Shown here: positions 1 through 64,000 of the stretch, in pieces
Layout: each line of letters starts with the position of its first letter
How positions within the stretch are numbered: the stretch's first letter is position 1
NCBI GenBank assembly: GCA_963170055.1
Contig: CAUJGJ010000239.1
Location: forward strand, 30,701 to 94,700
Reading direction: 5' to 3'
Origin: Halisarca cf. caerulea
Taxonomy: Eukaryota; Porifera; Demospongiae; Chondrillida; Halisarcidae
DNA: 64,000 nucleotides
Notes under the pieces: generated by a model
Database searches by the model: none
Told to the model about the DNA's origin: nothing
The model's input: the letters and a program-made list of their open reading frames with translations, nothing else
Program-made: the position numbers and the translations under genes

Positions 1-2780
1 GGTGCTAATACCAATATTTGGCATTAGCACCACGCACATTCCCAGTGGACACACATGAAGTTTCTGAAGTGCTGTGGGCGTATTTGTGTAGCGTTGGATA
101 TTCTGGAGCTAATACCAATATTTGGCACTAGCACCACGCACATTCCCAGTGGACACACATGACCTTTCTGAAGTGCTGTGGTCGCATTTGTGTAGTGTTG
201 GATATGCTGGTGCTAATACCAATATTTGGCACTAGCACCACGCACATTCCCAGTGGACACACATGAAGTTTCTTAACTACTGTGGGCGTATTTGTGTAGT
301 GTTGGATATGCTGGTGCTAATACCAATATTTGGCACTAGCACCACGCACATTCCCAGTGGACACACATGACCTTTCTGAAGTGCTGTGGGCGTATTTGTG
401 TAGTGTTGGATATGCTTGTGCTAAAAACAATATTTGGCACTAGCACCACACACATTCCCAGTGGACACACATGAAGTTTCTGAAGTGCTGTCGGCGTATT
501 TGTGTAGTGTTGTATATGCTGGTGCTAATACCAATATTTGGCACTAGCACCACGCACATTCCCAGTGGACACACATGACCTTTCTGAAGTGCTGTGGTCG
601 CATTTGTGTAGTGTTGGATATGCTGGTGCTAATACCAATATTTGGCACTAGCACCACGCACATTCCCAGTGGACACACATGACCTTTCTGAAGTGCTGTG
701 GGCGTATTTGTGTAGCGTTGGATATGCTGGTGCTAATACCAATATTTGGCACTAGCACTACGCACATTCCTAGTGGACACACATGACCTTTCTGAAGTGC
801 TGTGGGCGTATTTGTGTAGTGTTGGATATGCTGGTGCTAATACCAATATATGGCACTAGCACCACGCACATTCCCAGTGGACACACATGACCTTTCTGAA
901 GTGCTGTGGGCGTATTTGTGTAGTGTTTGATATGCTGGTGCTAATACCAATATTTGGCATTAGCACCACGCACATTCCCAGTGGACACACATGAAGTTTC
1001 TGAAGTGCTGTGGGCGTATTTGTGTAGCGTTGGATATTCTGGTGCTAATACCAATATTTGGCACTAGCACCACGCACATTCCTAGTTGACACACATGAAA
1101 TTTCATAAGTACTATGGTCGTATTTGTGCAGTGTTGGATATGCTTGTGCTATTACCAATATTTGGCACTAGCACCACGCACATTCCCAGTGGACACACAT
1201 GAAGTTTCTTAACTACTGTGGGCGTATTTGTGTAGTGTTGGATATGCTGGTGCTAATACCAATATTTGGCACTAGCACCACGCACATTCCCAGTGGACAC
1301 ACATGACCTTTCTGAAGTGCTGTGGGCGTATTTGTGTAGTGTTGGATATGCTTGTGCTAAAAACAATATTTGGCACTAGCACCACACACATTCCCAGTGG
1401 ACACACATGAAGTTTCTGAAGTGCTGTCGGCGTATTTGTGTAGTGTTGGATATGCTGGTGGTAATACCAATATTTGGCACTAGCACCACGCACATTCCCA
1501 GTGGACACACATGACCTTTCTGAAGTGCTGTGGTCGCATTTGTGTAGTGTTGGATATGCTGGTGCTAATACCAATATTTGGCACTAGCACCACGCACATT
1601 CCCAGTGGACACACATGACCTTTCTGAAGTGCTGTGGGCGTATTTGTGTAGCGTTGGATATGCTGGTGCTAATACCAATATTTGGCACTAGCACTACGCA
1701 CATTCCTAGTGGACACACATGACCTTTCTGAAGTGCTGTGGGCGTATTTGTGTAGTGTTGGATATGCTGGTGCTAATACCAATATATGGCACTAGCACCA
1801 CGCACATTCCCAGTGGACACACATGACCTTTCTGAAGTGCTGTGGGCGTATTTGTGTAGTGTTGGATATGCTGGTGCTAATACCAATATTTGGCACTAGC
1901 ACCACGCACATTCCCAGTGGACACACATGAAGTTTCTGAAGTGCTGTGGGCGTATTTGTGTAGCGTTGGATATTCTGGTGCTAATACCAATATTTGGCAC
2001 TAGCACCACGCACATTCCTAGTTGACACACATGAAATTTCATAAGTGCTATGGTCGTATTTGTGCAGTGTTGGATATGCTTGTGCTATTACCAATATTTG
2101 GCACTAGCACCACGCACATTCCCAGTGGACACCCATCAAGTTTTTGAATTGCTGTGAGTGCATTTGTGTAGTGTTGGATATGCTGGTGCTAATAGCAAAG
2201 TTTAGCACTAGCACCATGCACATTCCAAGTGGACACACATGTAGTTTCTGAACTGCTGTGAGCGTATATGTGTAGTGTTGGATATGCTGGTGCTAAGACC
2301 AAAATTTGGTACTAATACCACGCATATTCCCAGTGGACACACATGAAGTTACTGAAGTGCTGTGGGCGTATGTGTGCTGTGTTGGATATGCTCGTTCTAA
2401 CACCAATATTTGGAACTAGCAACACGCATATTCCTAGTAGACACACATGAAATTTCATAAGTACTGTGGGTGCATTTGTGTAGAGTTGGATATGCTGTTG
2501 CTAAGACTAATATTTGGCACTAGCAACACGCACATTCCCAGTGGACACACATGAAGTTACTGAAGTTCTGTGGGCGTATTTTGTAGTGTTGGATATGCTG
2601 GTGCTAATACCAATATTTGGCACTAGCACCACGCACATTCCTAGTTGACACACATAAAATTTCATAAGTACTATGGGTGTATTTGTGCAGTGTTGGGTAT
2701 GCTTGTGCTATTACCAATATTTGGCACTAGCACCATTCACATTCCCAGTGGACACCCGTCAAGTTTTTGAATTGCTGTGA

Positions 2781-2790
2781 ACCCTAACCC
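2781..2790. other. Telomere-like 10-bp insert inside a satellite monomer
   Basis: ACCCTAACCC sits where a monomer is cut after GCTGTGA and resumes with ATTCACAATTGACAC. In the right-hand array the two flanks occur about 490 bp apart (near 41270 and 41756). The left copy therefore looks like a deletion junction with a short telomeric filler. Confidence 0.6.
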
Positions 2791-3794
2791 ATTCACAATT
2801 GACACACATGAAGATTCTAAAGATCTGTGAGCGTATTTGTGTAGAGTTGCATTAGCTCGTGCTAATACTAATATTTGGCACTAGCACCACGCACATTCCC
2901 AGTGGACACACTTGATGTTCCTGAAGTGCTGTGGGCGTATTTGTGAAGTGTTGGATATGCTGGTGCTAACACCAATATTTGGAACTAACACCACGCATAT
3001 TCCCAGTGGACACACATGAAGTTTCTGAAGTGCTGCGGGCGTATGTGTGTAGTGTTGGATATGCTGGTGCTAATACCAATCTTAAGCACTAGCACCACGC
3101 ACATTCCCAGTGGACACACATTAAGTTTCTAAGAAGATCTGTGGGCGTATTTGTGTAGTTTTGGATATACTGGTGCTAATAACAATATTTAGCACTAGCA
3201 CTAGCACATTCCCAGTGGACACAGAAGAAGTTTCTGAAGTACTGTGAGCGTATTTGTGTAGTGTTGGATAAGCTGGTGCTAAGACTAATATTTGGCACTA
3301 GAACCATGCACATTCCCAGTTGACACACATGAAGTTACTGAAGTGCTGTGGGCGTATTTGTGTAGTGCTGGATATGCTGGTGCTAATACCAAAATTTGGA
3401 ACTAGCCCCACACACATTCCCAGTGGACACACATGAAGTTTACGAAGTGCTGTGAGCGTATTTGAATAGTGTCGGATATGCTGGTGCTAATACCAATATT
3501 TGGTAATAGCACCACACACAATCCCAATTGACACACATGAAGTTTCTGAAGTGCTGTGAGCTTATTTGTGTAGTGTTGGATATGCTGGTGCTAATACGAA
3601 TATTTGGCACTAAGACCACGCACATTTCTTGTAGACACACATGAAATTTCATAAGTACTGTGGGCGTATTCGTGTAGTGTTGGATATGCTGGTGCTAATA
3701 CCAATATTTGGCTCTATCACCATGCACATTCCTAGTGGACACATATGAAGTTTTTTAAGTGCTGTGAGCATATTTGTGTAGTGTTGGATATGCT

Positions 3795-3825
3795 GGTGCT
3801 AGTGCCAATATTTGGCACTAGCACC
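3795..3825. repeat. Perfect satellite palindrome (14-bp arms, 3-bp loop)
   Basis: This monomer reads GGTGCTAGTGCCAA, then TAT, then TTGGCACTAGCACC, a perfect inverted repeat. Most monomers keep the same dyad with two mismatched pairs. The corresponding right-hand copy (45779-45809) has one mismatch. Confidence 0.9.
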
Positions 3826-3948
3826 ACGCACATTCCTAGTGGACACACATGAAGTTTCTAAAGATCTTAGGGCGTATTTTTATTGTGTTGGATATGCTGG
3901 TGCTAATACCAATATTTGGCACTAGCACCAAGCACATTCCCACTGGAC

Positions 3949-4882
3949 AATTTCCGACGACTGGAGAATGCTTCCCGCAACCAAAGGAACTCTTCCTGTT
4001 GTCAATTTTCAATTTCCCATGCCACCACATAGTTTCTTGCATGAAAGGGAACACTGCCTGAGGTGAAAATTTTAATTTCCCACGCTACCAGATTGCTCCC
4101 CACATCAAATGGAACACTTCCTTGGTGAAAATTTGATTTTCCTGTTACTCCACATGGCTTACCACATCAAAGAAAACACTTCCTTGTTGAAAATTTCAAA
4201 TTGCCACGACTCTAGATGGCTTCCCGCTTCAAAGGGAACACTTCCTTAAATGAAAATTTCAATTTACCACGCCTCCAGATGGCTTCCCGCATCAAAAGGA
4301 ACACTTCCTGTGGTGAAAATTTCTATTTCAAAGTACAGCTCGTTGCCATTTTAGTACAGCTCATTACTATACTGGTACAGCTGATTGCTGTACCAGTACA
4401 GCTCATTGCTATACCGGTAAAATTATATGACTCTAAAAATGAATACTTCCTGTGGTTAAGTTTCCATTTCAAATGCCAAACATGGCTTTCAGCGTAAAAG
4501 GGAAAACTTCCCGTGGAAAAAATAACAATTTCCCACGACTCCACATGGTTGAATGCATCAAAGGGAACACTTCCTGTGTTGAAAATTTTAAATAACTCAA
4601 AACTCCACATGGCTTCTCACATCAAAGGGAACACTTCCTGTTGTGAAAATTGAAATTTTTACCGAAAATATGGCAAATAGCATTAAAGGGAACACTTCTT
4701 GGGTTGAAAATTCAATTTCCCACGCCTCCACATAACTCTCAGGATCAAAAGGAAAACTACCCTAACCATGAAAATTTCCATTTCCCACAACAACACATGG
4801 GGACCCGCATAAGAAAAAAAACTATCTGTAATGAAAATTTAAATTTCAAACTAAACAGTTTCCAGATTTAAGGCTTCCCCCA
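3949..4882. repeat. Degenerate ~63-bp tandem repeat, left part of block 1
   Basis: Units of roughly 63 bp recur with the core ATGGCTTCCCGCATCAAAGG, then GAACACTTCCTG and GAAAATTTCAATTTCCCACG. ATGGCTT-type starts fall near 4151, 4214 and 4278. Units differ by many substitutions and small indels. The block links the satellite to the telomeric repeats and is cut by a TTAA-flanked element at 4883. No gene is seen; the small open frames are not shared between units. Confidence 0.85.
4371..4397. repeat. Perfect 11-bp inverted repeat (hairpin) in a ~20-bp repeat cluster
   Basis: ACTGGTACAGC and GCTGTACCAGT flank the loop TGATT. It lies in a short run of GTACAGCT-containing ~20-bp repeats from about 4333 to 4425. 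A matching hairpin lies at 46355-46381. Confidence 0.85.
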
Positions 4883-4886
4883 TTAA

Positions 4887-5889
4887 CCCTTAAACATTCC
4901 AATTCCCATTTTGAAATTTTGCGCGAACGTTCCAAAGCCACTTGAGTGGCTTTTGCGGTGTGAAAATAGGTTATTTTCGCCAACGGTTTTCTGCTGTTCT
5001 GTTGACTTGTAGGAAACTTCTAGCTTATCCCGAATGTAGTTTGTAGCTAGTGAGATCTTCGTACAAGTCTTGGTGTTCCATTTTCTACACAAAACTTCGT
5101 ATTGGCCTCCAAAACTGTAAGTACTACGTACCTAAATTTGTAAACTTGTATATACATACGTTATCAATCGGCTGGTAAACATTTCGTTACAAAATTCAAC
5201 GCAACTACACATTTAACACTGAAAATACATTGACAGAAACAAAAGCGAAAAGTTGCAGCTAAAAGTCGAGGCATTGGTGAATGCGTCTCTTCTAGTTCCT
5301 AGTCGACTGTCTAATCAACTTGCATACTTTGACGCGTAAATCTCTTCAGTGCTTCAAGACGACATTGAAAGAGCACACTGAAGCTGGCAAAGGAGATTAT
5401 GTCCCAGTACAAATGCAAGAAACGTAAAGGACAAATTTCCTCGGATAGCCCACCATCTGGACGATTCTACGAACGTCAAATCCCCCTGTAAAGCTTCCAA
5501 AACGATATGTCTTGTCTGAAGCTCAAAGAACGAGCGTGTGAGAATATCCTTTACCTGCAAGGAGGTAATCTCCACAATCCGGCGCTTCACTGCCCTTCTC
5601 TATACTTTGCCGTAAAGAACAATCCGTATACTAGACTATAACTTCGCATAACTGCATATTCTAAGTAAAATAAAACGTATATGCATAGGAATCACTTGTA
5701 TAAAAGTAATCTTTACATAGAATGTTTCAGCTATAGTACAGAACGCATTACTACCAAACTATAAGAAAATGTGCCAATCAATAGTAGAAACTAGGCCTAA
5801 AGTTTACATATAAAAAATCAACGAAGAAAATTGGAACTTTTGCAGTTTATGTGCGCGAGCCACTTAAGTGGCTTTGGAATGTTTAACGG
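4887..5889. mobile_element. piggyBac-like non-autonomous element, copy 1
   Basis: A ~1.0-kb block interrupts the 63-bp repeat. The left end is TTAA followed by CCCTTAAACATTCCAA. The right end is the inverse, TTGGAATGTTTAACGG, followed by TTTAA; copy 2 keeps a clean TTAA there. TTAA targets and CCC-starting inverted ends are the known hallmarks of the piggyBac superfamily. A sub-terminal palindrome, GCCACTTGAGTGGC on the left and GCCACTTAAGTGGC on the right, lies inside each end. The interior has short open frames (for example 5354-5590, minus) but nothing I recognise as a DDE transposase, so it is probably non-autonomous and mobilised in trans. Confidence 0.75.
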
Positions 5890-5893
5890 TTTA

Positions 5894-6190
5894 AGGGAAC
5901 ACATCATGAGATAAAAATTGCCATTTCCCATGAAATTACATGGCTTCCTGCACAAAAAGGAACACTTCCTGTTGTAAAAACAATTTATCACGCTTCAAGA
6001 TGGCTTCTCACATCAAAGGAATTACTTCTTGGTATGAAAATTTCAATTTCACACGCCTGCACATGGACTCCTGCATCAACGGGTAAACTTCTCGTGAAAA
6101 TTTTAACTTCCAACATCTCCACATTGTGTCTTACATCAAAGGGAATACTTCCTGTGGTGAATATTTCAATTTTCCACGCCACCACACGTC
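5894..6190. repeat. Degenerate ~63-bp tandem repeat, right part of block 1
   Basis: The same unit type resumes right after the TTAA element with AGGGAACACATCATGAG and continues to the first telomeric repeat. This shows that the element was inserted into a pre-existing array. Confidence 0.85.
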
Positions 6191-6770
6191 CCCTAACGGT
6201 AACCCTAACGGTAACCCTAACGGTAACCCTAACGGTAACCCTAACGGTAACCCTAACGGTAACCCTAACGGTAACCCTAACGGTAACCCTAACGGTAACC
6301 CTAACGGTAACCCTAACGGTAACCCTAACGGTAACCCTAACGGTAACCCTAACGGTAACCCTAACGGTAACCCTAACGGTAACCCTAACGGTAACCCTAA
6401 CGGTAACCCTAACGGTAACCCTAACGGTAACCCTAACGGTAACCCTAACGGTAACCCTAACGGTAACCCTAACGGTAACCCTAACGGTAACCCTAACGGT
6501 AACCCTAACGGTAACCCTAACGGTAACCCTAACGGTAACCCTAACGGTAACCCTAACGGTAACCCTAACGGTAACCCTAACGGTAACCCTAACGGTAACC
6601 CTAACGGTAACCCTAACGGTAACCCTAACGGTAACCCTAACGGTAACCCTAACGGTAACCCTAACGGTAACCCTAACGGTAACCCTAACGGTAACCCTAA
6701 CGGTAACCCTAACGGTAACCCTAACGGTAACCCTAACGGTAACCCTAACGGTAACCCTAACGGTAACCCT
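6191..6770. repeat. Variant telomere array (CCCTAACGGTAA), about 48 copies
   Basis: An uninterrupted 12-bp repeat made of the telomeric hexamer CCCTAA alternating with CGGTAA; on the other strand it reads TTAGGG alternating with TTACCG. All copies appear identical, implying recent expansion or correction. Its orientation is opposite to the TTAGGG arrays to its right. The right-hand homologue (48169-48205) keeps only about three degenerate copies. Long frames such as PNGNPNGN or TVTLTV repeats are translations of the array, not proteins. Confidence 0.97.
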
Positions 6771-6893
6771 AGGGTTAGGGTTAGGGTTAGGGGTTAGGGT
6801 TAGGGTTAGGGTTAGGGTTAGGGTTAGGGTTAGGGTTAGGGTTAGGGTTAGGGTTAGGGTTAGGGTTAGGGTTAGGGTTAGGGTTAGGGTTAC
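6771..6893 (+). repeat. TTAGGG array starting at an inverted junction
   Basis: Immediately after the CCCTAACGGTAA array the strand switches to TTAGGG. The junction is the palindrome AACCCTAGGGTT (6765-6776). Confidence 0.97.
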
Positions 6894-7647
6894 ATAGTGC
6901 TTCCCGACGGCTTTTAGGGTCAATATGGGTATCAAACGGAAGCTCTAAACATATCCAGTACATAGAACCTAAGACAACCTAACCAATTTAGCTATTTCCG
7001 GTAGAAAATGGCAATCGAAGTTGAAAAACGAAAAAAAAAGTCTGATTTTCCGATTTTTGATAATTGCATGTTAATTACTTCCGGATAAGGAATCTTTTCG
7101 TATATATATTATGGTGATAATATTTAATTAGCCGGAGATCCGGAAATCCCTACTCTAACTGGACCACTGCTAATTAAAATAGCAATTATGCAATTCCGAC
7201 ATATGGATATGATAGACCATGCGAAGATAATGCGACATGCATGTTTTGAGCCTAACATGTTAGCTGTGGGCGGAGTTACGGAAGTTTAATTTTAATACGT
7301 AACGGAATATAAAACGGTTATCTGCGGATAATGTAAGATTTCAAGGTGCGACTTTAAAATGCATATTACGACCACGTTTAACATGCACTGAACATGCGAA
7401 ATCTATGTTTTTATTTTCAAAAAAAAATTAGATAATACTTAAGTATTTTAGGGTTAAGGTCAAAGAATGGAAAGGTCATTTAAATCAATTTACTATGCTT
7501 TACTAAGGTCAATGGGCATGTCAAAGGTCAATCATTTGGTATTGGTTTTATTCTTATTATTGAAGATCAAAGGTTATTTTAAAGGTCACTTTTTTGAAGG
7601 TCATTTTTGGACTTTTTGTAAGAATCTAAGATCTTTTTTTCCAATAA
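6894..7647. repeat. Subtelomeric unit A, copy 1
   Basis: A ~755-bp AT-rich spacer begins after GGGTTACATAGTGC and ends at a new TTAGGG array. A near-identical copy follows 850 bp later. The middle (about 7150-7300) is related to the B units through TGGACCACTGCTAATTAA, CGACATATGGATA and GGAGTTACGG. The last ~200 bp hold several AGGTCA half-sites. No credible gene is seen; the open frame at 7467 is a translation of the AGGTCA-rich tract running into TTAGGG. Confidence 0.9.
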
Positions 7648-7683
7648 TTAGGGTTAGGGTTAGGGTTAGGGTTAGGGTTAGGG

Positions 7684-7742
<59 letters not shown>
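7648..7742 (+). repeat. TTAGGG array between A units
   Basis: About 15 hexamers with two TTTAGGG heptamer variants. Confidence 0.95.
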
Positions 7743-8497
7743 CATAGTGCTTCCCGACGGCTTTTAGGGTCAATATGGGTATCAAACGGAAGCTCTAAAC
7801 ATATCCAGTACATAGAACCTAAGACAACCTAACCAATTTAGCTATTTCCGGTAGAAAATGGCAATCGAAGTTGAAAAACGAAAAAAAAAGTCTGATTTTC
7901 CGATTTTTGATAATTGCATGTTAATTACTTCCGGATAAGGAATCTTTTCGTATATATATTATGGTGATAATATTTAATTAGCCGGAGATCCGGAAATCCC
8001 TACTCTAACTGGACCACTGCTAATTAAAATAGCAATTATGCAATTCCGACATATGGATATGATAGACCATGCGAAGATAATGCGACATGCATGTTTTGAG
8101 CCTAACATGTTAGCTGTGGGCGGAGTTACGGAAGTTTAATTTTAATACGTAACGGAATATAAAACGGTTATCTGCGGATAATGTAAGATTTCAAGGTGCG
8201 ACTTTAAAATGCATATTACGACCACGTTTAACATGCACTGAACATGCGAAATCTATGTTTTTATTTTCAAAAAAAAATTAGATAATACTTAAGTATTTTA
8301 GGGTTAAGGTCAAAGAATGGAAAGGTCATTTAAATCAATTTACTATGCTTTACTAAGGTCAATGGGCATGTCAAAGGTCAATCATTTGGTATTGGTTTTA
8401 TTCTTATTATTGAAGATCAAAGGTTATTTTAAAGGTCACTTTTTTGAAGGTCATTTTTGGACTTTTTGTAAGAATCTAAGATCTTTTTTTCCAATAA
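7743..8497. repeat. Subtelomeric unit A, copy 2
   Basis: Repeats the 6894-7647 unit with an 850-bp offset; I saw no differences on reading. It ends in the same AGGTCA-rich tract. Confidence 0.9.
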
Positions 8498-8835
8498 TTA
8501 GGGTTAGGGTTAGGGTTAGGGTTAGGGTTAGGGTTAGGGTTAGGGTTAGGGTTAGGGTTAGGGTTAGGGTTAGGGTTAGGGTTAGGGTTAGGGTTAGGGT
8601 TAGGGTTAGGGTTAGGGTTAGGGTTAGGGTTAGGGTTAGGGTTAGGGTTAGGGTTAGGGTTAGGGTTAGGGTTAGGGTTAGGGTTAGGGTTAGGGTTAGG
8701 GTTAGGGTTAGGGTTAGGGTTAGGGTTAGGGTTAGGGTTAGGGTTAGGGTTAGGGTTAGGGTTAGGGTTAGGGTTAGGGTTAGGGTTAGGGTTAGGGTTA
8801 GGGTTAGGGTTAGGGTTAGGGTTAGGGTTAGGGTT
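8498..8835 (+). repeat. TTAGGG array (about 56 hexamers)
   Basis: Homogeneous TTAGGG hexamers between the A and B units. Confidence 0.97.
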
Positions 8836-9664
8836 TCAGGCTTTCCCCCAAAGGCTTTAGGGTACAATATTGGTATCATTCGATAGCTCTTTAAAAATGA
8901 TTACTTCTGACCTAATGTATGGGGGGTAAACCCTAATTAATTTTCGAGAAAATGGCGTTTGAAAGAAAAAATTGAAGAAAAAAGTTATTATTTCCGAATT
9001 TTTTTAATTGTATGTTAATAAGCATTGAATATCGTTAAGAATGACGTATATATTGTTTGCATATTATACACAGTATAGGAGATACATAAATCCTCACTTT
9101 TACTGGACCACTGCTAATTAATATAGCAATTATGCAATTCCGACATATGGATACGATAGACCATGCGAGGATATTGCGACATACCTGTTTTTGACCTAAC
9201 AAATTACTTGTGGGTGGAGTTACGGCTTCGTTCTTATAGTATGTGAATATACGTATAATACGTTTTTGCGAATATTGCGACATACATAGGTGCGATTGCT
9301 CAATACTGTTTACGAGCAGGTTTGACATGCATCAAACATGCGAAAACAATATTTTAATTTCCAAGAAATTTTTAGGAAAAGTTTAAGTATATTAGGGTTA
9401 AAATCAAAGATTGTAAAGGTCATTTAAATCAATTTACTATGCTTTACTAAGGTCAATAGGCATGTCAAAGGTCAATCTTATTATATTGGGTGTATTTTTA
9501 TTATTGAAGGTCAAAGGTCATTTTAAAGGTCACTTTTTTTAAGGTCATTTTTGGACTTTTTGTAAGAATCTAAGAACATTTTTTCCAAAAATTTGGGTTA
9601 GGGTTACGAAAATTTTTACAAGTATTTCGGTTCAAATTTTTTTTAGCTTATTTTAATAAGGGAA
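8836..9664. repeat. Subtelomeric unit B1, copy 1
   Basis: Starts TTTCAGGCTTTCCCCCAAAG and contains the A-related core (9090-9240). It ends with an AGGTCA-rich tract that includes a direct repeat AGGTCAAAGGTCA at 9508-9520. It repeats at 13174-14002. The minus-strand 97-codon frame at 9035-9328 is judged non-coding because its differences from B2 are mostly replacement changes. Confidence 0.88.
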
Positions 9665-9788
9665 GGTTAGGGTTAGGGTTAGGGTTAGGGTTAGGGTTAG
9701 GGTTAGGGTTAGGGTTAGGGTTAGGGTTAGGGTTAGGGTTAGGGTTAGGGTTAGGGTTAGGGTTAGGGTTAGGGTTAGGGTTAGGGTT
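9665..9788 (+). repeat. TTAGGG array between B1 and B2
   Basis: About 20 hexamers. Confidence 0.95.
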
Positions 9789-10818
9789 TCAGGCTTTCCC
9801 CCAAAGGCTTTAGGGTACAATATTGGTATCATTCGATAGCTCTTGAAAAATGATTACTTCTGACCTAATGTATGGGGGGTAAACCCTAATTAATTTTCGA
9901 GAAAATGGCGTTTGAAAGTAAAAATTCAAAAAAAAAGTTATTATTTCCGAATTTTTTTAATTGTATGTTAATCAGCATTGAATATCGTTAAGAATGACGT
10001 ATATATTGTTTGCATATTATACACAGTATAGGAGATACATAAATCCTCACTTTAACTGGACCACTGCTAATTAATATAGCAATTATGCAAGTCCGACATA
10101 TGGATACGATAGACCATGCGAGGATATTGCGACATACCAGTTTTTGACCTAACAAATCACTTGTGGGCGGAGTTACGGCTTCTTTCTTATAGTATGTGAA
10201 TATACGTATAATACATTTTTGCGTATATTGCGACATAGATAAGTGCGATTGCTCAATACTGTTTACGAGCAGGTTTGTCATGCATTAAACATGCGAAAAC
10301 AATATTTTTATTTCCAAGAAATTTTTAGGAAAAGTTTAAGTATATTAGGGTTAAGGTCAAAGATTGTAAAGGTCATTTAAATCAATTTACTATGCTTTAC
10401 TAAGGTCAATAGGCATGTCAAATGTCAATCATATTATATTGGGTGTATTTTTATTATTGAAGGTCAAAGGTCATTTTAAAGGTTTAAAGGTCACTTTTTT
10501 AAAGGTCATTTTTGGACTTTTTGTAAGAATCTAAGAACATTTTTTCCAAAAATTAGGGTTAGGGTTACGAAAATTTTTACAAGTATTTCAGTTAAAATTT
10601 TTTTTGGCTTGTTTTAATAAGGGAAGGTCAAAGGTCATTTTAGAGGTCATTTGTGAAAGGTCAGGGTTAGGTTGAAAGTTTTTTCATTTTACGCATTTTT
10701 CGATTTTTTTGTAAATTTTCTTTTATCATTTTTGTAAAAGTTTAGGAACGAAAATTAAAAATTTTTAGTGTATTTTACTCACCATTAAATACTATTTCTT
10801 TTGACATGCAATTTGGAC
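9789..10818. repeat. Subtelomeric unit B2 and OTU upstream region, copy 1
   Basis: Starts like B1 (TTTCAGGCTTTCC) and matches it at about 96% through the core. It then continues past a short GGGTTAGGGTTACG motif into an AGGTCA cluster and a T-rich stretch leading to the OTU promoter. This copy carries an extra 8 bp (10483-10490, TTTAAAGG) that copies 2 and 3 lack. That is the only difference I noticed between copies. Confidence 0.85.
10625..10663 (+). promoter_or_regulatory. AGGTCA cluster with a DR1 element, OTU copy 1
   Basis: AGGTCA occurs at 10625-10630 and 10632-10637 (a direct repeat with one-base spacing), at 10644-10649 and at 10658-10663, the last abutting GGGTTAGG. A further AGGTCA DR1 lies at 10461-10473. 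DR1 is the classic site for RXR/HNF4/COUP-type nuclear receptors. The match is seen; use as a promoter element is inference from its place ~170-200 bp upstream of the TATA box. Confidence 0.5.
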
Positions 10819-10825
10819 CTTTAGC

Positions 10826-10833
10826 TATAAATA
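10826..10833 (+). promoter_or_regulatory. TATA box of OTU gene copy 1
   Basis: TATAAATA in the context TTTAGCTATAAATACG. A start site would be expected near 10856. It lies 108 bp upstream of the chosen ATG and is conserved in copies 2 (15156) and 3 (18557). Confidence 0.6.
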
Positions 10834-10889
10834 CGATTCTTATCTTTTGAGAACCACAAGTGTTACATTTTTTTGCTTGTTATATTGAA

Positions 10890-10951
10890 ATGTTGAAAAG
10901 CCTAGTATGAGCTTAGCTATTGGCCTTAAGCAAGCCAAAGATGGATTTTGA
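10890..10951 (+). other. Two upstream ORFs before the OTU start
   Basis: ATG at 10890 opens a 6-codon frame ending in TGA at 10908-10910. ATG at 10907 opens a 14-codon frame whose TGA (10949-10951) overlaps the OTU start codon at 10941. If the TATA box sets the 5' end, both lie in the leader and would dampen translation of the OTU protein. They are present unchanged in copies 2 and 3. Confidence 0.5.
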
Positions 10952-12728
10952 TCTGGACTCAGTGATGTTTTGTCTTTCAGTTCTCAACCTTTTGAAGCTG
11001 TTCAAGAATCTTGCTGTCATCAATTTGTGCAACACGAAACATTTGGAGAAGGAATTGGATGGATTTATTCTATTAGGCGAAATGGGTTGGCGTTTCTTTG
11101 CCATTATTAGTGATGAGATGAAAAAGAACATTTGTGCTATTATTTCTCAACAGGGACCTCTAGTTGTCCCATCAAGGAATTCAGACACTTTCATTTGTGG
11201 AAGAGTTCTTATATCAATACGTCTTTTAACTATGGCCTTATACCAAAGTGGAGTTCGGCAGGTTGTCATTTTAGGGTATGGTTTAAAATGGAATGATGAA
11301 ATAATAATGAAATTTGGAAGTGTTTCACCACCCAGTCATCCTGTTATTAGCAACTTGTGGGATTTTGGTGTAAAAAGAAATTGTGATGATATTCCAATGT
11401 TTTCTATTGACAAAAAGTATGGTAGAACTTACCCAATGTTGAATAGAAGTGAGGAAGGTTCTGTAGAAGTGAAGTATAGAGAGAATATTGGTATAGTTAG
11501 ATGTATTGTTTACCAAGAACTGATACACGCTATAAAAGCCTTAAAGAATGTGCAGATTTGTATTCCAAGGACAAACAAAAGTTATAGAAATAAAATTGTA
11601 GCCTTGATATCAATGTTCAAAGATTTAAAGGATGTAAATGAGGACTACCTATTTGGTTATCGTGTGGAAATTAGAATTAGAGGAATTTCGAGCATTTATG
11701 ATGCATTTGAAATGGCAGAAGACTTCTTTAATTCATGTGATCTACCACCACATGTTAGAATAGTTAGAACTCTAACAATTGATGATTTTTTCAAGACAAT
11801 CCGTGATGCCATTAATGTATTTAGAAGATTTACTATAGGAAGGAATCAGCAAACTCCCAACCAACAAGCTAAACACCTTTTAGCAAGGCTATATAACGCC
11901 TTTGGATTTTCGATTGGAAAATGGCTTTCATACTTAAGGAAACCAGCTTATCCAGATAGGGAAACAAGACGAGGAAGTCATCGAATTACAAGTACGTCTA
12001 GGAACAATTCTGAAGTGGATGCAGCCAAAAAAATGCTAAAGACACGTTCCCACCCCAAAAAACCAGGAACTGTGTGTGCAATGATGAGTAGAGGAGGTTG
12101 TACGAAGACATTCGACACCATTGCTGAGCTAGCCGACTTCGTTGTAGATAAATATCCTAGTAACTGGAGATTTATGTATCTTTTAAAGAAGCAAGGAAAG
12201 GTTCAAAACACAAATAGCAATTACTCACTCCTCCAAGATTTGCCACCGAAGTTTACATATGATGGTATGATGTATGATGGTAATGACAGTTATTTGGTGG
12301 TTGATGTCCCTAACGATCATCACTGTCTTTTTCATGCACTTGAAGGAATATTTTCAAAAGCTTATACTAGCGCAGGTCCTAAGGAGGATGAAATTCGAAG
12401 AGGAATCATTTCTTTTTACGAAACATGCAATCCTCAATTACGGGAATACCTTGAAGGATCATGGCCTGGAGTTATGACTTTCGCTGAACGTGCTACAATT
12501 TTGCGAGAGAAAGAAAATGAATGGGGAGAGCATATGGATATAATTGCAGCTTCCTGCTTCTTCAATGTTGAAATTACAGTAATGACGCAGCAATCTAACG
12601 GGAGATACACTAAAGAAATTATAAAACCACTGAGAAGAGACGGAAGTCCCATGAGAAGTTACTTGACGTCACCAAGGGTACTAATGTTTAATGGGAAAAA
12701 CCACTACTACCTAGCTCATTTGTTATAA
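10941..12728 (+). CDS. OTU-domain cysteine protease, telomere-embedded, copy 1
   Basis: Intronless 595-codon frame. I start at the first in-frame ATG (MDFDLDSV); an in-frame TAG lies upstream at 10914-10916. The C-terminal ~143 residues look like an OTU cysteine protease: catalytic-loop motif PNDHHCLFHAL (Asp459, Cys462), a WG motif at 528-529 followed by DIIAAS, and NHYYL with the expected catalytic His588. OTU enzymes remove or trim ubiquitin-type modifiers, and OTU domains also occur in eukaryotic mobile elements such as Helentrons. Residues 1-450 match no family I know, and I see no Rep, helicase, reverse transcriptase or transposase motif. Residues 330-390 are basic and Ser/Thr-rich. The gene sits between subtelomeric unit B2 and a TTAGGG array and is transcribed toward the chromosome end. 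OTU assignment is strong; substrate and biological role are unknown. Confidence 0.88.
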   Translation: MDFDLDSVMFCLSVLNLLKLFKNLAVINLCNTKHLEKELDGFILLGEMGWRFFAIISDEMKKNICAIISQQGPLVVPSRNSDTFICGRVLISIRLLTMALYQSGVRQVVILGYGLKWNDEIIMKFGSVSPPSHPVISNLWDFGVKRNCDDIPMFSIDKKYGRTYPMLNRSEEGSVEVKYRENIGIVRCIVYQELIHAIKALKNVQICIPRTNKSYRNKIVALISMFKDLKDVNEDYLFGYRVEIRIRGISSIYDAFEMAEDFFNSCDLPPHVRIVRTLTIDDFFKTIRDAINVFRRFTIGRNQQTPNQQAKHLLARLYNAFGFSIGKWLSYLRKPAYPDRETRRGSHRITSTSRNNSEVDAAKKMLKTRSHPKKPGTVCAMMSRGGCTKTFDTIAELADFVVDKYPSNWRFMYLLKKQGKVQNTNSNYSLLQDLPPKFTYDGMMYDGNDSYLVVDVPNDHHCLFHALEGIFSKAYTSAGPKEDEIRRGIISFYETCNPQLREYLEGSWPGVMTFAERATILREKENEWGEHMDIIAASCFFNVEITVMTQQSNGRYTKEIIKPLRRDGSPMRSYLTSPRVLMFNGKNHYYLAHLL

Positions 12729-12878
12729 TGTAACCTTGACTTAACTTGACTTAAATATAATGTAACCTTTTTGAGTTGTAATCTTAATGTGTATTCTTAC
12801 AAAAAGTTTGTAATTTGAATATTAATTATTACAAGTTGATAATAATATCACATTTACATATCATAAATATTGTTTAAA
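12729..12878 (+). other. OTU 3' flank running into telomere repeats
   Basis: 150 bp of AT-rich sequence between the stop codon and the first TTAGGG. I see no AATAAA or ATTAAA; weak variants AATATA and CATAAA are present. The same flank follows copies 2 (17059-17208) and 3 (20460-20609). Confidence 0.75.
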
Positions 12879-12933
12879 TTAGGTTAGGGTTAGGGTTAAG
12901 GGTTAGGGGTTAGGGTTAGGGTTAGGGTTAGGG

Positions 12934-12987
<54 letters not shown>

Positions 12988-13013
12988 GGTTAGGGTTAGG
13001 GTTAGGGTTAGGG

Positions 13014-13054
<41 letters not shown>

Positions 13055-13173
13055 GGTTAGGGTTAGGGTTAGGGTTAGGGTTAGGGTTAGGGTTAGGGTT
13101 AGGGTTAGGGTTAGGGTTAGGGTTAGGGTTAGGGTTAGGGTTAGGGTTAGGGGTTAGGGTTAGGGTTAGGGTT
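12879..13173 (+). repeat. TTAGGG array after OTU copy 1
   Basis: About 48 hexamers with interspersed TTTAGGG, TTAAGGG and TTAGGGG variants. The pattern of variants at its start is repeated after copies 2 and 3. Confidence 0.96.
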
Positions 13174-14002
13174 TCAGGCTTTCCCCCAAAGGCTTTAGGG
13201 TACAATATTGGTATCATTCGATAGCTCTTTAAAAATGATTACTTCTGACCTAATGTATGGGGGGTAAACCCTAATTAATTTTCGAGAAAATGGCGTTTGA
13301 AAGAAAAAATTGAAGAAAAAAGTTATTATTTCCGAATTTTTTTAATTGTATGTTAATAAGCATTGAATATCGTTAAGAATGACGTATATATTGTTTGCAT
13401 ATTATACACAGTATAGGAGATACATAAATCCTCACTTTTACTGGACCACTGCTAATTAATATAGCAATTATGCAATTCCGACATATGGATACGATAGACC
13501 ATGCGAGGATATTGCGACATACCTGTTTTTGACCTAACAAATTACTTGTGGGTGGAGTTACGGCTTCGTTCTTATAGTATGTGAATATACGTATAATACG
13601 TTTTTGCGAATATTGCGACATACATAGGTGCGATTGCTCAATACTGTTTACGAGCAGGTTTGACATGCATCAAACATGCGAAAACAATATTTTAATTTCC
13701 AAGAAATTTTTAGGAAAAGTTTAAGTATATTAGGGTTAAAATCAAAGATTGTAAAGGTCATTTAAATCAATTTACTATGCTTTACTAAGGTCAATAGGCA
13801 TGTCAAAGGTCAATCTTATTATATTGGGTGTATTTTTATTATTGAAGGTCAAAGGTCATTTTAAAGGTCACTTTTTTTAAGGTCATTTTTGGACTTTTTG
13901 TAAGAATCTAAGAACATTTTTTCCAAAAATTTGGGTTAGGGTTACGAAAATTTTTACAAGTATTTCGGTTCAAATTTTTTTTAGCTTATTTTAATAAGGG
14001 AA
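13174..14002. repeat. Subtelomeric unit B1, copy 2
   Basis: Repeats 8836-9664 with a 4338-bp offset. No differences were seen on reading. Confidence 0.88.
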
Positions 14003-14126
14003 GGTTAGGGTTAGGGTTAGGGTTAGGGTTAGGGTTAGGGTTAGGGTTAGGGTTAGGGTTAGGGTTAGGGTTAGGGTTAGGGTTAGGGTTAGGGTTAGGG
14101 TTAGGGTTAGGGTTAGGGTTAGGGTT
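14003..14126 (+). repeat. TTAGGG array between B1 and B2, copy 2
   Basis: Same size as the array at 9665-9788. Confidence 0.95.
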
Positions 14127-15148
14127 TCAGGCTTTCCCCCAAAGGCTTTAGGGTACAATATTGGTATCATTCGATAGCTCTTGAAAAATGATTACTTCTG
14201 ACCTAATGTATGGGGGGTAAACCCTAATTAATTTTCGAGAAAATGGCGTTTGAAAGTAAAAATTCAAAAAAAAAGTTATTATTTCCGAATTTTTTTAATT
14301 GTATGTTAATCAGCATTGAATATCGTTAAGAATGACGTATATATTGTTTGCATATTATACACAGTATAGGAGATACATAAATCCTCACTTTAACTGGACC
14401 ACTGCTAATTAATATAGCAATTATGCAAGTCCGACATATGGATACGATAGACCATGCGAGGATATTGCGACATACCAGTTTTTGACCTAACAAATCACTT
14501 GTGGGCGGAGTTACGGCTTCTTTCTTATAGTATGTGAATATACGTATAATACATTTTTGCGTATATTGCGACATAGATAAGTGCGATTGCTCAATACTGT
14601 TTACGAGCAGGTTTGTCATGCATTAAACATGCGAAAACAATATTTTTATTTCCAAGAAATTTTTAGGAAAAGTTTAAGTATATTAGGGTTAAGGTCAAAG
14701 ATTGTAAAGGTCATTTAAATCAATTTACTATGCTTTACTAAGGTCAATAGGCATGTCAAATGTCAATCATATTATATTGGGTGTATTTTTATTATTGAAG
14801 GTCAAAGGTCATTTTAAAGGTCACTTTTTTAAAGGTCATTTTTGGACTTTTTGTAAGAATCTAAGAACATTTTTTCCAAAAATTAGGGTTAGGGTTACGA
14901 AAATTTTTACAAGTATTTCAGTTAAAATTTTTTTTGGCTTGTTTTAATAAGGGAAGGTCAAAGGTCATTTTAGAGGTCATTTGTGAAAGGTCAGGGTTAG
15001 GTTGAAAGTTTTTTCATTTTACGCATTTTTCGATTTTTTTGTAAATTTTCTTTTATCATTTTTGTAAAAGTTTAGGAACGAAAATTAAAAATTTTTAGTG
15101 TATTTTACTCACCATTAAATACTATTTCTTTTGACATGCAATTTGGAC
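14127..15148. repeat. Subtelomeric unit B2 and OTU upstream region, copy 2
   Basis: Same as 9789-10818 but without the 8-bp insertion, so the offset to copy 1 changes from 4338 to 4330 bp. The AGGTCA cluster lies at 14955-14993. Confidence 0.86.
14955..14993 (+). promoter_or_regulatory. AGGTCA cluster with a DR1 element, OTU copy 2
   Basis: Same four half-sites and spacing as copy 1, followed by the TATA box at 15156-15163. Confidence 0.5.
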
Positions 15149-15270
15149 CTTTAGCTATAAATACGATTCTTATCTTTTGAGAACCACAAGTGTTACATTT
15201 TTTTGCTTGTTATATTGAAATGTTGAAAAGCCTAGTATGAGCTTAGCTATTGGCCTTAAGCAAGCCAAAG

Positions 15271-17058
15271 ATGGATTTTGATCTGGACTCAGTGATGTTT
15301 TGTCTTTCAGTTCTCAACCTTTTGAAGCTGTTCAAGAATCTTGCTGTCATCAATTTGTGCAACACGAAACATTTGGAGAAGGAATTGGATGGATTTATTC
15401 TATTAGGCGAAATGGGTTGGCGTTTCTTTGCCATTATTAGTGATGAGATGAAAAAGAACATTTGTGCTATTATTTCTCAACAGGGACCTCTAGTTGTCCC
15501 ATCAAGGAATTCAGACACTTTCATTTGTGGAAGAGTTCTTATATCAATACGTCTTTTAACTATGGCCTTATACCAAAGTGGAGTTCGGCAGGTTGTCATT
15601 TTAGGGTATGGTTTAAAATGGAATGATGAAATAATAATGAAATTTGGAAGTGTTTCACCACCCAGTCATCCTGTTATTAGCAACTTGTGGGATTTTGGTG
15701 TAAAAAGAAATTGTGATGATATTCCAATGTTTTCTATTGACAAAAAGTATGGTAGAACTTACCCAATGTTGAATAGAAGTGAGGAAGGTTCTGTAGAAGT
15801 GAAGTATAGAGAGAATATTGGTATAGTTAGATGTATTGTTTACCAAGAACTGATACACGCTATAAAAGCCTTAAAGAATGTGCAGATTTGTATTCCAAGG
15901 ACAAACAAAAGTTATAGAAATAAAATTGTAGCCTTGATATCAATGTTCAAAGATTTAAAGGATGTAAATGAGGACTACCTATTTGGTTATCGTGTGGAAA
16001 TTAGAATTAGAGGAATTTCGAGCATTTATGATGCATTTGAAATGGCAGAAGACTTCTTTAATTCATGTGATCTACCACCACATGTTAGAATAGTTAGAAC
16101 TCTAACAATTGATGATTTTTTCAAGACAATCCGTGATGCCATTAATGTATTTAGAAGATTTACTATAGGAAGGAATCAGCAAACTCCCAACCAACAAGCT
16201 AAACACCTTTTAGCAAGGCTATATAACGCCTTTGGATTTTCGATTGGAAAATGGCTTTCATACTTAAGGAAACCAGCTTATCCAGATAGGGAAACAAGAC
16301 GAGGAAGTCATCGAATTACAAGTACGTCTAGGAACAATTCTGAAGTGGATGCAGCCAAAAAAATGCTAAAGACACGTTCCCACCCCAAAAAACCAGGAAC
16401 TGTGTGTGCAATGATGAGTAGAGGAGGTTGTACGAAGACATTCGACACCATTGCTGAGCTAGCCGACTTCGTTGTAGATAAATATCCTAGTAACTGGAGA
16501 TTTATGTATCTTTTAAAGAAGCAAGGAAAGGTTCAAAACACAAATAGCAATTACTCACTCCTCCAAGATTTGCCACCGAAGTTTACATATGATGGTATGA
16601 TGTATGATGGTAATGACAGTTATTTGGTGGTTGATGTCCCTAACGATCATCACTGTCTTTTTCATGCACTTGAAGGAATATTTTCAAAAGCTTATACTAG
16701 CGCAGGTCCTAAGGAGGATGAAATTCGAAGAGGAATCATTTCTTTTTACGAAACATGCAATCCTCAATTACGGGAATACCTTGAAGGATCATGGCCTGGA
16801 GTTATGACTTTCGCTGAACGTGCTACAATTTTGCGAGAGAAAGAAAATGAATGGGGAGAGCATATGGATATAATTGCAGCTTCCTGCTTCTTCAATGTTG
16901 AAATTACAGTAATGACGCAGCAATCTAACGGGAGATACACTAAAGAAATTATAAAACCACTGAGAAGAGACGGAAGTCCCATGAGAAGTTACTTGACGTC
17001 ACCAAGGGTACTAATGTTTAATGGGAAAAACCACTACTACCTAGCTCATTTGTTATAA
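15271..17058 (+). CDS. OTU-domain cysteine protease, telomere-embedded, copy 2
   Basis: The encoded 595 residues are identical to copy 1, including Asp459, Cys462, the WG motif and His588. The start is again the first ATG, preceded by the same two upstream ORFs and TATA box (15156-15163). Identity at protein level, and apparently in the flanks too, points to very recent duplication or gene conversion rather than ancient copies under selection alone. The unit is B1-B2-OTU-TTAGGG, like copy 1. Confidence 0.88.
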   Translation: MDFDLDSVMFCLSVLNLLKLFKNLAVINLCNTKHLEKELDGFILLGEMGWRFFAIISDEMKKNICAIISQQGPLVVPSRNSDTFICGRVLISIRLLTMALYQSGVRQVVILGYGLKWNDEIIMKFGSVSPPSHPVISNLWDFGVKRNCDDIPMFSIDKKYGRTYPMLNRSEEGSVEVKYRENIGIVRCIVYQELIHAIKALKNVQICIPRTNKSYRNKIVALISMFKDLKDVNEDYLFGYRVEIRIRGISSIYDAFEMAEDFFNSCDLPPHVRIVRTLTIDDFFKTIRDAINVFRRFTIGRNQQTPNQQAKHLLARLYNAFGFSIGKWLSYLRKPAYPDRETRRGSHRITSTSRNNSEVDAAKKMLKTRSHPKKPGTVCAMMSRGGCTKTFDTIAELADFVVDKYPSNWRFMYLLKKQGKVQNTNSNYSLLQDLPPKFTYDGMMYDGNDSYLVVDVPNDHHCLFHALEGIFSKAYTSAGPKEDEIRRGIISFYETCNPQLREYLEGSWPGVMTFAERATILREKENEWGEHMDIIAASCFFNVEITVMTQQSNGRYTKEIIKPLRRDGSPMRSYLTSPRVLMFNGKNHYYLAHLL

Positions 17059-17208
17059 TGTAACCTTGACTTAACTTGACTTAAATATAATGTAACCTTT
17101 TTGAGTTGTAATCTTAATGTGTATTCTTACAAAAAGTTTGTAATTTGAATATTAATTATTACAAGTTGATAATAATATCACATTTACATATCATAAATAT
17201 TGTTTAAA

Positions 17209-17263
17209 TTAGGTTAGGGTTAGGGTTAAGGGTTAGGGGTTAGGGTTAGGGTTAGGGTTAGGG

Positions 17264-17317
<54 letters not shown>

Positions 17318-17343
17318 GGTTAGGGTTAGGGTTAGGGTTAGGG

Positions 17344-17384
<41 letters not shown>

Positions 17385-17527
17385 GGTTAGGGTTAGGGTT
17401 AGGGTTAGGGTTAGGGTTAGGGTTAGGGTTAGGGTTAGGGTTAGGGTTAGGGTTAGGGTTAGGGTTAGGGTTAGGGTTAGGGGTTAGGGTTAGGGTTAGG
17501 GTTAGGGTTAGGGTTAGGGTTAGGGTT
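17209..17527 (+). repeat. TTAGGG array after OTU copy 2
   Basis: Begins with the same pattern of variant repeats as the array at 12879 and is about 24 bp (four hexamers) longer. Confidence 0.96.
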
Positions 17528-18549
17528 TCAGGCTTTCCCCCAAAGGCTTTAGGGTACAATATTGGTATCATTCGATAGCTCTTGAAAAATGATTACTTCT
17601 GACCTAATGTATGGGGGGTAAACCCTAATTAATTTTCGAGAAAATGGCGTTTGAAAGTAAAAATTCAAAAAAAAAGTTATTATTTCCGAATTTTTTTAAT
17701 TGTATGTTAATCAGCATTGAATATCGTTAAGAATGACGTATATATTGTTTGCATATTATACACAGTATAGGAGATACATAAATCCTCACTTTAACTGGAC
17801 CACTGCTAATTAATATAGCAATTATGCAAGTCCGACATATGGATACGATAGACCATGCGAGGATATTGCGACATACCAGTTTTTGACCTAACAAATCACT
17901 TGTGGGCGGAGTTACGGCTTCTTTCTTATAGTATGTGAATATACGTATAATACATTTTTGCGTATATTGCGACATAGATAAGTGCGATTGCTCAATACTG
18001 TTTACGAGCAGGTTTGTCATGCATTAAACATGCGAAAACAATATTTTTATTTCCAAGAAATTTTTAGGAAAAGTTTAAGTATATTAGGGTTAAGGTCAAA
18101 GATTGTAAAGGTCATTTAAATCAATTTACTATGCTTTACTAAGGTCAATAGGCATGTCAAATGTCAATCATATTATATTGGGTGTATTTTTATTATTGAA
18201 GGTCAAAGGTCATTTTAAAGGTCACTTTTTTAAAGGTCATTTTTGGACTTTTTGTAAGAATCTAAGAACATTTTTTCCAAAAATTAGGGTTAGGGTTACG
18301 AAAATTTTTACAAGTATTTCAGTTAAAATTTTTTTTGGCTTGTTTTAATAAGGGAAGGTCAAAGGTCATTTTAGAGGTCATTTGTGAAAGGTCAGGGTTA
18401 GGTTGAAAGTTTTTTCATTTTACGCATTTTTCGATTTTTTTGTAAATTTTCTTTTATCATTTTTGTAAAAGTTTAGGAACGAAAATTAAAAATTTTTAGT
18501 GTATTTTACTCACCATTAAATACTATTTCTTTTGACATGCAATTTGGAC
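17528..18549. repeat. Subtelomeric unit B2 and OTU upstream region, copy 3
   Basis: Same as copy 2, but this unit has no B1 in front, so the repeat length here is 3401 bp instead of 4330. The TTAGGG array joins directly to B2. This is what unequal crossing-over between TTAGGG arrays would produce. Confidence 0.86.
18356..18394 (+). promoter_or_regulatory. AGGTCA cluster with a DR1 element, OTU copy 3
   Basis: Same four half-sites and spacing as copies 1 and 2, followed by the TATA box at 18557-18564. Confidence 0.5.
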
Positions 18550-18671
18550 CTTTAGCTATAAATACGATTCTTATCTTTTGAGAACCACAAGTGTTACATT
18601 TTTTTGCTTGTTATATTGAAATGTTGAAAAGCCTAGTATGAGCTTAGCTATTGGCCTTAAGCAAGCCAAAG

Positions 18672-20459
18672 ATGGATTTTGATCTGGACTCAGTGATGTT
18701 TTGTCTTTCAGTTCTCAACCTTTTGAAGCTGTTCAAGAATCTTGCTGTCATCAATTTGTGCAACACGAAACATTTGGAGAAGGAATTGGATGGATTTATT
18801 CTATTAGGCGAAATGGGTTGGCGTTTCTTTGCCATTATTAGTGATGAGATGAAAAAGAACATTTGTGCTATTATTTCTCAACAGGGACCTCTAGTTGTCC
18901 CATCAAGGAATTCAGACACTTTCATTTGTGGAAGAGTTCTTATATCAATACGTCTTTTAACTATGGCCTTATACCAAAGTGGAGTTCGGCAGGTTGTCAT
19001 TTTAGGGTATGGTTTAAAATGGAATGATGAAATAATAATGAAATTTGGAAGTGTTTCACCACCCAGTCATCCTGTTATTAGCAACTTGTGGGATTTTGGT
19101 GTAAAAAGAAATTGTGATGATATTCCAATGTTTTCTATTGACAAAAAGTATGGTAGAACTTACCCAATGTTGAATAGAAGTGAGGAAGGTTCTGTAGAAG
19201 TGAAGTATAGAGAGAATATTGGTATAGTTAGATGTATTGTTTACCAAGAACTGATACACGCTATAAAAGCCTTAAAGAATGTGCAGATTTGTATTCCAAG
19301 GACAAACAAAAGTTATAGAAATAAAATTGTAGCCTTGATATCAATGTTCAAAGATTTAAAGGATGTAAATGAGGACTACCTATTTGGTTATCGTGTGGAA
19401 ATTAGAATTAGAGGAATTTCGAGCATTTATGATGCATTTGAAATGGCAGAAGACTTCTTTAATTCATGTGATCTACCACCACATGTTAGAATAGTTAGAA
19501 CTCTAACAATTGATGATTTTTTCAAGACAATCCGTGATGCCATTAATGTATTTAGAAGATTTACTATAGGAAGGAATCAGCAAACTCCCAACCAACAAGC
19601 TAAACACCTTTTAGCAAGGCTATATAACGCCTTTGGATTTTCGATTGGAAAATGGCTTTCATACTTAAGGAAACCAGCTTATCCAGATAGGGAAACAAGA
19701 CGAGGAAGTCATCGAATTACAAGTACGTCTAGGAACAATTCTGAAGTGGATGCAGCCAAAAAAATGCTAAAGACACGTTCCCACCCCAAAAAACCAGGAA
19801 CTGTGTGTGCAATGATGAGTAGAGGAGGTTGTACGAAGACATTCGACACCATTGCTGAGCTAGCCGACTTCGTTGTAGATAAATATCCTAGTAACTGGAG
19901 ATTTATGTATCTTTTAAAGAAGCAAGGAAAGGTTCAAAACACAAATAGCAATTACTCACTCCTCCAAGATTTGCCACCGAAGTTTACATATGATGGTATG
20001 ATGTATGATGGTAATGACAGTTATTTGGTGGTTGATGTCCCTAACGATCATCACTGTCTTTTTCATGCACTTGAAGGAATATTTTCAAAAGCTTATACTA
20101 GCGCAGGTCCTAAGGAGGATGAAATTCGAAGAGGAATCATTTCTTTTTACGAAACATGCAATCCTCAATTACGGGAATACCTTGAAGGATCATGGCCTGG
20201 AGTTATGACTTTCGCTGAACGTGCTACAATTTTGCGAGAGAAAGAAAATGAATGGGGAGAGCATATGGATATAATTGCAGCTTCCTGCTTCTTCAATGTT
20301 GAAATTACAGTAATGACGCAGCAATCTAACGGGAGATACACTAAAGAAATTATAAAACCACTGAGAAGAGACGGAAGTCCCATGAGAAGTTACTTGACGT
20401 CACCAAGGGTACTAATGTTTAATGGGAAAAACCACTACTACCTAGCTCATTTGTTATAA
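18672..20459 (+). CDS. OTU-domain cysteine protease, telomere-embedded, copy 3 (most distal)
   Basis: A third copy encoding the identical 595 residues, with the same start, upstream ORFs and TATA box (18557-18564). It is the copy nearest the terminal TTAGGG array, which starts 150 bp after the stop codon, so any transcript not cleaved early would run into telomeric DNA with UUAGGG sense. No internal frameshift or stop is present, so all three copies could be expressed. Confidence 0.88.
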   Translation: MDFDLDSVMFCLSVLNLLKLFKNLAVINLCNTKHLEKELDGFILLGEMGWRFFAIISDEMKKNICAIISQQGPLVVPSRNSDTFICGRVLISIRLLTMALYQSGVRQVVILGYGLKWNDEIIMKFGSVSPPSHPVISNLWDFGVKRNCDDIPMFSIDKKYGRTYPMLNRSEEGSVEVKYRENIGIVRCIVYQELIHAIKALKNVQICIPRTNKSYRNKIVALISMFKDLKDVNEDYLFGYRVEIRIRGISSIYDAFEMAEDFFNSCDLPPHVRIVRTLTIDDFFKTIRDAINVFRRFTIGRNQQTPNQQAKHLLARLYNAFGFSIGKWLSYLRKPAYPDRETRRGSHRITSTSRNNSEVDAAKKMLKTRSHPKKPGTVCAMMSRGGCTKTFDTIAELADFVVDKYPSNWRFMYLLKKQGKVQNTNSNYSLLQDLPPKFTYDGMMYDGNDSYLVVDVPNDHHCLFHALEGIFSKAYTSAGPKEDEIRRGIISFYETCNPQLREYLEGSWPGVMTFAERATILREKENEWGEHMDIIAASCFFNVEITVMTQQSNGRYTKEIIKPLRRDGSPMRSYLTSPRVLMFNGKNHYYLAHLL

Positions 20460-20609
20460 TGTAACCTTGACTTAACTTGACTTAAATATAATGTAACCTT
20501 TTTGAGTTGTAATCTTAATGTGTATTCTTACAAAAAGTTTGTAATTTGAATATTAATTATTACAAGTTGATAATAATATCACATTTACATATCATAAATA
20601 TTGTTTAAA

Positions 20610-20664
20610 TTAGGTTAGGGTTAGGGTTAAGGGTTAGGGGTTAGGGTTAGGGTTAGGGTTAGGG

Positions 20665-20718
<54 letters not shown>

Positions 20719-20744
20719 GGTTAGGGTTAGGGTTAGGGTTAGGG

Positions 20745-20785
<41 letters not shown>

Positions 20786-21300
20786 GGTTAGGGTTAGGGT
20801 TAGGGTTAGGGTTAGGGTTAGGGTTAGGGTTAGGGTTAGGGTTAGGGTTAGGGTTAGGGTTAGGGTTAGGGTTAGGGTTAGGGGTTAGGGTTAGGGTTAG
20901 GGTTAGGGTTAGGGTTAGGGTTAGGGTTAGGGTTAGGGTTAGGGTTAGGGGTTAGGGTTAGGGTTAGGGTTAGGGTTAGGGTTAGGGTTAGGGTTAGGGT
21001 TAGGGTTAGGGTTAGGGTTAGGGTTAGGGTTAGGGTTAGGGTTAGGGTTAGGGTTAGGGTTAGGGTTAGGGTTAGGGTTAGGGTTAGGGTTAGGGTTAGG
21101 GTTAGGGTTAGGGTTAGGGGTTAGGGTTAGGGTTAGGGTTAGGGTTAGGGTTAGGGTTAGGGGTTAGGGTTAGGGTTAGGGTTAGGGTTAGGGTTAGGGT
21201 TAGGGTTAGGGTTAGGGTTAGGGTTAGGGTTAGGGTTAGGGTTAGGGTTAGGGTTAGGGTTAGGGTTAGGGTTAGGGTTAGGGTTAGGGTTAGGGTTAGG
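20610..21300 (+). repeat. Long TTAGGG array up to the assembly gap
   Basis: About 115 hexamers with scattered TTTAGGG and TTAGGGG variants, mostly in the proximal half, and increasingly pure TTAGGG toward the gap. The G-rich strand runs 5'-3' to the right, as at the right-hand end of a chromosome. Increasing purity distally is typical of a true terminal array. Confidence 0.95.
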
Positions 21301-21500
21301 NNNNNNNNNNNNNNNNNNNNNNNNNNNNNNNNNNNNNNNNNNNNNNNNNNNNNNNNNNNNNNNNNNNNNNNNNNNNNNNNNNNNNNNNNNNNNNNNNNNN
21401 NNNNNNNNNNNNNNNNNNNNNNNNNNNNNNNNNNNNNNNNNNNNNNNNNNNNNNNNNNNNNNNNNNNNNNNNNNNNNNNNNNNNNNNNNNNNNNNNNNNN
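21301..21500. other. Assembly gap of 200 N
   Basis: Exactly 200 unknown bases between a TTAGGG array and the 104-bp satellite. A round number usually means a scaffolding join of unknown true length. Confidence 0.99.
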
Positions 21501-24500
21501 CACATGAAGTTTCTTAACTACTGTGGGCGTATTTGTGTAATATTGGATATGCTGGTGCTAATACCAATATTTGGCACTAACACCACGCACATTCCCAGGG
21601 GACACACATGACCTTTCTGAAGTGCTGTGGGCGTATTTGTTTAGTGTTGGATATGCTGGTGCTAATACCAATATTTGGCACTAGCACCACGCACATTCCC
21701 AGTGGACACACATGAAGATTCTGAAGTGCTGTGGGCACATTTGTGTAGTGTTGGATACGCTGGTGCTAATACCAATATTTGGCACTAGCACCACGCACAT
21801 TCCCAGTGGACACACATGAAGTTTCTGAAGTGCTGTGGGCGTATTTGAGTAGTGTTGGATATGTTGGTGCTAATACCAATATTTGGCACTAGCACCACGC
21901 ACATTCCCAGTGGACACACATGAAGTTTCTTACATACTGTGGGCGTATTTGTGTAGTGTTGGATATGCTGGTGCTAATACCAATATTTGGCACTAGCACC
22001 ACGCACATTCCCAGTGGACACACATGAAGTTTCTGAAGTGCTGTGGGCGTATTTGTGTAGTGTTGGATATGCTGGTGCTAATACCAATATTTGGCACTAG
22101 CACCACGCACATTCCCAGTGGACACACATGAAGTTTCTTAACTACTGTGGGCGTATTTGTGTAATGTTGTATATGCTGGTGCTAATACCAATATTTGGCA
22201 CTAGCACCACGCACATTCCCAGTGGACACACATGAAGTTTCTTATATGCTGTGGGCGTATTTGTGTAGTGTTGGATATGCTGGTGCAAATACCAATATTT
22301 GGCACTAGCACCACGCACATTCCCAGTGGACAAAAATGAACTTTCTGAAGTGCTGTGGGCGTATTTGTGTAATGTTGGATATGCTGGTGCTAATACCAAT
22401 ATTTGGCACTAGCACCACGCACATTCCCAGTGGACACACATGACCCTTCTGAAGTGCTGTGGGCGTATTTGTGTAGTGTTGGATATGCTGGTGCTAATAC
22501 CAATATTTGGCACTAGCACCACGCACATTCCCAGTGGACACACATGAAGTTTCTTATATGCTGTGGGCGTTTTTGTGTAGTGTTGGATATGCTGGTGCTA
22601 ATACCAATATTTGGCACTAGCACCACGCACATTCCCAGTGGACACACATGAAGTTTCTGAAGTGCTGTGGGCGTATTTGTGTAGTGTTGGATATGCTGGT
22701 GCTAATACCAATATTTGGCACTAGCACCACGCACATTCCCAGTGGACACACATGAAGTTTCTGAAGTGCTGTGGGCGTATTTGTGTAGTGTTGGATATGC
22801 TGGTGCTAATACCAATATTTGGCACTAGCACCACGCACATTCCCAGTGGACACACATGAAGTTTCTGAAGTGCTGTGGGCGTATTTGTGTAGTGTTGGAT
22901 ATGCTGGTGCTAATACCAATATTTGGCACTAGCACCACGCACATTCCCAGTGGACACACATGAAGTTTCTGAAGTGCTGTGGGCGTATTTGTGTAGTGTT
23001 GGATATGCTGGTGCAAATACCAATATTTGGCACTAGCACCACGCACATTCCCAGTGGACACACATGAAGATTCTGAAGTGCTGTGGGCGTATTTGAGTAG
23101 TGTTGGATATGTTGGTGCTAATACCAATATTTGGCACTAGCACCACGCACATTCCCAGTGGACACACATGAAGTTTCTGAAGTGCTGTGGGCGTATTTGT
23201 GTAGTGTTGGATATGCTGGTGCTAATACCAATATTTGGCACTAGCACCACGCACATTCCCAGTGGACACACATGAAGTTTCTGAAGTGCTGTGGGCGTAT
23301 TTGTGTAGTGTTGGATATGCTGGTGCTAATACCAATATTTGGCACTAGCACCACGCACATTCCCAGTGGACACACATGAAGTTTCTGAAGTGCTGTGGGC
23401 GTATTTATGTAGTGTTGGATATGCTGGTGCTAATACCAATATTTGGCACTAGCACCACGCACATTCCCAGTGGACACACATGAAGTTTCTGAAGTGCTGT
23501 GGGCGTATTTGTGTAGTGTTGGATATGCTGGTGCTAATACCAATATTTGGCACTAGCACCACGCACATTCCCAGTGGACACACATGAAGTTTCTGAAGTG
23601 CTGTGGGCGTATTTGTGTAGTGTTGGATATGCTGGTGCTAATACCAATATTTGGCACTAGCACCACGCACATTCCCAGTGGACACACATGAAGTTTCTGA
23701 AGTGCTGTGGGCGTATTTGTGTAGTGTTGGATATGCTGGTGCTAATACCAATATTTGGCACTAGCACCACGCACATTCCCAGTGGACACACATGAAGATT
23801 CTGAAGTGCTGTGGGCGTATTTGTGTAGTGTTGGATATGTTGGTGCTAATACCAATATTTGGCACTAGCACCACGCACATTCCCAGTGGACACACATGAA
23901 GTTTCTTACATACTGTGGGCGTATTTGTGTAGTGTTGGATATGCTGGTGCTAATACCAATATTTGGCACTAGCACCACGCACATTCCCAGTGGACACACA
24001 TGAAGTTTCTGAAGTGCTGTGGGCGTATTTGTGTAGTGTTGGATATGCTGGTGCTAATACCAATATTTGGCACTAGCACCACGCACATTCCCAGTGGACA
24101 CACATGACCTTTCTGAAGTACTGTGGGCGTATTTGTGTAGAGTTGGATATGCTGGTGCTAATACCAATATTTGGCAATAGCACCAAGCACATTCCCAGTG
24201 GACACACAAGAAGTTTCTTACCTACTGTGGGCGTATTTGTGTAGTGTTGGATATGCTGGTGCTAATACCAATATTTGGCACTAACACCACGCACATTCCC
24301 AGGTGACACACATGACCTTTCTGAAGTGCTGTGGGCGTATTTGTGTAGTGTTGGATATGCTGGTGCTAATACCAATATTTGGCACTAGCACCACGCACAT
24401 TCCCAGTGGACACACATGAAGTTTCTTAACTACTGTGGGCGTATTTGTGTAGAGTTGGATATGCTGGTGCTAATACCAATATTTGGCACTAGCACCACGC

Positions 24501-27500
24501 ACATTCCCAGTGGACACACATGAAGTTTCTGAAGTGCTGTGGGCGTATTTGTATAGTGTTGGATATGCTGGAGCTAATACCAATATTTGGCACTAGCACC
24601 ACGCACATTCCCAGTGGACAAACATGACCTTTCTGAATTGCTGTGGGCGTATTTGTGTAGTGTTGGATATGCTGGTGCTAATACCAATATTTGGCACTAG
24701 CACCACGCACATTCCCAGTGGACACACATGACCTTTATGAAGTGCTGTGGGCGTATTTGTGTAGTGTTGGATATGCTGGTGCTAATACCAATATTTGGCA
24801 CTAGCACCATGCACATTCCCAGTGGAAACACCTGAAGTTTCTGAAGTGCTGTGGGCGTATTTGTGTAGTGTTGGATATGCTGGAGCTAATACCAATATTT
24901 GGCACTAGCACCACGCACATTCCCAGTGGACACACATGAAGTTTCTGAAGTGCTGTGGGCGTATTTGTGTAGTGTTGGATATGCTGGTGCTAATACCAAT
25001 ATTTGGCACTAGCACCACGCACATTCCCAGTGGACACACATGAAGTTTCTAAACTACTGTGGGCGTATTTGTGTAGTGTTGGATATGCTGGTGCTAATAC
25101 CAATATTTGGCACTAGCACCACGCACATTCCCAGTGGACACACATGACCTTTCTGAAGTGCTGTGGGCGTATTTGTGTAGCGTTGGATATGCTGGTGCTA
25201 ATACCAATATTTGGCACTAGCACCACGCACATTCCCAGTGGACACACAAGAAGTTTCTTACCTACTGTGGGCGTATTTGTGTAGTGTTGGATATGCTGGT
25301 GCTAATACCAATATTTGGCACTAGCACCACACACATTCCAAGGGGACACACATGACCTTTCTGAAGTGCTGTGGGCGTATTTGTGTAGTGTTGGATATGC
25401 TGGTGCTAATACCAATATTTGGCACTAGCACCACGCACATTCCCAGTGGACACACATGAAGTTTCTTAACTACTGTGGGCGTATTTTTGTAGAGTTGGAT
25501 ATGCTGGTGCTAATACCAATATTTGGCACTAGCACCACGCACATTCCCAGTGGACACACATGAAGTTTCTGAAGTGCTGTGGGCGTATTTGTGTAGTGTT
25601 GGATATGCTGGAGCTAATACCAATATTTGGCACTAGCACCACGCACATTCCCAGTGGACAAACATGACCTTTCTGAATTGCTGTGGGCGTATTTGTGTAG
25701 TGTTGGATATGCTGGTGCTAATACCAATATTTGGCACTAACACCACGCACATTACCAGTGGACACACATGACCTTTCTGAAGTGCTGTGGGCGTATTTGT
25801 GTAGAGTTGGATATGCTGGTGCTAATACCAATATTTGGCACTAGCACCACGCACATTCCCAGTGGACACACATGACCTTTCTGAAGTGCTGTGGGCGTAT
25901 TTGTGTAGTGAAGGATATGCTGGTGCTAATACCAATATTTGGCACTAGCACCACGCACATTCCCAGTGGACACACATGAAGTTTCTTAACTACTGTGGGC
26001 GTATTTGTGTAATGTTGGATATGATGTTGCTAATACCAATATTTGGCACTAGCACCACGCACATTCCCAGTGGACACACATGACCTTTCTGAAGTGCTGT
26101 GGGCGTATTTGTGTAGTGTTGGATATGCTGGTGCTAATACTAATATTTGGCACTAGCACCACGCACATTCCCAGTGGACACACATGAAGTTTCCGAAGTG
26201 CTGTGGGCGTATTTGTGTAGAGTTGGACATGCTGGTGCTAATACCAATATTTGGCACTAGCACCACGCACATTCCCAGTGGACACACATGACCTTTCTGA
26301 ATTGCTGTGGGCGTATTTGTGTAGTGTTGGATATGCTGGTGCTAATACCAATATTTGGCACTAGCACCACGCACATTCCCAGTGGACACACATGACCTTT
26401 CTGAAGTGCTGTGGGCGTATTTGTGTAGAGTTTGATATGCTGGTGCTAATACCAATATTTGGCACTAGCACCACGCACATTCCCAGTGGACACACATGAC
26501 TTTTCTGAAGTGCTGTGGGCGTATTTGTGTAGTGATGGATATGCTGGTGCTAATACCAAGATTTGGCACTAGCACCACGCACATTCCCAGTGGACACACA
26601 TGAAGTTTCTGAAGTGCTGTGGGCGTATTTGTGTAGTGTTGGATATGCTGGAGCTAATACCAATATTTGGCACTAGCACCATGCACATTCCCAGTGGACA
26701 CACATGAAGTTTCTTAACTATTGTGGGCGTATTTGTGTAGAGTTGGATATGCTGGTGCTAATACCAATATTTGGCACTAGCACCACGCACATTCCCAGTG
26801 GACACACATGAAGTTTCTAAACTACTGTGGGCGTATTTGTGTAATGTTGGATATGATGGTGCTAATACCAATATTTGGCACTAGCACCACGCACATTCCC
26901 AGTGGACACACATGACCTTTCTGAAGTGCTGTGGGCGTATTTGTGTAGCGTTGGATATGCTGGTGCTAATACCAATATTTGGCACTAGCACCACGCACAT
27001 TCCCAGTGGACACACAAGAAGTTTCTTACCTACTGTGGGCGTATTTGTGTAGTGTTGGATATGCTGGTGCTAATACCAATATTTGGCACTAGCACCTCAC
27101 ACATTCCGAGGGGACACACATGACCTTTCTGAAGTGCTGTGGGCGTATTTGTGTAGTGTTGGATATGCTGGTGCTAATACCAATATTTGGCACTAGCACC
27201 ACGCACATTCCCAGTGGACACACATGAAGTTTCTTAACTACTGTAGGCGTATTTTTGTAGAGTTGGATATGCTGGTGCTAATACCAATATTTGGCACTAG
27301 CACCACGCACATTACCAGTGGACACACATGAAGTTTCTGAAGTGCTGTGGGCGTATTTGTGTAGTGTTGGATATGCTGGAGCTAATACCAATATTTGGCA
27401 CTAGCACCACGCACATTCCCAGTGGACAAACATGACCTTTCTGAATTGCTGTGGGCGTATTTGTGTAGTGTTGGATATGCTGGTGCTAATACCAATATTT

Positions 27501-30500
27501 GGCACTAGCACCACGCACATTCCCAGGGGACACACATGACCTTTCTGAAGTGCTGTGGGCGTATTTGTGTAGTGTTGGATATGCTGGTGCTAATACCAAT
27601 ATTTGGCACTAGCACCACGCACATTCCTAGTGGACACACATGACCTTTCTGAAGTGCTGTGGGCGTATTTGTGTAGTGTTGGATATGCTGGAGCTAATAC
27701 CAATATTTGGCACTAGCACCACGCACATTCCCAGTGGACAAACATGACCTTTCTGAATTGCTGTGGGCGTATTTGTGTAGTGTTGGATATGCTGGTGCTA
27801 ATACCAATATTTGGCACTAGCACCACGCACATTCCCAGGGGACACACATGACCTTTCTGAAGTGCTGTGGGCGTATTTGTGTAGTGTTGGATATGCTGGT
27901 GCTAATACCAATATTTGGCACTAGCACCACGCACATTCCCAGTGGACACACATGAAGTTTCTTAACTACTGTGGGCGTATTTGTGTAGAGTTGGATATGC
28001 TGGAGCTAATACCAATATTTGGCACTAGCACCACGCACATTCCCAGTGGACAAACATGACCTTTCTGAAGTGCTGTGGGCGTATTTGTGTAGTGTTGGAT
28101 ATGCTGGTGCTAATACCAATATTTGGCACTAGCACCACGCACATTACCAGTGGACACAAATGACCTTTCTGAAGTGCTGTGGGCGTATTTGTGTAGAGTT
28201 GGATATGCTGGTGCTAATACCAATATTTGGCACTAGCACCACGCACATTCCCAGTGGACACACATGACCTTTCTGAAGTGCTGTGGGCGTATTTGTGTAG
28301 TGATGGATATGCTGGTGCTAATACCAATATTTGGCACTAGCACCACGCACATTCCCAGTGTACACACATGAAGTTTCTGAAGTGCTGTGGGCGTATTTGT
28401 GTATTGTTGGATATGCTGGTGCTAATACCAATATTTGGCACTAGCACAACGCACATTCCCAGTGGACACACATGAAGTTTCTTAACTACTGTGGGCGTAT
28501 TTGTGTAATGTTGGATATTATGGTGCTAATACCAATATTTGGCACTAGCACCACGCACATTCCCAGTGGACACACATGAAGTTTCTTAACTACTGTAGGC
28601 GTATTTTTGTAGAGTTGGATATGCTGGTGCTAATACCAATATTTGGCGCTAGCACCACGCACATTCCCAGTGGACACACATGAAGTTTCTGAAGTGCTGT
28701 GGGCGTATTTGTGTAGTGTTGGATATGCTGGTGCTAATACCAATATTTGGCACTAGCACCACGCACATTCCCAGGGGACACACATGACCTTTCTGAAGTG
28801 CTGTGGGCGTATTTGTGTAGTGTTGGATATGCTGGTGCTAATACCAATATTTGGCACTAGCACCACGCACATTCCTAGTGGACACACATGACCTTTCTGA
28901 AGTGCTGTGGGCGTATTTGTGTAGTGTTGGATATGCTGGAGCTAATACCAATATTTGGCACTAGCACCACGCACATTCCCAGTGGACAAACATGACCTTT
29001 CTGAATTGCTGTGGGCGTATTTGTGTAGTGTTGGATATGCTGGTGCTAATACCAATATTTGGCACTAGCACCACGCACATTCCCAGGGGACACACATGAC
29101 CTTTCTGAAGTGCTGTGGGCGTATTTGTGTAGTGTTGGATATGCTGGTGCTAATACCAATATTTGGCACTAGCACCACGCACATTCCCAGTGGACACACA
29201 TGAAGTTTCTTAACTACTGTGGGCGTATTTGTGTAGAGTTGGATATGCTGGAGCTAATACCAATATTTGGCACTAGCACCACGCACATTCCCAGTGGACA
29301 AACATGACCTTTCTGAAGTGCTGTGGGCGTATTTGTGTAGTGTTGGATATGCTGGTGCTAATACCAATATTTGGCACTAGCACCACGCACATTACCAGTG
29401 GACACAAATGACCTTTCTGAAGTGCTGTGGGCGTATTTGTGTAGAGTTGGATATGCTGGTGCTAATACCAATATTTGGCACTAGCACCACGCACATTCCC
29501 AGTGGACACACATGACCTTTCTGAAGTGCTGTGGGCGTATTTGTGTAGTGATGGATATGCTGGTGCTAATACCAATATTTGGCACTAGCACCACGCACAT
29601 TCCCAGTGTACACACATGAAGTTTCTGAAGTGCTGTGGGCGTATTTGTGTATTGTTGGATATGCTGGTGCTAATACCAATATTTGGCACTAGCACAACGC
29701 ACATTCCCAGTGGACACACATGAAGTTTCTTAACTACTGTGGGCGTATTTGTGTAATGTTGGATATTATGGTGCTAATACCAATATTTGGCACTAGCACC
29801 ACGCACATTCCCAGTGGACACACATGACCTTTCTGAAGTTCTGTGGGCGTATTTGTGTAGTGTTGGATATGCTGGTGCTAATACCAATATTTGACACTAG
29901 CACCACGCACATTCCCAGTGGACACACATGAAGTTTCTTAACTATTGTGGGCGTATTTGTGTTGAGTTGGATATGCTGGTGCTAATACCAATATTTGGCA
30001 CTAGCACCACGCACATTCCCAGTGGACACACATGAAGTTTCTTAACTAATGTGGGCGTATTTGTGTAGAGTTGGATATGCTGGTGCTAATACCAATATTT
30101 GGCACTAGCACCACGCACATTCCCAGTGGACACACATGAAGTTTCTTAACTACTGTGGGCGTATTTGTGTAGTGTTGGATATGCTGGTGCTAATACCAAT
30201 ATTTGGCACTAGCACAACGCATATTCCCAGTGGACACACATGAAGTTTCCGAAGTGCTGTGGGCGTATTTGTGTAGTGTTGGATATACTGGTGCTAATAC
30301 CAATATTTGGCACTAGCACCACGCACATTCCTAGTGGACACACATGACCTTTCTGAAGTGTTGTGGGCGTATTTGTGTAGCGTTGGATATGCTGGTGCTA
30401 ATACCAATATTTGGCACTAGCACCAAACACATTCCCAGTGGACACACATGAAGTTTCTTACCTACTGTGGGCGTATTTGTGTAGTGTTGGATATGTTGGT

Positions 30501-33500
30501 GCTAATACCAATATTTGGCACTAGCACCACGCACATTCCCAGTGGACACACATGACCTTTCTGAAGTTCTGTGGGCGTATTTGTGTAGTGTTGGATATGC
30601 TGGTGCTAATACCAATATTTGGCACTAGCACCACGAACATTACCTGTGGATACACATGAAGTTTCTTAACTACTGTGGGCGTATTTGTGTAATGCTGGAT
30701 ATGCTGGTGCTAATACCAATATTTGGCACTAGCACCTCGCACATTCCCAGTGGACACACATGAAGTTTCTTAACTACTTTGGGCGTATTTGTGTAGTGTT
30801 GGATATGCTGGTGCTATTACCAATATTTTGCACTAGCACCACGCATATTCCTAGTGGACACACATGACCTTTCTGAAGTGCTGTGGGCGTATTTGTGTAG
30901 CGTTGGATATGTTGGTGCTAATACCAATATTTGGCACTAGCACCAAACACTTTCCCAGTGGACACACATGAAGTTTCTTACCTACTGTGGGCGTATTTGT
31001 GTAGTGTTGGATATGCTGGTGCTAATACCAATGTTTGGCACTAGCACCACGCACATTCCCAGTGGACACACATGAAGTTTCTGAAGTGCTGTGGGCTATT
31101 TGTGTAGTGTTGGATATGCTGGTGCTAATACCAATATTTGGCACTAGCACCACGCACATTCCCAGTGGACACACTTGACCTTTCTGAAGTGCTGTGGGCG
31201 TATTTGTGTAGTGTTGGATATGTTGGTGCTAATACCAATATTTGCCACTAGCACCACGCACATTCCCAGTGGACACACATGAAGTTTCTTAACTACTGTG
31301 GGCGTATTTGTGTAGAGTTGGATATGCTGGTGCTAATACCAATATTTGGCACTAGCACCACGAACATTCCCAGTGGACACACATGAAGTTTCTGAAGTGC
31401 TGTGGGCGTATTTGTGTAGTGTTGGATATGCTGGTGCTAATACCAATATTTTGCACTAGCACCACGCACATTCCCAGTGGACACACATGACCTTTCTGAA
31501 GTGCTGTGGGCGTATTTGTGTAGTGTTGGATATGCTGGTGCTAATACCAATATTTGGCACTAGCACAACGCATATTCCCAGTGGACACACATGAAGTTTC
31601 CGAAGTGCTGTGGGCGTATTTGTGTAGTGTTGGATATACTGGTGCTAATACCAATATTTGGCACTAGCACCACGCACATTCCTAGTGGACACACATGACC
31701 TTTCTGAAGTGCTGTGGGCGTATTTGTGTAGCGTTGGATATGCTGGTGCTAATACCAATATTTGGCACTAGCACCAAACACATTCCCAGTGGACACACAT
31801 GAAGTTTCTTACCTACTGTGGGCGTATTTGTGTAGTGTTGGATATGTTGGTGCTAATACCAATATTTGGCACTAGCACCACGCACATTCCCAGTGGACAC
31901 ACATGACCTTTCTGAAGTGCTGTGGGCGTATTTGTGTAGTGTTGGATATGCTGGTGCTAATACCAATATTTGGCACTAGCACCACGCACATTACCTGTGG
32001 ACACACATGAAGTTTCTTAACTACTGTGGGCGTATTTGTGTAATGCTGGATATGCTGGTGCTAATACCAATATTTGGCACTAGCACCTCGCACATTCCCA
32101 GTGGACACACATGAAGTTTCTTAACTACTTTGGGCGTATTTGTGTAGTGTTGGATATGCTGGTGCTATTACCAATATTTGGCACTAGCACCACGCACATT
32201 CCCAGTGGACACACATGACCTTACTGAAGTGTTGTGGGCGTATTTGTGTAGTGTTGGATATACTCGTGCTAATACCAATATTTGGCACTAGCACCACGCA
32301 CATTCCTAGTGGACACACATGACCTTTCTGAAGTGCTGTGGGCGTATTTGTGTAGCGTTGGATATGTTGGTGCTAATACCAATATTTGGCACTAGCACCA
32401 AACACTTTCCCAGTGGACACACATGAAGTTTCTTACCTACTGTGGGCGTATTTGTGTAGTGTTGGATATGGTGGTGCTAATACCAATGTTTGGCACTAGC
32501 ACCACGCACATTCCCAGTGGACACACATGAAGTTTCTGAAGTGCTGTGGGCTATTTGTGTAGTGTTAGATATGCTGGTGCTAATACCAATATTTGGCACT
32601 AGCACCACGCACATTCCCAGTGGACACACATGACCTTTCTGAAGTGCTGTGGGCGTATTTGTGTAGTGTTGGATATGTTGGTGCTAATACCAATATTTGG
32701 CACTAGCACCACGCACATTCCCAGTGGACACACATGAAGTTTCTTAACTACTGTGGGCGTATTTGTGTAGAGTTGGATATGCTGGTGCTAATACCAATAT
32801 TTGGCACTAGCACCACGAACATTCCCAGTGGACACACATGAAGTTTCTGAAGTGCTGTGGGCGTATTTGTGTAGTGTTGGATATGCTGGTGCTAATACCA
32901 ATATTTTGCACTAGCACCACGCACATTCCCAGTGGACACACATGACCTTTCTGAAGTGCTGTGGGCGTATTTGTGTAGTGTTGGATATGCTGGTGCTAAT
33001 ACCAATATTTGGCACTAGCACAACGCATATTCCCAGTGGACACACATGAAGTTTCCGAAGTGCTGTGGGCGTATTTGTGTAGTGTTGGATATACTGGTGC
33101 TAATACCAATATTTGGCACTAGCACCACGCACATTCCTAGTGGACACACATGACCTTTCTGAAGTGCTGTGGGCGTATTTGTGTAGCGTTGGATATGCTG
33201 GTGCAAATACCAACATTTGGCACTAGCACCAAACACATTCCCAGTGGACACACATGAAGTTTCTTACCTACTGTGGGCGTATTTGTGTAGTGTTGGATAT
33301 GGTGGTGCTAATACCAATGTTTGGCACTAGCACCACGCACATTCCCAGTGGACACACATGAAGTTTCTGAAGTGCTGTGGGCTATTTGTGTAGTGTTAGA
33401 TATGCTGGTGCTAATACCAATATTTGGCACTAGCACCACGCACATTCCCAGTGGACACACATGACCTTTCTGAAGTGCTGTGGGCGTATTTGTGTAGTGT

Positions 33501-36500
33501 TGGATATGTTGGTGCTAATACCAATATTTGGCACTAGCACCACGCACATTCCCAGTGGACACACATGAAGTTTCTTAACTACTGTGGGCGTATTTGTGTA
33601 GAGTTGGATATGCTGGTGCTAATACCAATATTTGGCACTAGCACCACGAACATTCCCAGTGGACACACATGAAGTTTCTGAAGTGCTGTGGGCGTATTTG
33701 TGTAGTGTTGGATATGCTGGTGCTAATACCAATATTTTGCACTAGCACCACGCACATTCCCAGTGGACACACATGACCTTTCTGAAGTGTTGTGGGCGTA
33801 TTTGTGTAGTGTTGGATATACTCGTGCTAATACCAATATTTGGCACTAGCACCACGCACATTCCTAGTGGACACACATGACCTTTCTGAAGTGCTGTGGG
33901 CGTATTTGTGTAGCGTTGGATATGTTGGTGCTAATACCAATATTTGGCACTAGCACCAAACACTTTCCCAGTGGACACACATGAAGTTTCTTACCTACTG
34001 TGGGCGTATTTGTGTAGTGTTGGATATGGTGGTGCTAATACCAATGTTTGGCACTAGCACCACGCACATTCCCAGTGGACACACATGAAGTTTCTGAAGT
34101 GCTGTGGGCTATTTGTGTAGTGTTAGATATGCTGGTGCTAATACCAATATTTGGCACTAGCACCACGCACATTCCCAGTGGACACACATGACCTTTCTGA
34201 AGTGCTGTGGGCGTATTTGTGTAGTGTTGGATATGTTGGTGCTAATACCAATATTTGGCACTAGCACCACGCACATTCCCAGTGGACACACATGAAGTTT
34301 CTTAACTACTGTGGGCGTATTTGTGTAGAGTTGGATATGCTGGTGCTAATACCAATATTTGGCACTAGCACCACGAACATTCCCAGTGGACACACATGAA
34401 GTTTCTGAAGTGCTGTGGGCGTATTTGTGTAGTGTTGGATATGCTGGTGCTAATACCAATATTTTGCACTAGCACCACGCACATTCCCAGTGGACACACA
34501 TGACCTTTCTGAAGTGCTGTGGGCGTATTTGTGTAGTGTTGGATATGCTGGTGCTAATACCAATATTTGGCACTAGCACAACGCATATTCCCAGTGGACA
34601 CACATGAAGTTTCCGAAGTGCTGTGGGCGTATTTGTGTAGTGTTGGATATACTGGTGCTAATACCAATATTTGGCACTAGCACCACGCACATTCCTAGTG
34701 GACACACATGACCTTTCTGAAGTGCTGTGGGCGTATTTGTGTAGCGTTGGATATGCTGGTGCTAATACCAATATTTGGCACTAGCACCAAACACATTCCC
34801 AGTGGACACACATGAAGTTTCTAACCTACTGTGGGCGTATTTGTGTAGTGTTGGATATGCTGGTGCTAATACCAATATTTGGCACTAGCACCACGCACAT
34901 TCCCAGTGGACACACATGAAGTTTCTGAAGTGCTGTGGGCGTATTTGTGTAGTGTTGGATATGCTGGTGCTAATACCAATATTTGGCACTAGCACCATGC
35001 ACATTCCCAGTGGACACACATGACCTTTCTGAAGTGCTGTGGGCGTATTTGTGTAGCGATGGATATTGGTGCTAATACCAATATTTGGCACTAGCACCAC
35101 GCACATTCCCAGTGGACACACATGAAGTTTCTTAACTACTGTGGGCGTATTTGTGTAGTGTTGGATATGCTGGTGTTAATACCAATATTTGGCACTAGCA
35201 CCACGCACATTCCCAGTGGACACACATGACCTTTCTGAAGTGCTGTGGGCGTATTTGTGTAGTGTTGGACACGCTGGTGCTAATACCAATATTTGACACT
35301 AGCACCACGCACATTCCCAGTGGACACACATGACCTTACTGAAGTGCTGTGGGCGTATTTGTGTAGAGTTGGATATGCTGGTGCTAATACCAATATTTGG
35401 CACTAGCACCACGCACATGCCCAGTGGACACACATGACCTTTCTGAAGTGCTGTGGGCGTATTTGTGTAGTGTTGGATATGCTGGTGCTAATACCAATAT
35501 TTGGCACTAGCACCACGCACATTCCCAGTGGACACACATGAAGTTTCTTAACTACTGTGGGCGTATTTGTGTAGAGTTGGATATGCTGGTGCTAATACCA
35601 ATATTTGGCACTAGCACCACGCACATTCCCAGTGGACACACATGAAGTTTCTGAAGTGCTGTGGGCGTATTTGTGTAGTGTTGGATATGCTGGTGCTAAT
35701 AACAATATTTTGCACTAGCACCACGCACATTCCCAGTGGACACACATGACCTTTCTGAAGTGCTGTGGGCGTATTTGTGTAGTGTTGGATATGCTGGTGC
35801 TAATACCAATATTTGGCACTAGCACGACGCATATTCCCAGTGGACACACATGAAGTTTCCGAAGTGCTGTGGGCGTATTTGTGTAGTGTTGGATATACTG
35901 GTGCTAATACCAATATTTTGCACTAGCACCACGCACATTCCCAGTGGACACACATGACCTTTCTGAAGTGCTGTGGGCGTATTTGTGTAGTGTTGGATAT
36001 GCTGGTGCTAATACCAATATTTGGCACTAGCACGACGCTTATTCCCAGTGGACACACATGAAGTTTCCGAAGTGCTGTGGGCGTATTTGTGTAGTGTTGG
36101 ATATACTGGTGCTAATACCAATATTTGGCACTAGCACCACGCACATTCCTAGTGGACACACATGACCTTTCTGAAGTGCTGTGGGCGTATTTGTGTAGCG
36201 TTGGATATGCTGGTGCTAATACCAATATTTGGCACTAGCACCAAACACATTCCCAGTGGACACACATGAAGTTTCTAACCTACTGTGGGCGTATTTGTGT
36301 AGTGTTGGATATGCTGGTGCTAATACCAATATTTGGCACTAGCACCACGCACATTCCCAGTGGACACACATGAAGTTTCTGAAGTGCTGTGGGCGTATTT
36401 GTGTAGTGTTGGATATGCTGGTGCTAATACCAATATTTGGCACTAGCACCATGCACATTCCCAGTGGACACACATGACCTTTCTGAAGTGCTGTGGGCGT

Positions 36501-39500
36501 ATTTGTGTAGCGATGGATATTGGTGCAAATACCAATATTTGGCACTAGCACCACGCACATTCCCAGTGGACACACATGAAGTTTCTTAACTACTGTGGGC
36601 GTATTTGTGTAGTGTTGGATATGCTGGTGCTAATACCAATATTTGGCACTAGCACCACGCACATTCCCAGTGGACACACATGACCTTTCTGAAGTGCTGT
36701 GGGCGTATTTGTGTAGTGTTGGACACGCTGGTGCTAATACCAATATTTGACACTAGCACCACGCACATTCCCAGTGGACACACATGACCTTACTGAAGTG
36801 CTGTGGGCGTATTTGTGTAGAGTTGGATATGCTGGTGCTAATACCAATATTTGGCACTAGCACCACGCACATGCCCAGTGGACACACATGACCTTTCTGA
36901 AGTGCTGTGGGCGTATTTGTGTAGTGTTGGATATGCTGGTGCTAATACCAATATTTGGCACTAGCACCACGCACATTCCCAGTGGACACACATGAAGTTT
37001 CTTAACTACTGTGGGCGTATTTGTGTAGAGTTGGATATGCTGGTGCTAATACCAATATTTGGCACTAGCACCACGCACATTCCCAGTGGACACACATGAA
37101 GTTTCTGAAGTGCTGTGGGCGTATTTGTGTAGTGTTGGATATGCTGGTGCTAATACCAATATTTTGCACTAGCACCACGCACATTCCCAGTGGACACACA
37201 TGACCTTTCTGAAGTGCTGTGGGCGTATTTGTGTAGTGTTGGATATGCTGGTGCTAATACCAATATTTGGCACTAGCACGACGCATATTCCCAGTGGACA
37301 CACATGAAGTTTCCGAAGTGCTGTGGGCGTATTTGTGTAGTGTTGGATATACTGGTGCTAATACCAATATTTGGCACTAGCACCACGCACATTCCTAGTG
37401 GACACACATGACCTTTCTGAAGTGCTGTGGGCGTATTTGTGTAGCGTTGGATATGCTGGTGCTAATACCAATATTTGGCACTAGCACCAAACACATTCCC
37501 AGTGGACACACATGAAGTTTCTAACCTACTGTGGGCGTATTTGTGTAGTGTTGGATATGCTGGTGCTAATACCAATATTTGGCACTAGCACCACGCACAT
37601 TCCCAGTGGACACACATGAAGTTTCTGAAGTGCTGTGGGCGTATTTGTGTAGTGTTGGATATGCTGGTGCTAATACCAATATTTGGCACTAGCACCATGC
37701 ACATTCCCAGTGGACACACATGACCTTTCTGAAGTGCTGTGGGCGTATTTGTGTAGCGTTGGATATTGGTGCTAATACCAATATTTGGCACTAGCACCAC
37801 GCACATTCCCAGTGGACACACATGAAGTTTCTTAACTACTGTGGGCGTATTTGTGTAGTGTTGGATATGCTGGTGCTAATACCAATATTTGGCACTAGCA
37901 CCACGCACATTCCCAGTGGACACACATGACCTTTCTGAAGTGCTGTGGGCGTATTTGTGTAGTGTTGGACACGCTGGTGCTAATACCAATATTTGGCACT
38001 AGCACCACGCACATTCCCAGTGGACACACATGACCTTTCTGAAGTGCTGTGGGCGTATTTGTGTAGTGTTGGATATGCTGGTGCTAATACCAATATTTGG
38101 CACTAGCACCACGCACATTCCAAGTGGACACACATGACCTTTCTTAAGTGCTGTGGGCGTATTTGTGTAGAGTTGGATATGCTGGTGCTAATACCAATAT
38201 TTGGCACTAGCACCACGACCATTCCCAGTGGACACACATGACCTTTCTGAAGTGCTGTGGGCGTATTTGTGTAGTGATGGATATGCTGGTGCTAATACCA
38301 ATATTTGGCACTAGCACCACGCACATTCCCTTTGTACACACATGAGGTTTCTGAAGTGCTGTGGGCGTATTTGTGTAGTGTTGGATATGCTGGTGCTAAT
38401 ACCAATATTTGGCACTAGCACCACGCACATTCCCAGTGGACACACATGAAGTTTCTTAACTACTGTGGGCGTATTTGTGTAATGTTGGATATGGTGGTGC
38501 TAATACCAATATTTGGCACTAGCACCACGCACATTCCCAGTGGACACACATGAAGTTTCTGAAGTGCTGTGGGCGTATTTGTGTAGTGTTGGATATGCTG
38601 GTGCTAATACCAATATTTGGCACTAGCACCACGCACATTCCCAGTGGACACACATGACCTTTCTGAAGTGCTGTGGGCGTATTTGTGTAGTGTTGGACAT
38701 GCTGGTGCTAATACCAATATTTGACACTAGCACTACGCACATTCCCAGTGGACACACATGACCTTTCTGAAGTGCTGTGGGCGTATTTGTGTAGTGTTGG
38801 ATATGCTGGTGCTAATACCAATATTTGGCACTAGCACCACGCACATTCCCAGTGGACACACATGACCTTTCTTAAGTGCTGTGGACGTATTTGTGTAGAG
38901 TTGGATATGCTGGTGCTAATACCAATATTTGGCACTAGCACCACGCACATTCCCAGTGGACACACATGACCTTTCTGAAGTGCTGTGGGCGTATTTGTGT
39001 AGTGATGGATATGCTGGTGCTAATACCAATATTTGGCACTAGCACCACGCACATTCCCTTTGTACACACATGAGGTTTCTGAAGTGCTGTGGGCGGATTT
39101 GTGTAGTGTTGGATATGCTGGTGCTAATACCAATATTTGGCACTAGCACCACGCACATTCCCAGTGGAAACACATGAAGTTTCTTAACTACTGTGGGTGT
39201 ATTTGTGTAATGTTGGATATGCTGGTGCTAATACCAATATTTGGCACTAGCACCACGCACATTCCCAGAGGACACACATGAGGTTTCTGAAGTGCTGTGG
39301 GCGTATTTGTTTAGTGTTGGATATGCTGGTGCTAATACCAATATTTGGCACTAGCACCACGCACATTCCCAGTGGACACACATGAAGTTTCTTAACTACT
39401 GTGGGCGTATTTGTGTAATGTATGATATGCTGGTGCTAATACCAATATTTGGCACTAGCACCACGACCATTCCCAGTGGACACACATGAAGTTTCTGAAG

Positions 39501-42500
39501 TGCTGTGGGCGTATTTGTGTAGCGTTGGATATGCTGGTGCTAATACCAATATTTGGCACTAGCACCACGCACATTCCCAGTGGACACACATGACCTTTCT
39601 GAAGTGCTGTGGGCGTATTTGTGTAGTGATGGATATGCTGGTGCTAATACCAATATTTGGCACTAGCACCACGCACATTCCCAGTGGACACACATGACCT
39701 TTCTGAAGTGCTGTGGGCGTATTTGTGTAGTGATGGATATGCTGGTGCTAATACCAATATTTGGCACTAGCACCACGCACATTCCCTTTGTACACACATG
39801 AGGTTTCTGAAGTGCTGTGGGCGTATTTGTGTAGTTTTGGATATGCTGGTGCTAATACCAATATTTGGCACTAGCACCACGCACATTCCCAGTGGAAACA
39901 CATGAAGTTTCTTAACTACTGTGGGCGTATTTGTGTAATGTTGGATATGCTGGTGCTAATACCAATATTTGGCACTAGCACCACGCACATTCTCAGAGGA
40001 CACACATGAGGTTTCTGAAGTGCTGTGGGCGTATTTGTTTAGTGTTGGATATGCTGGTGCTAATACCAATATTTGGCACTAGCACCACGCACATTCCCAG
40101 TGGACACACATGAAGTTTCTTAACTACTGTGGGCGTATTTGTGTAATGTATGATATGCTGGTGCTAATACCAATATTTGGCACTAGCACCACGACCATTC
40201 CCAGTGGACACACATGAAGTTTCTGAAGTGCTGTGGGCGTATTTGTGTAGCGTTGGATATGCTGGTGCTAATACCAATATTTGGCACTAGCACCACGCAC
40301 ATTCCCAGTGGACACACATGACCTTTCTTAAGTGCTGTGGGCGTATTTGTGTAGTGATGGATATGCTGGTGCTAATACCAATATTTGGCACTAGCACCAC
40401 GCACATTCCCAGTGGACACACATGACCTTTCTGAAGTGCTGTGGGCGTATTTGTGTAGTGATGGATATGCTGGTGCTAATACCAATATTTGGCACTAGCA
40501 CCACGCACATTCCCTTTGTACACACATGAGGTTTCTGAAGTGCTGTGGGCGTATTTGTGTAGTGTTGGATATGCTGGTGCTAATACCAATATTTGGCACT
40601 AGCACCACGCACATTCCCAGTGGACACACATGAAGTTTCTTAACTACTGTGGGCGTATTTGTGTAATGTATGATATGCTGGTGCTAATACCAATATTTGG
40701 CACTAGCACCACGCACATTCTCAGTGGACACACATGAAGTTTCTGAAGTGCTGTGGGCGTATTTGTGTAGTGTTGGATATGCTGGTGCTAATACCAATAT
40801 TTGGCACTAGCACCACGCACATTCCCAGTGGACACACATGACCTTTCTGAAGTGCTGTGGGCGTATTTGTGTAGAGTTGGGTATGTTGGTACTAATACCA
40901 ATATTTGGCACTAGCACCACGCACATTCCCAGTGGACACACATGACCTTTCTGAAGTGCTGTGGGCGTATGTGTGTAGAGTTGGGTATGTTGGTGCTAAT
41001 ACCAATATTTGGCACTAGCACCACGCACATTCCCAGTGGATACACATGACCTTTCTGAAGTGCTGTAGGCGTATTTGTGTAGTGATGGATATGCTGGTGC
41101 TAATACCAATATTTGGCACTAGCACCACGGACATTCCCAGTGGACACACATGAAGTTACCGAAGTGATGTGGGCGTATTTGTGTAGTGTTGGATATGCTT
41201 GTGCTATTACCAATATTTGGCACTAGCACCACTCATGTTCCCATTGGACACCCATCAAGTTTTTGAATTGCTGTGAGTTCATTTGTGTAGTGTTGGATAT
41301 GCTGGTGCTAATACCAATGTTTAGCACTAGCACCATGAAAATTCCAAGTGGACACACAGGTAGTTTCTGAAGTGCTGTGAGCGTATTTGTTTAGTGTTGG
41401 ATATGCTGGTGCTAAGACCAATATTTGGTACTAATACCACGCATATTCCCAGTGGACACACATGAAGTTTCTGAAGTGCTGTGGGCGTATGTGTGCTGTG
41501 TTGGATATGCTCGTTCTAATACCAATATTTGGAACTAGCAACTCGCACATTCCTAGTAGACAATCACGAAATTTCATAAGTACTGTGGGTTCATTTGTGT
41601 AGTGTTGGATATGCTGGTGCTAAGACTAATATTTGGCACTAGCACCATGCACATTCTCAGTGGACACACATGAAGTTACTGAAGTTCTGTGGGCGTATTT
41701 GTGTATTGCTGGATATGCTGGTGCTAATACCAATATTTGTTACTAGCACCACGCACATTCACAATTGACACACATGAAGATTCTAAAGATCTGTGAGCGT
41801 ATTTGTGTAGAGTTGCATTAGCTCGTGCTAATACCAATATTTGGCACTAGCACCACGCACATTCCTAGTAGATACACATGAAATTTCATAAGTACTGTGG
41901 GCGTATTTGTTTAGTGTTGGATATGCTTGTGCTAATACCAATATTTGGCACTAGCACCATGCATATTTACAGTAGACACACATTAAGTTTCTAAAAAGAT
42001 CTGTGGGCGTATTTGTGTAGTTTTGAATATGCTGGTGCTAATACCAATATTTGGCACTAGCACCATGCACATTCCCAGTGGACACACATGAAGTTACTGA
42101 AGTTCTGTGGGCGTATTTGTGTATTGCTGGATATGCTGGTGCTAATACCAATATTTGTTACTAGCACCACGCACATTCACAATTGACACACATGAAGATT
42201 CTAAAGATCTGTGAGCGTATTTGTGTAGAGTTGTATTAGCTCGTGCAAATACCAATATTTGGCACTAGCACCACGCACATTCCTAGTAGATACACATGAA
42301 ATTTCATAAGTACTGTGGGCGTATTTGTTTAGTGTTGGATATGCTTGTGCTAATACCAATATTTGGCACTAGCACCATGCATATTTACAGTAGACACACA
42401 TTAAGTTTCTAAAAAGATCTGTGGGCGTATTTGTGTAGTTTTGAATATACTGGTGCTAATACCAATATTTGGCACTAGCACCACACACATTCCCGGTGGA

Positions 42501-45500
42501 CACACATGATGTTTCTGAAGTGCTTTGAGCGTATTTGTGTAGTGTTGGATATGCTGGTGCTAATAAACATATTTGGTAATAGCACCATGCACATTCCCAA
42601 TTTACACACATGAAGTGTCTGAAGTGCTGTAGGCGTTTTTGTGCAGTGTGGAATATACTGGTGCTAAAACCAATATTTGGCACTAGAACATCGAACATTC
42701 CCAGTGGACATACATAAAGTTTATTAAGTACTGTGGGCGTATTTGTGTAGTGTTGGATATGCTGGTGCTAATACCAATATTTGGCACTAGCACCACGCAT
42801 ATTTACAGTAGACACACATTAAGTTTCTAAAAAGATCTGTGGGCGTATTTGTGTAGTTTTGAATATACTGGTGCTAATACCAATATTTGGCACTAGCACC
42901 ACACACATTCCCGGTGGACACACATGAAGTTTCTGAAGTGCTTTGAGCGTATTTGTGTAGTGTTGGATATGCTGGTGCTAATAAACATATTTGGTAATAG
43001 CACCATGCACATTCCCAATTTACACACATGAAGTGTCTGAAGTGCTGTAGGCGTTTTTGTGCAGTGTGGAATATACTGGTGCTAAAACCAATATTTGGCA
43101 CTAGAACATCGAACATTCCCAGTGGACATACATAAAGTTTATTAAGTACTGTGGGCGTATTTGTGTAGTGTTGGATATGCTGGTGCTAATACCAATATTT
43201 GGCACTAGCACCACGCACATTCCCAGTGGACACACATGAAGTTTCTGAAGTGCTGTGGGCGTATTTGTGTAGTGTTGGATATGCTGGTGCTAATACAAAT
43301 ATTTGGCACTAGCACCACACACATTCTCAGTGGACACACATGAAGTTTCATAAGTATTGTGGGCGTATGTGTGTAGTGTTGGAGATGCTGGTGCAAATAC
43401 CAATGTTAAGCACTTGCACCACACACATTCTCAGTGGACACACATGAAGTATCATAAGTTCTGTGGGTGTAATTGTGTAGTGTTTAATTTGCCGGTGCTA
43501 ATACAAATATTTGGCACTAGCACCGCGCACATTCCCAGTGGACACACATGAAGTTTCTGAAGTGCTTTGGGTGTGTTTGTATAGTGTTGGATATACTGGT
43601 GCTAATACAAATTTTTGGCACTAGCACCACACACATTCTCAGTGGACACACATGAAGAGTCATAAGTTCTGTGGGTGTAATTGTGCATTGTTGGATATGC
43701 TTGTGCTTATACAAATATTTGGCACTAGCACCACCCACATTCCCAGTGGACACCCATGAAATATTTGAATTGCTGTGAGTGCATTTGTGTAGTGTTGGAT
43801 ATGCTGGTGCTAATACCAATATTTGGCACTAGCACCACGCACATTCCCAGTGGACACACATGACCTTTCCGAAGTGCTGTGGGCGTATTTGTGTAGTGTT
43901 GGATATGCTGGTGCTAATACCAATATTTGGCACGAACACCACGCACATTCCCAGTGGACACACATGAAGTTTCTTAACTACTGTGGGCGTATTTGTGTAG
44001 TGTTGGATATGCTGGTGCTAATACCAATATTTGGCACTAGCACCACGCACATTCCCAGTGGACACACATGAGTTTCTGAAGTGCTGTGGGCGTATTTGTG
44101 TAGTGTTGGATATGCTGGTGCTAATACGAATATTTGGCACTAGCACCACACACATTCTCAGTGGACACACATGAAGTTTCATAAGTATTGTGGGCGTATG
44201 TATGTAGTGTTGGAGATACTGGTGCAAATACCAATGTTAAGCACTTGCACCACACACATTCTCAGTGGACACACATGAAGTATCATAAGTTCTGTGGGTG
44301 TAATTGTGTAGTGTTTGATTTGCCGGTGCTAATACAAATATTTGGCACTAGCACCGCGCACATCCCCAGTGGACACACATGAAGTTTCTGAAGTGCTGTG
44401 GGCGTGTTTGTATAGTGTTGGATATACTGGTGCTAATACAAATTTTTGGCACTAGCACCACACACATTCTCAGTGGACACACATGAAGTTTCATAAGTTC
44501 TGTGGGTGTAATTGTGCATTGTTTGATATGCTTGTGCTTATACAAATATTTGGCACTAGCACCACCCACATTCCCAGTGGACACCCATGAAATATTTGAA
44601 TTGCTTTGAGTGCATTTGTGTAGTGTTGGATATGCTGGTGCTAATACCAATATTTGGCACTAGCACCACGCACATTCCCAGTGGACACACATGACATTTC
44701 TGAAGTGCTGTGGGCGTATTTGTGTAGTGTTGGATATGCTGGTGCTAATACCAGTATTTGGCACTAGCACGACGCATATTCCCAGTGGACACACATGAAG
44801 TTTCTTAACTACTGTGGGCGTATTTGTGTAGTGTTGGATATGCTGGTGCTAATACCAATATTTGGCACTAGCACCACGCACATTCCCAGTGGACACACAT
44901 GACCTTTCTGAAGTGCTGTGGGCGTATTTGTGTAGTGTTGGATATGCTGGTGCTAATACCAATATTTGGCACTAGCACCACGCACATTCCCAGTGGACAC
45001 ACATGACCTTTCTGAACTACTGGAGCGTATTTGTGTAGTGTTGGATATGCTGGTGTTAAGACCAATATTTGGTACTAAAACCACGCACATTCCCAGTGGA
45101 AACACATGAAGTTACTGAAGTGCTGTGGGCGTATTTGTGCAGTGTTGGATATGCTGGTGCTAATAAGAATATTTAGCACTAGCACTAGCACATTCCCAGT
45201 GGACACACAAGAAGTTTCTGAAGTACTGTGAGCGTATTTGTGTAGTGTTGGATATGCTGGTGCTAAGACTAATATTTGGCAATAGAACCATGCATATTCC
45301 CAGTGGACACACATGAAGTTACTGAAGTGCTGTGGGCGTATTTGTGTAGTGCTGGATATGCTGGTGCTAATACCAAAATTTGGAACTAGCCCCACACACA
45401 TTCCCAGTGGACACACATGAAGTTTACTAAGTGCTGTGAGCGTATTTGAGTAGTATCGGATATGCTGGTGCTAATACCATTATTTGGTAATAGCACCACG

Positions 45501-45931
45501 CACAATCCCAATTGATACACATGAAGTTTCTGAAGTGCTGTGAGCTTATTTGTGTAGTGTTGGATATGCTGGTGCTAATACCAATATTTGGCACTAGTAC
45601 CAGGCACATTTCTTGTAGACACACATGAAATTTCATAAGTACTGTGGGCGTATTCGTGTAGTGTTGGATATGCTGGTGCTAATACCAATATTTGGCTCTA
45701 GCACCATGCACATTCCTAGTGGACACATATGAAGTTTTTTAAGTGCTGTGAGCATATTTGTGTACTGTTCGATATGCTGGTGCTAGTGCCAATATTTCGC
45801 ACTAGCACCACGCACATTCCTAGTGGACACACATGAAGTTTCTTAAGATCTCAGGGCGTATTTTTATTGTGCTGGATATGCTGGTGCTAATACCAATATT
45901 TGGCACTAGCACCAAGCACATTCCCACTGGA
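21501..45931. repeat. 104-bp satellite array 2 (about 235 monomers, higher-order repeats)
   Basis: Same monomer and orientation as 1-3948. The core is very homogeneous. Higher-order structure is visible: a 12-monomer period of 1248 bp (GTGTAATGTTGGATATTATG at about 28503 and 29751); blocks marked by the shortened GGGCTATTTGTG at about 31092, 32548, 33379 and 34106 (spacings about 1456, 831 and 727 bp); blocks marked by a 4-bp deletion at about 35070, 36524 and 37770 (spacings about 1454 and 1246 bp); a 418-bp duplication near 42456/42874; and an 831-bp duplication near 43357/44188. From about 41170 the monomers become diverged, matching the diverged edge of array 1. No genes are seen; open frames are repeat translations. 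Confidence 0.97.
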
Positions 45932-46855
45932 CAATTTCCGACGACTGGAGAATGCTTCCCGCAACCAAAGGAACTCTTCCTGTTGTCAATTTTAAATTTC
46001 CCATGCCACCACATAGTTTCTTGCATGAAAGGGAAAACTGCCAGAGGTGGAAATTTTAATTTCCCACGCCACCAGATTGCTCCCCACATGAAATGGAACA
46101 CTTCCTTGGTTAAAATTTGATTTTCCCATTACTCCACATGGCTTACTACTTCAAAGAAAACACTTCCTTGTTGAAAATTTTATATTGCCACGACTCTAGA
46201 TGGCTTCCCGCTTCAATGGGAACACTTCCTTAAATGAAAATTTCAATTTACCACGCCTCCAGATGGCTTCCCGCATCAAAAGGAACACTTCCTGTGGTGA
46301 AAATTTCTATTTCAAAGTACAGCTCGTTGCCATTTAAGTACAGCTCATTACTATACTGGTACAGCTGATTGCTGTACCAGTACAGCTCATTGCTATACCG
46401 GTACAATTATATGACTCTAAAAATGAATACATCCTGTGGTAAAGTTTCCATTTCAAACGCCAAACATGGCTTTCAGCGTAAAAGGGAAAACTTCCCGTGG
46501 AAAAAATAACAATTTCCCACGACTCCACATGGTTGAATGCATCAAAGGGTGTTGAAAATTTTAAATAACTCAAAACTCCACATGGCTTCTCACATCAAAG
46601 GGAACACTTCCTGTTGTGAAAATTTAAATTTTTACCGAAAATATGGCAAATAGCATTAAAGGGAACACTTCTTGGGTTGAAAATTCAATTTCCCACGCCT
46701 CCACACAACTCTCAGGATCAAAAGGAAAACTACCCTAACCATGAAAATTTACATTTCCCACAACAACACATTGGGACCCGCATAAAAAAAACAACTATCT
46801 GTAATGAAAATTTAAATTTCAAACTAAACAGTTTCCAGATTTCAGGCTTCCCCCA
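45932..46855. repeat. Degenerate ~63-bp tandem repeat, left part of block 2
   Basis: A second copy of 3949-4882 with the same unit order and scattered substitutions plus small indels (for example about 17 bp missing near 46549). It forms part of the duplicated boundary. Confidence 0.88.
46355..46381. repeat. Perfect 11-bp inverted repeat, copy 2
   Basis: ACTGGTACAGC, loop TGATT, GCTGTACCAGT, as at 4371-4397. Stem and loop are unchanged between copies. Confidence 0.85.
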
Positions 46856-46859
46856 TTAA

Positions 46860-47865
46860 CCCTTAAACATTCCAATTCCCATTTTGAAATTTTGCGCGAA
46901 CGTTCCAAAGCCACTTGAGTGGCTTTTGCGGTGTGAAAATAGGTTATTTTCGCCAACGGTTTTCTGCTGTTCTGTTGACTTGTAGGAAACTTCTAGCTTA
47001 TCCCGAATGTAGTTTGTAGCTAGTGAGATCTTCGTACAAGTCTTGGTGTTCCATTTTTTACACAAAACTTCGTATTGGCCTCCAAACCTGTAAGTACTAC
47101 GTACCTAAATTTGTAAACTTGTATATACATATGTTATCAATCGGCTGGTAAACATTTCGTTACAAAATTCAACGCAACTACACATTTAACACTGAAAATA
47201 CATTGACAGAAACAAAAACGAAAAGTTGCAGCTAAAAGTCGAGGCATTGGTGAATGCGTCTCTTGTACTTCCTAGTCGACTGTCTGATCAACTTGCATAC
47301 TTTGACGCGTAAATCTCTTCAGTGCTTCAAGACAACATTGAAAGAGCACACTGAAGCTGGGAAAGGAGATTATGTCCCAGTACAAATGCAAGAAACGTAA
47401 ACAACAAATTTCCTCGGATGGCCCACCATCTGGACGATTCTAAGAACGTCAAATCCCCCTGTAAAGCTTCCAAAACGATAATATGTCTTGTCTGAAGCTC
47501 AAAGAACGAGCGTGTGAGAATATCCTTTACCTGCAAGGAGGTAATCTCCACAATCCGGCGCTTCACTGCCCTTCTCTATACATTGCCGTAAAGAACAATC
47601 CGTATACTAGACTATAACTTCGCATAACTGCATATTCTAAGTAAAATAACACGTATATGCATAGGAATAACTTGTATAACAGTAATCTTTACATAGAATG
47701 TTTCAGCTATAGTACAGAACGCATTACTACCAAACTATAAGAAAATGTGCCAATTAATAGTAGAAACCAGGCCTAAACTTTACATATAAAAAATCAACGA
47801 AGAAAATTGGAACTTTTGCAGTTTATGTGCGCGAACCACTTAAGTGGCTTTGGAATGTTTAATGG
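46860..47865. mobile_element. piggyBac-like non-autonomous element, copy 2
   Basis: Homologue of 4887-5889, flanked by a clean TTAA on both sides (46856-46859 and 47866-47869). The inverted ends are CCCTTAAACATTCCAA and TTGGAATGTTTAATGG. Because it sits at the same place in the duplicated 63-bp repeat, it was duplicated with the region and did not insert twice. Differences from copy 1 are scattered single bases and small indels. Confidence 0.8.
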
Positions 47866-47869
47866 TTAA

Positions 47870-48168
47870 AGGGAACACATCATGAGATGAAAATTGCCAT
47901 TTCCCATAAAATTACACGGCTTCCTGCACGAAAAGGAACACTTACTGTTGTAAAAATAATTTATCACGCTTCAAGATGGCTTCTCACATCAAAGGGATTA
48001 CTTCTTGGTATGAAAATTTCAATTTCACACACCTGCACATGGACTCCTGCATCAACGGATAAACTTCTCGTGAAAATTTTACCTTCCAACATCTCCACAT
48101 GGTGTTTTACATCAAAGGGAACACTTCCTGTGGTGAATATTTCAATTTTCCACGCCACCACACGTCCC
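47870..48168. repeat. Degenerate ~63-bp tandem repeat, right part of block 2
   Basis: Second copy of 5894-6190, ending at the CACCACACGTC that also precedes the telomeric array in copy 1. Confidence 0.87.
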
Positions 48169-48233
48169 CTAACGGTAACCCTAACGGTACCTTAACGGTA
48201 ACCCTAGGGTTAGGGTTAGGGTTAGGGTTAGGG
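48169..48233. repeat. Short degenerate telomeric junction
   Basis: About three copies of CCCTAACGGTAA (one mutated to CGGTACCTTAA), then the same palindrome AACCCTAGGGTT (48200-48211) and about five TTAGGG hexamers. This is the shrunken homologue of 6191-6893. Confidence 0.93.
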
Positions 48234-48235
48234 CC

Positions 48236-48568
48236 ATCGTTAGGCGGGGACACTGGTCCTTTATGGTATCATTTGTTGTCCCTTGTGGCAGGTGACCTGT
48301 CCTTTATGCCCACGCGTGAGGCCTTTATGGTTTAAACTACCATAGGGGACTTAACGGCCGTGTCCTTTTGTCCTTTATGTCAATGTTTGTGACCTTTGTG
48401 GCTAATTTACCAGCAGGGACGTTGCATTTATACCATGAGGGACAACTCAGAGTGTCCTCTTGCCTTATGCCAGGAGGGACACTTAATATATTGAAAGATC
48501 CCAGATACTAGGAAGGACACTTCCAACTGTCCTTCATGGTTGTGAATATTTCAGATATTCTTCGGATT
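48236..48568. repeat. Degenerate edge of the 66-bp minisatellite
   Basis: Diverged units with the recurring pattern GGGAC ... GTCCTTTATGG (for example near 48244, 48301 and 48367), becoming more like the main array toward 48568. No gene is seen. Confidence 0.7.
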
Positions 48569-51500
48569 ACACCAGGAGGGACTCCACACACTCTGTCCTC
48601 TGTGGTTGACATTACTATTAAGGTCATGCGCTCTACACCAGGAGGGACTCCACACACTCTGTCCTCTGTGGTTGAGATTACTATTAAGGTCATGTACTCT
48701 ACACCAGGAGGGACTCCACACACTCTGTCCTCTGTGGTTGACATTACTATTAAGGTCATGCACTGTACACCAGGAGGGACTCCACACACTCTGTCCTTTG
48801 TGGTTGAGCTTATATTAAGGTCATGCGCTGTACACCAGGAGGGACTCCACACACTGTCCTCTGTGGTTGAGTTTGCTATTAAGGTCATGCGCTGTACACC
48901 AGGAGGGACTCCACACACTCTGTCCTCTGTGGTTGACATTACTATTAAGGTCATGTACTCTACACCAGGGGGGACTCCACACACTCTGTCCTCTGTGGTT
49001 GAGATTACTATTAAGGTCATGCGCTGTACACCAGGAGGGACTCCACACACTCTGTCCTTTGTGGTTGAGCTTATATTAAGGTCATGCGCTGTACACCAGG
49101 AGGGACTCCACACACTGTCCTCTGTGGTTGAGTTTGCTATTAAGGTCATGCACTGTACACCAGGAGGGACTCCACAAACTCTGTCCTCTGTGCTTGACAT
49201 TACTATTAAGGTCATGTACTCTACACCAGGGGGGACTCCACACACTCTGTCCTCTGTGGTTGACATTACTATTAAGGTCATGCGCTGTACACCAGGGGGG
49301 ACTCCACACACTCTGTCCTTTGTGGTTGAGCTTATATTAAGGTCATGCGCTGTACACCAGGAGGGACTCCACACACTCTGTCCTCTGTGGTTGAGCTTAT
49401 TATTAAAGGCATGTACTCTACACCAGGAGGGACTCCACACACTCTGTCCTCTGTGGTTGACATTACTATTAAGGTCATGCGCTGTACACCAGGGGGGACT
49501 CCACACACTCTGTCCTTTGTGGTTGAGCTTATATTAAGGTCATGCGCTGTACACCAGGAGAGACTCCACACACTCTGTCCTCTGTGGTTGAGCTTATTAT
49601 TAAAGGCATGTACTCTACACCAGGAGGGACTCCACATTCTCTGTCCTCTGTGGTTGAGCTTACTATTAAGGTCATGTACTCTACACCAGGGGGGACTCCA
49701 CACACTCTGTCCTCTGTGGTTGAGATTACTATTAAGGTCATGCGCTGTACACCAGGAGGGACTCCACACACTCTGTCCTCTGTGGTTGAGATTACTATTA
49801 AGGTCATGCGCTGTACACCAGGGGGGAGTCCACACACTCTGTCCTCTGTGGTTGAAGTTACTATTAAGGTCATGCGCTGTACACCAGGGGGGACTCCACA
49901 CACTCTGTCCTTTGTGGTTGAGCTTATATTAAGGTCATGCGCTGTACACCAGGAGGGACTCCACACACTCTGTCCTCTGTGGTTGAGCTTACTATTAAGG
50001 TCATATATTCTACACCAGGAGGGACTCCACACACTCTGTCCTCTGTGGTTGAGCTAATATTAAATTCATGTGCTGTACACCAGGAGGGACTCCACACACT
50101 CTGTCCTCTGTGGTTGAGCTAATATTAAGGTCATGCGCTGTACACCAAGAGGGACTCCACACACTCTGACCTCTGTGGTTGAGCTTACTATTAAGGTCAT
50201 GCGCTCTACACCAAGAGGGACTCCACACACTCTGTCCTCTGTGGTTGACATTACTATTAAGGTCATGCGCTGTACACCAGGAGGGACTCCACGCACTCTG
50301 TCCTCTGTGGTTGAGCTAATATTAAGGTCATGCGCTGTACACCAGGAGGGACTCCACACACTCTGTCCTCTGTGGTTGAGCTAATATTAAGGTCATGCGC
50401 TATACACCAGGAGGGACCCCACACACTCTGTCCTCTGTGGTTGAGCTAATATTAAATTCATGTGCTGTGCACCAGGAGGGACTCCACACACTCTATCCTC
50501 TGTGGTTAAGCTAATATTAAGGTCATGCGCTGTACACCAAGAGGGACTCCACACACTCTGTCCTCTGTGGTTGAGCTTGCTATTAAGGTCATGCGCTTTA
50601 CACCAGGAGGGACTCCACACACTCTGTCCTCTGTGGTTGAGATTACCATTAAGGTCATGTGCTGTACACCAGGAGGGACTCCACACACTCTGTCCTCTGT
50701 GGTTGAGATTACTATTAAGGTCATGCGCTGTACACCAGGAGGGACTCCACACACTCTGTCCTCTGTGGTTGAGCTAATATTAAGGTCATGCGCTATACAC
50801 CAGGAGGGACCCCACACACTCTGTCCTCTGTGGTTGAGCTAATATTAAATTCATGTCTGTGCACCAGGAGGGACTCCACACACTCTATCCTCTGTGGTTA
50901 AGCTAATATTAAGGTCATGCGCTGTACACCAGGAGGGACTCCACACACTCTGTCCTCTGTGGTTGAGATTACTATTAAGGTCATGCGCTGTACACCAGGA
51001 GGGACACCACACACTCTGTCCTCTGTGGTTGAGATTACTATTAAGGTCATGCGCTCTACACCAGGAGGGACTCCACACACTCTGTCCTCTGTGGTGTAGC
51101 TAATATTAAATTCATGTGCTGTACACCAGGAGGGACTCCACACACTCTGTCCTCTGTGGTTGAGCTAATATTAAGGTCATGCGCTGTACACCAGGAGGGA
51201 ATCCACACACTCTGTCCTCGGTGGTTGAGATTACTATTAAGGTCATGCGCTGTACACCAGGAGGGACTCCACACACTCTGTCCTCTGTGGTTGAGATTAC
51301 TATTAAGGTCATGCGCTGTACACCAGGAGGGACTCCACACACTGTCCTCTGTGGTTGAGATTTCTATTAAGGTCATGCGCTCTACACCAGGAGGGACTCC
51401 ACACACTCTGTCCTCTGTGGTTGAGATTACCATTAAGGTCATGCGCTCTACACCAGGAGGCACTCCACACACTCTGTCCTCTGTGGTTTAGATTACTATT

Positions 51501-52025
51501 AAGGTCATGCGCTGTACACCAGGAGGGACTCCACACACTGTCCTCTGTGGTTGAGATTACTATTAAGGTCATGCGCTGTACACCAGGAGGGACTCCACAC
51601 ACTCTGTCCTCTGTGGTTGAGCTTACTATTGAGGTCATGCGCTGTACACCAGGAGGGACTCCACACACTCTGTCCTCTGTGGTTGAGATTACTATTAAGG
51701 TCATGTAGTCTACACCAGGAGGGACTCCACATTCTCTGTCCTCTGTGGTTGAGATTACTATTAAGGTCATGCGCTGTACACCAGGAGGGACTCCACACAT
51801 TCTGTCCTCTGTGGTTGAGCTTACTATTAAGGTCATGCGCTGTACACCAGGAGGGACTCCACACACTCTGTCCTCTGTGGTATAGCTTACTATTATGGTC
51901 ATGTACTCTACACCAGGAGGGACTCCACATTCTCTGTCCTCTGTGGTTGAGATTACTATTAAGGTCATGTACTCTAATCCAGGGGGGACTCTACATACTC
52001 TGTACCCTGTGGTTGGAGAAGAACT
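48569..52025. repeat. 66-bp minisatellite (about 53 units)
   Basis: Units start ACACCAGGAGGGACTCCACA, then CACTCTGTCCTCTGTGGTTG and a variable ATTACTATTAAGGTCATGCG segment. Starts at 48569, 48635 and 48701 give a 66-bp period. Some units are shortened by one to three bases, and a four-unit (261-bp) higher-order repeat is visible near 48821/49082. Because 66 is a multiple of three, long frames stay open on both strands (22-residue repeats); I treat these as non-coding. Confidence 0.95.
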
Positions 52026-53276
52026 ACTGATCATTTATTATTGATCTAAATGTCTATAAGTATTTCCAGGTAGGAAATACATGATCTAAAATAGACACTT
52101 CAGGTGTCAACCACAAGTGCACACAAAACAATGCTCCTTTTTACCAAATTTTGTACAGAACATGTCGGGGAACTTTAACAGTAGTGTCAGCTGACAACTT
52201 GGCCTCACAGCTTATTGGTGGCTACAAGGCCCTGAACTCAGCCTTTTAGAAGCGCAGATACTGCATGGTGACAGACGAACAGATGCAGAACAAAGTGAGT
52301 GTGTTAATGAGCTACGTATGTAATACAGCATGTAAACAAGTTGGGAAGGTATTATCATTATGTTGAGGGCCATGCCACATGTGTGATTCAGTATGCATAA
52401 TTATGGAGTAATGAGTGTGTTGAGTAACTTGCAAGTTTGGTAATGCAAAGTTTAAAATAAGGAAACCCTATATGGTGCAAGACTGAACATAATAAGAGTG
52501 TGGAGTTTACAATAACAATCCCAATGTTATCAAAATAGGTATAAAAATGTCTGTTTATCTAATGGTTTGGAGGGATTTGAAATCAACATACAGTGAACAG
52601 GATTACATGGAACTTTTGCATACATGCTTTATTATACTGTGGTTCCATGAGAAGACTTTCCAGCCACAAACACGAGCAACCCACCAAGCCCATTGTTCCA
52701 GCCTTGGAGGTCCCCTGCATGATCACATAGCTACAACTAAATTATATGAATTTGTTCACATGCAGTTGTTTCACCTCACTGGCATACAGTACATTCAAAT
52801 GTACATTGCTCACATAAGAATAATGTAGATATAACAGTAAATGTTGCAGAAAACAGAATGCATGTACAGAAAGTGATTTCTCCAATCTATTATTTAGATT
52901 ATGATCAATTGGAGATGATTGTATCTGTCATATCGCTCTGTAGGATTGCCATCATATATCAACTGTAAATTTAATTAATATCATAGTTGCCATGTTTTTT
53001 TGGTTGTACTCAATATAACACATGTTCACAGTGTATACATGTAAGTGTGTTAACAGTGCCATGAAATAAAAACTATAATAATATATCCTAACACAAAATT
53101 GATATACAATAATACGTACACGTTCATACAGTGCAGGTATAGTATAAATTATATTATAAATAATAAATATATACCCTGTGCATACACACATACTGTACAT
53201 TTGAAATAATAGTCATGCATACGTATGTTTGCAGCTTGTCACTGGGCTGCGAGACACATGGACATATATAACACAA

Positions 53277-53277
<1 letters not shown>
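52026..53277. other. Unique AT-rich DNA, no intact gene
   Basis: Unique sequence between the minisatellite and a CA microsatellite. Apart from the relic exon at 52159-52294 I see no conserved frame; the 93-codon frame at 52547 has no recognisable motif. Confidence 0.6.
52159..52294 (+). pseudogene. Relic exon of a transposon-derived protein family
   Basis: A spliced-exon-like segment bounded by TTTTGTACAG and AAA/GTGAGT. It translates to RGTLTVVSADNLASQLIGG and, after an in-frame TAG at 52247-52249, KRRYCMVTDEQMQNK. I recall the ADxxAxxxxGG...CRxCM pattern from multi-copy uncharacterised proteins in cnidarians, echinoderms and fish that behave like transposon genes. The stop codon and lack of neighbouring exons suggest a dead copy. 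The family link is from memory and unverified. Confidence 0.45.

Positions 53278-53339
<62 letters not shown>
53278..53339. repeat. CA microsatellite
   Basis: About 31 uninterrupted CA dinucleotides. Confidence 0.98.
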
Positions 53340-53341
<2 letters not shown>

Positions 53342-53521
53342 GTGAGTCACACATCTAACTGTTGAAATGCAATAACACTTTCTCCCTCCATGCAACTGTC
53401 CCTAAACGTGTTGACAGCTTGGGAGACTAGAATCTTTCAACACTACCGAGTCCAGTGAAGTACTAGTGAAGGAATGAGTTGAAGAGGCCGGACTTGAATT
53501 TAATTGTTTCTGTGTGAATGG

Positions 53522-56034
53522 TCACTCTGAGTCCAAGGATGAGAGTGTTTCTGGTTCGGGAGTACACCTGGCTGTCTCTGTCTTCTCCTTCCCTCTCACT
53601 GTGTCCTTATGGTGTACCTTCAAATGTCTCTTTTTCTCATCGGACCGGGCAAATCTTCTTCCACACTTGTCACAGGCAAACAGCTTTTCACCAATATGAG
53701 TACGGATGTGTTTTGTTAGGTGGTCAGATCTGGTAAATCTCCTAAAACAGAAGTGACAGAGGAAGGGTTTATCACCGGTGTGACATCGAATGTGCCTCGC
53801 TAGGACATCCGAACGACTGAATCTCGAATCACAATACTGGCAGACGTGCGGTCTCTCTGACGGTGTTGGAAGTGACTTTTCTAGTGTATTTGAAGTAGCT
53901 TCAGCGACCGGTTTTCTCTTCTTGGCTGTTGGCTTGGTTTTGACACTCGTCTGGGAAGGAAACGGCAAAGGTAGAGTGAAATTTCCCTGAAGATTTAACT
54001 GATTGGTCGAATCTAAGACGCTTGTCGTTGCTACTTGGTCCTCCTTGGGGAAATGCTGAATACTCAAAGTTGCCAGAGATTGGTTCTGTGGGGTCGTGGG
54101 TGAGAGAATTTCCCCTATTGTAGTTTGGGTCGGGCCAGGAAGAATACTTGTAATGCTTGTGTTGGCCACCGAGATTGAACAGTCATCGCTTATAACAGGA
54201 CTGACGCCGTAAGTTACCAGGTTTTGGGCCTGATTTGTCATCGTATGGGGAGAATCCATTATCGAAAGAGTACCTGTCAGTGGTGCAGTGGTGCAGTTTT
54301 GGTGTACCTTCAAATGTCTCTTCTTCTCATTGGACTGGGCAAATCTTCTTCCACACTTGTCACAGGCAAACGGCTTTTCACCAGTATGAGTACGGATGTG
54401 TATTGTTAGGTGGTCAGATCTGGTAAATCTCCTAAAACAGAAGTGACAGAGGAAGGGTTTATCACCGGTGTGACATCGAATGTGCCTCACTAGGGCACTC
54501 GAATGACTGAATCTCGAATCACAATACTGGCAGACGTGCGGTTTCTCTGACGGTGTTGGAAGTGACTTTTCTAGTGTATTTGAAGTAGCTTCAGCGACCG
54601 GTTTTCTCTTCTTGGCTGTTGGCGTGGTTTTGACACTCGTCTGGGAAGGAAACGGCAAAGGTAGAGTGAAATTTCCCTGAAGATTTAACTGATTGGTCGA
54701 ATCTAAGACGCTTGTCGTTGCTACTTGGTCCTCCTTGGGGAAATGCTGAATACTCAAAGTTGCCAGAGATTGGTTCTGTGGGGTCGTGGGTGAGAGAATT
54801 TCCCCTATTGTAGTTTGGGTCGGGCCAGGAAGAATACTTGTAATGCTTGTGTTGGCCACCGAGATTGAACAGTCATCGCTTATAACAGGACTGACGCCGT
54901 AAGTTACCAGGTTTTGGGCCTGATTTGTCATCGTATGGGGAGAATCCATTATCGAAAGAGTACCTGTCAGTGGTGCAGTGGTGCAGTTTTGGTGTACCTT
55001 CAAATGTCTCTTCTTCTCATCGGACTGGGCAAATCTTCTTCCACACTTGTCACAGGCAAACGGCTTTTCACCAGTATGAGTACGGATGTGTGTTGTTAGG
55101 CGGTCAGATCTGGTAAATCTCCTAAAACAGAAGTGACAGAGGAAGGGTTTATCACCGGTGTGCCATTGAAAGTGCCTCATTAGGGCATCCGAACGACTGA
55201 ATCTCGAATCACAATACTGGCAGACGTGCGGTCTCTCTGACGGTGTTGGAGGTGACTTTTCTGGTGCATTTGAAGTAGCTTCAGTGACCGGTTTTCTCTT
55301 CTTGGCTGTTGGCGTGGTTTTGACACTCGTCTGGGAAGGAAACGGCAAAGGTAGAGTGAAATTTCCCTGAAGATTTAACTGATTGGTCGAATCTAAGACG
55401 CTTGTCGTTGCTACTTGGTCCTCCTTGGGGAAATGCTGAATACTCAAAGTTGCCAGAGATTGGTTCTGTGGGGTCGCGGGCAAGAGAATTTCCCCTATTG
55501 TAGTTTGGGTCGGGCCAGGAAGAATACTTGTAATGCTTGTGTTGGCCACCGAGATTGAACAGTCATCGCTTATGACAGGACTGATGCTGTAAGTTACCAG
55601 GTTTTGGGCCTGATTTCTCTTCGTATGGGGAGAATCCATTATCGAAAGAGTACCTGTCAGTGGTGCAGTATACGGAGTTAGTGGACTGAGGCTGGACGGA
55701 GTTTGAGCTGGGTAGGGAGAGACATTATCCATTACCAAAGGCGGGGGATAGTTCTCCATGCTCAGAGGTAGAGAAGCAGTACACAAGGTGTTCGGGCTTC
55801 TTCCTGGCTGAGGATACGTGTTCATGCAGTGAGAAACCGTGTGGGATGGAAGAGGCTGGGGCTGGTGGCCCAATGGCGAAAGTTGTCTTGGACTCTCTAG
55901 AGTCAAAGGCTTGTATGTCGGAGAATATCCCATTTCGAACTGGTAGGTTGAATGTTGCCATTGGCTCACGGGAGGTGACTGAATATGAGACATCCTTGAA
56001 ATTTCTTCTGGATGATATAGAACTTGGGTTGACA
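53522..56034 (-). CDS. EGR-like zinc-finger protein with three three-finger modules (3' exon)
   Basis: Long exon on the minus strand. I start it at 56034 because CTCTCCGTATTTACAG/TGTCAACC is a good splice acceptor; the frame extends upstream only into intron-like sequence, so earlier exons lie outside or were not recognised. A Pro/Ser-rich N-terminal region precedes three copies of a ~230-residue (690-bp) module. Each module has a Ser/Thr-rich linker, a basic KKRKP nuclear signal and three C2H2 fingers with TGEKPF-type linkers, nine fingers in all. Finger helices are EGR/Zif268-like: module 1 [24 protein letters not shown]; module 2 [24 protein letters not shown]; module 3 [24 protein letters not shown]. 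Normal EGR proteins have a single three-finger domain, so this gene arose by internal triplication. Role: probable nuclear transcription factor binding GC-rich sites. Confidence 0.85.
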
Positions 56035-56104
56035 CTGTAAATACGGAGAGAATAAACATTAACACGGTAAATGCGCACACGTATGTTTAATCTAAACCGT
56101 TAGG

Positions 56105-57117
56105 CTAACGAGAAGTAACAAGCATCACTTGCATGCTCATAAGGAACCTACTTCTGCTAGAAGTGGAAGCAAACGTATCCAGTGGGCGTCCAACAGTAGC
56201 GTCCGTTCCTTGAGTACAATAGAATCGATCCAGTGATCTGGTGTGCCGCCGAACGTGCCACGTTAGCTCATCCGAACGACTGAATCTCGAATCAGAATAC
56301 TGGCAGACGTGCGGTTTCTCTGACGGTGTTGGAGGTGACTTTTTTGGTGTATTTGAAGTAGCTACAGCAACCGGTTTTCTCTTCTTGGCTGTTGGCGTGG
56401 TTTTGACACTCGTCTGGGAAGGAAACGGCAAAGGTAAAGTGAAATTTCCCTGAAGATTTAACTGATTGGTCGAATCTAAGACGCTTGTCGTTGCTACTTG
56501 GTCCTCCTTGGGGAAATACTGAATACTCAAAGTTGCCAGAGATTGGTTCTGTGGGGTCGTGGGTGAGAGAATTTCTCTTAGCGTAGTTTGGGTGGGGCCA
56601 GGAAGAATACTTGTAACGCTTGTGTTGGCCACTGAGATTGAACAGTCATTGCTTATGACAGGACTGACGCTGTAAGTTACCAGGTTTTGGGCCTGATTTC
56701 TCTTCGTATGGGGAGAATCCATTATCGAAAGAGTACCTGTCAGTGGTGCAGTATACGGAGTTAGTGGACTGAGGCTGGACGGAGTTTGAGCTGGGTAGGG
56801 AGAGACATTATCCATTACCAAAGGCGGGGGATAGTTCTCCATGCTCAGAGGTAGAGAAGCAGTACACAAGGTGTTCGGGCTTCTTCCTGGCTGAGGATAC
56901 GTGTTCATGCAGTGAGAAACCGTGTGGGATGGAAGAGGCTGGGGCTGGTGGCCCAATGGCGAAAGTTGTCTTGGACTCTCTAGAGTCAAAGGCTTGTATG
57001 TCGGAGAATATCCCATTTCGAACTGGTAGGTTGAATGTTGCCATTGGCTCACGGGAGGTGACTGAATATGAGACATCCTTGAAATTTCTTCTGGATGATA
57101 TAGAACTTGGGTTGACA
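56105..57117 (-). pseudogene. Truncated tandem copy 1 of the EGR-like gene
   Basis: Offset by 1083 bp from the start of the main exon and nearly identical to it from the splice acceptor (57117) through the linker into the first finger. The first finger keeps the EGR helix RSDELTWH but has CQYSD where CQYCD is expected, losing the second zinc ligand. Sequence then leaves the family right after the first finger (HTRSLDRF...) and stops. No second or third finger follows. It may be a dead partial duplicate, or an alternative short exon encoding only the activation region. Confidence 0.65.
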
Positions 57118-57187
57118 CTGTAAATACGGAGAGAATAAACATTAACACGGTAAATGCGCACACGTATGTTTAATCTAAACCGTTAGG

Positions 57188-57610
57188 CTAACGAGAAGTA
57201 ACAAGCATCACTTGCATGCTCATAAGGAACCTACTTCTGCTAGAAGTGGAAGCAAACGTATCCAGTGGGCGTCCAACAGTAGCGTCCGTTCCTTGAGTAC
57301 AATAGAATCGATCCAGTGATCTGGTGTGCCGCCGAACGTGCCACGTTAGCTCATCCGAACGACTGAATCTCGAATCAGAATACTGGCAGACGTGCGGTTT
57401 CTCTGACGGTGTTGGAGGTGACTTTTTTGGTGTATTTGAAGTAGCTTCAGCGACCGGTTTTCTCTTCTTGGCTGTTGGCGTGGTTTTGACACTCGTCTGG
57501 GAAGGAAACGGCAAAGGTAGAGTGAAATTTCCCTGAAGATTTAACTGATTGGTCGAATCTAAGACGCTTGTCGTTGCTACTTGGTCCTCCTTGGGGGAAT
57601 GCTGAATACC
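57188..57610 (-). pseudogene. Truncated tandem copy 2 of the EGR-like gene
   Basis: Repeats the 3' part of the 1083-bp unit, with the same Cys-to-Ser change and the same abnormal tail. Homology stops at about 57610 (after GCTGAATAC), so its 5' half is missing. It shares the defects of copy 1, so duplication came after the damage. Confidence 0.7.
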
Positions 57611-57930
57611 CAGAGAAACCCAAATCCCTGTTGTTATCGGGTCTATGGCTGCAGAGACGCGCGCTGACGTTGCATGTGCGTTGGGGTTTTCCCTTATTGT
57701 TAGGATTGGGCCTTAGTAGCGAATCATGAAGAGGAGCCCTCCAGCCTACATACTACTACCAAGATAACTGAGAAAAAGAGGAGAAAGATGTTCATGACTC
57801 CAGCCTACATACTACTACCAAGATAACTGAGAAAAAGAGGAGAAAGATGTTCATGAAGGCATTTTGGTGAGCGAAATCTGAATCTAATCCAAAACGAACT
57901 CTAACGCGTGTAGTATTTTGTTAACTGACC
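57611..57930. other. Unique spacer with a 59-bp tandem duplication
   Basis: Contains CCAGCCTACATACTACTACC-type units at 57741-57799 and 57800-57855 (period 59 bp, two copies). No gene is seen. Confidence 0.7.
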
Positions 57931-58131
57931 CTAATCCAAGCCTAGCATTATGTCTGACACCTCGCAAATTATGTGGTCGTGGTCTACGTTATGTCCATGA
58001 AATATTGCTCTTTCTGGGAGAGGCCACCCCTTCGCCATGGGCTTTCCTTCAACATTCGTAAGGATGCACTCCTCTTGTGAATCCTGAGGGATAATCCGTA
58101 CAATTCCACCCTTCCTGATTGGCTTCTTGAT
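57931..58131 (-). CDS. Terminal exon candidate of an unrecognised gene
   Basis: An open frame of 66 codons on the minus strand after a strong splice acceptor (TGCTTCCTCGTTGTTTCAG at 58132-58150). It begins IKKPIRKGGIVRIIP, continues with KPMAKGWPLPERAIFHG and ends ICEVSDIMLGLD before TAG. Codon-like composition and the acceptor suggest a real last exon. I do not recognise the product, and no partner exon was found to the right. It could also be a relic. Confidence 0.4.
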   Translation of the reverse strand: MKKPIRKGGIVRIIPQDSQEECILTNVEGKPMAKGWPLPERAIFHGHNVDHDHIICEVSDIMLGLD

Positions 58132-58224
58132 CTGAAACAACGAGGAAGCACAATACTGGTTTAATCCTCTAATATTATAGGTTCTCGGTGGCCTTTTCAA
58201 TAGTGTTGATCGACGTACTGTCAT

Positions 58225-59021
58225 ACTGTCTGCAGTTCCTTATTACTGTTTGTTGTTAGGCTTGTCTGAATGTCAGTTATCTGGTACCAGGCATCATTTT
58301 CAACATGGGGAGCAGTTAGCCATAGGATATAAGATTGGTACGCACAAATATATGTATAATATATAATAATAGTATTATTATCTACAATGGTTTATCTAAT
58401 ACTCTTTCTTCATGGATGCTTTTATCTGGATTGAATCCAGATTCATCCATGTGAAAGCATGCATCATGCAATTCCCTCGACACTTTGGAAGATGGATTCA
58501 CTATACATTGTACTTGAAACATACAAACTTGTGCTCACTGAGCTAGCTGTGCATCAAAACACTTAAGCATGTTGACTGGGTGTGTTGTGCACAAGTGTAG
58601 TGGTGTCATTATGCATGTGTATGAGGATGTGCATATGTTGTATGAATGATAGTGGCTGTTAAATTCTGCATGCATGAGGGTAATAATAAAAATGCTTTTG
58701 TCTTCTCTAAAATGATAATATATGGTTTTGTCCCAAAATGGGAGTGCCGTCCTCCTTTCCTACCACAACAATGCCCCCCTCCATATGTATAGACACCCTT
58801 CCACGGTGATCATTTGAACCCTGCATGCAAAAGTATACGTATTGAATTGAAAGTCATGTTGTGCACATATGTACATTAGACTGTACTATATAGCTTACTT
58901 GGATAGCTTAGTAATTTTGGAGTCAGTCCCACACTAGCCTCTCAATTTCTCCACTTAGGGGAACTTCTTCAATGTCTACTAAGGTGGCTATAGTGTATAA
59001 TTAACTTAAATAAGAACAGCA
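58225..59021. other. AT-rich non-coding DNA
   Basis: No frame, repeat or RNA gene that I can support. TGCATG-rich and short AT tracts only. Confidence 0.6.
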
Positions 59022-59250
59022 CTACCAACATGTACACAAGCACTTATTCATATCCTTTCCATACAACGCTTGTAGCTTTAGAAAGGTGCTGGGGCTTAGT
59101 ATATTGTAGCACAGCTGCTGTTGTTGGTATTTGGCCAGCGTATAATTAGGAGACAGGTTGATGTAATTGCTTGTAATGTTGGCCATCTTCTTGAAAAAGC
59201 TATACTTTGCTTCATACCGCATACACCAGTATGGCACAAGTGGTCCAAAT
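59022..59250 (-). pseudogene. Relic exon of the same transposon-derived family
   Basis: After the splice-like acceptor AACATTGCTACAG the frame reads FGPLVPYWCMRYEAKYSFFK, then KMANITSNYINLSPNYTLAK. I recall a GPLxxxWCMRxEAKHxxFK block from multi-copy uncharacterised transposon-type proteins of invertebrates and fish, from which a fragment also occurs at 52159. There is no downstream splice donor or continuing exon in the expected frame, so it is probably a fragment. Family link from memory only. Confidence 0.45.
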
Positions 59251-59988
59251 CTGTAGCAATGTTGATCACGGTTCATATTTTCATACTTCAATATACGTAC
59301 ATACGTACATAGTATCTGTATTTAACCACTCACCTAGCCATCCATGTAGGAATATGCACCAGCTAGCTAGCGCATCTTTGGGATAAGTGTACATTCAGGG
59401 TACAGTTGTTTCTGTAAGCAAGTACTTACAACTATACTTAATTAAAATGTGTGTTTAACTATAGATTGTAGATGTTGATGCATATTTATGGTTATTTTGT
59501 ATGTTTATTGTTATAATATTTACTAGTTACTGTATCTGAAGCTTCTTCGAGATTTGACTCTTAGGTAAGTTTATCAAAATAAATTGTGTGTATTGACCGT
59601 GGTGCGTGATACATATTCCTCAATATTAGGATTCCTTGTTGTAAAATGAGAGAATTTTCAATTGAAGATTGGATTTACTTCACGAACTTATGTTGCACAG
59701 TGAAGAATGTTGATAAGTTACACTACTTGTGAAGTGCTGGAATGATTAGTCTAAAACTTGTTTAAAAGCCTTATGCCTTGCTGATGCTATGGCCCTTACT
59801 CATTGCTCTTACTCATGCTATGCATGATATAACTATTCATTGGATTTTTGTCAGCATGCAGTGTTAGATGTTATGTTATTGCCATTGTGTATCTCCAATA
59901 GACAAAGGATGGTAATGGTGGTGGTGATGACAATCCTAGTAGGGAAGCTAGCCGAAGTGATAACAGCTGCCAGTTCGAAATGGTACAC

Positions 59989-59989
<1 letters not shown>
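59251..59989. other. AT-rich non-coding DNA
   Basis: Includes a short TACATACG-type repeat at about 59292-59312. No gene is seen. Confidence 0.6.

Positions 59990-60042
<53 letters not shown>
59990..60042. repeat. TG microsatellite
   Basis: About 26 uninterrupted TG dinucleotides. Confidence 0.97.
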
Positions 60043-60044
<2 letters not shown>

Positions 60045-61620
60045 TTGCTTGTACATAGTTGTATATGTGGGTATTTTGCTCAATGGTGTTTGAGTATGTA
60101 TGCACACGTACATGCATACATGTATGCATACACAAGGAAGTGGTTATAGAAGAGAAAACATGTATGCTAGGAATGAATGTGTGTATAAGGATAAGTTTTC
60201 ATGCTTTTCTTTGCTACAGAGGAACAGATATGCTGCTAAAGTGGGACCCAGTGGTCTGTGCCCAAGATTGAAGAGCTACATGTGACTGCCTTACTAGACT
60301 ATTTAACCTTTTTCAGTATTGTTTGAAGCACTATAATTCTGTGTAAAAGTTTCTGTTATAATTTTGCTTTTATTCCCAATTTAAAACCTTCAAACGAGAA
60401 CCTTCATGCATGGGTCTACATTGTTGTGCAAACTACTGGTAGGTGTCTAATCTGATAGCGGAAGTTGGATGTTCAAGAAGCTCAGCTAGCCGGATCGTTG
60501 ATGCATGTATGCAGCAACTTACACCAATTAGTGGCATTATGGGATATGACAAATATTTAATTCCTGTCTTACCCCATTTAGTTGTCAACAGCATTAACGT
60601 CTCTCATGGTAATAGGTTTGGAAAGATCTATCAAAGTATACTAGTTCAGTGAAATAAAGTTGAAGTATTTAGAAACTTTTGGCAAAGTTCTCTAGGCCTG
60701 TAGGTGTTCAACAACTATGGGTAAGTTTCTTGTGGTTAGTGAAGACGTTAAAGTATAATCTTTTGACTATTCCTTGTATTTTTGCTGTTTCTTAGGAAAG
60801 CCAAGAGGTATGCTGCAAAAACCTTATGGTCTACAGACAAAAACAATGCTAGCATGACAAAAATACAGAAAATCTCAGTCTGCACAACATGTAAGGGCCA
60901 ATCCTTTTGGCAATGCATCCCATGCAAATGGAATTGTTGAAAAAATTCTTGTACCACTCGGTAGGCCTGATCATAGTAATGTGGCATGATGTTCAATTTT
61001 GATAGGAAAAGGTTATAGAAGGTTAAGTCCTTTAGTGTGTATAATATGTCTCCACACCGGGGTGTAGAGGTCAAACAGCCCCACTCGGCGATTAGGAAGT
61101 GTATTTACGTGCAATTAAAGAATGGTTACAAAGATTATAGCTTTTGTTCCAAAAGATGGCTGTCTGAATTTTATTGAAGAAAATGATGTTTTGTTAGCAG
61201 GATTGGGAAGAAAGAGTCGCGCAGTTGGTGACATCCCAAGTTAGTGATAATAACTTGTGTGTTGTGTGCGTGCACACGTTATAAACTGTATCCTTAACTA
61301 TTATTGTCCACTGGCGTTCATTTTAAAACGATTGCTATGTAGTAGTGACATTATTATGCATTGCTCTTTATTGCTAGGATATATACTGTTGAGGTTACTT
61401 GCAATTGCTAGGAGGGACACAATAAATAGTGTCCTTCATGGCTAAGATATATTTGGTGTATATGCAGAATGTTAGTCGGTAAGTTGTTCCCATATGTTTA
61501 ATATCTAATATTAGAATTTCACTTTCATGTAGCAATTCAAGTTACATACAATGAAAAGTAAACCCAAGGATTACAATATGCAGCTCTGAAGATCAGGGGA
61601 TGCAATCTCCAGCTACAAGG
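60043..61620. other. Mostly non-coding DNA with a weak coding-like stretch
   Basis: A 69-codon plus-strand frame (60443-60652) starts after ACTACTGGTAG and contains VGCSRSSASRIVDACMQQL. It is coding-like but unrecognised and may be another transposon relic. The rest shows no supported feature apart from the short minisatellite-like motif at 61410-61441. Confidence 0.4.
61410..61441. repeat. Solitary copy of a minisatellite-edge motif
   Basis: AGGAGGGACACAATAAATAG followed by TGTCCTTCATGG resembles the degenerate units at 48470-48540 (AGGAGGGACACTTAATAT and CTGTCCTTCATGG). It contains the inverted pair GGACAC/GTGTCC. Confidence 0.5.
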
Positions 61621-63974
61621 TTACTGATACATGGTTTTAAGTTTATCTTGTACATTTTTTGGTGTGCGGTCAATGGTGGGGTGTTCCAACAAGAACTGCC
61701 GGCAATCTTCTAGTGATCCCTTCGTGCCTTTAAAGTAATTTTCAATAGCTTCTACTTCACAATCTGTAAATTTTCTTCTTTTCGGTGTCTTGCCCTTTGG
61801 TGATTCCTCTCGTGTTGTCCTCTTTGTTACTGCCTTTTGAATCTGTTCCACTGCCTCGATGTGTGTTTCTGCACTAGTAAAACTTGTGTAATATTCCTCC
61901 GCAGTTTTGGATGAATGCCCCATGTGTGCATGTACATATCTCTTCTCCACCTCAGGTGTAGAGTGTGCAACTCTTGTTGCAACGCCCTTTCGCACAGCAG
62001 TGGCTGACATGTACAAGGTTTCACCAGCAGCTTTAGCAATTTCCTTGAGGTCATTAGAAAGGTGAGTGACCTTCATCCCAGTGGTGGTGATGAAAAAAGG
62101 ATCGACATCATTTACGGATCCCCTTGCTTGTCGAACAAAGTCACGAAAAGAAATAAACCACCCAGTAACCTTTTCATCCAGCACAAGAGTTGCTGGACCA
62201 AACGAAGCTGCAGTCTTGTGGTCATCCACTTGGATTAACCAGTACTTTTTCCCTTTAACTAATCTCTCCCTTGGCCTGTTTGCTTCTTGCATTGTCATAT
62301 TGGCGATAGCTCCTGGACGCTGACTGTTGCTGCATGAAGGAAGAAACTTTATTAACATTATAATCAATCCTTCTGTGTAACTTAAACTTACTTATACAAT
62401 AACTGCATCATTAAAAAGCGGCGCATGAAAGTATATTCACTGTCTTGTAATGGCCTTTCCTTTGCATTGTCTGTGTACTCATCATACTTTGCTTGCAAAA
62501 ATTTCGAATTGGTTATCCTCACCACCCAGTCCATGTTTTCAACTATCCATTCGATGTCTTGTTTCTTCAATTTCGCTTCTGCATGCTTCAGCTTTGCAAA
62601 CTTGTTGAAGTAAGCCTTTAACTTAACAACAACAGCATCTGTTTTCTTCACAACGGCATTAGTGGTGGCTTTGTATCCAAGGAAATCTACGAAATTCCTG
62701 ATGTGTAGTACCTTACTAGCAATCCCACTTGATTGCAGTCCTGCATTCCTGAGGGCTGTGAGAAACTTGCTGACGGTGGCAATCTCTAAGGCTTCTTTGG
62801 TGTCAACTCTTTCCGGATTACAGAAATAAAGATATTTGGAGACATCGGATACAATTTGGTTTGCCTGCTCAGCTTTCCTTGCACCGCCATCAATGGTAGC
62901 AAGCCATTCTCTAAATTCATCAATAATTCCTGTGCAAGGGTGTTGCTCGAAGCATCTTGTACTTCCAACATTTCTTCTAGATCCTGAAATTGAAGGAGTG
63001 TAAAGAATATATCAAGCTGACATTTGAATTACATAGACAAGCCCACATACCAATTCCTGAAACTCCATCCTTTTCTTTCAATGTCTGTAATACTGTATTC
63101 TTAGGATTCCTGGGGGTCACAGTTTTGGCAAGGACCAAGTACTCTTGAACTTCCTCTTCTGTTAGGGCATGGACAGACCTCAAATGCTGGGACATCTTCA
63201 AAACATTGCTTTGACACCCGGGTACTGGGCAGTCTCTCCTGATCCTCTGGGATTTCTTCACTGCTGGCTGCTCCTTTGCATCACAGAATGTCCAGGGGAG
63301 TGATTGATCTCTAAAAACAAATGTTCATTTGATGTAGTTTCTATAAAAAGGTTTAAATTCATCGCTTACCTTATTCCATAGTCAAAGAAAATTTCTTCTC
63401 CTGGGGCAATGTCCCTGGTTGCAACAAATGGGACACGGATTTGTCCCTCAATAGTCAGGGGTGTGTGTAGCCTGGCATTAGCATTCTTAGCTGCGTGATT
63501 CAACAATCTTCCAATACGATGATATTCTCTAGTGGCATCCATTGCCAAGGTTGCCGAAATCTTCAAGATGAAGCAGCCTTCATCATTTAATTTGTACTCA
63601 GCCTCTCTTCTGTCAGCTTCTTCTATGTTCACTACCTCGCCAGGGTACTCGCAGATAAACTCACCCTTGGAAAATCGGCGCTTAGCCCTGACACCTCGTT
63701 GATTATCCTCGCGGATGACAACTTCCAAAAAATCCTTCTCTTTTGCTGTTGGCATCTTTAATCCTGTGATTATCTTCTCCACTGGTGTCAGTGGTATTAC
63801 ATCCTGTTGGATACATAAATAATATTTACATAATATCTGCATATATATATATATAATATACATACATATAAACATACATACTTCTTCCATCTTCTCCATT
63901 TCGGAAAGGACCTGGTCATTTTGTGCTTCATCTTGTGGGACAAGCCCTGGGTCATCATGCAGATGCAGCTGCTC
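61621..63974 (-). CDS. SET - zinc finger - tyrosine recombinase fusion protein (3' part; 5' end beyond window)
   Basis: Five exons on the minus strand join in frame: 63974-63882, 63803-63370, 63310-63051, 62983-62392 and 62329-61621. All four introns (59-78 bp) are GT-AG and all phases agree, giving 695 residues to TAA. Residues ~50-176 are a KMT5A-like SET domain (NQRGVRAKRRF, GRLLNHAAKNANAR, EEIFFDYGIR); H is kept in the NH motif but the usual Ser is Ala. Residues 203-223 form a C-x4-C-x9-H-x4-H finger. Residues ~264-460 look like a recombinase core-binding region. Residues 461-610 carry tyrosine-recombinase motifs: Arg464 (QRPGAI), Lys498 (DDHKT), Arg573 (TxxR, with Thr for the usual His), HMGHS at 595-599 and Tyr606/607. 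A basic Myb-like tail (KRRKFTDCEVEAIENYF) follows. Probable Crypton-type or other YR mobile-element protein, or a domesticated derivative. The exon before 63974 lies outside. Confidence 0.8.
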
Positions 63975-63976
63975 CT

Positions 63977-64000
63977 AATATATATATATATATATATATA
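63977..64000. repeat. TA microsatellite at the window edge
   Basis: AT dinucleotides running off the window, in the intron upstream of exon 63974-63882. A shorter TA run lies at about 63839-63858 in the next intron. Confidence 0.9.

Follow-up and report, generated by a model that had tools for sequence, protein, structure and literature searches.

A gene-bearing unit sits inside the telomere repeats at the end of this sponge contig, and we read it, with a probability of roughly 0.7, as a telomere-resident amplicon that would have been spread by recombination via the TTAGGG tracts, eroded, and healed. In the window (the whole stretch of 64,000 nucleotides, C223:30701-94700 of an assembly of 194.5 Mb and 454 contigs), three OTU-type genes of 595 aa follow one another head to tail with TTAGGG tracts between them, all on the + strand and oriented outward, the terminus lying to the right. 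Their open reading frames (10920-12728, 15250-17058 and 18651-20459) give a single identical protein, of 602 aa from a TTG and 595 aa from the first ATG, which bears out the identity claimed in an earlier note made from the letters; of the three spacer-plus-gene units described there between TTAGGG arrays, the genes are in place, but the spacers number five (starts 8834, 9787, 13172, 14125 and 17526), and two of them stop short of the gene. Because the last TTAGGG tract abuts a 200-N gap, the array is the end of the contig, read here as the end of a chromosome, and we take the sequence beyond the gap to be another contig, placed there by scaffolding. An Rfam search of 4300-21300 gave no match. 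The features, with tracts as called by TRF, are:

3948-6190, + strand: common subtelomere core, X-like in position, proximal to the telomere (TRF; copy search)
6191-6771, + strand: perfect (CCCTAACGGTAA)n repeat, 48 copies, bordering the TTAGGG zone (TRF)
6775-6889, + strand: TTAGGG tract with which the telomere zone begins on its inner side
6890-8497, + strand: two older, diverged C-type spacers (6890-7647 and 7740-8497), further inward than the array and sharing about 77% identity with the A/B spacer, with a TTAGGG tract at 7648-7739 between them
8498-8835, + strand: TTAGGG tract
8834-9664, + strand: A/B spacer, truncated at unit base 840 and fused straight to TTAGGG with a 3-nt overlap; then TTAGGG 9665-9788
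9787-10940, + strand: unit 1 spacer and gene 5′ region, with TATAAATA at 10826 and 11 AGGTCA half-sites
10941-12728, + strand: OTU-type gene of unit 1, 595 aa from ATG, with Asp455, Cys462 and His588
12729-12881, + strand: unit 1 3′ tail, 153 bp, CATAAA close to its end; then TTAGGG 12882-13173
13172-14002, + strand: cut-short A/B spacer; then TTAGGG 14003-14126
14125-15270, + strand: unit 2 spacer and 5′ region
15271-17058, + strand: OTU-type gene of unit 2; tail 17059-17211; TTAGGG 17212-17527
17526-18671, + strand: unit 3 spacer and 5′ region
18672-20459, + strand: OTU-type gene of unit 3; tail 20460-20612
20613-21300, + strand: last TTAGGG tract, 688 bp, contig end
21301-21500, no strand: 200-N gap

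The boundary repeat is found likewise at C15 and C249, and C10 looks alike by spacing; for the subtelomere core segment 4420-6190, the genome holds 40 or more long copies (40 of the 141 candidates scored).

At the scale of the genome, the spacer occurs in at least 81 places on at least 27 contigs, 26 of the 27 listed contigs having it at a contig end or an N stretch, and the layout that had been likened to yeast Y′ elements, with a terminal site, TTAGGG between units and many ends reached, holds in this mapping across contig ends. The inner start is shared, 69 of the 81 listed spacers beginning at unit base 1, and 7 extend to base 1131, where they adjoin the gene. The complete intact gene copies found number four, every one between TTAGGG tracts, and a protein search of the genome, with all 22 candidates scored, gave no intact copy outside that context; where the earlier note had named a unit scattered through chromosome interiors as the outcome against its reading, the interior copies are diverged pieces only, with stops in 9 of 14 alignments. 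Short TTAGGG runs are present within contigs too. On C62, C15 and C249 the gene is cut off by the contig end or by N, and copy numbers are uncertain because the assembly breaks at chromosome ends; some contig ends may be duplicated pieces.

The three gene copies on C223 and the one on C11, together with those on C62, C15 and C249 over the part present, do not differ at any site compared, and the intact gene occurs with two spacer versions, the C223 type and that of C11. In the C11 unit, bases 1-1061 have 24 substitutions and the following 2032 are free of them, a mosaic of the pattern expected from recombination. Diverged relics of the gene sit in contig interiors, with relics on C412 and C40, and dN/dS against the relics is 0.12-0.50 in 13 of 14 alignments, which indicates that the protein was under selection in the past; taken together, relics and ratios show an old and formerly selected family, and a gene selected at the protein level should have a product that does something.

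The outer boundary is variable, with direct joins of the unit to TTAGGG at 19 unit positions. Among 21 distinct junctions, obtained by merging by hand, 12 overlap the in-phase telomere repeat by at least 2 nt against 4.2 expected, and 9 by at least 3 nt against 1.4 expected, while at the 1-nt level the 14 junctions against 9.6 expected are barely over chance. The overlap resembles that of telomere healing, and the junction set would be a record of natural telomere loss and re-capping within one genome. Most of the cut-short spacers end at bases 786-885, between two internal telomere-like motifs, and these may predate the arrival of the gene rather than derive from gene-bearing units; a descent of every short spacer from a unit with the gene was considered and dropped, being clear only for the ends within the gene 5′ region, at base 918 (C367) and base 1090 (C398).

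The unit, in the amplicon reading, would comprise a subtelomeric spacer of 0.8-0.9 kb and about 2.2 kb with a promoter-like region, the intronless OTU-type gene and a short tail, the whole flanked on either side by TTAGGG. Recombination would have carried copies of it from one chromosome end to another, most likely by break-induced replication starting in a TTAGGG tract, a route whose expected footprints are what is observed. Copying from such a tract would yield the fixed inner boundary and the head-to-tail stacks with TTAGGG between units, and the repeated loss of the outer side by erosion or breakage, followed by capping with new TTAGGG, would leave cut-short units at many ends and the whole gene at few. 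The assembly also holds a partial match to a telomerase RNA-binding domain (36.2 bits), which speaks against any need for telomerase-free maintenance by the unit.

Target-primed reverse transcription would likewise leave the inner end fixed and the outer end variable, and the unit might be a non-autonomous telomeric retrotransposon, its RNA being reverse-transcribed onto the chromosome end by the enzyme of a partner, as proposed for MoTeR2 and MoTeR1; the TTAGGG-separated head-to-tail arrays, the cut-short copies and the one unrelated inner region fit MoTeR2 as described (PMC7367193). For the mRNA of the gene itself, however, the polarity is wrong, the gene having its 5′ side inward and losing its 3′ side, and the units carry no second long frame: apart from the three OTU frames, the only frame of at least 150 aa in 8836-20612 crosses a TTAGGG tract (8317-8886), with no reverse-transcriptase ORF; Pfam lists no reverse transcriptase in the OTU protein, and the C11 mosaic suggests exchange at the DNA level, which makes such an origin improbable.

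It is doubtful, too, that this is a plain host gene family of subtelomeres, with the TTAGGG and spacers reflecting ordinary subtelomeric turnover and the gene a passenger: the relics on C412 and C40 show an old, selected family, the gene is reached by only 7 of the 81 listed spacers, and the 40 or more long copies of the subtelomere core suggest that it rides a general subtelomere system, but the four complete intact copies all lie between TTAGGG tracts, with none elsewhere among the 22 scored candidates, and the gene is enclosed within the repeat unit and has spread together with it. Gaps, contigs of round size and N stretches with a telomere tract pointing at them from either side render the scaffolding of ends unreliable; even so, a collapsed or mis-joined repeat set beside TTAGGG is very improbable, given that spacer-to-TTAGGG joins recur on many contigs with differing breakpoints and that two different spacer versions accompany the intact gene.

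As regards the product, its C-terminal part is probably an OTU domain, an assignment drawn from a Pfam match below the cut-off, a low-confidence model resembling OTU folds, and the motif. The match to PF02338 (OTU) has E 0.0035 and 18.3 bits, below the cut-off of 23.3, and 2 of the 11 rows of alignment A2 match Pfam OTU, the best with E 0.0021; the predicted model of the OTU part, of low confidence (pLDDT 48.6), gives OTU-type proteases in the first 7 Foldseek rows, none with E < 0.001, and in all 50 of the VIA matches listed. The earlier claim of an OTU protease is thereby tempered, although its catalytic-type residues are intact: Asp455, Cys462 and His588, assigned by motif position, we take to be the catalytic centre of an OTU cysteine protease. 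The protein would most likely be a deubiquitinase serving the element or the host, and could act at chromosome ends. Residues 1-450, to which the note could assign no family and in which it foresaw that a transposon protein might be recognized, remain without one, as for this protein Pfam lists nothing except OTU under E 0.05, and PHROGs and NCBIfam gave no match for the region up to E 1; such negative family searches are compatible with a known fold. A PDB sequence search gave chance-level rows only, as did one with the OTU part, and an AlphaFold model of the full protein from 11 fragmentary alignment rows (pLDDT 35) was discarded. A search of 5.8 billion proteins returned the telomere OTU protein itself and short pieces, of which P0003, P0004 and P0006 match relics on L038 and L039 and P0005 is a piece of 74 aa; scans of prokaryote and viral contigs, in which close relatives only are detectable, confirmed no relative.

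Helentrons and Helitrons are described as mobile DNA with an OTU-type protease (PMC4067079). The sponge genome has an OTU-bearing Helitron protein (L089) with Helitron_like_N and PIF1 domains, unlike the telomere protein, for which Pfam lists only OTU and whose OTU part was left unaligned by BLASTP; an origin of the gene from the OTU-bearing Helitrons is unsupported by this comparison with one Helitron protein, though BLASTP may fail to align OTU domains that are only distantly related.

One could go further and suppose a selfish or domesticated animal telomere element, whose own deubiquitinase would steer the repair of eroded ends to recombination between ends over fusion, and whose spacer would recruit nuclear receptors through the arrayed AGGTCA half-sites, as a standing natural ALT-like system beside telomerase, although we hold this to be unlikely. 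Orphan receptors have been reported to act at human telomeres maintained by recombination (ALT); nuclear-receptor DNA-binding domains are animal-specific, and the genome has 6 matches, all on C241, a low number that would suit an animal outside Bilateria.

The Y′ element of S. cerevisiae is a subtelomeric tandem unit with telomere repeat between units and one long ORF, spread by recombination to many ends, and it encodes a helicase-like protein. The present unit shares the subtelomeric and tandem arrangement, the TTAGGG between units, the one long ORF and the many ends, but the ORF is of OTU type, Pfam lists no helicase, and the outer ends are variable and re-capped. A literature search for OTU with telomere or subtelomere, covering few subscription papers, found no such element described among the papers listed, one for subtelomeres in sponge genomes found nothing, and the telomere-embedded gene-bearing units that were found in print are fungal, with a helicase or a reverse transcriptase. 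A standing case in an animal, with a selected gene that probably belongs to the ubiquitin pathway, would allow a test of whether elements acting on end repair can live at chromosome ends. The MoTeR1 and MoTeR2 units of Magnaporthe oryzae are described as lying head to tail with (TTAGGG)n between them, as truncated at the terminus and fused there to telomere repeat through short in-frame seeds, and as amplified in tandem through a D-loop (PMC7367193), and the OTU units resemble them in their order, their TTAGGG separation and their truncations joined to the telomere repeat; however, MoTeR1 has a reverse transcriptase, none being seen in the OTU unit, and its truncations take away the outward 5′ end, whereas here the 3′ side of the gene is lost. 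The FoTeR and TLH (telomere-linked helicase) regions of Fusarium oxysporum are also chromosome-end units, full and truncated, the TLH regions bearing genes without reverse transcriptase (PMC12857005), as do the OTU units; but FoTeR 5′ ends face the terminus and that of the OTU gene faces inward, the polarity being opposite to that of telomeric retrotransposons. In C. elegans, TALT is a unique block that has telomere repeats at its sides and is copied in tandem to many ends, as observed in telomerase-deleted survivors, wild strains carry TALT1-like copies, and TALT1 consists of a promoter and first exon (PMC4595603, PMC9066243); the OTU unit is similarly flanked by telomere repeats of the same orientation and copied to many ends, but carries a whole selected gene, and the assembly it comes from has a match to a telomerase domain. 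The best reading, then, is that the unit works like Y′, the MoTeR arrays and the TALT of worms, but with neither helicase nor reverse transcriptase in it.

The array of OTU units in the window, part of contig C223 in an assembly of 194.5 Mb and 454 contigs, is read here as a telomeric amplicon that is copied by recombination, eroded and re-capped, a reading to which we assign a probability of about 0.7. Its layout is as follows.

1-21300: from left to right, a 104-bp satellite, the 2.2-kb subtelomere core, a 12-bp array and the TTAGGG zone
10826: TATAAATA, 5′ of the first ATG
10941: first ATG of the OTU gene in unit 1
20613-21300: final TTAGGG tract, leading directly into a gap of 200 N

The 12-bp array, (CCCTAACGGTAA)n, is perfect and lies between the core and the TTAGGG zone. 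Besides three full units, in each of which the OTU gene is intact and directed towards the terminus, this zone contains spacers alone, two of them older and two cut short. The claim of the earlier note that three full units with intact genes are set within TTAGGG beside a probable chromosome end was confirmed in the window; the DNA past 21500 is read as another contig, scaffold-joined to the array, and the array as a contig end, with a chromosome end as the preferred reading. Beyond it, a second core (46405-48233, 97% identical) is accompanied by a short version of the 12-bp array and by TTAGGG repeated four times, after which come other sequence and, in place of a telomere, a 66-bp satellite; two adjacent frames with N-terminal sequence in common lie at 53522-57163 (-), the first of them (53522-56080, -) encoding C2H2 zinc fingers.

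The 1131-bp spacer, searched against the genome with 40 of 53 candidates scored, so that counts are lower bounds, was found at no fewer than 81 places on at least 27 contigs, with C61 as a further candidate from a 25-mer search. Among the matches listed, 26 of the 27 contigs have their outermost place either beside a stretch of N or no more than about 6 kb from a contig end, and the stacks extend inward up to ~12 kb (C229). The N stretches measure exactly 200 N in the window, C15, C241, C446 and C440, and are longer in C249, C132, C99, C434 and C187; whether longer or, as in C182, of unspecified length, such stretches may represent either gaps or sequence that was withheld. Telomere tracts or units stand face to face across N stretches in C15, C249, C99, C446 and probably C132, which seem to be scaffolds joining two contig ends head to head. 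Two diverged places depart from the terminal pattern (C40, 79% identity; the second in C446, 87%), each adjoined by a short telomere-like stretch and then other sequence.

The inner boundary is fixed: among the matches listed, 69 of 81 begin at unit base 1, the others being ten diverged copies, one that starts at base 4 and one fragment. Base 1131, adjoining the gene, is reached by seven of the 81 listed (three in C223, one each in C11, C62, C15 and C249), and at least 40 long copies of the core were found (40 of 141 candidates scored), so that the core occurs on more ends than the gene. The outer boundary varies, the unit passing directly into TTAGGG at 19 positions from 130 to 1090. Junctions were read in 44 rows from the 81 places, leaving aside those at an internal motif (base 779) and at the full tail, and were merged by hand into 21 distinct ones; against random breakpoints and phases (binomial tail), in-phase overlap with the telomere repeat of at least 1 nt is found in 14 (9.6 expected; 0.04), of at least 2 nt in 12 (4.2; 2e-4) and of at least 3 nt in 9 (1.4; 4e-6). 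These overlaps are the footprint of telomere growth on broken ends; for M. oryzae, in-frame seeds of 1–7 nt are reported in 17 of 23 truncated MoTeRs (PMC7367193). Since two cut-short units end within the 5′ region of the gene (C367 at 918, C398 at 1090), gene-bearing ends also break and are re-capped. Healing by telomerase is plausible, given that its RNA-binding domain is partially matched in the genome (36.2 bits, positions 99–131 of 133).

The seven gene-bearing units, those of C62, C15 and C249 compared only up to where their contigs end, are identical, except that the first of the three in the window differs by an 8-bp indel and that C11 has substitutions. These number 24, all in bases 1–1061, with no difference over the next 2032 bases, synonymous sites included, a mosaic that recombination swapping the outer part would explain simply. 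The fixed inner and variable outer boundaries, flanking TTAGGG, head-to-tail stacks and near-perfect homogeneity together point to units that would have been copied by recombination through TTAGGG tracts, and would then have lost their outer part and been re-capped. Spread by retrotransposition is less likely, because the gene points the opposite way to MoTeR and FoTeR (PMC7367193, PMC12857005), and because the unit lacks a reverse transcriptase frame, none being present among its frames of 150 aa or more.

As for the gene, the OTU protein was searched against the genome, all 22 candidates being scored, and 20 matches were obtained: four full-length at 100% and four partial at 99–100% (C62 twice, C15, C249). 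The remaining 12 are diverged pieces, of which 11 lie on C412 (6.85–7.47 Mb of 8.70 Mb) and one on C40. Stops occur in nine of 14 relic alignments, and dN/dS is 0.12–0.50 in 13, dS being saturated in the remaining one; the best relic gives 0.17 over 382 codons, the values being rough, with several of the other alignments near dS saturation. As neutral decay of relics raises the ratio, such low values indicate long purifying selection on the family. Spacer, core and gene relics occur together in one stretch of C412 (L043), which suggests that the gene has long resided with these repeats, or that this stretch is a buried old subtelomere; the C412 cluster, well within its contig, is possibly a buried old chromosome end. 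Separately, when all 88 candidates for the Pfam OTU domain were scored, 67 of the 79 matches in the genome fell on C369 (14.16 Mb, ~7% of the genome). The one examined there, L089:3423-8501 (-), belongs to a Helitron protein that combines the Helitron_like_N, PIF1 and OTU domains. One guess is that the protein of the unit works at uncapped ends, on ubiquitin signals; equally, it may work elsewhere in the cell, the telomere being only its home.

The spacer and 5′ region of unit 1 (9787-10940) hold 11 AGGTCA half-sites (+) against 0.24 in shuffles, with seven in one A-type spacer, six in one C-type (older, ~77% identical) spacer and none on the + strand of gene and core. The perfect DR1 AGGTCAAAGGTCA occurs eight times in the window (0 expected), and its surrounding 25-mer 62 times in the genome. 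We take this array to resemble a nuclear-receptor site, and orphan receptors are reported at ALT telomeres; its abundance may also come from tandem duplication of a short motif. All six nuclear-receptor DNA-binding domain matches in the genome (seven of seven candidates scored) lie within ~144 kb at C241:1.63-1.78 Mb. Such domains are not known outside animals, and the assignment of the unit to an animal host is based on them.

In its mode of working, the unit is like the yeast Y′, the MoTeR arrays and the TALT of C. elegans, and to this extent the description "Y′-like" stands; it fails in the helicase, which sets the unit apart from Y′, while reverse transcriptase and polarity separate it from MoTeR. 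We would file it as a kind of telomere-embedded, gene-bearing amplicon, new with respect to the known ones in its gene content and its animal host.
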